Below, piece after piece: positions 1 to 41,997 of a stretch of DNA of 41,997 nt (the stretch's first letter is position 1; the number at the start of each line of letters is the position of its first letter). This DNA comes from Longimicrobium sp. (GTDB taxonomy: Bacteria; Gemmatimonadota; Gemmatimonadetes; Longimicrobiales; Longimicrobiaceae), in the NCBI GenBank assembly GCA_036377595.1, contig DASUYB010000163.1, positions 1 through 41,997 of the forward strand. Reading direction: 5' to 3'. The translations under genes were made by a program, and so were the position numbers. The notes below the pieces were generated by a model, which did no database searches, had not been told where the DNA came from, and saw only the letters and a program-made list of their open reading frames with translations.

Positions 1-123
1 GTGCACGACGTGAAGCAGCTGATCGCGAACGTCCGCACCTTCCTCAAGAACAGAAAGCGCCAGCCCGACTTGGTCCGGCGCTACTTCCTGGAATCCCACG
101 TCGCTTACGCCGCTGCAAACTAA
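1..123 (+). pseudogene. Probable transposase, C-terminal fragment (IS630-like?)
   Basis: An open frame runs from the window edge to a TAA at 121-123. It reads about 40 residues, rich in basic residues, with the pattern VKQLIANVRTFL then RRYFLESHVAYAA. This resembles the tail of IS630-type DDE transposases, but only the tail is visible and no catalytic residue can be checked. Its position next to the duplicated carB 5' ends fits a mobile-element boundary. The gene may be intact outside the window. The family name is a guess from the tail; that it is the end of a real protein is more secure. Confidence 0.4.
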
Positions 124-210
124 TTAGCGGGCGGAGTAATAGTTGTTCGAAGCATCGAGTGTTCTTTCCGCCTCTTGTATCACGATCTAACGTTCTGCAC
201 CGACCGACAG

Positions 211-463
211 ACTCGCGGTTGCCTGCGCCAGCCCAGCCCCTCGGGACGGGCCGCCGCTCGTGCACGCGCGCTCGCATACACGCATCTACGCAGGCAAGAG
301 GAGGCCGATGCCCAAGCGGACCGACCTCCAGAGCATCCTCATCCTCGGCAGCGGGCCCATCGTGATCGGGCAGGCGGCCGAGTTCGACTACTCGGGGACG
401 CAGGCCGTCCGCGCGCTGCGCGAAGAGAGGTATCGCATGATCCTGGTCAACACGGCCACGTGA
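211..463 (+). repeat. carB 5'-end duplicate, copy 1 (truncated)
   Basis: This stretch is nearly identical to the region upstream of and inside the start of intact carB (about 2328-2575). It includes roughly 95 bp of leader and a start codon at 308. The reading frame gives the CarB N-terminus ([17 protein letters not shown]...) and stops at 461-463 after 51 residues. Relative to intact carB it has a 6-base in-frame loss after the VN codons and a few substitutions (G to R, V to M), so it is the most diverged copy. It cannot make carbamoyl-phosphate synthase because it ends inside the first nucleotide-binding fold. Confidence 0.9.
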
Positions 464-479
464 AGTGAGAGTTCAGCCC

Positions 480-776
480 CTATCTGAATTCCTTGACGTA
501 CCGCCTCGTGTCTCCGGTCTCCATAATTGAATAAACGGCAAATGGGTATGCTGACGTCTCGCTATATCTTACTAGCCCGTGGTACTTTAAATACGTCAGT
601 GCTGGATTTAGTCGTCGGATTTCCCATCCAAGTTCCTCGGCGAGTTTCTCCGCGACCAGTTGGTTGGCCTGTCCGTGCACGAGTTTCTCTGCGATAAAAC
701 GTGCATCAGTTTCAGGATTCCAGGAGCGAAACACTCTATCAAACGACCAAAATAGAGAGTCGGTAGGCGCTACCAT
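480..776 (-). CDS. Hypothetical 98-aa protein, winged-helix-like
   Basis: This minus-strand frame starts at ATG 774-776, two bases from the boundary of carB copy 2, and ends at TAG 480-482. The stretch is visibly AT-richer than its surroundings, which suggests transfer from elsewhere. The protein is mostly helical and charged ([20 protein letters not shown]), then has [16 protein letters not shown] followed by alternating hydrophobic residues and TRRYVKE. This order looks like a winged-helix DNA-binding domain. It could instead be the C-terminal piece of a longer gene cut off when the carB repeat was laid down, because the frame stays open into the repeat. The start and function are uncertain. 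Confidence 0.45.
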
Positions 777-777
777 T

Positions 778-987
778 CCGGCGCTCGTGCACGCGCGCTC
801 GCATACACGCATCTACGCAGGCAAGAGAAAGCCGATGCCCAAGCGGACCGACCTCCAGAGCATCCTCATCCTCGGCAGCGGGCCCATCGTGATCGGGCAG
901 GCGGCCGAGTTCGACTACTCGGGGACGCAGGCCGTCCGCGCGCTGCGCGAAGAGGGGTACCGCGTGATCCTGGTCAACAGCAATTGA
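778..987 (+). repeat. carB 5'-end duplicate, copy 2 (truncated)
   Basis: From 778 the sequence matches the leader and first 49 codons of intact carB, with only two differences seen by eye over about 206 bp. The start codon is at 835. Homology ends at the VNSN codons (about 983) and a TGA follows at 985-987, so the peptide is 50 residues. The upstream homology is shorter than in copy 1 (about 57 bp before the ATG). The near identity to intact carB means a recent duplication or ongoing gene conversion. Confidence 0.92.
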
Positions 988-1047
988 CCGGGCGGATGAA
1001 CTCCGCCCGGTCAGATCCAATCTCCTCGGCGCTCGTCTCAGAGCGGC

Positions 1048-2145
1048 TCAGGAGTAAATCAGCGATGTCTTGCCGGACTGGCCGGGATAGTACAGGCGAA
1101 GTCGGGCGATATAGCTGCGGCCGCTGAAGAGCTTGTAGGCGATCGAGGCGTTCCGGTCCTCTCCACTGTCGTCATCTCCCGCCAAAAACCGCGGCTCGCC
1201 ATTGACGTCCTCGAACAGGAGGAGCAGCGTGTCGGAGGCCCCCTTCGTCTCAATTCTGTACTTCCGCGACTCTGCGGGCCTGAGCACGAAGTCGACTTGC
1301 TGGCCGGCAGCCAGATCGACGGCTGCGACCTGGAACGGTTGAAGCGTCGAGATCGCCGCCTTCATTGGCGGGTACCACTTGAGCGCCCATTCCTTATCGG
1401 CCTTCGAGAGCGTACCCGGCGGCGTCAGGCCGTTGACGTCGTATTGCTCCGGCTCGTCGATCAAACCCGGTTCGAACTCGTATTCCATGATCGAGTCGGG
1501 ATCCCAGCTCGATCCCTGCACCTGTTGCGGTGAAAGCTTCTCGAGGATGTTGTGATACGTCGTCGAGCGGTCCCACCTGTTGGGCGGCTTGGCCAGGGCG
1601 TCGTAGACGGCCTGCTCGTGCCACTTGATTCCCGCGAATGGGTTCTGGTGTTCGTGCTCCATGCCGAACACGTGCCCCAGCTCGTGGAGCGCGGTACCAC
1701 GGCCGTACGGGGTGGTAAGATCCCACCCGTAGACCGTCGTCGGTTCGTTCAGCGGCACGGTCAGCACTTCCCGGCCTACTGCCGATGCGGAGATCCCGTC
1801 GGCGGTTGAGTAGCCGATACGGACCTCGGCCTCGCTGAGCTGACTCACCTCCTTGAACTCCAGGCCGATTCCCACCGCTTTCCAGGTAGCGAACGCTTGG
1901 CGCACCGCATCCGCCTGCGCCTTCGAAACCGCATAGCGTGACCCGCCTCCGAAGAAGCAGTAATGCAGCACGGTACCGTTCGCCCACTTGGATCGTCCCA
2001 GGATTATCGCCGCTGCTCGCCGCGGGTCGGCGGCGACGGTCGGAGAAAGCTGGGGAACCGGGCGGGGAAGGTTCCGGCAGAGCGGCTTGCGGGCCTGGTT
2101 CGCCTTCGCGGCCTTATCCGACCGACTCGTTCGGGTACGTGCCAT
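1048..2145 (-). CDS. Astacin-like zinc metalloprotease with C-terminal PPC-like domain
   Basis: The 365-aa product starts at ATG 2143-2145, with GGAGGT about nine bases upstream. Zinc-binding residues H154, E155, H158 and H164 form HELGHVFGMEH, the extended HExxHxxGxxH motif of metzincins. A Met-turn (SIM at 218-220, then E-Y) follows at the distance expected in the astacin (M12A) group, which cleave peptide bonds using zinc. Residues about 270-365 form a beta-rich domain with DTLLLLFEDVNGE and DDDSGED, like the bacterial pre-peptidase C-terminal (PPC) domain of secreted proteases. The N-terminus is basic (about 20 residues) without a clear hydrophobic signal, so export is not certain. It lies between carB copy 2 and intact carB, divergent from carB, and looks like cargo of that rearrangement. 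Confidence 0.88.
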   Translation of the reverse strand: MARTRTSRSDKAAKANQARKPLCRNLPRPVPQLSPTVAADPRRAAAIILGRSKWANGTVLHYCFFGGGSRYAVSKAQADAVRQAFATWKAVGIGLEFKEVSQLSEAEVRIGYSTADGISASAVGREVLTVPLNEPTTVYGWDLTTPYGRGTALHELGHVFGMEHEHQNPFAGIKWHEQAVYDALAKPPNRWDRSTTYHNILEKLSPQQVQGSSWDPDSIMEYEFEPGLIDEPEQYDVNGLTPPGTLSKADKEWALKWYPPMKAAISTLQPFQVAAVDLAAGQQVDFVLRPAESRKYRIETKGASDTLLLLFEDVNGEPRFLAGDDDSGEDRNASIAYKLFSGRSYIARLRLYYPGQSGKTSLIYS

Positions 2146-2424
2146 GGAACGACCTCCATTCGAGTGATTGTGCAGGCGCGGTATTCCACGATCGGACTCA
2201 CTACGATATAGATGGCCACCTCCGCGAGGTTTGCGATCGTGCGGTGTGATTGTGGAACTGCGGCTGGCGGAAGGGGCAGACTTTCCGGCGCCGCTCCAGC
2301 CCCATAGATTCCCGCCTCGCCCGAACACTCGCGTCCGCCTGCGCCGGCCCAGCCCCTCGGGGACGGGCCGGCGCTCGTGCACGCGCGCTCGCATACACGC
2401 ATCTACGCAGGCAAGAGAAGGCCG
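2146..2424. promoter_or_regulatory. Divergent intergenic region, metalloprotease / carB
   Basis: This 279-bp gap separates the minus-strand metalloprotease start from the carB start. Its right part (from about 2328) is the leader segment that recurs in copies 1 and 2. The carB ribosome-binding site (GAGAAGG, just before ATG 2425) lies in this repeated part. No convincing -35/-10 pair could be fixed by eye. Transcription of carB must start here or be carried by the repeated leader. Confidence 0.4.
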
Positions 2425-5400
2425 ATGCCCAAGCGGACCGACCTCCAGAGCATCCTCATCCTCGGCAGCGGGCCCATCGTGATCGGGCAGGCGGCCGAGT
2501 TCGACTACTCGGGGACGCAGGCCGTCCGCGCGCTGCGCGAGGAGGGGTACCGCGTGATCCTGGTCAACAGCAACCCGGCCACGATCATGACCGACCCCGA
2601 CCTGGCCGACGCCACCTACATCGAGCCCATCACCCCCGAGTGGGTGGAGAAGGTCATCGAGAAGGAGAAGCCCGACGCCGTCCTCCCCACCATGGGCGGC
2701 CAGACCGCGCTCAACGTCGCGCTCGAGCTGCACGACAGCGGCGTCCTGGCGAAGCACGGGGTGGAGCTGATCGGCGCGAAGGCGAAGAGCATCCGCATGG
2801 CCGAGGACCGCAGCGAGTTCGCCAAGGCCATGGCGCGCATCGGCTTGAAGGTCCCGCACGGCGGCTTCGCCACGTCGCTCGACGAAGGGCTGCGCATCGT
2901 CGAGGACACGGGGTATCCCGCCATCATCCGCCCGAGCTTCACCCTGGGCGGCACGGGCGGCGGCATCGCCTACAACCGCGCGGAGTTCGAGGGGATGATC
3001 CGCCATGGGCTCGACCTCTCTCCCGTGCACGAGGTGCTGATCGACCGCAGCGTGATCGGGTGGAAGGAGTTCGAGCTGGAGGTGATGCGCGACGGCGCCG
3101 ACAACGTGGTCATCATCTGCTCCATCGAGAACGTCGACGCCATGGGCGTGCACACGGGCGACTCCGTGACCGTCGCCCCCGCGCAGACGCTGACGGACGT
3201 GGAGTACCAGAAGATGCGCGACGCCGCCATCGCCATCATCCGCGAGATCGGGGTGGAGGCGGGCGGGTGCAACGTCCAGTTCGCCGTCAATCCCCGGAAC
3301 GGCGAGATGCTGATCGTGGAGATGAACCCGCGCGTCTCCCGCTCCTCCGCGCTGGCGTCGAAGGCGACGGGATACCCGATCGCCCGCATCGGCGCCAAGC
3401 TCGCCGTCGGCTACACGCTCGACGAGCTGCCGAACGCCATCACGCAGACCACGCCGGCGTCGTTCGAGCCCGTGCTGGACTACGTCGTCGTCAAGTTCCC
3501 GCGCTTCGCCTTCGAGAAGTTCCCCGCGGCCGACAACACGCTGGGGGTGCAGATGAAGGCGGTGGGCGAGTCGATGGCCATCGGCCGCACCTTCCGCCAG
3601 GCGTGGCAGAAGGCCATCCGCGCGCTGGAGATCGGCCGCACCGGGTGGGAGATCGGCGCGACGCTCGCCGCGGACGGGCTGAAGGACGAGGAGCCGGAGA
3701 CCATCCGCGCCTGCCTCCGCCGCCCGACCCCCGAGCGCTACTTCGTCATCAAGCGTGCGCTGCAGATGGGGATGGGCATCGAGGAGATCCACGAGCTCAC
3801 CTACATCGACCCCTGGTTCATCGCCGAGCTGGCCACGCTGGTCGAGGCGGAGCAGCAGTATCGCGATCTCCCGGAAATCGACCGCGCGGCGATGCTGCGG
3901 ATGAAGCGCTACGGCTTCAGCGACGTGCAGCTCGCCCGCCTCCGAGGCGAGAGCGAGGACGCGGTGCGCGAGCGGCGCTGGGGAATGGGCGTCCACCCCG
4001 TCTACAACATGGTGGACACCTGCGCCGGCGAGTTCCCTGCGGCGACTCCGTATCTTTACTCGACGTACGCGGAGGAGAACGAGTCCGTTCGCTCCGACCG
4101 CAGGAAGGTGGTGATCCTCGGCAGCGGGCCGATCCGCATCGGGCAGGGGGTGGAGTTCGACTACTGCTGCGTGCAGGCCGCGCTGGCGCTGCGCGACGCG
4201 GGGTTCGAGACGATCATGATCAACTCGAACCCGGAGACCAACTCCACCGACTTCGACGTCAGCGACAAGCTCTACTTCGAGCCGCTGACGCTGGAGGACG
4301 TGCTGGAGATCGTGCGCCTGGAGGATCCGCTCGGGGTGATCGTGCAGCTGGGCGGGCAGACGCCGCTGAAGCTGGCGCAGCCGCTGGAGCGCGTGGGCGT
4401 GCCCATCATCGGCACGCCGGTGGACGCTATCGACCGCGCGGAAGACCGCGAGCGCTTCGAGGCGCTGGCGCGCGAGCTGGGCGTTACCCAGCCGCCCAAC
4501 GGCCTCGCCGTCTCCGCGGACGAAGCGGCGGAGATCGCCGGGCGCATCGGCTATCCCGTGCTCCTGCGCCCGTCGTACGTCCTGGGGGGGCGGGGGATGG
4601 AGATCGTGTACGACGAGCCCGGGCTGCGTGACTATTTCCAGCGCGCCGTCGAGGTCAGCCACGACCGCCCCGTGCTGATCGACCGCTTCCTCGAGGACGC
4701 CTTCGAGGCCGACGTCGACGCCCTCTGCGACGGCGAGACGGTGGTGATCGGCGGGGTGATGCAGCACATCGAGGAGGCCGGCATCCACTCCGGCGACAGC
4801 GCCTGCGTGCTCCCGCCGTACAAGCTCGACGACCGCCAGATCGCCGAGATGCGCGAGCAGACCAAGCGGTTCGCGCTGGCGCTCGGCGTCGTCGGCCTGA
4901 TCAACGTGCAGTACGCGGTGTACGGCGGCACCGTGTACGTGCTGGAGGTGAACCCGCGCGCCTCGCGGACCGTTCCCTTCGTTTCCAAGGCCACGGGGAT
5001 CCAGCTGGCGCGCATCGCCTCGCGGCTGATGGTGGGGGAGAAGCTGGCGGACTTCCGGCTGCCGGAGGAGATCCCGGTAGGCGGCGTGGCGGTGAAGGAG
5101 TCGGTCTTCCCCTTCAACAAGCTGGAGCAGGACCCGCTGCTGGGCCCGGAGATGCGGTCGACGGGCGAGGCGATGGGGTTCGACGACGGGTTCGGGATGG
5201 CGTTCGCCAAGGCGCAGGCCAGCGCGGGGATGGACCTGCCGCAGGAGGGCAACGTCATCATCACTGTGAACGACCCCGACAAGCCGACCATCACGCCCAT
5301 CGCGCGGCGGCTTTCGGACCTCGGCTTCAAGCTCCTGGCCACGGGGGGGACGGCGCGCTACTTCCGCCAGCGGGGGATCCCGTGCGAGCGCGTGTTCAAG

Positions 5401-5661
5401 GTCAACGAGGGGCGGCCGAACCTGGCGGACCACATCATCAGCGGCGAGGTGGCGCTGCTGATCAACACGCCGCTGGGCAAGCAGAGCCAGTACGACGACT
5501 ACACCGTGCGCCGCGCGGCCATCACCTACAAGGTCCCGTACATCACCACCACCAGCGCCGCAGAGGCCGCCGCGGACGCGATCATCGCGCTGCGCAACCG
5601 CGCCCGCGAAGTGCGCAGCATCCAGGAGCGCACAGGCGCAATCGCCAGCTCGGTGGGGTGA
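2425..5661 (+). CDS. carB: Carbamoyl-phosphate synthase large subunit
   Basis: The 1078-aa protein is full length for CarB (E. coli 1073). It makes carbamoyl phosphate from bicarbonate, ATP and ammonia passed from CarA, feeding pyrimidine and arginine synthesis in the cytoplasm. The first half (about 1-400) is the carboxyphosphate ATP-grasp unit, about 400-555 the oligomerisation region, about 556-940 the second ATP-grasp unit, which begins with a repeat of the N-terminal motif ([13 protein letters not shown]), and the last about 140 residues the MGS-like allosteric domain ([11 protein letters not shown]...). ATG 2425 is chosen because it follows GAGAAGG and matches the CarB N-terminus; an upstream in-frame ATG at 2377 would add 16 unlikely residues. 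No carA lies beside it; instead two truncated copies of its own 5' end precede it. Confidence 0.98.
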
Positions 5662-5792
5662 CGGAACCGGTAAATTTCGTCACTTTTGCGCCACCGCAAA
5701 CCACATTTGGACACACCTTGCGCCCGAGGCGGGGATTGGTTTTATTCCGGAAGTGACCTGTCTTCCCCAACAACGATGCGGGAGGTGCTCAC

Positions 5793-6020
5793 GTGCCGAG
5801 GCCGATCATCGACTACACGCCGACGTCGCAGATGCCCCAGCGCCAAGTCAAGCCGATCCCCGGCGCGATGGACTGGCTCAAGGAGCATTGGGACGAGTAT
5901 GCGGGCCAGTGGGTGGCCATAGGTCCCAACGGCCTCGTGGCCGTGGCCGACACGTTCCCGGAGTTGGCTGCCCGTCTTGGGGGTTCGTTTGAAGGAGTCC
6001 TGACCGCGCATCTCGTATGA
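5793..6020 (+). CDS. DUF5678-like small protein (cassette 1)
   Basis: This 75-aa protein starts at GTG 5793 with GGAGGTG five bases upstream. Its core, WLKEHWDEYAGQWVAIG then GLVAVADTFPEL, fits the DUF5678 pattern (a helix, Y-x-G-x-W-V-A, a short strand, then a helix containing the VA-x-ADT turn). It ends at TGA 6018-6020, which overlaps the ATG of the protease by four bases, so the two are translationally coupled. A paralogue (C-terminal half of 17150-17638) precedes a paralogous protease in the same way. No function is known. Candidate roles are partner, inhibitor or substrate of the protease. Confidence 0.75.
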   Translation: MPRPIIDYTPTSQMPQRQVKPIPGAMDWLKEHWDEYAGQWVAIGPNGLVAVADTFPELAARLGGSFEGVLTAHLV

Positions 6021-6469
6021 CGCGGCTCACAAACGCACACGGGGGTGCGTTCGCCACGGGCGAGGCTCGGTTCACATCTCAGCCGGCACACGAGGTCGAT
6101 CTTCTAACGCGCATCCATCTGCCGATCGAGATCGGCACGGTTCCGACGCTCGCGGTGCTCGATACAGGTGGGGCTTACCTCATGCTCGACCCGCTGGTGG
6201 CGATGAGGGTGAAGCTCGGTGCGGCAATCGAGACCGACCAACTGGTGATTCGTGGATTCGTGATCGCCGGGACGGTGCACCGAATTCCAGTCACGATCCC
6301 GGCCGACGTGGGTGAGCCTTTGACGTTCGAGGCGACCGCCTTCGTTCCGGAGCTCGAGGACGGAGAGTTCTGGCCGCTGCCGAGCTATCTCGGATGGCAA
6401 GGATGCCTGGACCGCATCCGGCTCGCACTCGACCCGCGAGATGAGCGGGTTTACTTCGGCGCCGCGTAG
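6017..6469 (+). CDS. Retropepsin-like aspartic protease (cassette 1)
   Basis: The 150-aa protein has one D-T-G-G motif inside AVLDTGGAYLML, followed by hydrophobic strands and FVIAGTVHRIPVTI, as in single-domain clan AA (retropepsin-like) proteases that work as homodimers. A conserved tail has LTFEATAFVPE, SYLGWQGCLDRIR and a final VYFG. It has no signal peptide or membrane segment, so it is probably cytoplasmic. The ATG overlaps the stop of the DUF5678-like gene (ATGA). The paralogue at 17635-18099 shares long identical stretches. The family assignment rests on the DTGG loop; catalysis is not demonstrated. Confidence 0.8.
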   Translation: MTRLTNAHGGAFATGEARFTSQPAHEVDLLTRIHLPIEIGTVPTLAVLDTGGAYLMLDPLVAMRVKLGAAIETDQLVIRGFVIAGTVHRIPVTIPADVGEPLTFEATAFVPELEDGEFWPLPSYLGWQGCLDRIRLALDPRDERVYFGAA

Positions 6470-6604
6470 ACGTGATTCAATCGCGCTGAGCGCCGCCCGG
6501 TTTCCGCGTGGCGATCGGCACTGATTGTCGGAATTCCGCTGCGCGCTGCCGCGTGCGGAGGCAAATTTCGGTGGACCGTCTTCCGACAGGTCCCACCCTC
6601 CCGG

Positions 6605-6637
6605 GCGGCGCCGCGAAAACCCTACTCGCGGCGCCGC
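6605..6637. terminator. Hairpin after the protease cassette
   Basis: A 12-bp perfect inverted repeat (GCGGCGCCGCGA, loop 6617-6625, then its complement) lies between the protease stop and the GMC oxidoreductase start. No T-run follows. It probably ends the cassette 1 transcript, but it is only about 75 bp from the next start, so a leader attenuator is also possible. The rest of 6470-6710 shows nothing else recognisable. Confidence 0.5.
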
Positions 6638-6710
6638 TCGGTCGCTATCATCTCCCTGTCCTCCCGCTCCATCCCGCCACCACGCGCCCACGTTCCCCGC
6701 GCATCCGCCC

Positions 6711-8405
6711 ATGCAGATCCGCCGCACCCCGAGGGTCTACGACGTGTGCATCGTGGGGTCGGGCGCCGGCGGGGGGATGGCGGCGTACGTGCTGGCGCGC
6801 GCCGGCGCCGACGTGGTGATGCTGGAGGCCGGCCCCGACTGGGACAACGCGCGCGACGGGGCCATGTTCCGCTGGCCCTACCAGTCGCCCCGCCGCGGCG
6901 CCTCCACCCCCGAGCGCCCGTTCGGCGAGTTCGACGCCTGCCTGGGGGGATGGGAGATCGAGGGCGAGCCGTACACCCGCGCCGAGGGCACGAAGTTCGA
7001 CTGGTGGCGCGCCCGCATGGTGGGCGGCCGTACCAACCACTGGGGGCGCATCTCGCTGCGCTTCGGCCCCGACGACTTCCGGCGCAGAAGCATCGACGGG
7101 CTGGGCGACGACTGGCCGATCGGCTACGAACAGGTGAAGCCCTGGTACGACGCGGTCGACCGGCTGATCGGCATCTTCGGGAGCACGGAGGGACTTCACA
7201 ATCACCCCGACGGCATCTTCCTCCCCCCGCCCCGGCCACGCTGCTACGAGCTGCTGATCCAGCGCTCCGCGGCCCGGCTGGGGATTCCCTGCATCGCCTC
7301 GCGCCTCTCCATCCTCACCCGCCCGCTGAACGGCCGCCCCGCCTGCCACTATTGCGGCCAGTGCAGCCGCGGCTGCGCGGTGAACGCCAACTTCTCCAGC
7401 ACCGGCGTGCTCATCGCCCCGGCCAGGCAGACGGGGCGGCTGACGCTGCTCACCGGCGCCATGGCGCGCGAGGTGACCGTGGACGCCTCGGGGCGCGCCA
7501 CCGGCGTCTCCTACATCGACAGGGCGGCGGGCGCGGACGAGCACGTGCGCGCCCGCGTGGTCGTCCTGGCCGCCAGCGCCTGCGAGTCGGCGCGCATCCT
7601 CCTCAACTCGCGCTCGTCGCGTCATCCCCAGGGGCTGGCCAACGGCAGCGGCACGGTGGGGAAGTACCTCACCGACACCACTGGCACCGACGTGTGGGGG
7701 TTCGTGCCCGCGCTGGCCGGCCCGGTGCGGCACAACGAGGACGGGGTGGGCGGCGCGCACATCTACATGCCCTGGTGGCTCGACAACCGCGGGCTCGACT
7801 TCCCGCGCGGCTACCACGTGGAGCCGTGGGGCGGGCTGCACCTGCCGGCGTACGGCTTCATGGGCGGGATCGAGAAGTGGCCCGGCGGCGGGGGATACGG
7901 GAAGCAGTTGAAGGACGACTACCGCCGCTGGTACGGCTCCATCGTCGGCTTCTCCGGCCGCGGCGAGCAGATCCCCAGCGACGACTGCTTCTGCGAGCTC
8001 GACCCCGCCGTGGTGGACCGCTGGGGGATCCCGGTCCTGCGCTTCCACTGGAGGTGGAGCGAGCACGAGCACCGGCAGGTGAAGCACATGCAGGAGACCT
8101 TCCGCGCGCTCCTGGCCGACCTGGGCGCCACCGTCTTCACGGAGATGCCTTCGGCGGAGAAGGGCTACGGGATCGCGCCGGGCGGCCGCATCATCCACGA
8201 GCTGGGGTGCACGCGCATGGGCGCCGACCCGCGCACCTCGGTGGTCGATGCCGACTGCCGCGCGCACGAGGTGCGGAACCTGTTCGTGGCCGACGGCGGC
8301 GTGTTCGTCTCCCAGGCCGACAAGAACCCGACCTGGACCATCCTGGCGCTGGCCATGCGCACCGCCACCTACATCGCCGAGCAGGCGAAGCAGGGGGGAC
8401 TGTGA
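6711..8405 (+). CDS. GMC-family FAD-dependent oxidoreductase
   Basis: The 564-aa protein begins at ATG 6711 and has the FAD dinucleotide-binding motif VGSGAGGG at residues 15-22. The segment MVGGRTNHWG matches GMC oxidoreductases. A cysteine cluster (ACHYCGQCSRGC) is typical of the membrane-associated sugar/gluconate dehydrogenase branch. The C-terminus has HELGCTRMG and ADKNPTWTILALA, which hold the His and Asn used for catalysis in this family. It probably oxidises a sugar, often at C3 in this genomic context. The next gene overlaps it by four bases (GTGA) and encodes a small partner, so the two likely form one dehydrogenase complex. No ribosome-binding site is clear at 6711. Confidence 0.92.
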   Translation: MQIRRTPRVYDVCIVGSGAGGGMAAYVLARAGADVVMLEAGPDWDNARDGAMFRWPYQSPRRGASTPERPFGEFDACLGGWEIEGEPYTRAEGTKFDWWRARMVGGRTNHWGRISLRFGPDDFRRRSIDGLGDDWPIGYEQVKPWYDAVDRLIGIFGSTEGLHNHPDGIFLPPPRPRCYELLIQRSAARLGIPCIASRLSILTRPLNGRPACHYCGQCSRGCAVNANFSSTGVLIAPARQTGRLTLLTGAMAREVTVDASGRATGVSYIDRAAGADEHVRARVVVLAASACESARILLNSRSSRHPQGLANGSGTVGKYLTDTTGTDVWGFVPALAGPVRHNEDGVGGAHIYMPWWLDNRGLDFPRGYHVEPWGGLHLPAYGFMGGIEKWPGGGGYGKQLKDDYRRWYGSIVGFSGRGEQIPSDDCFCELDPAVVDRWGIPVLRFHWRWSEHEHRQVKHMQETFRALLADLGATVFTEMPSAEKGYGIAPGGRIIHELGCTRMGADPRTSVVDADCRAHEVRNLFVADGGVFVSQADKNPTWTILALAMRTATYIAEQAKQGGL

Positions 8406-9019
8406 GCGAGATGAGCCGCCGCGAGGCGCTGGCCGCCCTGGCGCTGATCCCCGCGGTCGCCGCGCTCCGCCCGCTTCCCCAGGCGCTGGACCCGGCCGCG
8501 CTGGAGCGGGCCGCGCAGGCCGCGCGCGAGGCGCTGGCCGCGGCCGCGCCCTACGCGCCGAAGTTCTTCACCGCGCACGAGTGGGAGACGGTGCGCCTGC
8601 TCGCGGACCTCGTCATCCCCCGCGACGAGCGGTCGGGGAGCGCCACCGACGCCGGCGTGCCGGAGTTCATGGACTTCATCATGGACGCCTATCCCGACCA
8701 GCGGACGGGAATGCGCGGCGGGCTGGCGTGGCTCGACAGCGAGAGCGTCCGCCGCTTCGGGACGCGCTTCGTGGCGGCGGGCGATGCGCAGCGGCGCGCG
8801 ATCCTCGACGACGTCGCCTGGCCGGCCAGGGCGCGGCCGGAGATGAGCCAGGGCGCGGCCTTCTTCTCGCGCTTCCGCGACCTGACGGCGTCGGGCTTCT
8901 GGTCCAGCCGCATGGGCGTGGACGACCTGGGGTTCATTGGGAACACGGCGATCGCGGAATGGCACGGCTGCCCGCCCGAGGCGCTCCGCAAGCTCGGCGT
9001 GCGCTACGAAGAGGGGTGA
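8402..9019 (+). CDS. Gluconate 2-dehydrogenase subunit 3-like protein
   Basis: The 205-aa protein starts at GTG 8402 inside the stop of the GMC gene; an ATG at 8411 is an alternative. The N-terminus SRREALAALALIPAVAAL resembles a twin-arginine signal, suggesting Tat export of the folded complex. The rest matches the gluconate 2-dehydrogenase subunit 3 family (FFTAHEWETVRLLADLVIPRDERSGS, then a region with GLAWLD and FF..F). This family acts as maturation or partner subunit for GMC dehydrogenases. Its fusion-tight position behind the GMC gene supports that role. Confidence 0.88.
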   Translation: MSEMSRREALAALALIPAVAALRPLPQALDPAALERAAQAAREALAAAAPYAPKFFTAHEWETVRLLADLVIPRDERSGSATDAGVPEFMDFIMDAYPDQRTGMRGGLAWLDSESVRRFGTRFVAAGDAQRRAILDDVAWPARARPEMSQGAAFFSRFRDLTASGFWSSRMGVDDLGFIGNTAIAEWHGCPPEALRKLGVRYEEG

Positions 9020-9070
9020 TGGAGATCTCGGACTCCGGTCAGCCGGTCCGTCCGCGCGAGTCCCATCCCC

Positions 9071-9150
9071 GACGTCATCCTGAGGCCGGCCAGACTGTAA
9101 TCAGCGTCTTCGCAGGCCTTTGCAGGCCGAAGGATCTATCGCCGGCCCCG
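9071..9150. repeat. Dispersed intergenic repeat (CATCCTGAGG...GAAGGATC type)
   Basis: Within the 280-bp gap 9020-9299 lies a stretch beginning GTCATCCTGAGGCCGGCC and ending AGGCCGAAGGATCTATC. From memory this kind of sequence recurs many times between genes in related genomes. A shorter AGGATGAC piece in the reverse sense occurs near 40366. It has internal pairing (GCAGGCCTTTGCAGGCC is nearly palindromic). No coding potential is seen in the gap. That it is repeated genome-wide cannot be shown from this window. Confidence 0.4.
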
Positions 9151-9299
9151 CACGCGATCCAGAGTTCACGCGCCGTTCCTGCCGGGGGACGGTCGTCGGA
9201 GTCGCTCGACGGATTGGAGATTTCGCAACGATTTCGAGTGAACGCGCGGCGTGAAGTCCGTCCGCGCGAGCTTCATCGGCCCTGATTGTGAGGGATGGG

Positions 9300-10526
9300 A
9301 TGAGGAAACGGCTGGGGATCGGGATCATCGGCAGCGGCTTCAACGCGCGCTTCCATCTGCAGGCGTTCGTGGGCGTGCGCGACGCCGACGTGCGGGGCGT
9401 GTGGAGCCCCACCACTGTGAACGCGGAAGAGACCGCGGCGATGGCGCGGCGGCTGGACGTGGGCCCGGCGCGCGCCTTCGCCTCCATCGCCGCGATGGTG
9501 GCGGACCCCGACATCGACGCGATCTGGCTGTGCGGCCCCAACCACGCGCGCGTCGAGAACGTGGAGGAGGTGGTCCACGCCGTCGCCCGCGGCGCCGCGC
9601 TGAGGGGGATCGCCTGCGAGAAGCCGCTGGCGCGCAACGTGGCCGAGGCGCGGCGCGTGGCCGAGCTGGTGAACGGCGCCGGGGTGATGCACGGCTACCT
9701 GGAGAACCAGGTGTTCGCGCCCGCGGTGGAGCAGGGGCGTGCGCTGCTCTGGGCGCGCGGCGCGGCGGCCACCGGGCGGCCGTACCTGGCGCGCGCGGCC
9801 GAGGAGCACGGTGGCCCGCACGCACCCTGGTTCTGGCGCGGGCAGCTGCAGGGCGGCGGCGTGCTGAACGACATGATGTGCCACTCGGTGCAGCTCGTCC
9901 GGCACCTGCTGACCGAGCCCGGCGCGCCGCCGCGGTCGCTGCGGCCGCGGAAGGTGACCGCGCACGTGGCCAGCCTCAAGTGGACGCGGCCGGAGTACGC
10001 GCGGCGGCTGGCCGTGGCCATGGGCCGCGAGGTGGACTACACCCGCAGCCCGGCCGAGGACTTCGCCAGCATGACGGTGGAGTTTGAGACGCCCGAGGGG
10101 CTGCGCGTGCTGGGCGAGGCCACCACGTCGTGGAGCTACGTGGGCGCCGGGCTGCGCCTTTCAGCCGAGCTGCTGGGCCCCGAGTACTCGATGCAGTGGA
10201 ACAGCCTGGACGCGGGGCTGAAGCTGTTCTTCAGCCGCGAGGTGCAGGGGCGGGCGGGCGAGGACCTGGTGGAGAAGCAGAACGCGGAGACCGGGCTGAT
10301 GCCCGTGGTGGCCGGCGAGGCGGCCGTGTACGGCTACGAGGCCGAGGACCGCCACTTCGTCCGCGCGTTCCTGGGCCTCGAGCCGCCGCTGCTGACCTTC
10401 GACGACGGGCTGGAGGTGGTGCAACTGCTGATGACCGCCTACCAGTCCGCCGAGCAGGAGCGCACCCTCGCCTTCCCGCCCGAGGGGCTGGAGACGTTCG
10501 TGCCGGCGGTGGCGCGTGGAACTTGA
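9300..10526 (+). CDS. Gfo/Idh/MocA-family oxidoreductase
   Basis: The 408-aa protein has an N-terminal Rossmann fold with GIIGSGF at residues 8-14 and the family signature EKP at 107-109 (ACEKPLARN), which contributes the lysine near the nicotinamide. The C-terminal alpha/beta domain includes GGGVLNDMMCHSV. Members oxidise or reduce sugars, inositols and their keto derivatives with NAD(P). ATG 9300 was chosen because AGGGATGGG lies just before it; GTG 9288 in the same frame has no ribosome site. With the GMC enzyme, the MFS permease and the DUF1080 protein it fits a 3-keto-sugar pathway. The substrate is unknown. Confidence 0.93.
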   Translation: MRKRLGIGIIGSGFNARFHLQAFVGVRDADVRGVWSPTTVNAEETAAMARRLDVGPARAFASIAAMVADPDIDAIWLCGPNHARVENVEEVVHAVARGAALRGIACEKPLARNVAEARRVAELVNGAGVMHGYLENQVFAPAVEQGRALLWARGAAATGRPYLARAAEEHGGPHAPWFWRGQLQGGGVLNDMMCHSVQLVRHLLTEPGAPPRSLRPRKVTAHVASLKWTRPEYARRLAVAMGREVDYTRSPAEDFASMTVEFETPEGLRVLGEATTSWSYVGAGLRLSAELLGPEYSMQWNSLDAGLKLFFSREVQGRAGEDLVEKQNAETGLMPVVAGEAAVYGYEAEDRHFVRAFLGLEPPLLTFDDGLEVVQLLMTAYQSAEQERTLAFPPEGLETFVPAVARGT

Positions 10527-10542
10527 GTGATATGAGTGGCGA

Positions 10543-10585
10543 CCACGACCCGACTCGCGCGGGTTTGCGTGGGATCGGGTCGCGG
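10543..10585. terminator. Hairpin between convergent genes
   Basis: CCACGACCCGA pairs with TCGGGTCGCGG (8 perfect bp, longer with mismatch) in the 120-bp gap between the convergent oxidoreductase and phospholipase D-like genes. It has no T-run. It is a plausible bidirectional terminator. Confidence 0.45.
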
Positions 10586-10646
10586 TCGATGGACCGTTGG
10601 GTTAGACAGGTGCTAGTCCGGTCAGCGCGTTCACCATGGACGTTGA

Positions 10647-12317
10647 TCACTCGCCGACCCAGAAGTCGATTTCGCGCAGCGCCCTGCTACCCGGTTTGAG
10701 GTAACCGCGCTGCCACTGGTCGCTGTCCTGGAGACCGTTCCAACGCTTCTCCTTTGGCTGTGCCTGTCTGCGAAAGCGCCAGCGATACTGATTGTAGATC
10801 GCCATGATATTGGTCGCGTAGGCGGCGGCGAGTCCCGGAGCGTCGCGGATGATCAAAAGGTTCTCGTCGTTGATACCACTTGCCTTGGGTCCAAGGTTAT
10901 GCGATCCCGTCAGGATAACGGGATGGTCGCCGAACGGATCGACCAGCACGACCTTGCTGTGAACCATCGCGAAAGTCTTGGGTAGTTTTCGCATCTCGCG
11001 AGCAAACCACTCTGTAGCTTCGTCGATCTCGGCCGGGAGCACCACGTCGAAATTAGTCTTGTCGGGCTTCTCCGATTCGAACAACTCGACCGGATTCGCC
11101 GAGGTGCTCGGGTCCTGGTTGATAGCTCCATGCACGTACAGCCGCCCCTCTGGATCGTTCTCGCGGACTCGTTCGATGATCTTGTTGAGGAGTGTATCCT
11201 TAGGTCCTGGGTTGAACATCAGAAAGAGAATCGCCTGCTTTGCTTGCGCGATGATCTCTCGAGCCTGAGTCAGGTCGACTTGGCCCACCGTTGGTGTGAA
11301 CCACAGGCGCACCGGCGTTTGATGAACCTTGTGGTCGCGCGACTTGCTGTTGCTGTTCTTCAATCCATCTGGACTCTCGTTCCCTGCTTGCTGCAGCCGA
11401 TGCCATTGATCAAGGTATTCTTTTGCCAATCCGGAATCGTCAATCAGCACGGAGTTGTTGGCTTGCGTGCAAAGCCCGGTCCTAGTCCAGTTTTGGCTTC
11501 CGGTCCATACCCACCGCGGCTTGTTCCCGGCATCACAAATTACGAGAAACTTGTTGTGCCCCAATGCTCTTGGCGAAATCATGCGGTCATGTAGATCGAT
11601 TTTCTTCGCTAGGCGCTGGCGAGCTTTTTGGTTTTGGTCCGCGCCCTGTTCCTTGACGCTTCCATTCGCAAGCACTACGTGGGCGCGCTTCCCCAACCGT
11701 TCCAGAGCGCTCTCCAGCTGTTCGTCCTCCAATTCGTAGAGAGCGGCGTAAATTTCTCGCTTGTCCTTCGCGGCAGCGGCGAGGAGCTCGAAGAGACGTA
11801 CGCCCAGTGGTCCAGCCAGATAATTGCGGAATGGATCGTTCGGAGTTTCGATCACTTCCCTCAACTCTTTCGTTTTCAGATCGGTGGCGGTTATTCCCAG
11901 CCGGCGCGAGACCCACTGGGCGGCTACAATTCCACGGTTGAAGAATGCTTCGATCTTCGGGGCCACCTCAGAGCTCAGCACAATTTCCTCGGTCCACTCG
12001 CTGGCGGATTGCGAATCAGGACGAAGGTTGTTTCGGTCGGGGCCGACCATTGGCAGAACTCGATACTGTACTCTGTCCCCGGGAGCGGCCATGTAGTCGG
12101 TCCATTGGTACTTCTGGATTGGCCAATTCGTGGAGGCACGCCGCTCGCCTTCCTTATGTGTCTCCCCTTCGAACCCGACCCAGGTATTTACTACCTCCTC
12201 GATGCCGTCCCGCCGCCGCAGGAGCGCGAATCCACGACAGGCAGGAATCACTCCCGCCGGTTTCCATGCGATAAAAACGTCATCTCCATTGTGATAGACT
12301 TTGACTTTCATGGACAT
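10647..12317 (-). CDS. Phospholipase D-like protein with two HxK domains
   Basis: The 556-aa protein starts at ATG 12315-12317 behind GGAGAG. It carries two phospholipase D superfamily motifs: H254-N-K256 with TGSQNWT about 20 residues on, and H453-S-K455 with TGSHNLG. Two such sites form one active centre in phosphodiesterases that cut phospholipids or nucleic acids through a phosphohistidine. The N-terminal about 120 residues look like a beta-sandwich (KVYHNGDDVFIAWKP). No signal peptide is seen. The gene is clearly lower in GC than its neighbours and lies inside a sugar-catabolism locus, so it is probably imported. A broken DUF4177-like gene precedes it in the same direction. Lipid or DNA/RNA substrate cannot be decided. 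Confidence 0.9.
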   Translation of the reverse strand: MSMKVKVYHNGDDVFIAWKPAGVIPACRGFALLRRRDGIEEVVNTWVGFEGETHKEGERRASTNWPIQKYQWTDYMAAPGDRVQYRVLPMVGPDRNNLRPDSQSASEWTEEIVLSSEVAPKIEAFFNRGIVAAQWVSRRLGITATDLKTKELREVIETPNDPFRNYLAGPLGVRLFELLAAAAKDKREIYAALYELEDEQLESALERLGKRAHVVLANGSVKEQGADQNQKARQRLAKKIDLHDRMISPRALGHNKFLVICDAGNKPRWVWTGSQNWTRTGLCTQANNSVLIDDSGLAKEYLDQWHRLQQAGNESPDGLKNSNSKSRDHKVHQTPVRLWFTPTVGQVDLTQAREIIAQAKQAILFLMFNPGPKDTLLNKIIERVRENDPEGRLYVHGAINQDPSTSANPVELFESEKPDKTNFDVVLPAEIDEATEWFAREMRKLPKTFAMVHSKVVLVDPFGDHPVILTGSHNLGPKASGINDENLLIIRDAPGLAAAYATNIMAIYNQYRWRFRRQAQPKEKRWNGLQDSDQWQRGYLKPGSRALREIDFWVGE

Positions 12318-12406
12318 GGGATCTCTCCTTTCATGAAGGGTGCAAGACCGGTTCGGATTTCCGGCGCCGGTGTTTCACATAAGGCGAGTGCGAACGAGGC
12401 TCACGT

Positions 12407-12610
12407 TCACAGGACCTGACGCTTGAGAACAATCTCCTGCGAGGGATCGAAATAGATGGGAGCGATTCCGGCAACCTCCCATCCCTGCGATCCCAGCGCA
12501 TTGAGAAGCCCGAGCAGGTCGTTGCCCAGCGATGTTGCTTGCGAGCCTCAGTTTACTCCGTGTGGAGAATTGTCCCGCTGGCCGATCAGGATGTCATATT
12601 AGAATGTCAT
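12407..12610 (-). pseudogene. DUF4177-like small gene with two in-frame stops
   Basis: After a good ribosome site (GAAGAGGAG) an ATG at 12608-12610 opens a 68-codon frame reading MTF, stop (TAA), YDILIGQRDNSPHGVN, stop (TGA), then GSQATSLGNDLLGLLNALG and SQGWEVAGIAPIYF to a final stop at 12407-12409. The last part matches the DUF4177-like pattern (L..LLN.LG..GWE.....). Frame and spacing are preserved throughout, so only two nonsense codons break it. It lies between the MFS gene and the phospholipase D-like gene, all on the minus strand, and probably came with the latter. Stop-codon readthrough is possible but unsupported. Confidence 0.65.
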
Positions 12611-12666
12611 GGTATTCTCCTCTTCAAACGGTGACCGACATGCCAGAAAGGCCGTTGCATGGATGT

Positions 12667-13908
12667 TTAGGCCGATACGAGCGGTGGTGTAGGCTCCGAT
12701 TGCGATCCTGACGCAGCAGCGGACTCGCGGAAGGCGATCGCGAACAGCACCATCACCGCCGCCGCGAGCGCGGCGGGGACCAGCCAGATCGTGCGCCAGT
12801 CGTGCGTCACCGCGCCGCCGGCCAGCGTCGTGGCGTACGCCTGCACCACGCGGCCGGAGACGATGGCGCCGATGAAGTATCCCACGCCGAGCGTCGCGAA
12901 GGCGAGGAAGCCCTGCGCCGCCGCGCGGATCTGCGGGCCGGCGCGCTGGTCCACGTAGATCTGGCCGGTGACGAAGAAGAAGTCGTAGCAGATGCCGTGC
13001 AGCACGATCCCCGCGTACAGCAGCGCCACCAGCGGGCCGGGGTTGCCGAAGGCGAAGAACACGTAGCGCAGCGCCCACGCCGCCATCCCCACCAGCAGCA
13101 TCCGCTTGACCCCCAGCCGCAGCAGGAACCACGGCATCACCAGCATGAACCCGATCTCCGACATCTGCCCCAGCGTCATCTTGGTGGCCGCCGCGGGGAG
13201 GCCGGTCTCGTTCAGGTACAGGTTGGTGAAGGTGTAGTAGAACTGCAGGGGGATGCAGAGCAGGAACGAGCCGGCGACGAAGACCAGGAACGCGCGCTCC
13301 TTCATCATGGCCAGCGCGTCCAGTCCCAGCACGTCGCGCGCACGAATCGGCTTCCCCGCCTGGGGCGCGGGCGTGTGCGGGAGCGCCAGCGAGAACGCCG
13401 CCATCGCCAGCGACGCGCCCGCGGCGATGCGCATGGGGACGGCGGTGGCCTCGACGCCGAGCTGGCCGACCAGGATCCCCGCCACGATCCACCCGATCGT
13501 CCCCAGCACGCGCACCCGGGGGAACTCCTTCGCCGGGTCGCGCATGTGATGGAACGACAGCGAGTTGGTGAGCGCCAGCGTGGGGATGTAGCAGAGCGCG
13601 TACAGCGTCAGCACGGCGTAGAAGCTGCCGAAGTCGCGAAGCGTCGATGCCCACCAGAGCGCGGCGGCGCCGGCCAGGTGCAGCAGCGCCAGGATCTTTT
13701 CGCTGGCGAAGAAGCGGTCCGCCACCATCCCCACGAAGAACGGCGAGATCATGGCCGCCACCGCCGTGGTCCCGTACGCCAGCCCGATCCGCGTGCCGTC
13801 GAACTTCAGCGTCTGCCCCAGGTAGGTGCCCAAGGTGACGAACCACGCGCCCCAGATGAAGTACTGGAGGAACATCATCGCCGAGAGCCGCAGCCGGGTG
13901 CCGTTCAT
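12667..13908 (-). CDS. MFS transporter, nucleoside:H+ symporter type
   Basis: The 413-aa protein has about twelve hydrophobic segments. Features of the nucleoside:proton symporter family (NupG/XapB-like) are the N-terminal [31 protein letters not shown], and [13 protein letters not shown]. In sugar loci of this kind, members of the family are often found beside DUF1080 and Gfo/Idh/MocA proteins and may carry sugars or glycosides, not nucleosides. It follows the DUF1080 lipoprotein gene by 41 bp on the same strand, so they are likely co-transcribed. The inner membrane is the expected location. Confidence 0.9.
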
Positions 13909-13949
13909 CTCGCGCCGGGGATCGCTGGGGGATGGCGGGGAAGGGGAGA

Positions 13950-14669
13950 CTACGGGAGCTCGCGGATGCGGACGTTGCGGTAGGCCACCCACGCCTCGTG
14001 GTCCTGCAGGGCGATGTGCCCGCGTGCCGCGCGCCCGTAGCGCGGCATGGTGGCGAACTTGCTGGCCCGCACGCGCGCCTCCCAGTCGGGGCTGCCCAGC
14101 TCGTATTCCAGCAGCCGCACGCCGTTCATCCAGTGCTCCACGTGGTTGCCACGCACCACGATGCGCGCCGCGTTCCACTCGCCCACGGGGCGGGTGGCGT
14201 CGCGCGCCGGCGCGTACAGCGCGAAGTCGGAGCCGGCCGAGGTGAGCGGGTCGCGGCCGTCGGGATGGCGCGCGTTGTCGAGCACCTGGTACTCCGGGCC
14301 GCTGCGCCAGACGTAGTCGAGCGTGGAGTCTTCCACCACGCGGTAGATGATCCCGCTGTTGCCGCCGGGCGAGATCTTCCACTCCAGCGCCAGCTCGAAG
14401 TTGCCGAACTCCTCGTCGGTGATCAGGTCGCCGCCGGCGCCCACGCGCGTGATGGCGCCGTCCACCACCTGCCAGCCGGCGGGCGCCGCCGCGGCCCGGT
14501 AGCCGCGCCACCCCCGCAGCGTCCGCCCGTCGAACAGGGGCCGCCACCCCTGCGCGTCCTCCGCTGAGGCAGATGGGGGAGGGTCGCCCGGTGGCGAGCC
14601 GCGCCCGCACGACGCGGCGGGAAGGAACGGGAGCGCGAGCAACGCGAGGAGCGCGCGAGAGCGTGTCAT
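13950..14669 (-). CDS. DUF1080 (3-keto-disaccharide hydrolase) lipoprotein
   Basis: The 239-aa protein begins [20 protein letters not shown] followed by Cys, a signal sequence with lipobox, so it should be a lipid-anchored protein outside the inner membrane. The rest matches the DUF1080 / 3-keto-disaccharide hydrolase beta-sandwich: [52 protein letters not shown] and GHIALQDHE. These proteins cleave 3-keto-glycosides after C3 oxidation by a dehydrogenase. Here the GMC pair, the Gfo/Idh/MocA enzyme and the MFS permease lie close by, so a pathway of oxidise, cleave, reduce and import is likely. The precise glycoside is unknown. Confidence 0.92.
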
Positions 14670-14821
14670 GCGAATGGCCGCGGCGATGGGAAGCGTATCG
14701 CGGTGGAGCAGGGAAATCGCGGTCGGGAGAGCCGTTCGCAGGATATTCACGGCTCGGCGGGGGAGCAAGAAATTTCTCCGGGCGGCTGAGCCGGCGCGTC
14801 GCGCCGAATGCAGGAGAGACA

Positions 14822-14859
14822 ACGCGAGGGGAACCGCTTCGCATCGGCCCCCCTCGCGT
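14822..14859. repeat. Hairpin, ACGCGAGGGG arms
   Basis: A 10-bp perfect inverted repeat with an 18-base loop lies in the 302-bp gap 14670-14971, upstream of the DUF1080 gene and immediately beside a longer inverted repeat (14861-14938). It has no T-run. It may be a terminator or part of a composite intergenic repeat. Confidence 0.5.
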
Positions 14860-14860
14860 A

Positions 14861-14938
14861 TCTCCAATGACTCCGATGACCCCGCGTGAGACCCCCGCAC
14901 CGATGAGCCTCACACGGAGTCATCGGAGTCGTCGGAGA
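14861..14938. repeat. Long imperfect inverted repeat (30-nt arms)
   Basis: Arm 14861-14890 (TCTCCAATGACTCCGATGAC, then CCCGCGTGAG) pairs with 14909-14938 with four mismatches around an 18-base loop. The loop-side ends carry GTGAG/CTCAC. Similar CTCAC-(A/G)C-(A/G)GAG ends occur in the long hairpins at 32470-32540 and about 39275-39460. Position after the YdeI-like gene fits a terminator role; the large arms suggest a repeat family. Confidence 0.75.
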
Positions 14939-14971
14939 GATGCGACGCGGGCGCCTGGCCGCGGGACGGGA

Positions 14972-15574
14972 TCACTTCCGCTCGTACTTCCAGTTGCGGC
15001 CCTTGCCCTCGGCGATCCACTCGACGGCGGTGTCGATGCGCTTCTTCCGCGTGGCGTCGGTCTTCGCCTCGGTGATCCACTCGATGTAGTCCTTGCGCTT
15101 GCTCGGTGAGAAGGCGTGGAAGTGATCCAGCGCCGCCGGGTTGGTCTCCAGCGCCGCCACCAGGTCGTCGGGGACGCCGGGCTCCTTGCGCTCCTCCGCC
15201 GGCTTCTCGCGCCGCGGCGCCTTCACCCCCTCGTCGTTCAGCCGCTTCGCCTCGCGCAGGTAGCCGGCCAGCACGTCGTCGGGCGGCAGGTCGGACAGCT
15301 TCGTGATGCGGCCGAAGCTCCCCATCGCGTCCTCCGGCCGCTCCTCGCCGAAGATCAGCCCGTGCTTCCAGAAGTTGAACGCCGCGTGCTCCTTGAACGA
15401 CGCGAGCCCGCAGAACATCCCCTTGTACATGAACGCCGGCATCCCCCACTTGATGTCTTCCTGCACCTCGGGGACGGTGGCGTGCACCAGCTCGCGCAGG
15501 TGCCTCAGGATCGGCCTGGCAAAGTCGGCCGACTTCTCGATGTAGGCGTCTACGCGGGGATCTCGGGTGGACAT
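14972..15574 (-). CDS. YdeI/OmpD-associated family protein
   Basis: The 200-aa protein starts at ATG 15572-15574. Residues about 1-110 match the DUF1801/YdhG-like fold (RVDAYIEKSADFARPIL, then EDIKWGMPAFMYKGMFCG). The C-terminal about 70 residues match the OmdA/YdeI tail (VPDDLVAALETNPAALDHF then SKRKDYIEWITEAK). Members are small cytoplasmic proteins linked to bacteriocin or antimicrobial-peptide tolerance in some bacteria; the biochemical role is not settled. It follows the methyltransferase gene by 38 bp on the same strand. Confidence 0.9.
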   Translation of the reverse strand: MSTRDPRVDAYIEKSADFARPILRHLRELVHATVPEVQEDIKWGMPAFMYKGMFCGLASFKEHAAFNFWKHGLIFGEERPEDAMGSFGRITKLSDLPPDDVLAGYLREAKRLNDEGVKAPRREKPAEERKEPGVPDDLVAALETNPAALDHFHAFSPSKRKDYIEWITEAKTDATRKKRIDTAVEWIAEGKGRNWKYERK

Positions 15575-15612
15575 CGGGGTCGCTCGTCGTGCGGGTGGTG
15601 AAGGTGATGCGG

Positions 15613-16461
15613 TCAGGTGCGCTCGAGCAGCAGGTTGATGGAGAAGCGGCGGAACTCCTCCCGCCGCCGCTCGGACGAGATGCGGGCGAGGAAGGCCCAG
15701 AGCCAGGCCAGGCGCATGTGCCGCTTCAGCCGCAGCGCGTCGTCGAAGGTGCCGCTCCACCACGCCTCGCGCCAGCCGTAGCGGGCGAAGAAGCCCGACC
15801 CCTCCTCGGGCGCGAACTTGAACGGCGCGTTGCCGGCCTTGACCTGCTTTCCCCACGACTTCTGCATCCACTTCATCAGCGCGGGGCTCCCCAGGTCGGT
15901 CAGCCACCAGCGAAACGCGGGCTGCTCGTGCAGCGCCGACGCCAGCGCGGCCACCTCGTCGGCGGAGAGGTAGACGAGCAGCCCCTCGGTGACGACCAGC
16001 GCCTGCCGCGCGCCTTCCGCCACGCGCGCGAACACGCCGGCGCGCTGCACCGCGTCGGACAGGTCGGCGGACACGGCCTCGTAGCGGCAGCGCGGCGTCT
16101 CGCCCTCCATCATCCCGCGCTTGTACTCGGTGATGCCGGGGAGGTCGACATCCACCCAGCGCAGCTCCGGCGGCAGGTCGAGGCGCCACGCGCGGGTGTC
16201 GAGGCCGGCGGCCAGGTTCAGCACCAGGTCGGCGCCGCGGCTGCGCACGCAGTCGAGGATGACCTCGTCGAACACCTGCGTGCGGACGATCATCGGCCAC
16301 GCCATCGACCGCCCCTTCGGCATCGCGCGGACGATGGCCTCGCCGCGCTCGCCGGCCAGCCTGCGCGCCCAGGGATCGCGGAAGTGCGCGTCCGGGCGCT
16401 CCGTCTCCATCGCCCGGTAGACGGCCACCCAGCGCGCGGTGTCGGAGACGTTCTCGATCAT
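15613..16461 (-). CDS. Class I SAM-dependent methyltransferase (LCMT/PPM1-like)
   Basis: The 282-aa protein starts at ATG 16459-16461. It shows the leucine carboxyl methyltransferase-type signature: VSDTARWVAVYRAMETERPD, FRDPWARRLAG, motif I LVLNLAAGLDTRAWRLD at 79-95, then WVDVDLP (acidic residue for SAM) and VVTEGLLVYLS. These enzymes methylate carboxyl or hydroxyl groups of small molecules, often in secondary metabolism; the substrate is unknown. It is divergent from the SRPBCC gene across 118 bp and likely co-transcribed with the YdeI-like gene. Confidence 0.9.
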   Translation of the reverse strand: MIENVSDTARWVAVYRAMETERPDAHFRDPWARRLAGERGEAIVRAMPKGRSMAWPMIVRTQVFDEVILDCVRSRGADLVLNLAAGLDTRAWRLDLPPELRWVDVDLPGITEYKRGMMEGETPRCRYEAVSADLSDAVQRAGVFARVAEGARQALVVTEGLLVYLSADEVAALASALHEQPAFRWWLTDLGSPALMKWMQKSWGKQVKAGNAPFKFAPEEGSGFFARYGWREAWWSGTFDDALRLKRHMRLAWLWAFLARISSERRREEFRRFSINLLLERT

Positions 16462-16579
16462 CCTCGTTCGGGTCGGGGGAGAACGACGGATTGGCGTGGG
16501 AGCGGAGTCGATGGCAGGATATCCGCGGTGTCCGCGCGGGGCAAGCGATTCGTACGCGTCCGACGAGGAGATCCGGGGG

Positions 16580-17077
16580 ATGGTGGAGATCGAGCTGCGG
16601 ACGTTCATCGCCGCGCCGGTGGAGCGCGTGTTCGACCTGTCGCGCAGCATCGACCTGCACCAGCGCTCGACGGCCACGACGCGCGAGACGGCGGTGGCGG
16701 GGCGCACGTCGGGGCTGATCGGGCTGGACGAGACGGTGACCTGGCGGGCGCGGCACCTGGGTGTCACCCAGTACCTCACCAGCCGCATCTCGGGCTACGA
16801 TCGGCCGCGCTGGTTCCGCGACGAGATGGTGCGCGGCGCGTTCGCGTGGATGGAGCACGACCACTGGTTCGACGCGGCCGAGGGCGGCACGGTGCTGCGC
16901 GACCGCTTCCGCTTCGCCGCGCCGCTGGGCCCGCTCGGGCGCATCGCCGAGGCGCTGCTGCTGCGGCGCTACATGACGCGCTTCCTCGAGGCACGCAACG
17001 CCGAGATCAAGCGTGTGGCCGAGTCGGACGCGTGGAGAGAACTTTTGTCGGCAAAAGATGACAGCGGCCCCGGCTAG
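16580..17077 (+). CDS. SRPBCC-family protein (START/Bet v1-like)
   Basis: The 165-aa protein starts at ATG 16580 with GAGGAG nine bases upstream. The N-terminus VEIELRTFIAAPVERVFDLSRSIDLH is the classic first strand and helix of SRPBCC ligand-binding proteins. Later segments GLDETVTWRARHLG, RPRWFRDEMVRGAF and GGTVLRDRFRFAAPLGPLG match the cell-division-inhibitor-like SRPBCC subgroup. It probably binds a hydrophobic small molecule. An in-frame ATG at 16439 would overlap the divergent methyltransferase start and is less likely. Confidence 0.88.
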   Translation: MVEIELRTFIAAPVERVFDLSRSIDLHQRSTATTRETAVAGRTSGLIGLDETVTWRARHLGVTQYLTSRISGYDRPRWFRDEMVRGAFAWMEHDHWFDAAEGGTVLRDRFRFAAPLGPLGRIAEALLLRRYMTRFLEARNAEIKRVAESDAWRELLSAKDDSGPG

Positions 17078-17149
17078 CGGCGAGTGGCCCCCCGTCGGCA
17101 CGAGCCGCGGACGCGCGGGTATGCAACGGATGTGAACGAGGAAGAGGCG

Positions 17150-17638
17150 ATGACGCATCGGTTCACCATCGAGGTACATCGCACTAGGAAGGGCTTCGTT
17201 GCCACTTCGCCCGAGTATCCCCATGCGTGCGGGCGCGGTACCACCCTTGGGTCCGCCGTCGCGCGCCTGGGAGACGAGATCGAGCGAGCCGACAGCCACG
17301 CCGCAACGCAAGGGCAGATCCGGAGCGGTGAGGTGAGCGAAGAGGGTTGCGAATCTCCCCGTCCCGAAGTAAAATGGACACCGTCGAAATCGGATGACAC
17401 ATCCATCGCGGAGACGGTTTCCATGCCTCGACACGAGACGATGCCACTCTCCAGCGGGCGACGTCGCGGGCGGCAGGTGCCCGGCGCGCTCCAGTGGATC
17501 AAGGAACACGCGGACGAATACGCGGGACGCTGGGTGGCCGTGGGTGAAAGCGGCCTGGTCGCGGCGGCGGACAGCTTCGAGGAGCTGCGGAGCCAGCTCG
17601 CCTCGCTGCAGGGAATCGTCGTGACGCAGGTCACATGA
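17150..17638 (+). CDS. HicB-like / DUF5678-like fusion (cassette 2)
   Basis: One uninterrupted frame of 162 aa begins at ATG 17150 behind GAGGAAGAGG. Residues 1-50 (FTIEVHRTRKGFVATSPEYP then GTTLGSAVARLGDEIE) resemble a partial HicB antitoxin fold. Residues about 92-162, from an internal ATG at 17423 that has its own GGAGA, match the 75-aa DUF5678-like protein at 5793 (LQWIKEHADEYAGRWVAVG, then GLVAAADSFEEL). The product may be a fusion, or translation may start at 17423 to give a 71-aa protein like the first cassette. The stop overlaps the protease ATG (ATGA at 17635-17638). The HicB link is tentative. Confidence 0.65.
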   Translation: MTHRFTIEVHRTRKGFVATSPEYPHACGRGTTLGSAVARLGDEIERADSHAATQGQIRSGEVSEEGCESPRPEVKWTPSKSDDTSIAETVSMPRHETMPLSSGRRRGRQVPGALQWIKEHADEYAGRWVAVGESGLVAAADSFEELRSQLASLQGIVVTQVT

Positions 17639-18099
17639 GCCGCCTTGCCGACAGCACCGGATCGTCGTTCGCGACCGGCGAGGCACGGTGCTCTTCCCGG
17701 CCGGCGACGCTCGGCGAGCGCCTCACCCGGCTCTTCGTGGAAATCGCCGTCGGCGACGTAGCGACCGCCGCCGTTCTCGACACGGGGGGCGCGTACCTGG
17801 TGCTCAGCCCCTCCGTTGGAGCCGCGCTGGGGCTGGACGACACGGTTGCGCTGGGCAGGGATCGGATCATGATTCGCGGGTTCGCCCTCGAAGGCACGAT
17901 CCACCGGCTGCCGGTGACGATGCACGCTTCGGCGGGTGAACCGCTGACGTTCGAGGCGACCGCCTTCGTTCCGGAGCTGGATGCCGGGACGCAGTGGATG
18001 CTCCCCAGCTACCTCGGGTGGCAGGGATGTCTGGAGCGGATCCGTTTTGCCATCGATCCCGGTGAGGAACTGATCTACTTCGGCGCGCGGCGGACCTGA
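17635..18099 (+). CDS. Retropepsin-like aspartic protease (cassette 2)
   Basis: The 154-aa protein is a clear paralogue of 6017-6469: both have FATGEAR near the start, AVLDTGGAYL with the D-T-G-G catalytic loop, GEPLTFEATAFVPEL, and PSYLGWQGCL(D/E)RIR, ending in IYFG or VYFG. It is a single-domain clan AA protease expected to act as a dimer in the cytoplasm. It overlaps the DUF5678-like partner by four bases, the same arrangement as cassette 1. Substrate and physiological role are unknown. Confidence 0.82.
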   Translation: MSRLADSTGSSFATGEARCSSRPATLGERLTRLFVEIAVGDVATAAVLDTGGAYLVLSPSVGAALGLDDTVALGRDRIMIRGFALEGTIHRLPVTMHASAGEPLTFEATAFVPELDAGTQWMLPSYLGWQGCLERIRFAIDPGEELIYFGARRT

Positions 18100-18156
18100 A
18101 GTTCGCGGCGCGAGGCCGGGCGGGGCGGGGCAGGGTCCTTGCCTCGCCCCGTTTCC

Positions 18157-18624
18157 ATGCAGACGCTGCTGGCGGTGGACCTGGGCGTGCGGACGGGGCT
18201 GGCGCTGTACGGGGGAGACGGACGGCTGCTGCGCTACCGCTCGCAGAACTTCGGCAGCGCGGCGCGGCTGCGGCGTGCCGTGCCCGCGCTGCTCGACGGC
18301 GAGCGCGACCTGGCGTGGCTGGTGATCGAGGGAGGCGGCCCGCTGGCCGACGCGTGGGAGCGCGAAGCGGCGCGGCGGCGGCTGGGCGTGCGCCGCATCG
18401 GCGCGGAGGAATGGCGGCGCGCGCTGCTCTACCCGCGCGAGCAGCGCACCGGCGCGCAGGCCAAGACCACGGCGGACGGGCTCGCGCGGCGCATCATCGA
18501 GTGGTCGGGCGCGCCGCGGCCCACGTCGCTGCGCCACGACGCGGCGGAAGCCATCCTCGTCGGCTTCTGGGGCGTGCTCGACGTCGGCTGGCTCCCCGAC
18601 ATCCCGCCCGAGCTGCGGCGGTGA
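18157..18624 (+). CDS. Small RuvC/RNase H-fold protein
   Basis: The 155-aa protein begins LLAVDLGVRTGLALYGGDG, the first strand and hairpin of the RuvC-like RNase H fold. Acidic residues D8, E58 (LVIEGGG) and D128/E131 (RHDAAEAILVGFWG) fall in the order D, E, D..E seen in RuvC-type resolvases, so a metal-dependent nuclease is possible. It is shorter than RuvC and lacks wider identity. It lies 57 bp after the protease gene and 72 bp before the toxin-antitoxin pair. The function is unknown; the fold assignment is by motif only. Confidence 0.65.
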   Translation: MQTLLAVDLGVRTGLALYGGDGRLLRYRSQNFGSAARLRRAVPALLDGERDLAWLVIEGGGPLADAWEREAARRRLGVRRIGAEEWRRALLYPREQRTGAQAKTTADGLARRIIEWSGAPRPTSLRHDAAEAILVGFWGVLDVGWLPDIPPELRR

Positions 18625-18661
18625 CCGCCAGACGCGCTGCTCCCTGGCAACCCATTTTCGA

Positions 18662-18682
18662 TGTGATTACATTGTGATTACA
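18662..18682. promoter_or_regulatory. Direct repeat upstream of mazE-like gene (probable operator)
   Basis: TGTGATTACA occurs at 18662-18671 and again at 18673-18682, eleven bases apart, about one helical turn, ending just before the AAGGAGG ribosome site. MazE-type antitoxins normally autoregulate by binding repeated sites here. AT content is locally high, so the promoter probably overlaps. Confidence 0.55.
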
Positions 18683-18696
18683 CCAAGGAGGGAATC

Positions 18697-18954
18697 GTGA
18701 GAGCGCGAATCATTCGGATCGGCAATTCGAAGGGGGTCCGGCTCCCAAAGTCGCTCCTCGAACGGAGTGGGCTGGAGGGAGAAGTGGAGCTCGAGGCGAA
18801 CGACGGCGAGATTATCGTGCGCGCGGCGGAGCACCCGCGTGCGGGCTGGGAGGAGGCGTTCGCGGAAATGAGCGCACGGGGTGACGACGAGTTGCTCGAC
18901 GGTGAGCAGCTCGGCAGTTCCTCGTGGGACGACGAAGAATGGGAGTGGGCGTGA
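18697..18954 (+). CDS. MazE/AbrB-type antitoxin
   Basis: The 85-aa protein starts at GTG 18697 after AAGGAGG. The N-terminus RARIIRIGNSKGVRLPKSLL is the swapped-hairpin AbrB/MazE DNA-binding domain. The C-terminus is acidic (DDELLDGEQLGSSSWDDEEW), as expected of the flexible toxin-neutralising tail. The stop overlaps the toxin GTG by four bases (GTGA), so the two are coupled. It likely represses its own promoter through the direct repeats upstream. Confidence 0.92.
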   Translation: MRARIIRIGNSKGVRLPKSLLERSGLEGEVELEANDGEIIVRAAEHPRAGWEEAFAEMSARGDDELLDGEQLGSSSWDDEEWEWA

Positions 18955-19268
18955 AGCGGTTCGACGTCTATCTCACGCGGCTCGACCCCACAAAGGGTAG
19001 CGAGATCCAGAAGACACGCCCCTGCCTGATCATCTCTCCCAACGAGATGAATCGTCCCTTGAAGACCGTGATCATAGCGCCGATGACCACCCGCGGACGT
19101 CCATATCCCAGCAGGGTCGATTGCGTGTTCGGCGGGAAGAACGGGCAGGTTGCGCTGGACCAGATCCGAACCGTCGACAAGACGCGATTGGGACAACGCC
19201 TGGGTGATCTCGATCGACCTACTCGCAAGCTCGTGCTGGACACGCTGGCGCGGATGTTCGCTCCCTAG
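18951..19268 (+). CDS. mazF: MazF/PemK-family mRNA interferase toxin
   Basis: The 105-aa protein starts at GTG 18951, within the antitoxin stop. It matches PemK/MazF toxins: FDVYLTRLDPTKGSEIQKTRP, CLIISPNEMN, VIIAPMTTRGRPYPSRV, and GQVALDQIRTVDKTRL. These are ribosome-independent endoribonucleases that cut mRNA at short sites; activity is held in check by the upstream MazE-like protein. Length and key Arg/Thr residues look intact, so the pair is probably functional. Confidence 0.94.
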   Translation: MKRFDVYLTRLDPTKGSEIQKTRPCLIISPNEMNRPLKTVIIAPMTTRGRPYPSRVDCVFGGKNGQVALDQIRTVDKTRLGQRLGDLDRPTRKLVLDTLARMFAP

Positions 19269-19281
19269 CCATGAAATTCGA

Positions 19282-19310
19282 AGCGGCTCCCGATGATCTC
19301 GAGAGCCGCT
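19282..19310. terminator. Hairpin after toxin gene
   Basis: AGCGGCTC (19282-19289) pairs with GAGCCGCT (19303-19310) around a 13-base loop, between the convergent toxin and response regulator genes. It lacks a strong T-run. It probably terminates both. Confidence 0.5.
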
Positions 19311-19343
19311 GATGTTGACGGGGTGCGGAACGTGCCGTGCGCG

Positions 19344-19718
19344 TCAGGGCTCATCGCCCAGGAAGCGGCGGACCTCCTCGAGGACGCGGCGCGGCTCCAC
19401 CGGCTTGGCCAGGTAGCCGTCGCAGCCGACCTCCACCGCGCGCTCGCGGTCGGCGGCCAGCGCGTGCGCCGTCAGCGCGATGATGGGGATCGACGCGGTG
19501 GCGGAGTCGGCCTTGAGGGCGGCGGTGGCCTCCCAGCCGTCCATCACCGGGATCGACACGTCCATCAGGATCAGGTCCGGGTGGTGCTCGCGGGCCATCC
19601 GCACCCCCTCGCCACCGTCGCCGGCCAAGAGCACGCGGTAGCCGAAGTGCTCCAGCATCGTGCGGTACACGATGCGGTTGTCTTCGTGGTCCTCGACGAG
19701 CAGGATGGTTCGGCTCAC
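19344..19718 (-). CDS. Single-domain response regulator (CheY-like)
   Basis: The 124-aa protein starts at GTG 19716-19718 with the motif ILLVEDHEDN. It has the receiver residues E9/D10, phospho-acceptor D53 (LILMDVS), T83 and K105 (LAKP). There is no output domain. No kinase lies in the window, so it is an orphan; such proteins often sit in phosphorelays (histidine kinase-associated). It is divergent from the XRE gene across about 90 bp. Confidence 0.93.
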   Translation of the reverse strand: MSRTILLVEDHEDNRIVYRTMLEHFGYRVLLAGDGGEGVRMAREHHPDLILMDVSIPVMDGWEATAALKADSATASIPIIALTAHALAADRERAVEVGCDGYLAKPVEPRRVLEEVRRFLGDEP

Positions 19719-19807
19719 GGGCTGGGCGGGATCGGGTCGTGAGGGGAATCGCCCGCGGGAGCGGCAGCCTTGCCGGGCGCGCGTCAATCTGCTACGGTGT
19801 GTTCGAC

Positions 19808-20347
19808 ATGTCAAATGCGGTTCGGCTACCCGAATCGGGCACGAAGCGGGACGAGGCCCCCCGCGCGGCCCTCGACGCAGCGGCTAAATCCTTGCAGGGG
19901 CGTCAGATGCGACCTGAGCAGGGGATCCCGTTGGCCGGAGGTGGGGGGCTGCCTTCCGAATCGAGACCGGGCCCGGTGCGCCGCAAGGCGGTGGAGCTTT
20001 CGGCCTTTTTCGAGCGGCTGCGCCAGATCCTGGACGACCGCGGCCTGTCGCAGGCCGACCTGGCGCGCGAGCTGGGCGTGGGCGTGGCCACGGTGAGCGA
20101 GTGGTTCACCCGCGGCCGCGTGCCCAACGGCGACGTGATGCTGCGCCTGCCGGGCGCGCTGCGGGTCAACGGCCACTGGCTGCTGACCGGCGAGGGCCCG
20201 CGCGAGCGCGAGCCGGCGCCGCAGGGCGACCCGTACCTTCGCGGCGCGGGCGACGCCATCCAGCGGCTCGCGCAGGCGCTGGACGACGTGGCGCGGCGCT
20301 TCGGCGCGCCGGCCGGCGGGCCCGATCCGTCTCCCGAATCGACCTGA
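19808..20347 (+). CDS. XRE-family transcriptional regulator
   Basis: The 179-aa protein has a helix-turn-helix at about 68-130: FFERLRQILDDRGLSQADLA then LGVGVATVSEWFTRGRVPNG. The first about 55 residues are low-complexity, and the last about 40 are polar. ATG 19808 is used, but ATG 19907 (cgtcag before it) would still keep the whole DNA-binding domain, and no ribosome site decides. It is divergent from the response regulator and 90 bp upstream of the formamidase gene on the same strand. Its target is unknown. Confidence 0.8.
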   Translation: MSNAVRLPESGTKRDEAPRAALDAAAKSLQGRQMRPEQGIPLAGGGGLPSESRPGPVRRKAVELSAFFERLRQILDDRGLSQADLARELGVGVATVSEWFTRGRVPNGDVMLRLPGALRVNGHWLLTGEGPREREPAPQGDPYLRGAGDAIQRLAQALDDVARRFGAPAGGPDPSPEST

Positions 20348-20437
20348 CGTCACCCTGCCCGCGCGGATCGCCTCCCGCGCGGGCCATCCCATCCCCGTCC
20401 TTGCCGCACGGCCCCTCGGCCGCGCGGAGGTGAAGCC

Positions 20438-21655
20438 GTGCCGACCACCCTGATCGGCGTCGACCTGCGGCGCCCGCCCGAGGAGCAGTACCCGCGTCCC
20501 CACAACCGCTGGCATCCCGACATCCCCCCGGTCGCCTCCGTCGATCCGGGGTCGGTGTTCCGCATGGAGTGCCTGGACCTGTCGGGCGGGCAGATCGTGA
20601 ACAGCGACACCGCCGACGACGTGCGCGACCTCGACCTGGCCCAGCTCCACTACCTGAGCGGCCCGGTGGCGGTGAACGGCGCGCGCCCGGGCGACCTGCT
20701 GGTGGTGGACGTGCTCGACATCGGCCCGCTGTCCGGCGCGGAGTGGGGATACACGGGGATCCTGGACCGGCACACGGGGACAGGGCTGCTGACCGACGAG
20801 TATCCCGAGGCACGCAAGGCCATCTGGGACCTGAACGGGATCTACGCCACCTCGCGCCACGTGCAGGACGTGCGCTTCGCCGCGCTCCCGCACCCGGGGA
20901 CGATCGGGTGCGCGCCGTCGCCCGAGCGGCTGGCGCGCTGGAACCGCCGCGAGCTGAAGGCCACCGCCACGCACGGCGGCCACTTCGCGCAGGGGACCGC
21001 GGTGCCGCAGGCCGAGGGCGCGTTGCTGGGGATGCTCGACGGCGCGCGCGCCGAGCGCATCGCGGGCGAGGCGGCGCGCACCTGGGCGGCGCGCGAGAAC
21101 GGCGGCAACCTCGACGTGAAGGAGCTGGCCCGCGGCTCGCGCGCCTACCTCCCGGTCTACGTCCCCGGCGCCAACCTCTCCGTGGGCGACCTGCAGTTCT
21201 CGCAGGGCGACGGGAAGATCACCGGGCTGGGCGGGGTGAAGATGGCGGGGTACATCGACCTGCACGTGGACCTGATCCCCGACGGCATCAACCGCACGGG
21301 GATCACCAGCCCGGTGTTCGAGCCGGCCCCCACCGAGCGCGGCTACTCCGAGTTCGTCACCTTCCAGGGGATCTCGGTCGACGAGAACGACACCCAGCAC
21401 TACCTGGACGTGTGGGTGGCGTACCGGATGGCCTGCCGCCACGCCATCCGGCACCTGCAGCGCTTCGGATTCGCCGGCGAGCAGGTGTACGTGCTGCTGG
21501 CCGCCGCGCCCGTGCACGGCCACATCTCGTGCATGCTCGAGCACCCCAACGTGTGCTGCACGGTGGCCGTCCCCAGCGGGATCTTCGACTTCGACGTCGG
21601 CCCGCGCGCCGAGATCCGCTCCGCCCCGCGCGGCGAGCTGGCCCGGCCGGGGTGA
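20438..21655 (+). CDS. fmdA: Acetamidase/formamidase
   Basis: The 405-aa protein starts at GTG 20438 behind GGAGGTGA. It matches the FmdA/AmdA formamidase family, which hydrolyses formamide or short amides to acid and ammonia: VASVDPGSVFRMEC, GAEWGYTGI, LPHPGTIGCAPS, THGGHFAQGT and GGVKMAGYIDLHVDLIPDGI are all family segments. The length is normal. It is cytoplasmic and likely provides ammonia. It ends seven bases from the convergent gene 21663-21989. Confidence 0.95.
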   Translation: MPTTLIGVDLRRPPEEQYPRPHNRWHPDIPPVASVDPGSVFRMECLDLSGGQIVNSDTADDVRDLDLAQLHYLSGPVAVNGARPGDLLVVDVLDIGPLSGAEWGYTGILDRHTGTGLLTDEYPEARKAIWDLNGIYATSRHVQDVRFAALPHPGTIGCAPSPERLARWNRRELKATATHGGHFAQGTAVPQAEGALLGMLDGARAERIAGEAARTWAARENGGNLDVKELARGSRAYLPVYVPGANLSVGDLQFSQGDGKITGLGGVKMAGYIDLHVDLIPDGINRTGITSPVFEPAPTERGYSEFVTFQGISVDENDTQHYLDVWVAYRMACRHAIRHLQRFGFAGEQVYVLLAAAPVHGHISCMLEHPNVCCTVAVPSGIFDFDVGPRAEIRSAPRGELARPG

Positions 21656-21662
21656 GGCGGGT

Positions 21663-21989
21663 TCAGTCCACCACCCACTTCAGCTTCTTGATGTCCAGCC
21701 CCAGCGAGATCCCCACGTCGGAGCTGGAGCCCGTGCATTGCCCGCCGCACAGGCTCCAGGTGATCTCGGTGATGTCGATGAAGAGGATGGTGGTGGACTC
21801 GACCACGATGGTGTCGCCCTGCTGGGGCGGGCAGTCGCAGGGAATCTCGAACCAGAACGGGTCGAGCGAGATGCCGAGGCCGCCCCCGGAGACGACGTGG
21901 CACCCGCGGCCGCCGACCGATCCGACGCTCTTGTCGGCGTTGAACGGCGCGCCCACGCTCAGGCTGACTCCATTGAAGGTGATGGACAT
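21663..21989 (-). CDS. Hypothetical 108-aa protein
   Basis: Starts MSITFNGVSLSVGAPF at ATG 21987-21989 behind GGCAGGTG and stops at 21663. It is beta-rich with Cys residues in GGRGCHVVSGGG, FEIPCDCPPQQGD and SLCGGQCTGSS, and ends LGLDIKKLKWVVD. There is no signal peptide. I do not recognise a family. The Cys pattern and strand-rich look suggest a small extracellular or metal-binding protein, but nothing supports that directly. It is convergent with the formamidase gene. Confidence 0.6.
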   Translation of the reverse strand: MSITFNGVSLSVGAPFNADKSVGSVGGRGCHVVSGGGLGISLDPFWFEIPCDCPPQQGDTIVVESTTILFIDITEITWSLCGGQCTGSSSDVGISLGLDIKKLKWVVD

Positions 21990-22252
21990 GGTGCACCTGC
22001 CGGGCGGGAGGTAGCGGTGTGGCCCCGGCGGAGGCGCGGCCGGGGGAGAGCGTCGCCGGAGAGGTTGCGGTGACGCGGAGAGGGCTCTCCCCGAACGATA
22101 GGCGCCGCCGCGCGCGGTGCAAGCATCCTGGCATCCGGCGCGGCCCGCACCGCATCGGATCCGGCCGGGCGATCGGCCGCGACTGGACTTCCGGGTTACG
22201 AACCACATATTCCATTTCCGGACCTTCCTCCTCGTCCCCCGCAGGACACCTC

Positions 22253-22612
22253 GTGGAAACACCCTCGCGTTCCCCCCGCCGGCTTAGCATCCTCAAGCCG
22301 GAGAGCGTCGGCGCGCACGCCGGCCGCGGCGCGGAGATCGTCGTCATCGCCCTGCTCTACCTGCTCTGTCTCGGGGGGATGGGAGCCGGCGCGCTGACGG
22401 TGATCTTCGCGGACGACCCGTACGGCGCCCGCAGCCAGACCACCTTCGGGATGATCGTCGGCGGCGTGTCGCTCCTGGGGATGATCGTGCTCACCCTGGT
22501 GATCGCCATCGATTCCGCGGACGCGCTCGGCCTGTCGCGGCGCCGACGGAGGCGCCCGCGCATCGAATCCCCCGCGCCGCACGCCGATGGCGATGCGGCA
22601 CCCCGCTCCTGA
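22253..22612 (+). CDS. Hypothetical two-helix membrane protein
   Basis: The 119-aa frame probably starts at GTG 22253 after AGGA. Two membrane helices are clear: IVVIALLYLLCLGGMGAG and FGMIVGGVSLLGMIVLTLVI. They are joined by a short polar loop, and an Arg-rich stretch (SRRRRRRPRI) after the second helix puts the tail inside. The start is weak and the earlier frame remains open to about 22019. No family is recognised. Confidence 0.5.
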   Translation: METPSRSPRRLSILKPESVGAHAGRGAEIVVIALLYLLCLGGMGAGALTVIFADDPYGARSQTTFGMIVGGVSLLGMIVLTLVIAIDSADALGLSRRRRRRPRIESPAPHADGDAAPRS

Positions 22613-22636
22613 TCCCCCCGGTTCATCGTGCCGATC

Positions 22637-22801
22637 ATGACCGAGATCGATCCCGAGACGCATCCGGCCGCGGGCGCGAGACGGCCCTGGGCGCCGCCGA
22701 GCGTCACCGAGCTCCCGCGGCTGACGCAGCTGACGCTGGCGACGGGGCCGGGCGTGAACGAAGGGCCCGGGTTCGGTGGCGGCAGCGTCGTCATCCCCTG
22801 A
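22637..22801 (+). CDS. Glycine-rich peptide, candidate RiPP precursor
   Basis: A 54-aa frame (ATG 22637; GTG 22628 would add three residues) gives WAPPSVTELPRLTQLTLATG then PGVNEGPGFGGGSVVIP. A Pro-x-V-x-x-LP-x-L-x-x-LTL-x-TG leader followed by a glycine-rich end is a shape I have seen in small Longimicrobium-type peptides. The leader helps recognition; the Gly-rich end would be the modified core. The stop TGA 22799-22801 is also the IS5 target duplication. The ribosome site is weak, and a lasso core is unlikely because the first acid would be at position 6. Confidence 0.45.
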   Translation: MTEIDPETHPAAGARRPWAPPSVTELPRLTQLTLATGPGVNEGPGFGGGSVVIP

Positions 22802-23661
22802 GAAGCTGTTATGAACCGATCTCGAGCAGCTTGTAGGCCTTCGCCAGCATGAGACAGGCAAAGGCGATGAAATGCAGACCGGCCAGCGTCTCAGGCAATC
22901 GCTCGTAGTCCTTGGCCAACCTGCGGAATCGCGTGAGCCAGGCGAAGCTGCGCTCGACGACCCAGCGCTTGGGCAGGAGCACGAAGCCCTTCACCGCCTC
23001 CGGGACCATGACGACTTCGAGGCGGATTCCATGCTCCTTGGCTGCGTCGCTTGCCTGCGGTCCGCGATACGCGCCGTCGACGTAGGCCAACTCGACGTTT
23101 TCGCCCGTGGTCTTCTGCGTCGCGTGGGCGAGCGCGGCAACGGCATCGCGGTCCTGGGCGCTGGCGGAGGTGACCACGACCGCAAGCAGGTTGCCGAGCG
23201 TGTCGACCGAGATGTGCACCTTGGACCCGCGGGTCTTCTTGTGCGGATCGTTGCCCGCCCGGTGCCCGCTCTCGGGCGTGGAGCGCAGCGTGCGTGCGTC
23301 GATCACCGAGCCGGTAGGCTGCTCGTTGCGGCCCTGGAGCAGCCGGATGAGCGCCCGGAGGTCCTTCGTCATGGATTCGAATACCTCGGCCCGGATCCAG
23401 CGCTGCGTCTGCTGGTAAACGGCAGCCCACGGCGGCAGGTCGTTCGGCATGTACCGCCATGGCGAGCCGGTTTTGACGATCCAGCGCAGGCCGTTGAAAA
23501 CCTCGCGTAACGAGTGCTCGCGCTGGGGAGCTGTCACGCTGATCAGGGCCAGATACGGTGCGACGAAGGCCCATTCCTCGTCGCTGACATCACTCGGGTA
23601 CTTTTTGCGATTCGACATGCATCGAATCTAACCCGAGATGCACAGAGTGCATAACAGCTTC
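22802..23661. mobile_element. IS5-family (IS427-like) insertion sequence
   Basis: An 860-bp element with terminal inverted repeats GAAGCTGTTATG on both ends. The flanking 3-base target duplication is TGA (22799-22801 and 23662-23664), a TNA site typical of the IS427 group. It holds one transposase gene on the minus strand and appears intact. It inserted precisely at the stop codon of the peptide 22637-22801. Confidence 0.9.
22809..23618 (-). CDS. IS5-family transposase
   Basis: The 269-aa protein has an N-terminal helical domain (YPSDVSDEEWAFVAPYL, LREVFNGLRWIVKTGSPWR), then the DDE catalytic set: D107 (SVIDARTLRS), D181 (LAYVDGAYRG) and E222 (WVVERSFAWL) with the family Arg spacing. This matches IS5/IS427-type transposases. 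No frameshift is needed, so it is probably active. Confidence 0.97.
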   Translation of the reverse strand: MSNRKKYPSDVSDEEWAFVAPYLALISVTAPQREHSLREVFNGLRWIVKTGSPWRYMPNDLPPWAAVYQQTQRWIRAEVFESMTKDLRALIRLLQGRNEQPTGSVIDARTLRSTPESGHRAGNDPHKKTRGSKVHISVDTLGNLLAVVVTSASAQDRDAVAALAHATQKTTGENVELAYVDGAYRGPQASDAAKEHGIRLEVVMVPEAVKGFVLLPKRWVVERSFAWLTRFRRLAKDYERLPETLAGLHFIAFACLMLAKAYKLLEIGS

Positions 23662-23679
23662 TGAGCAGCGACCTCCCAC

Positions 23680-23709
23680 GCGCGCCCGCCGGTAACATGG
23701 CGGGCGCGC
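23680..23709. terminator. GC-rich hairpin after IS5
   Basis: GCGCGCCCGCC pairs perfectly with GGCGGGCGCGC across an 8-base loop, just right of the insertion sequence and upstream of the MoxR gene. It likely served as terminator for the peptide gene before the IS inserted. Confidence 0.55.
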
Positions 23710-23824
23710 CGCGTTTCATCTCCCTGTCCCCGTTGCGATCCCGGCGCGCGGGCGAGATGTTGCGCCCCTCATCGCCATCTCTCCGCGCGCCGTTCGCGGC
23801 ACCGCGGGGCACGCTCGCGCCGCG

Positions 23825-24928
<1,104 letters not shown>

Positions 24929-25229
24929 GCTCCTCCCTGCCAGGGTGTTGCGGGCGAATGAATTCGCTGCAACAACGGCCCGAAGTCCGCCTTCGCGGAC
25001 TCACGCCGCGGCATGGGTCCATCGAGCCGAGGTCCGTCGCCCGCGCTGAGTTCTCCCCTCCCCCATCCCTCCCCCCTCGTGGGGGAGGGGCCGGGGGTGG
25101 GGGGGATCCGCGGCCGCGCCGGGGCCGGCTGAAGCAGCCGGACGTCGGCCCTCCAGTCCGCGAAGCGGACTTCGTGTGGTGGTTGCCGTGGCTTCAGCCG
25201 CCGGGGCTGGATGTTGGCGAGGTGCACGG
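24929..25229. repeat. Intergenic region with several REP-like palindromes
   Basis: This gap between the MoxR and DUF58 genes has no gene. It holds a hairpin around GCGAATGAATTCGC (24948-24974), the palindrome AGTCCGCCTTCGCGGACT at 24984-25001, a G/C-run hairpin (CTCCCCC.../GTGGGGGAGGGG, about 25062-25107), and AGTCCGCGAAGCGGACTT at 25155-25172. The same AGTCCGCGAAGGCGGACT unit returns near 40448, so it is a dispersed repeat at least within this window. Confidence 0.75.
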
Positions 25230-26129
25230 ATGACCGCCTCCACCGACTTCCTCCCGCCCGGCCTCCTCGAGCACCTCGGCGGGCTCGAGCTGATCGCGCG
25301 CACGGTGGTCCGCGGCTTCCAGGCGGGGATCCACCGTTCGCCATTGCGCGGGGCGGGCGAGGACTTCGCGAAGCACCGCGACTACCAGCAGGGCGACGAC
25401 GTCCGCTACCTGGACTGGAAGCTGTATGCGCGCACCGACCGGCTGTACGTGCGCGAGTTCGAGGAGCGCTCCAATCTCCAGGCGTACGTGGTGGTCGATG
25501 CGTCCGCGTCGATGGAGTACGCGGGCGCGGGCGGCGTGTCGAAGCTGCGCTACGCCTCGTACCTGGCCGCCGCGCTCGCGCACCTGATGATCGGCGCGGG
25601 CGACGCGGTCGGGCTGGCCGCGTTCGGCGCGGGGGCGCGGCTGCTGTTGGCGCCGAGGGCGCGCAAGGGCCATCTCCACGACCTGCTGCTGAACCTGGAG
25701 CGGCTGCGCCCCGGCGGCTCCGAAGGCGCCGCCGCCGTGCTGGATCGCGTGGGCACGCAGATGCGCCGCGGCGGGCGCGTCATCGTCATCTCCGACCTGC
25801 TGGAGGAGGATGGCGGAGATGCGCTCGCCGTCGCCGCCGGCCGCCTCCGCGCGCGCGGCGACGAGGTGATCGTGCTGCGCGTGCTGACGCCGGAGGAGAC
25901 GGGGGATGCGACGCCGGACGCGGGTCTCTTCTTCGACCCCGAGCGTCCGGCGCGGCAGGTCCCCGCCACGCCGCGCGCGGACCCCGGCTACGCCCGCCGC
26001 GTCGGCGAGTATTTCGCGATGCTGGCGGACCGGTTGCGCGAGCGCGGCGTGGAGTACGTGCCGCTCTCCACCGCCGAGCCGGTGGAGCAGGCGCTGGTCG
26101 CGTGGGTCAACCGCCGGCGGGGGACGTGA
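25230..26129 (+). CDS. DUF58 protein with vWA-like domain
   Basis: The 299-aa protein starts at ATG 25230 behind GCGAGGTG. It has the DUF58 signature GRGEDF-like GAGEDFAKHRDYQQGDDVR followed by YLDWKLYART, then the metal-site motif DASASM at 90-95. DUF58 proteins work with MoxR ATPases. It overlaps the next gene by four bases (GTGA at 26126-26129). No membrane segment is seen. Confidence 0.93.
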   Translation: MTASTDFLPPGLLEHLGGLELIARTVVRGFQAGIHRSPLRGAGEDFAKHRDYQQGDDVRYLDWKLYARTDRLYVREFEERSNLQAYVVVDASASMEYAGAGGVSKLRYASYLAAALAHLMIGAGDAVGLAAFGAGARLLLAPRARKGHLHDLLLNLERLRPGGSEGAAAVLDRVGTQMRRGGRVIVISDLLEEDGGDALAVAAGRLRARGDEVIVLRVLTPEETGDATPDAGLFFDPERPARQVPATPRADPGYARRVGEYFAMLADRLRERGVEYVPLSTAEPVEQALVAWVNRRRGT

Positions 26130-27532
26130 TCACCTTCGGCACGCCCGCGTTCCTGCTGGCCGGCGCGCTGGCCGCGCTGGTGCCGCTGGCGCTGCACCTG
26201 ATCCGCCGCCGCCCGCCATCGCGCGCGCCGCTGCCGACCGAGCGCTTCCTGTCGCCCGACCCGCGCACCGCCGTCCGCGTCAGCCGGCCGACGGATCCGC
26301 TCCTCCTGGCCCTGCGGATGCTGCTGCTGGTGCTGGCCGGCGCGGCGTTCGCGCGCCCGGTCTGGTTCCCCGCGGCGCGCGGCACCCGCGAGGTGGTGCT
26401 GCTCGACACCGGCGCGGGAATTGGCGACGCGTGGCCGCAAGCGGTCGCCGAGGCGCGCCGCCGCCTGCTCGCGCCGGATGGCACGCTGCGTGGTGAGCTG
26501 GTGCTGTTCGACACCCTCGGCGTCCGCATGCACCGCGTGACCGAGGCGACGTTCGCCACGCTCGCCGGCTCGCCGCCGTCGCGCGCGCCCAGCCGCTACT
26601 CCGCCGCGCTGCGCTCCATCCCCGCCGCCGCGCGCGAGCTTCGCGGCGCGGACTCGATCCGCGTCACGCTCATCACCCGGCCGCGATGGAGCGCGTGGAG
26701 CGACGGCATCGCCCCGCTTCGCCGCGCCGCGTGGCCGGGCGCGATCGAGGTGGTGGCGATCCAGGGCGCGGCGGCGGCCGATTCGGCGCGAGTAGATACC
26801 GCCTCCCGCGAGGCGATCTACCTCGTCGGTGATCGCCCTGCGCCCGTCGCGTACGCGAAGCTGGCGCTGGAGGCGACGGGATGGACGGTGCGTGACGTCC
26901 CCGCCGCGAACGCCGTCTCCATGGGGAGCGCGCGGCTCGCCGTCGTCGCCGCTCCCGTCCCCGCGGCGACGGCGGATGCGCTGCGGCTCCACGCCGAGTC
27001 GGGGGCGACGGTGCTGGTGACCGCGCCCGCCGCCGCGTCCTTCCGCGACCTCCTCCCCTGGCGCGGGGCGATGCGCGTGGACAGCACGGGTGGCGCGATG
27101 TGGCTGGCCTCGGGCGAGCACGTCTCCGGCGCGGCGACGCGCGTTTCAGGAGATGCGGCGCCTGACGCGGCGGCCATCGCGGCGTGGGAGGACGGCCGTC
27201 CCGCGGCGGCCGCGCGGCGCATCGGGCGTGGCTGCATCGTGTTCGCGGCGACCGATCTGGAGCGGGGGGAGATGACGCTCGACGCGGCGTATCCCCGCGT
27301 GATCGACCACCTCGCGCGCGGCTGCGAATCTCCCGCTCCCGGCGACGGAGAGGCGCCGCTGGACGCGGGTGCGCGCGCCGTGCTGCGCGGGCGCGGACCG
27401 GCCGTCGTGGCCGCGGGCGCGGTCCCCGGCGCGGGCGGCGGGATCGCGCTCGGGCGCTGGGTGATGGCGGCGGCGCTGCTGGCGGCGCTCACCGAAACGT
27501 TTTTCGCCTACGGTCGTACGAAATCGGCATGA
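26126..27532 (+). CDS. BatA-type membrane protein
   Basis: The 468-aa protein starts at GTG 26126 inside the DUF58 stop. Its N-terminus ITFGTPAFLLAGALAALVPL then ALHLIRRRPP is the BatA N-terminal domain with a membrane helix, followed by a second helix (LALRMLLLVLAGAAFARPVW). The middle is a vWA-like alpha/beta region without a complete metal site. The C-terminus has a last helix near LGRWVMAAALLAALTET. It belongs to the Bat aerotolerance-type operon; the actual role here is unknown. Confidence 0.88.
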   Translation: MITFGTPAFLLAGALAALVPLALHLIRRRPPSRAPLPTERFLSPDPRTAVRVSRPTDPLLLALRMLLLVLAGAAFARPVWFPAARGTREVVLLDTGAGIGDAWPQAVAEARRRLLAPDGTLRGELVLFDTLGVRMHRVTEATFATLAGSPPSRAPSRYSAALRSIPAAARELRGADSIRVTLITRPRWSAWSDGIAPLRRAAWPGAIEVVAIQGAAAADSARVDTASREAIYLVGDRPAPVAYAKLALEATGWTVRDVPAANAVSMGSARLAVVAAPVPAATADALRLHAESGATVLVTAPAAASFRDLLPWRGAMRVDSTGGAMWLASGEHVSGAATRVSGDAAPDAAAIAAWEDGRPAAAARRIGRGCIVFAATDLERGEMTLDAAYPRVIDHLARGCESPAPGDGEAPLDAGARAVLRGRGPAVVAAGAVPGAGGGIALGRWVMAAALLAALTETFFAYGRTKSA

Positions 27533-29847
27533 ACACCGTCCTCCGCCGCATTCCCCCCTCGCCGCCGGTCCTCCCGCCGGTGGAGCGGATCGTGGCGCGC
27601 GTGCGGCGGCTCTGGCGGTGGTCGGTGCTGGTCCGCGCGCTGGTCGTGGGGCCCGCGCTGCTGGCCCTTTCGGCGCTCTTCCTCCTCACCCTCGACCTGC
27701 TCTTCCCACTCCGCGCCGTCCTGCGCGAGGTGCTGCGCTGGGTGCCGCCCACCCTCGGCGTGGCGACGCTGGCATTCGCGGCGATGCGGATCGCGCGGCC
27801 GCCCTCGGCGCGGCGCTTCGCGCTCCTGGCCGAGGAGCGCATCCCCGAGCTCGACAACCGGCTGATCACCGCCTTCGACGTGGCGGTGGGCGATCCCGAG
27901 TCCATCGTCGCCCGCGCGTTCGTGGCCGATGCGGAGCGGCGTCTTGCCGGCATCGAGGCCACCGACGTCGCCCCGTTCCGCATCTTCGTCCCGCTGATCG
28001 CGCTGCTGACCACGTGGGCCGCCGCGTTCGCCTTCTCCATCGCCTTCCCGACCACGGCGCGCGAGGCGTGGGGGCGGTGGCTGCATCCCCGCGACGCGTA
28101 CGAGCAGCGCTGGCGTGAAGTGCGCGCGAACACCCTCCCCGTCGTCCCCGCGCCGCCGATGCCCGCGTTCGACGAGATGCGCTGGCGCATCACTCCACCC
28201 GACTACACCGGCGCACGGTCGAGCGAGGGGCGCGGCGACGAGCCGCTGCAGGCGCTGGCGGGAAGCCGCGTCCGCCTGCACTCGGCGTTCTTCGACCGCT
28301 GGGACGCGGTGCGGGCGCTGCGCATCGGCGGCGGCGAGCTTCCCGTGCACCGCCGTGGCGGCGAATGGTCGGTCGAGTGGGCGCAGTCCGGCGGTGAGCG
28401 CGGGATCTCGCTCGAGGCGCTGGCCAACGGCGAGGTGGTGTCGCGCCGCGTGGTTCCGGTCACCGTCGTCCCCGACCGCGCGCCGGACGTGCAGCTGACC
28501 GCGCCGGAGCAGGACCTCGTCCTCGCCAGCGGACACGGGCGCATCGCCGTCCGCGCGACCGCCGCCGACGACTGGGGCGTCGGCCCGTTCGCGCTCTCCT
28601 GGAGCCGCACGCGCGGGAGCGGCGAGACCTTCCAGTACACCGAGGGCGTCTGGCCCTTCGCCTCGCTGCGGAGGGAGGGGAAGACGGCGGCGGGCGAGCT
28701 GGTGCTCGACCTCGACGCCATGCAGCTGGAGCCGGGCGACGTGATCCACGTGCGCGCCGTGGCATCGGACCGCAACGACGTCACCGGCCCGGGCGAGAGC
28801 GTGTCGCGCACGCGGATGATCCGCATCGCCCGCCCCGAGGAGATGGACCGCGTCAACACCGCCGTGGGCTTCCCCATGGAGCTGCCGCGCGACCCGCTCC
28901 TTTCGCAGCGCATGCTGGTGATCCGTACCGAGCGGCTGCGGGCGCAGCGCGGGCGCATCGCGGACGCGCAGTTCCGGTCGCAGGCGGCGGTGATCGCGGA
29001 AGACCAGGAGCGGCTGCGCGAGCGCGTGGGCGAGCAGATCTTCACGCGCCAGACCGGGGCGATGCAGGACCTGGGCGTGGAGCACGGCTTCACCGAGCAG
29101 GGCGGGGCGGGGCACCACGATGCGGATCAGCCCGCGTCCGCCGCGCCGTCCCCCTCAGGCCAGGGTGCGAACGGTCAGTCGTTCTCCGACCAGGTGCTGG
29201 CGGTCGCGTCCGCGGCGACGGGGCAGGGGACGATGGACGAGATCGCGCACAAGCACGACGCCGACCCGATCCTGGACGTCAACCGCACGTTGCTGGGGCT
29301 GTACAACCTGATGTGGGCCGCCGAGCGCGAGCTGAACCAGGGCTCGCCCGAAGGCGCGCTCCCGCACCAGTATCAGGCGCTGCGCATCATCGACGAGCTG
29401 CGCAAGGCTGAGCGCATCTTCCCCAGCGGCAACGTGCGCGTCGATCCGGTCGACGTCGATTCGGCGCGCGGGCAGGGGAAGCTGGACGACGCCGCGCCCA
29501 CGGGCCGTGCCGCCGGCGCCGCGCTCCCCTCCTCCGAGGCACTCCTGGCGGAGATTGATCGCGTCGCATCCGCCGCCGTGGGCACGCCCGCGCGCACGCT
29601 CTCGCTGCAGCTTTCCGCGCTGGCGGCGCGCGCGCTGGGCGGCCCCGGCGCGGACCCGCAGGCGGCGGCGCTCCTTTCGCGCGCCGCGGGCGAGGCGCAG
29701 GCGGGACGCACGGCACAGGCGCGGGCGCTTCTCCTGCGCGCCCGCGCCCACGTCGCCCCCGGCGCGGGGACGCGCGCCCGCGCGCTGCCCTCCACCGCCG
29801 ATCCCGCGGCCGCCGAGTACTTCCGCCGCCTGGGGAGGGCGCCGTGA
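27529..29847 (+). CDS. DUF4175-like large membrane protein
   Basis: The 772-aa protein starts at ATG 27529 (ATGA overlap). It has three N-terminal membrane helices, a large soluble region with ITPPDYTGARSSEG and a beta-sandwich, then RPEEMDRVNTAVG, long helices rich in Q/R/E, and a polar S/G/Q segment. This order fits DUF4175-type proteins, which accompany MoxR/DUF58/DUF4159 operons. It may act as a scaffold across the membrane. The next gene overlaps by four bases (GTGA). Confidence 0.75.
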   Translation: MNTVLRRIPPSPPVLPPVERIVARVRRLWRWSVLVRALVVGPALLALSALFLLTLDLLFPLRAVLREVLRWVPPTLGVATLAFAAMRIARPPSARRFALLAEERIPELDNRLITAFDVAVGDPESIVARAFVADAERRLAGIEATDVAPFRIFVPLIALLTTWAAAFAFSIAFPTTAREAWGRWLHPRDAYEQRWREVRANTLPVVPAPPMPAFDEMRWRITPPDYTGARSSEGRGDEPLQALAGSRVRLHSAFFDRWDAVRALRIGGGELPVHRRGGEWSVEWAQSGGERGISLEALANGEVVSRRVVPVTVVPDRAPDVQLTAPEQDLVLASGHGRIAVRATAADDWGVGPFALSWSRTRGSGETFQYTEGVWPFASLRREGKTAAGELVLDLDAMQLEPGDVIHVRAVASDRNDVTGPGESVSRTRMIRIARPEEMDRVNTAVGFPMELPRDPLLSQRMLVIRTERLRAQRGRIADAQFRSQAAVIAEDQERLRERVGEQIFTRQTGAMQDLGVEHGFTEQGGAGHHDADQPASAAPSPSGQGANGQSFSDQVLAVASAATGQGTMDEIAHKHDADPILDVNRTLLGLYNLMWAAERELNQGSPEGALPHQYQALRIIDELRKAERIFPSGNVRVDPVDVDSARGQGKLDDAAPTGRAAGAALPSSEALLAEIDRVASAAVGTPARTLSLQLSALAARALGGPGADPQAAALLSRAAGEAQAGRTAQARALLLRARAHVAPGAGTRARALPSTADPAAAEYFRRLGRAP

Positions 29848-30551
29848 CGCGTCCTTTGCGGATCGTGCGCCGCGCGCTTCGCGCCGCCGCCGCGCTGGTT
29901 CTCGCCGCGTCCGGGGCCGCCGCGGCGGTGAAGCCGGCGCCATTCGTGTTCGCGACGGCGCGCTACGACTCGGGGGACTGGGACTCGGCGCCGCTGGTGC
30001 CCACGAACCTGATCCACTCCATCGCGCAGTACACCTCCATCCCGGTGGCGCCGCAGGGCGCGGTGGTGGACCTGGCCAGCCCGGAGCTCTTCCGCTTTCC
30101 GTTCATCTACCTGACCGGCCATCTCCCGGTCCGTTTCAGCCAGCAGGAGAGCGCGAACCTGAAGGCGTACGTGGAGCGCGGCGGGTTCGTCTTCATCGAC
30201 GACCACAATCACGACGTGGACGGCGCCTTCCACCGCACGGCCACGGCGGAGCTGCGCCGCGTCTTCGGCGCGGGCGCGCTGCGCGACCTGCCGAACGACC
30301 ACGAGCTCTACCGCGCCTTCTTCACCTTCCCCGAGGGGCCGCCCACCACGAGCCACGAGCTGAACGGGTGGGGCGACAACCTGGTGCACGAGCACCTGCA
30401 GGGAATCGTGGTGAACGGGCGGCTGGGCGTGCTCTACAGCAACAAGGACTACAGCTCCGAATGGGGCTACCACTTCCGCAACAAGCGCTTCCAGTCGCTC
30501 GACAACACGCGCTTCGGCGTCAACATCATCGTGTACGCGCTCACGCGATGA
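29844..30551 (+). CDS. DUF4159 protein
   Basis: The 235-aa protein starts at GTG 29844 (GTGA overlap). A signal peptide (RALRAAAALVLAASGAAAA) precedes FVFATARYDSGDWDSAP, then FPFIYLTGHLPVRF, LKAYVERGGFVFIDDHNHDV and a C-terminal GVNIIVYALTR, all DUF4159 features. It is expected outside the inner membrane or anchored there. DUF4159 proteins resemble class I glutamine amidotransferase folds without known activity. Confidence 0.92.
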   Translation: MTRPLRIVRRALRAAAALVLAASGAAAAVKPAPFVFATARYDSGDWDSAPLVPTNLIHSIAQYTSIPVAPQGAVVDLASPELFRFPFIYLTGHLPVRFSQQESANLKAYVERGGFVFIDDHNHDVDGAFHRTATAELRRVFGAGALRDLPNDHELYRAFFTFPEGPPTTSHELNGWGDNLVHEHLQGIVVNGRLGVLYSNKDYSSEWGYHFRNKRFQSLDNTRFGVNIIVYALTR

Positions 30552-30786
30552 TTCTTTCGGCCAAGGCACAGACAACTACGGATTTGGGCGTGTCCCCCGC
30601 TGCGCGGGGGCCGGGCTGCGCGCGCGGTAGGGCACGATACAACTGTGCCCAACCGCGCCGGGCCCCCGCCGCGCCAGGCGCCCGTTCGCGGCCACGGCAT
30701 CCCCGCCCGCGCGGCGGGGTCCCGGCCCTCCGGGCGCGCATCCCTCACGCATCCGTCGCGGCCATCCGCACCGCGGCCGGCGCGGC
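30552..30786. repeat. Intergenic region with large imperfect hairpin
   Basis: No gene is seen. GGGGGCCGGGCTGCGC... (about 30604-30635) pairs imperfectly with ...GCGCCGGGCCCCC (about 30645-30668); GTAGGGCAC and GTGCCCAAC form the inner part. A second GC-rich palindrome (GCCCGCGCGGCGGGG) follows near 30708. This lies inside an otherwise gapless operon. Confidence 0.6.
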
Positions 30787-32448
30787 ATGACGCGTCTTCC
30801 CATCATCCTCCGCGCGATCGTCCTCGCGCTGCTGGTGCTTGCGCTGGCGCTGCCGTCGTCCTGGCGCGCGGAGACGGTGGCGGGGCGTGTCGTGCGCCTG
30901 CGCGGTCCCGCTGATTTCGGGACGGCGGAGGCGCTGCTCACGGGTCCCGAGCCCGCGGCGACGGTTTACGAATCCGCATCTCCTCCGTCGCCAATGGAGC
31001 TGGAGGCGCTCGCCGCGGCGGCCGAGCGCGCGCCGCTGTTCGGCGTCCTCCCCGCCACCGCGCGGCTCATCGATGCGATCGTCACCGCGCGGCCGCTGGC
31101 CGGGCGCGCGGCCGCCGTCTCGTTCCGGCTGCACGGCACGCCCGGCGACAGCGCGCGCGTCTATCTCACCGAGTCCGGCGGCGCGGTGGACAGCCTGACG
31201 GTGCAGACCGACGCACGCGGCGAGGCGTCGGGCGCGTTCCGCGTGCGCCCGGCGGTGGCGGGGTGGCGCGAATGGCAGGTGCGCGCCGCCTGGCCCCGCG
31301 GCGACGCGGCCACCGCGAGCGCGGGCGCGTGGGTCGATTCGGCGGGGCCGCCGCGCGTACTGTTGCGGGCCGGCTTCCCGGACTGGGAGGCGAAGTTCGT
31401 CGTCCGGGCGCTGGAGGAGAGCGGCGCGCGGGTGGAGCAGACGCTGTCGCTCGGGCGGGGGCTGGCCGTCGCGCAGGGCGCCGGTTCTATCCTCACACCC
31501 GCGCGGCTCGCGAACGTCGATGCGGTGATCGTGCTCGACGGTGCGCCGCTGAACGCCGGGGAAGCCGCGACGCTCGCCGACTGGGCCGCGCGGGGCGGCG
31601 GCGTGCTCCTGGCCGGCGACCGCGCGGGCACGGCGGGCGTCGGCCTGGTTCGCCCGGGCGGGCGCGTCGCGACCGTGGACGGCGCCGCGATCCGCTGGGC
31701 GCTGCCGCCGGAGCTGGCGCCGCTCCCGCCCGACCGCATCACCTCGGCGGCACAGCCGTTCGCGGCCGGCGTCGCGGGCTCGACGGCGGCTGCGTCGTCC
31801 CCCGCGGGCGGGCTGCTGGCGCTGCGTCCGCTGGGCCGCGGCCGAGCCGCCGCGCTGGCCATCGGCGAGACGTGGCGATGGCGGATGGAGGGCGGGCGCA
31901 TCGCCGAGCACCGCGAGTTCTGGCGCTCGCTGGTGGACTGGCTTTCGTCCTCGCGCCCCGAGCCGCTCACCATCCAGCTCGACGGCGCCCCCGGTCCCGC
32001 CGGCGTCCGCCGTGAGGTGCGCGTGTTCGACGCACGCGATCAGCCGGACGCGCCGCTGCCGCCGCTCTTCCTCACGCGCCCGGACCGCACGGCGGACACG
32101 CTGCGGCTCGCGCGCGATTCTTCATCTCCCAACGTGCTCCGCGCCGCCTTTATCCCCGCTGGGGATGGGCTCCACACCCTCGCGTTCGCCGGCCAGCCGC
32201 CGCGCGCGGCCTTCCGCGCGACGCGCACCGCCGGCGCGTCGGCGGACGGGTGGGCGCGGCTTGCGTTGCTGGCGGCGCGCTCCGGCGGCCGCATGCTCCC
32301 GGCGGACTCGGTGCGCGCAACCATCGGCCGTCTCGGCGCTGCGCAGCCCGGCGGATGGCGTGGGCCGAGCCCGTGGCTCCTGTTCGCCGCGCTGCTGCTC
32401 TTCGCGGCGGCGGAGTGGGCGATCCGGCGGCTCACCGGGCGCGCGTAG
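30787..32448 (+). CDS. Membrane protein, glutamine amidotransferase-like domain
   Basis: The 553-aa protein has a membrane helix at each end (ILRAIVLALLVLALALPSS near 7-25; WLLFAALLLFAAAEWAI near the C-terminus). Between them lie a beta-rich domain and a class I GATase-like fold with AVIVLDGAPLNAGEAATLAD and RGGGVLLAGDRAG, similar to the vWA/GATase proteins at the end of MoxR operons. No active-site Cys is evident, so it is likely not an enzyme. It is the last gene of the operon; a long hairpin follows. Confidence 0.78.
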   Translation: MTRLPIILRAIVLALLVLALALPSSWRAETVAGRVVRLRGPADFGTAEALLTGPEPAATVYESASPPSPMELEALAAAAERAPLFGVLPATARLIDAIVTARPLAGRAAAVSFRLHGTPGDSARVYLTESGGAVDSLTVQTDARGEASGAFRVRPAVAGWREWQVRAAWPRGDAATASAGAWVDSAGPPRVLLRAGFPDWEAKFVVRALEESGARVEQTLSLGRGLAVAQGAGSILTPARLANVDAVIVLDGAPLNAGEAATLADWAARGGGVLLAGDRAGTAGVGLVRPGGRVATVDGAAIRWALPPELAPLPPDRITSAAQPFAAGVAGSTAAASSPAGGLLALRPLGRGRAAALAIGETWRWRMEGGRIAEHREFWRSLVDWLSSSRPEPLTIQLDGAPGPAGVRREVRVFDARDQPDAPLPPLFLTRPDRTADTLRLARDSSSPNVLRAAFIPAGDGLHTLAFAGQPPRAAFRATRTAGASADGWARLALLAARSGGRMLPADSVRATIGRLGAAQPGGWRGPSPWLLFAALLLFAAAEWAIRRLTGRA

Positions 32449-32469
32449 TCAGCATCTCCAACAGCAATT

Positions 32470-32540
32470 CTCACGCAGAGTTAGCAGGGTCAGCAGAGAA
32501 CCAGCCGTTCTCTCTGCTGACCCTGCTAACTCTGCGTGAG
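32470..32540. terminator. Perfect 30-bp inverted repeat between convergent genes
   Basis: Arm 32470-32499 (CTCACGCAGAGTTAGCAGG, then GTCAGCAGAGA) pairs exactly with 32511-32540 around an 11-base loop. It separates the MoxR operon from the convergent Hsp70 operon. A T-rich stretch (AAAGTCTTTT) follows on the right. It is far longer than needed for termination and shares its CTCAC ends with other hairpins in the window. Confidence 0.9.
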
Positions 32541-32563
32541 ATAAAGTCTTTTCCAGATTCTGA

Positions 32564-34378
32564 CTATTGCGCGGAGTTGTACCGGTCGATCCGGGAGTTG
32601 AGCGCCCGAAGCGCGGTTTCGTATTCCGCGGTCTCCCGTTGCACCTGCGACTGGACCTCGTTGTATCTGTCGATCAGCGCGTTGTGGCGCTCGATCAGGC
32701 GGCGGTAGCGCGGATAGTCCCCTGACGCGATCGTGCCGCCCGTCGCGCGGCCCTCGATCGCCGAGATCTGGGACTTCAGGTCGTCGATGGCGTTGCCGAT
32801 GGAGTCCTGCCGGGCCTGCAGCGTCTGCACCTGCGACCCCATCCACCGCACGCGGAATCGTTCGCTCTCGATCCTGGCCTGCTCGCCCGTCGCTTCGCCC
32901 TCCTCCGACGGAGAGCCGGTCGAGCCCGGGGAGTAGGAAGACGACAGGTCCCGCAGCGCGCTCGGCCTCTGCGGGGACGTGCCGTAGTCGCTGCCGTAGC
33001 TCGATCCCGACGAGTAGTAGCTGCTCGAGGAGGGCGTCGATGGGGTGAGCGCGACCGCGAGGACGAAGAAGAAGATCACCACGAGCGAGGCGGCCAGGTG
33101 GATCTTGTTCGCCTTCGAGAACGGCACCTTCCCCAGGAAGCGCCACGACCGGTCGCCGTCGCGGATCACGCGGTAGCAGGCCAGCGGGATCACGGGGATG
33201 AAGATCCCCACCAGGTAGAGCGTGGCCACGTGCGAGCGCGTCTGCGCGTCGGGGTCGCGCTCGCCGTACAGCATGGTGCCGAAGCCGTTGAGGGTGAACA
33301 GCGGCGGCGCGCTGGAGATCGGCTTCATGGGGCCGAACACCCGCAGCTGCGAGCAGTGCTGGCGGATGGTCGAGTTGAGGCCCGCCAGCCGCCCCTCGCC
33401 CCAGAAGCAGCGGTGCGTGCGCAGCATCTGCTCGGCGTCGGCGTGGTTCTTCTGGCTCAGCAGCGACGCCACCTGCGCCAGCGACCGGTAGTCGCCGTCC
33501 TGGGGCTGCAGCTCGCCGCTGGCGCGCGCGACCGCGGCGGCCAGCGTGAACGCCCCGGCGGCGAGCAGCTGGCACGCCAGGTCGCCCAGCTTCCACGCGG
33601 TGTACTCGCGCTGCTGCTCGTCGACCGCCACCACCCGGATGCGCCGCAGCACCGCGTCGGCGCGCTGCGGGTCGTTGCGGACGAGCTGCACCTCCAGGAG
33701 CTTGGTGAAGTAGCGCAGGTCCTCGAAGTCGACCGTGCCGTCGTGCCGGATCGCCTTCTCCAGCACCTCCTCGGCGGCGTCCAGGTCCTTGCGGTCGATG
33801 TACAGGTCGGCCAGCGCCACGTAGTAGCTGGTCACGTCCTCGCCCTCGGCGTCGGCGGCCAGCACGGCGCGCCGGAACATCGACTCCGCGTCGGCGATGC
33901 GCCCCAGCCGCGCGTAGGCGTGCCCCGCGTTGCCGAACCACGCGGGCGAGGGCTGCTCGCGCTGCAGCAGCTGCTCGAACAGCGGAAGCGCGTGCCCGGG
34001 CTTCTCCTGGTAGAGGAAGCAGAGGCCCAGCCAGTTGCGCGCGTAGTCGAGCGTGGGGTCCTCGGCCAGCACCTGCTTCAGGTGCTGCTCCGCCTCGGGA
34101 TACCGCTGCGCCTCCATCGCGGCCGAGGCCAGCCGCAGCAGCCGCTGCACGGCGGCGCTGGGCGCGCGGTCGTACTCGGCGCGCGAGGCGGCGTCGTTCA
34201 GCACCTCGTACGCCTCGCGGATGCGCTTGAACTCCTCGGGCGCGCGCTCGGGGGGATAGCGGCGCAGGAGCGCGCGGTAGGCGGCGCGCACCTCGTCGCG
34301 GCTGGCCGTGCGCTCCACCCCCAGGCGCTCGTACAGGTCCTCGGCGTGGATGTCGATGTGGATGGTGGTCGTGGACAT
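32564..34378 (-). CDS. J-domain/TPR membrane protein with degenerate HPD
   Basis: The 604-aa protein has an N-terminal J domain (DLYERLGVERTASRDEVRAA then FKRIREAYEVLND). The usual HPD tripeptide reads PPE (RRYPPERAP), so canonical stimulation of Hsp70 is doubtful. Residues about 60-290 form TPR-like helices. Two membrane helices (VATLYLVGIFIPVIPLA; IHLAASLVVIFFFVLAVAL) are followed by a Ser/Tyr-rich stretch and a coiled coil. It is 17 bp after dnaK, so co-transcribed. It likely anchors this Hsp70 set to the inner membrane. Confidence 0.88.
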   Translation of the reverse strand: MSTTTIHIDIHAEDLYERLGVERTASRDEVRAAYRALLRRYPPERAPEEFKRIREAYEVLNDAASRAEYDRAPSAAVQRLLRLASAAMEAQRYPEAEQHLKQVLAEDPTLDYARNWLGLCFLYQEKPGHALPLFEQLLQREQPSPAWFGNAGHAYARLGRIADAESMFRRAVLAADAEGEDVTSYYVALADLYIDRKDLDAAEEVLEKAIRHDGTVDFEDLRYFTKLLEVQLVRNDPQRADAVLRRIRVVAVDEQQREYTAWKLGDLACQLLAAGAFTLAAAVARASGELQPQDGDYRSLAQVASLLSQKNHADAEQMLRTHRCFWGEGRLAGLNSTIRQHCSQLRVFGPMKPISSAPPLFTLNGFGTMLYGERDPDAQTRSHVATLYLVGIFIPVIPLACYRVIRDGDRSWRFLGKVPFSKANKIHLAASLVVIFFFVLAVALTPSTPSSSSYYSSGSSYGSDYGTSPQRPSALRDLSSSYSPGSTGSPSEEGEATGEQARIESERFRVRWMGSQVQTLQARQDSIGNAIDDLKSQISAIEGRATGGTIASGDYPRYRRLIERHNALIDRYNEVQSQVQRETAEYETALRALNSRIDRYNSAQ

Positions 34379-34395
34379 CTGTGTGCTCCGGGGCT

Positions 34396-36204
34396 TCAGT
34401 CGAGTTCGAAGAGGGTGTCGATCAATTGCTGCTCGCGCTCCGCCACGCGCTCCGCGTCGCCCGCCGCGAGCGCGGCCTTCAGCTCGCTGGCCAGGTGGTC
34501 CACCCGCGCCCGGGCGCCGGGCTCCAGCTGCGCCATCCGCGTCTCCGCGTGGCGCAGCAGCGCGGCGACCTTCGCGTACAGCGGCGAGCGCTTCCACGCC
34601 TCGCCGTCGCCGCCGGCGGCGTCATCGCTTCCGGCGGCCGGCGCCGCGCGTGGGGCCGGCGCGGCCGCGGCGGTGAGGGCGCCGGGGTGGGCATCGTCGA
34701 TCCGTGCGCGGGCGCGCGCCTTCTCGTCGTCCGACATCACCGCGCGGTCGGGCTGCAGCCGGAGCCCCGTCTCGCGCCCGCGGGTGTCGCGGGCGACCAC
34801 CTCGATGATCCCGTCGAGGTTGTACGACATCTGGATCTCGAAGGGCTGCCCCTCGGGGCCGGGGGCCGAGATCTGGTGCAGGAAGTCGCCGACCGGGGTG
34901 TTGTCACGGACGAAGCGCGCGTCGCCCTGGAAGAGCTTCACGTGCACCTGCTGCTGGAAGTCGGACGAGGTGAAGTACGTCTCCGTGCGCGTGCAGGGGA
35001 TGGTGGTGTTGCGGCGGATGATGGGGCTGAACACCCCGCCCACCTTCTGCCCGTGCTCGTCGCTCAGCACCTCGACGCCGAAGGTGAAGGCCGACACGTC
35101 GGTGATCACCACCTCGCCCGGGTCGATCTGGCGCGCCTCGATTCCCGACAGCACCGCCGCGCCCAGCGCCACCGCCTCGTCGGGGCTGACCTCGGTGCGC
35201 AGCGTGCGCCCGCCGAAGTACTCGCTCACGAAGCGGCGCACCAGCGGGGTGCGGGTGGAGCCGCCCACCATCAGCACGGTGTCGATCTCCTCCGCGCGCA
35301 GCCCCTTCTCCGCCAGCGCCTGGTCCAGCTGCGCGCGCGTCGATTCCACCAGGTCGAAGACCAGCGACTCGAACTCGTCGCGGGTGACGGCGCGCTCGAA
35401 GTCGATGGGGTCGCCCTCGGGGCTCATCCCCGCGTTCTCGATCATCACCTGCACCGACTCCTGCGACGACAGCTCCTCCTTCGCGTGCTTCGCGGCCGCC
35501 TTCAGCTTCTGCCGGTTGCGGGGACTGGCGAAGAGGTCGACGCCCGCGGCACGCATGCACTCGCGGCGCAGGAAGTCCATCAGGCGCTCGTCGAGGTCCT
35601 TGCCGCCCAGCTCGGCGTTGCCGGTGCTGGCCAGCACGTCGAGGTAGCCCTCGCTGAGCTCCAGCACGGTCACGTCCAGCGTGCCGCCGCCCAGGTCGTA
35701 GACCACGATCTTCTCCTCCACCCCGGGGCGCTCGATCCCGTACGCCAGCGCGGCCGCGGTGGGCTCGTTGATCAGCCGGCGGCAGCGCACCCCGGCGATC
35801 TCGGCCGCGTCCTGGGTGGCGCGGCGCTGCCGGTCGTTGAAGTACGCGGGGACGGTGATGACCGCCTCGGTGACGGGCTCGCCGAGGTACTTCTCCGCCT
35901 CCTGCTTGAGGTGGCGGAGGATGCGGGCGGAGATCTCCTGCGGGGTGAACTCCTCGGCGCCGATGCTGACGCGCTCCTCGCCCCCCATCTTCCGCTTGAC
36001 CTCCTGCACCGCGCGGTCGGGCTTGGGGATCAGCAGCTTTTCCGCGCTCTCGCCCACGCGCAGCTGGCCGTCGGTGTCCACGGCCACCACCGAGGGAAGG
36101 ATTCCCTGCACCGATCCGGCGACCTCGCGGATCAGCATCGGTCTGCCGTTCTTCAGCACGGCCACCTCGGAGGTCGAGGTGCCCAGGTCGATCCCCACGA
36201 TCAT
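34396..36204 (-). CDS. dnaK: Hsp70 chaperone (DnaK paralogue)
   Basis: The 602-aa protein starts MIVGIDLGTSTSEVAVL and has the Hsp70 phosphate and adenosine motifs (VYDLGGGTLDVTVL, VLMVGGSTRTPLV) and the linker-proximal RQIDPGEVVITDVSAF. The C-terminal lid is shorter and Ala/Pro-rich compared with housekeeping DnaK (638 aa), so this is probably a specialised paralogue. It binds unfolded clients with ATP, with GrpE and a J protein in the same operon. Confidence 0.95.
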   Translation of the reverse strand: MIVGIDLGTSTSEVAVLKNGRPMLIREVAGSVQGILPSVVAVDTDGQLRVGESAEKLLIPKPDRAVQEVKRKMGGEERVSIGAEEFTPQEISARILRHLKQEAEKYLGEPVTEAVITVPAYFNDRQRRATQDAAEIAGVRCRRLINEPTAAALAYGIERPGVEEKIVVYDLGGGTLDVTVLELSEGYLDVLASTGNAELGGKDLDERLMDFLRRECMRAAGVDLFASPRNRQKLKAAAKHAKEELSSQESVQVMIENAGMSPEGDPIDFERAVTRDEFESLVFDLVESTRAQLDQALAEKGLRAEEIDTVLMVGGSTRTPLVRRFVSEYFGGRTLRTEVSPDEAVALGAAVLSGIEARQIDPGEVVITDVSAFTFGVEVLSDEHGQKVGGVFSPIIRRNTTIPCTRTETYFTSSDFQQQVHVKLFQGDARFVRDNTPVGDFLHQISAPGPEGQPFEIQMSYNLDGIIEVVARDTRGRETGLRLQPDRAVMSDDEKARARARIDDAHPGALTAAAAPAPRAAPAAGSDDAAGGDGEAWKRSPLYAKVAALLRHAETRMAQLEPGARARVDHLASELKAALAAGDAERVAEREQQLIDTLFELD

Positions 36205-36253
36205 TGCGAACCTCTCCTCACAAGTGGGTGCTCAGAAGGTCTGTCGAGTTTAC

Positions 36254-36380
36254 GAGTCCTGAGTCCTGAGTCCTAAGTCCTAAGTCCTAAGTCCTAAGTC
36301 CTGGGTCTTGGGTCCTGAGTAATTGCATCAACGCACGTTACAGGGGCTTGTTCACTCAGGACCTGGGACTCAGGACTGAC
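36254..36380. repeat. Heptamer tandem repeat with inverted partner
   Basis: Nine or so 7-bp units (GAGTCCT x3, AAGTCCT x4, GGGTCTT, GGGTCCT) run from 36254 to 36316. Reverse-complement units (ACTCAGG, ACCTGGG, ACTCAGG) follow at 36354-36376, so the whole can fold. It lies between the GrpE stop and the DnaK start in the same operon and may pause or attenuate transcription. Confidence 0.85.
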
Positions 36381-36384
36381 TTAC

Positions 36385-36960
36385 TCAGCGGGTGGTGATC
36401 ACTTCGGCGCGCCGCAGCACGGCGCCGTGAAAGCGGAAGCCGCGGCGGATGACCTGCACGATCTGGTAGGGCGCCTGGTCGCCGTGGCGCTCGGCGGTGT
36501 CGAGCGCGTCGTGCTCCTCGGCGTCGAACGCCTCGCCCAGGGCGGGGATCTCGGTGAGCCCCACCTGCTCCAGGATGCGCAGCGCCCGGACACTGAAGCG
36601 CTCCAGGTGCGCCAGCCACTTGGGCTCGCCGATCTGCCGCGCCAGCACGGCCACGTCGTCGAGCGTGTCGACCAGCTCCAGGAGCCGGCGCGCGGTGGCG
36701 GCGGCCTGGTCGCGCAGCCGCCCGGCCTCGCGGCGGTGCTCCTCGCCGCGCTCCTGCGCCTCGGCCAGCTGCGCCTCGAGCAGCTCCACCGTCTGGTTGA
36801 TGCGCAGCTGCTGCTTCCCCAGCCGCGCCAGGTTGCGCGTCATCTCGCCCCACTGCCCGGCCAGGTCGTCGTCGGCGGGGATCTCCATGTCCGCGCCGTC
36901 CAGGTCGATGGGCACGAGGCGGGCGATCTCGTCGCGCGGGGAGAAGGCGGTCGCGGTCAT
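36385..36960 (-). CDS. grpE: GrpE nucleotide-exchange factor
   Basis: The 191-aa protein has a long N-terminal helix (LRINQTVELLEAQLAEAQER), then LLELVDTLDDV, and the beta-domain LTEIPALGEAFDAEEHDALD and YQIVQVIRRGFRFHGAVLRRAEV, which match GrpE. It releases ADP from the DnaK of this operon. Its ATG overlaps the stop of the TPR gene by four bases (ATGA). Confidence 0.88.
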   Translation of the reverse strand: MTATAFSPRDEIARLVPIDLDGADMEIPADDDLAGQWGEMTRNLARLGKQQLRINQTVELLEAQLAEAQERGEEHRREAGRLRDQAAATARRLLELVDTLDDVAVLARQIGEPKWLAHLERFSVRALRILEQVGLTEIPALGEAFDAEEHDALDTAERHGDQAPYQIVQVIRRGFRFHGAVLRRAEVITTR

Positions 36961-38111
36961 TCGGTCCCCCGTTCGGCGATGCGCCGGGTGATGCGGTTGG
37001 CGAAGATGGATTCGGGATGGTCGCGCAGGAGGAGCGCGGCGGTCCCGCGCGCCTCGCCGGGGCGGGCGGCGCGTGCCTGCGCGCGGGCCAGGAGATACAG
37101 CGCGTCGTCGCGGTAGTACGCGTCCGCGGGAACGGTGGCGGCGCCGGACAGCTCCGTCGCCGCGCGCTGCCAATCTCCACGGTCGAACGCGTCTCGCCCG
37201 CGCCGGTACGCCGCGAAGTCGAACGGCGCGGCAAGCGCCGCCATCCGCGCGGGGGGCAGCGGGATCGCCGGTGCTGGCGCGGACGCGGGTGCGGGCGCGA
37301 CGACGGGGCTCGATGCGTTTGCCTGCGGGAGATCCGCCCCGGCGCGATACCCGAGCCTGTAGGTCAGGAAGATGGTAATGAGCACCGAGCCGGCCCACGC
37401 CGCCGCCAGCGGGAGGGTGGCGCGGGCACGCGGCGGCGAACTGGAGGACGGCGCGGCGACCGGCGCGGGCGGATCGGACGCGATCAAATCGGGCGCGGCG
37501 ATCGGCACCGGCGCATCGGACGCGGGCAGGTTCGCGAGCCAGCGCTGCAGCGGCAGATCGTCGCTGCAGATCGCCAGGCCCGCCTCGCACGCGGCGCGCG
37601 CGGTGGTGACGTCCCCGCGCTCCGCGGCGAGCAGCGCACGGAGGCGGTGGGCGGGGAGAAGGTCGGGGAGACGCTCCAGCGCCTCGTTCGCGAGGGATGC
37701 GGCGACCTCGCCGTCTCCGCCGTGTGCCTCGGCGAGTGCCTGGTTGTAGAGGCTGAGGGCTTCGCGGACGCCGTCGCGTTCCAGCGGCGCGGGCTCGTCC
37801 GTCCCCACGCCGCGCCAAGCCCGCGCGGCGGCCCCCGCCTCGCCGAGACAGAGCGCGACCAGGGACAGCACCCGCGCGGCGTCCGGCTCCGGCGCGGCCA
37901 GCCGTGACGCGCGCCGCAGCAGCGCGAGCGCGCGATGCAGCTCGCCGTCGCGCGCGGCCGCCATCCCGGCGCGCTGGAGGGCAGCCGCGCGGCCGCGCAG
38001 CGACTCGATCAGCCGCGCGCACCTGCAATCGTCCGCCGGCGCGCCGCACGCCGCGCACGCCTCGGCGGCGGCGGGGACGGACAACGCAGTCACGTCGGCA
38101 AGGACATCCAA
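36957..38111 (-). CDS. TPR membrane protein with Cys-rich N-terminus
   Basis: A 384-aa frame from TTG 38111 (or GTG 38093; neither has a good ribosome site). Residues 19-31 read CAACGAPADDCRC, a likely metal knuckle. TPR-like helices follow (ALALLRRASRLA; SLYNQALAEAHGG; ARAACEAGLAIC), then one membrane helix (LAAAWAGSVLITIFLTYRLG), a Pro/Ala linker and a final TPR pair (GRDAFDRGDWQRAATELSGA). It heads the GrpE-DnaK-J operon and probably recruits clients at the membrane. Confidence 0.8.
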   Translation of the reverse strand: MDVLADVTALSVPAAAEACAACGAPADDCRCARLIESLRGRAAALQRAGMAAARDGELHRALALLRRASRLAAPEPDAARVLSLVALCLGEAGAAARAWRGVGTDEPAPLERDGVREALSLYNQALAEAHGGDGEVAASLANEALERLPDLLPAHRLRALLAAERGDVTTARAACEAGLAICSDDLPLQRWLANLPASDAPVPIAAPDLIASDPPAPVAAPSSSSPPRARATLPLAAAWAGSVLITIFLTYRLGYRAGADLPQANASSPVVAPAPASAPAPAIPLPPARMAALAAPFDFAAYRRGRDAFDRGDWQRAATELSGAATVPADAYYRDDALYLLARAQARAARPGEARGTAALLLRDHPESIFANRITRRIAERGTE

Positions 38112-38428
38112 GGGTCGGCAGGGGAAAAAAGGTCCATGCGTACCTGGGGCGACATTTCGCTGATTGTGTTGATCTGCAACGCTTGTGGCGGGAACTGGCG
38201 CTCCGTTGCGGAGCGGGACCGGCAGGACTTCCGACGGGCTGTCGTCCGGCCGGGGATAAGGGCCGGGCGATGTGGCGTCACGAATCTATCGATCCGGAGC
38301 GCCCCGAGAAAGTAGTGTCGTGCCGGGCGACGCGAAACCGCCTTGCTTGCATCCCCTTGCGCGCGCATGATGTACGTTCGGGCGCGAACGGGTCGTGCCC
38401 GGCGCATCCCCGAACGCGGAGGTGACCC
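38112..38428. promoter_or_regulatory. Divergent region upstream of peptide cluster
   Basis: This 317-bp gap separates the minus-strand TPR start from the first Cys-rich peptide. No gene is seen. A weak promoter-like pair (TTGCTT, 17 bases, CATGAT; about 38341-38370) lies upstream of a good GGAGGTG site. Control of the peptides is otherwise unknown. Confidence 0.3.
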
Positions 38429-38638
38429 ATGAAGAAGCTTCGGCTGAATCCGGACGAGCTCTCGGTCTCGCCCTTCGAGGTGGAGGCGAAGGCGGAGCCG
38501 GCCGGCACCGTGATGGGCGCCGACGCGTCGTCGCCGCGCAACTGCACGGGGCCGGACGCAAGCTGCGGCTACCCGTTCACCTGCGGCGGCACGAGCTGTC
38601 CCTCGGGCTACCCCGTCTGCCGCGCCTGCACCATCTGA
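38429..38638 (+). CDS. Cys-rich peptide 1, candidate RiPP precursor
   Basis: 69 aa, ATG after GGAGGTGACCC. Leader MKKLRLNPDELSVSPFE is followed by AEPAGTVMGAD and a Cys-rich end with six Cys (CTGPDASCGYPFTCGGTSC, then PSGYPVCRACTI). MKKLxL...LxVxxFE leaders are known from many bacterial ribosomal peptides, including class I lanthipeptide-like precursors. No signal peptide and no modifying enzyme nearby. Confidence 0.82.
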   Translation: MKKLRLNPDELSVSPFEVEAKAEPAGTVMGADASSPRNCTGPDASCGYPFTCGGTSCPSGYPVCRACTI

Positions 38639-38683
38639 GGCGCGGGTGATGCGGTGGATGCAACTCCGAAACGTGGAGGACCC

Positions 38684-38902
38684 ATGAAGAAGCTTCGGCT
38701 GAACCCGGAAGAGCTCTCGGTCGAGCCTTTCGAGATGAAAACGGCCGCGGAGGTGAGCGGCACCGTGCTGGGCGCCGACGCCTCGACGCCGCGGCACTGC
38801 ACCGGACCCGCGGACAGCTGCGGCTATCCCGCGACCTGCGGCGGCACGAGCTGCGACTCGGGCTACCCGCTCTGCTACCAGTGCACGGCCAAGGTGTGCT
38901 GA
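38684..38902 (+). CDS. Cys-rich peptide 2, candidate RiPP precursor
   Basis: 72 aa, ATG after GTGGAGGACCC. Leader MKKLRLNPEELSVEPFEM, then SGTVLGADAST and a seven-Cys end (CTGPADSCGYPATCGGTSC, DSGYPLCYQCTAKVC). It is a close duplicate of peptide 1 (CGYPxTCGGTSC shared). An ATG at 38654 in the same frame lacks a better site and would spoil the leader. Confidence 0.82.
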   Translation: MKKLRLNPEELSVEPFEMKTAAEVSGTVLGADASTPRHCTGPADSCGYPATCGGTSCDSGYPLCYQCTAKVC

Positions 38903-38965
38903 GCGGCACGGCGGCGTGGCGCGAATGCGTCGCGCCCGAAGCACGGCTCCGACAAGGAGGGAACG

Positions 38966-39193
38966 ATGAAGAAGCTGCGACTGGATCCCGATGCGCTCGC
39001 GGTCGAGCCGTTCGAGCTCCAACCCGCCGTCCAGGCGAACGGCACGGTCCTGGCCAACGACGTGTCGGGGCCCGGATGCCCCACCTCGGTGCAGTACAGC
39101 TGCGGGTATCCGCGCACCTGCGGCGGAACGAGCTGCGACTCGGGGTACCCGGTCTGCTACCAGTGCACGGCCATGAACTGCACGCCCGCCTGA
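38966..39193 (+). CDS. Cys-rich peptide 3, candidate RiPP precursor
   Basis: 75 aa, ATG after AAGGAGGGAACG. Leader MKKLRLDPDALAVEPFEL, then NGTVLANDVSG and a seven-Cys end (CPTSVQYSCGYPRTCGGTSC, DSGYPVCYQCTAMNCTPA). It is the most diverged copy in the middle but keeps the core. The three together form a tandem family on one probable transcript. Confidence 0.82.
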   Translation: MKKLRLDPDALAVEPFELQPAVQANGTVLANDVSGPGCPTSVQYSCGYPRTCGGTSCDSGYPVCYQCTAMNCTPA

Positions 39194-39220
39194 TCACCTG
39201 AAGCGGGCGGCATCATCTGA

Positions 39221-39261
39221 GAAGCAGGGCGGCAGCGGAGGTCTCGCTGCCGCCCTGCTTC
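39221..39261. terminator. Perfect 17-bp hairpin after peptide cluster
   Basis: GAAGCAGGGCGGCAGCG (39221-39237) pairs exactly with 39245-39261 around a 7-base loop, 28 bp after the third peptide stop. Only a few T follow. It is the likely terminator of the peptide transcript. Confidence 0.75.
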
Positions 39262-39274
39262 TCCGTGTACCGCT

Positions 39275-39460
39275 CCGATATCATACCAATTCCGAGGATT
39301 CAGTGTGCATTCCGACATCCTCAAAGAATGACTCACACGGAGGGAACGGAGGTAACGGAGGGACTGAACGCGATCGGAGTTCCTCCGTTACCTCCGTGTG
39401 ATTCTTCAGTCAGGAACATGGGAATGCACGGTAGATCCTGAGAAACGGTATCATATCAGG
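39275..39460. repeat. Long inverted repeat (MITE-like), about 186 bp
   Basis: The left half (CCGATATCATACC, then CAGTGTGCATTCC, AAGAATG, TCACACGGAGG) is mirrored on the right (CCTCCGTGTGA, ATTCTT, GGGAATGCACGG, GGTATCATATCAGG), so nearly the whole element can fold into one stem. The inner arms also repeat AACGGAGG. The right end covers the stop codon of the acetyltransferase gene at 39456. It may be a non-autonomous mobile element or a large terminator. Confidence 0.75.
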
Positions 39461-39893
39461 AGTTTCCGGAATCCAGCCGCTTCATCAGGAAGTGGCGCGA
39501 GTAGCCGGGCGGGAAGTCGTCGAGGCGGCCGAACTCCGTGAAGCCGAGCCTGAGGTAGAACTCCGGCGCCTGGAAGGTGAAGGTGTCGAGCCACATCCCG
39601 CGGAAGCCGCGGCGGCGCGCCTCCTCCTCGGCGCGGCGCATCAGCGCGGCGCCGTGCCCCTGCCCGCGGTACGCGTCGTCGACGTACAGGATCTGCACGA
39701 ACATCCATCCCATCAGGGCGTCGGCGATCAGCCCACCCACCACGGCGCCGGACGCGTCGCGCAGGAAGAAGCGCAGCGTCTCGTACCGGGCATCCTTCAC
39801 CACGCGCAGGTTGAACGCGGTCAGGCGCTCGTCGAGCGCGCGGACGTCCTCGGCGGGCGGGTCCTGTTCCAGCGTGATGGTCAGGTCGGACAT
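39456..39893 (-). CDS. GNAT-family acetyltransferase
   Basis: The 145-aa protein has the GNAT acetyl-CoA loop QILYVDDAYRGQGHGAALM (R-G-x-G-H-G) and the late strand DTFTFQAPEFYLRLGFTEFG. It closely resembles the next gene upstream (39915-40346), 21 bp away, so the two arose by tandem duplication. Substrates are unknown. They could modify peptides or small molecules; no link to the Cys-rich peptides is shown. Confidence 0.93.
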   Translation of the reverse strand: MSDLTITLEQDPPAEDVRALDERLTAFNLRVVKDARYETLRFFLRDASGAVVGGLIADALMGWMFVQILYVDDAYRGQGHGAALMRRAEEEARRRGFRGMWLDTFTFQAPEFYLRLGFTEFGRLDDFPPGYSRHFLMKRLDSGNS

Positions 39894-39914
39894 GGGGGAG
39901 ATGATGGTCGGCCG

Positions 39915-40346
39915 TCAGCCTTGGCCGAGCTGCTTGGCCAGGAAGACGCGCGCGAAGCCGGCCGGGTAGTCGTCCAGCCGGCCGAACTCGCGGTAGCCGA
40001 GCTTCCGGTAGAACTCCGGCGCCTGAAAGCTGAAGGTGTCGACCCACGCGGAGTGGCAGCCGTGCGTGCGGGCCTCGTCCTCGGCGCGGCGCATGAGCTC
40101 CACGCCGTGGCCCCCGCCGCGGTGCGCGTCGGCGATCCAGAGGATTCGCACGTACATCCACCCCATGTAGATCTCCGCGAACAGCCCGCCGGCGATCGCG
40201 CCGTCCTCGTCACGAAGGAACAGCCGTACGGACGCGCCCTTGTCGAAGGGAACGACGCTGTGGTTGAACTCGCTCAACCCGCGGACGAGCGTGTTCAGAT
40301 CATCCAGCGGCCCCTCTGGCTCGGAGGTGATGGTCAGGTTCGGCAT
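39915..40346 (-). CDS. GNAT-family acetyltransferase (tandem paralogue)
   Basis: The 143-aa protein shows the acetyl-CoA loop RILWIADAHRGGGHGVELM (R-G-G-G-H-G) and DTFSFQAPEFYRKLGYREFG, the same layout as its neighbour. It starts at ATG 40344-40346 with no strong ribosome site visible. Function unknown beyond N- or O-acetyl transfer. Confidence 0.92.
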   Translation of the reverse strand: MPNLTITSEPEGPLDDLNTLVRGLSEFNHSVVPFDKGASVRLFLRDEDGAIAGGLFAEIYMGWMYVRILWIADAHRGGGHGVELMRRAEDEARTHGCHSAWVDTFSFQAPEFYRKLGYREFGRLDDYPAGFARVFLAKQLGQG

Positions 40347-40439
40347 CGCAGGCCCCGGTTCCGCTCAGGATGACGTCATCGCGTGCAGGTCTCGGTGCGC
40401 CAACATCTTACGGTAGCGCAACGAAGATCGATTCTCGCG

Positions 40440-40500
40440 CCGGACGAAGTCCGCGAAGGCGGACTGCGTGTCGTTGTAGCCGCGAGTTCACTCGCATCGT
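40440..40500. repeat. REP-like palindrome
   Basis: AGTCCGCGAAGGCGGACT (about 40448-40465) followed by GTAGCCGCGAGTTCACTCGC. The first unit is the same palindrome as at 24984 and 25155, in the gap between the helicase and acetyltransferase genes, which otherwise holds nothing recognisable. Confidence 0.75.
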
Positions 40501-40554
40501 CTACATCTCCTCCACACCACGACCGTCGTCCCCGCGCACTCAGCACTCAGCACT

Positions 40555-41997
40555 TTACTGCTGTGCCCCCAGCATCTCCCGCATCTTCGAGAAGAAGTTG
40601 GCCTTCAGCTCCTTGCTGTCCTCCTCGCTCAGGCTGCTGCGCTTGCCGGTGCGGTACTCGAGCAGGTCGGCGGGGACCTCCTTCAGGAAGCGGCTGGGCT
40701 GGCGGGGGATGGCGTCGCCGCGCTGGCGGCGGGTGGCGCAGCCGGAGAGGGTGAGCCGGTGCCGCGCCCGCGTGATCCCCACGTAGAACAGGCGCCGTTC
40801 CTCGCTGATCGGGTCCGTCCCGTCCGTCGACACCATGTTCACGCTGCGGCTGTGCGGGAGGATCTCCTCCTCCAGGCCCACGATGAACACGTGCGTGAAC
40901 TCCAGCCCCTTGGCCGCGTGCAGCGTCATCAGCGTCACGCGGTTGGGCTCGTCGTCCCTGTCGTCCTTCTTCTCGTCGTCCTCCACCAGCGAGATCTTCT
41001 CCAGGAAGGCGCGCAGCGTGGGCGGCTCCCAGTCGTCCTCCTCGTCCGGCAGTGGCTGTGCGCCCCAGACGCGCTCCTCGAAGGTGCCGACCGACGCCAT
41101 GAAGTCGCGGAGGATGTCGACGCGCACCTCGGCGGCGCGCTCGCTCTTCGCGTTGTCCGCGCGCACCGCCTCCTCCAGCCGCACGCGCGACGCGAGCTGC
41201 TTCACGAAGCCGTGCAGCGTCCGCCCGCCCGTCTCCCCGGCGCGGAGCGTGGCCTCCGTGGCGTGGTACTCGTGGCGGAGCTCGTCCATCATCTCCACGA
41301 AGTGGCGGATGGGCTCCTGCTGCGCCTTGCTGACGCCCTCCATCTCCCGCACCCGCCGCAGCATCTCGTACAACGGCACCTTCGCCTCGCGCGCGGCCTC
41401 GACCAGCTTGAGCTGCGTCGTCCGCCCGATTCCCCGCGTGGGGTAGTTGATGATCCGCCGCAGCGCCACCTCGTCCTTCGGGTTCATCACCACGCGCAGG
41501 TAGGCGACCAGGTCCGCCACCTCCTTGCGGTCGAAGTACGATGTGCCGCCGACCACGCGGTAGGGGACGTTCGCGGCCCGCAGCGCCTCTTCCAGCGGCC
41601 GGGACTGGAGATTGGTGCGATAGAGCACGGCGAAGTCGCTCCACTGCACGCTCTCGACCAGCCGGCGGACGGTGATCTCGCGCGAGACCATCTCCGCCTC
41701 GAGCTCCTCGGCCGTCTTCTGCCCCTCTTCCACGAACTCGTAGTAGTCGAGCTTGGGCCCCGGCCCGTTGGAGGTCCGCAGCCGCTTCTCGCGCCGCGAG
41801 GTGTTGTGGGCGATGACGCCGTTGGCCGCGTCGAGGATGCGCTGGGTGGAGCGGTAGTTCTCCTCGAGGACGACGATGCGCGCGCCGGGGAAGTGGCGCT
41901 CGAAGTCCAGGATGTTGCGCACGTCGGCGCCGCGCCAGGCGTAGATCGACTGGTCGTCGTCGCCCACCACGCACAGGTTCTTGCGCGGGCCGGCCAG
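40555..41997 (-). CDS. UvrD/PcrA-type DNA helicase, C-terminal part
   Basis: The frame is open to the window edge, giving the last 480 residues of a superfamily 1 helicase. Motifs present: GDDDQSIYAWRGA (III), EENYRSTQRIL (IV region), LMTLHAAKGLEF (V) and RRLFYVGITRARH (VI). The N-terminal Walker A is outside the window. It unwinds DNA 3' to 5' during repair and replication restart. The C-terminus has SFFSKMRE-like FFSKMREMLG. UvrD, PcrA and Rep cannot be told apart with certainty. Confidence 0.95.
   Translation of the reverse strand: MAGPRKNLCVVGDDDQSIYAWRGADVRNILDFERHFPGARIVVLEENYRSTQRILDAANGVIAHNTSRREKRLRTSNGPGPKLDYYEFVEEGQKTAEELEAEMVSREITVRRLVESVQWSDFAVLYRTNLQSRPLEEALRAANVPYRVVGGTSYFDRKEVADLVAYLRVVMNPKDEVALRRIINYPTRGIGRTTQLKLVEAAREAKVPLYEMLRRVREMEGVSKAQQEPIRHFVEMMDELRHEYHATEATLRAGETGGRTLHGFVKQLASRVRLEEAVRADNAKSERAAEVRVDILRDFMASVGTFEERVWGAQPLPDEEDDWEPPTLRAFLEKISLVEDDEKKDDRDDEPNRVTLMTLHAAKGLEFTHVFIVGLEEEILPHSRSVNMVSTDGTDPISEERRLFYVGITRARHRLTLSGCATRRQRGDAIPRQPSRFLKEVPADLLEYRTGKRSSLSEEDSKELKANFFSKMREMLGAQQ

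Follow-up and report, generated by a model that had tools for sequence, protein, structure and literature searches.

A tandem trio of probable class I lanthipeptide precursors belongs to a dispersed precursor repertoire in Longimicrobium

We analysed a stretch of 41,997 nucleotides from Longimicrobium sp. (the window), which carries three tandem genes for Cys-rich peptides (the trio; Table 1). The trio probably encodes orphan class I lanthipeptide precursors (LanA) with a pinensin-type leader, which would guide the peptides in trans to a split LanB dehydratase and a LanC cyclase encoded on another contig of the same genome. The homology of the leader, its co-occurrence with the enzymes, the content of the enzyme operon and purifying selection on the cores are all observed, and together they make this the best explanation.

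Three tandem genes for Cys-rich peptides

The preliminary description of this DNA had reported three tandem Cys-rich open reading frames with a common leader and core and 6–7 Cys residues, and both the reading frames and their alignment confirm this. Identity with the middle peptide is 72% and 64% for the outer two. Invariant residues occupy 38 columns of the alignment and include MKKLRL(N/D)P, PFE, GTV at residues 26–28 (numbering of peptide 2) and the core motif CGYPxTCGGTSCxSGYPxC. All three are short precursors with an N-terminal leader and a Cys/Ser/Thr-rich C-terminal core, as expected for class I lanthipeptide precursors. Peptides 2 and 3, like peptide 1, are each preceded at a distance of a few bases by a GGAGG Shine-Dalgarno-like site.

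In another species of the genus, the syntenic locus (contig C61 of genome G003) contains four trio-like copies with 59–87% identity, and the UvrD and GNAT genes are likewise found next to them. Between species, the pN/pS values of the trio cores are 0.30, 0.34 and 0.15, and the cores are thus under purifying selection. Given the syntenic copies and this selection, we regard the trio as real genes. When peptide 2 alone was used as a query against the named genomes no relatives were found, and the spread of the core was therefore taken from a search of 395 genomes of the phylum. Within that set the CGYP core was restricted to the window's own genome (G000), G001 and G003.

The trio is flanked by Hsp70, GrpE and TPR genes on one side and by two GNAT acetyltransferase genes and UvrD on the other. 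As regards RiPP-forming enzymes, the earlier statement that the trio has no modifying enzyme next to it is right. Neither LanB nor LanC is encoded in the window flanks of the trio, such adjacency being usual but not required for a precursor of this class. The first flank consists of a block (32500–38111) of a divergent Hsp70 (34396–36204), a GrpE-like protein and a TPR protein. This block is missing from the syntenic locus in G003, where the flanking genes are otherwise collinear, and its products were for this reason rejected as unlikely partners of the trio. The GNAT genes (39456–40346) are tandem paralogues convergent with the trio; of these, G003 retains one copy next to its peptides.

A perfect hairpin (Table 1), which is a probable bidirectional terminator, separates the trio from the convergent GNAT gene. 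Since it lacks a T run it cannot be called a textbook terminator, and it does not appear in the output of the terminator scan. The proposal that the trio has a terminator of its own thus holds as regards the 20-bp stem and is weakened on these two counts. A second inverted repeat, CACGGAGG...CCTCCGTG, is located at 39325–39415, in the gap that separates the hairpin from the GNAT gene. The 445 kb of G000 DNA examined contained 15 occurrences of the short motif CACACGGAGG.

Table 1. Features of the trio locus (window coordinates) and of the candidate enzyme operon on contig C103 of the same genome
Feature	Location	Strand	Remarks
Shine-Dalgarno-like GGAGG region, 5' of peptide 1	38416..38423	+	direct sequence
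Precursor peptide 1	38429..38638	+	69 aa, 6 Cys; leader ~1-30, core ~31-69
Precursor peptide 2	38684..38902	+	72 aa, 7 Cys; start ATG at 38684
Precursor peptide 3	38966..39193	+	75 aa, 7 Cys
Perfect 20-bp GC-rich hairpin	39219..39263	.	-54.1 kcal/mol for 86-nt stretch, z -6.9
Lant_dehydr_N protein	C103 ORF 89004-92468		split LanB, start approximate (simple script)
Lant_dehydr_C	C103 92449-93480		split LanB, start approximate
LanC	C103 93488-95602		zinc-ligand motifs; start approximate
Several precursors	C103 between 95694 and ~100500
ABC exporter	C103 101085-102896
HlyD-type protein	C103 102995-104215
Subtilase-type protease	C103 ~104179-105333		motifs VIDSG, HGTA, GTSFAAP

The trio leader is homologous to leaders of enzyme-linked precursors

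Searches with the trio against NCBIfam and Pfam returned no match at E values up to 1, the pinensin leader model NF038180 included. The trio fails the cut-off of this model (24 bits), which several other loci in G000 exceed; at E values up to 1 the model matches 22 of 48 same-leader peptides from G000 and related genomes. The leaders follow the consensus MKKLxL-x4-L-x-V-x-(S/P)F...GTVxG/A. We also used a profile built solely from the leaders of 15 precursors that are adjacent to LanB/LanC, drawn from several phyla. This enzyme-adjacent profile matched peptides 1, 2 and 3 with E values of 9.5e-9, 6.4e-10 and 3.1e-10, respectively, and the rest of the window's 291 open reading frames gave no score. 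In the control with 6,000 shuffled trio sequences, no E value was better than 0.54. The trio leader is therefore homologous to the leaders of LanB/LanC-adjacent precursors, as expected of a class I lanthipeptide precursor, and its assignment to a ribosomal peptide family gains support. One feature counts against our preferred explanation, namely that the trio leader has PF where the enzyme-linked leaders have SF.

In named genomes found by LanC similarity, precursors with the same leader occur directly downstream of LanC in Gemmatimonadota, Ignavibacteriales, Melioribacteraceae and Acidobacteria. Examples beside LanC are L143:8503-8805 (Ignavibacteriales), L144:12978-13304 (Melioribacteraceae) and L146:2509-2829 (Acidobacteria). 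The cores from Ignavibacteriales and Melioribacteraceae contain repeated NTCA/DTC-type units.

Precursors with the same leader are dispersed over the genome

A search of G000 with peptide 2 revealed dozens of peptides that share its leader and have quite different cores. A profile of 28 leaders, run against the G000 contigs, identified at least 150 distinct precursors on 54 contigs, all with E values of 1.3e-6 or below, this total being a lower bound. The peptide search indicated 14 further candidate places. At the DNA level, each of the 150 listed precursors proved to be an intact and distinct open reading frame of 54–126 aa (median 73), and only 9 are located within 12 kb of LanB/LanC. G000 is a draft genome with an estimated contamination of 4.8%, and the same pattern recurs in G001, G003 and G009 (1% contamination). 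Leader matches in these close relatives number at least 150 in G003, 140 in G001 and 76 in G009; three of the ten genus members have no leader match at the threshold used.

The G000 cores are rich in the residues from which lanthionines could be formed. Cys accounts for 15.6% and Ser plus Thr for 19% of core residues, at least three Cys residues are present in 147 of 149 cores, and Ser plus Thr equal or outnumber Cys in 144 of 149. Cys is in excess at positions +1 and +5 after Ser/Thr (z 16.5 and 12.6), but we do not take this spacing as proof because Cys–Cys periodicity could cause it. The number of Cys residues is even in 89 cores and odd in 60, which is weak evidence. The cores fall into 101 groups at an E value of 1e-3, and the group that contains the trio includes just one other G000 peptide (C103:54523-54738).

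The leader co-occurs with the split dehydratase

The preliminary description would have been contradicted by a lack of co-occurring enzymes in every genome, and this is clearly not what we observed. Across 61 related genomes, the leader and Lant_dehydr_C were present together in 10 and both absent from 51, two isolated leader matches with E values above 0.1 being discounted (Fisher p 1e-11, the genomes being phylogenetically non-independent).

These results also bear on the possibility that the trio leader serves for targeting or export only, and that the undehydrated core folds with disulfides or binds metal via its conserved Cys residues. In its favour, the trio has no enzyme beside it; moreover, the CGYPxTCGGTSCxSGYPxC core is unusually conserved between paralogues and species, unlike the other cores with their approximately 100 groups. 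Nevertheless, the trio leader matches enzyme-adjacent leaders, and genomes that lack the split dehydratase have essentially no genes with this leader. Furthermore, peptides 2 and 3 each have an odd number of Cys residues (seven). We consider this possibility unlikely.

Candidate processing enzymes

The trio's genome encodes LanB dehydratases and LanC proteins with zinc ligands on contigs C103 and C98, as expected for a class I lanthipeptide system. The C103 operon contains the Pfam domains PF04738, PF14028 and PF05147 and is complete for LanB, LanC, exporter and protease. It had been suggested that the enzymes act in trans, and this operon supports the view that the likely enzymes lie elsewhere in the genome. 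The C103 LanC retains the zinc-ligand motifs WCHG and LCHG (Cys/Cys-His), and the closest solved structure to its profile is the LicM2 cyclase domain. For the subtilase, the Pfam match was obtained on the G009 homologue, and the C103 copy was judged by its catalytic motifs. C39 peptidase-transporters were also considered as leader proteases and set aside as uninformative, since each of the ten genus members has them, whether or not it also has leaders.

From the lanthipeptide reading we infer the following route for the trio, including the action of the enzymes on it and any role of the product. The leader, through its MKKLxL-x4-L-x-V-x-(S/P)F...GTVxG/A consensus, would recruit the split dehydratase and LanC (C103:89.0-95.6 kb). 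The Lant_dehydr_N protein would glutamylate Ser/Thr residues and the separate Lant_dehydr_C protein would eliminate the glutamate, so that split LanB and LanC could together convert Ser/Thr–Cys pairs of the CGYPxTCGGTSCxSGYPxC core to (methyl)lanthionine rings. Export of the product may then fall to the ABC exporter and HlyD protein (C103:101.1-104.2 kb), and removal of the leader, with a cleavage site predicted near GTVxG/A, to the subtilase (C103:104.2-105.3 kb). In this way a single small enzyme set would serve at least 150 genome-dispersed precursors, as ProcM does for prochlorosins.

A second operon, on contig C98, also encodes LanC, an ABC exporter and a split LanB including Lant_dehydr_C, and two precursors are located approximately 10 kb from it. 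Its LanC reads LCCG in place of the LCHG of the C103 protein, which corresponds to the Cys-Cys-Cys zinc-ligand set of the promiscuous ProcM cyclases (PMC11251773). It is conceivable that C98 rather than C103 supplies the cognate enzymes. However, G001 and G003 have the trio core and at least 140 precursors, and their sole Lant_dehydr_C gene is in a C103-type operon, whereas a single precursor is present in G007, whose LanC resembles that of C98. We regard a role for C98 as the cognate operon as doubtful. LCCG replaces LCHG in the LanC proteins of G000:C98 (L094:1501-2583), G007:C30, G009:C30, G001:C28 and G003:C25.

Modification of the trio by another enzyme class (YcaO or SPASM radical SAM), or its decoration by the neighbouring GNAT proteins, is very improbable: G000 and G003 both keep a GNAT gene next to the peptides, but the GNAT genes run towards the peptides from the far side of the hairpin and the CGYP-core loci of G001 lack this neighbourhood, while YcaO gave no matches in G000, G001 and G009 and SPASM radical SAM none in G001 and G003, although G000, G001 and G003 all have the CGYP core, and these absences led us to reject both classes.

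Comparison with known lanthipeptide systems

The leader type of the G000 paralogues is that of the pinensin family (Chitinophaga; NF038180; family I 17 of PMC7268733). Pinensin LanB is likewise split on two polypeptides, as in the C103 and C98 operons (PMC7268733). Walker et al. (PMC7268733) remark that LanC proteins of the pinensin type show a relationship to the cyclase domains of class II (LanM) enzymes, and the similarity of the C103 LanC to LicM2 is in line with this remark. The comparison with pinensins covers leader type and enzymes. The trio is unmatched by NF038180 and is thus not a member of that curated family. In contrast to the compact pinensin cluster in Bacteroidota, at least 150 precursors are scattered over G000, a member of Gemmatimonadota.

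In the prochlorosins of Prochlorococcus and Synechococcus (PMC10783134, PMC9872173), a conserved leader is likewise combined with hypervariable Cys/Ser/Thr cores. Their precursor genes are also numerous, single or in tandem, and far from the gene for the modifying enzyme ProcM, and G000 shows the same dispersal. ProcM, however, is a class II enzyme, a single bifunctional LanM that acts on precursors with a Nif11-type leader, whereas G000 has the separate split LanB and LanC of class I. The Cys/Cys-His zinc site of the C103 LanC is a further difference. No Nif11 Pfam match was found among the 48 same-leader members. Given the separate LanB and LanC and a leader of other than Nif11 type, the trio peptides are not prochlorosins.

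The enzymes and the pinensin-like leader type were known already; what is new is the scale, at least 150 precursors compared with a published maximum, as far as we found, of 83 per genome, these being of class II (Synechococcus MIT9509, PMC10783134). Our search of the open-access literature turned up no account of precursors dispersed in this way in Gemmatimonadota. The published report on Longimicrobium terrae, a cultured member of the Longimicrobiaceae with which we compared G000 by that report alone, gives three lanthipeptide clusters predicted by antiSMASH and mentions clusters only, without dispersed precursors (PMC7291104). The suggestion that the trio represents an undescribed peptide system needs qualification: its leader superfamily is partly named, in that NF038180 matches many paralogues though not the trio, while the scale and dispersal are, as far as we found, undescribed.

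It seems reasonably likely that G000 harbours a class I counterpart to the prochlorosins, with one or two highly promiscuous operons for split LanB and LanC. These would process at least 150 precursors with largely unrelated, dispersed cores, the largest per-genome repertoire that we have found, a few cores such as CGYPxTCGGTSC being held under purifying selection. Until now, the combination of many dispersed precursors with few enzyme copies has been known chiefly from marine cyanobacteria, whose enzymes are of another type, and the natural one-enzyme-many-substrates lanthipeptide systems that we found described are of class II (ProcM). If the counterpart is real, a class I split LanB with a separate cyclase would act on at least 150 substrates from about 100 core groups, and such promiscuity would not depend on a fused LanM. 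The precursors would then also form a ready natural substrate panel for engineering. Precursors far from LanC fall outside the search of Walker et al. (PMC7268733), and a large peptide repertoire would be invisible to cluster-based mining of this kind, which considers few genes around LanC.

Elsewhere in G000, the gene for a LanB-like protein has those for a nonribosomal peptide synthetase and an ABC exporter as neighbours (L106, G000:C1:4001-24000, at approximately 8800-20000).
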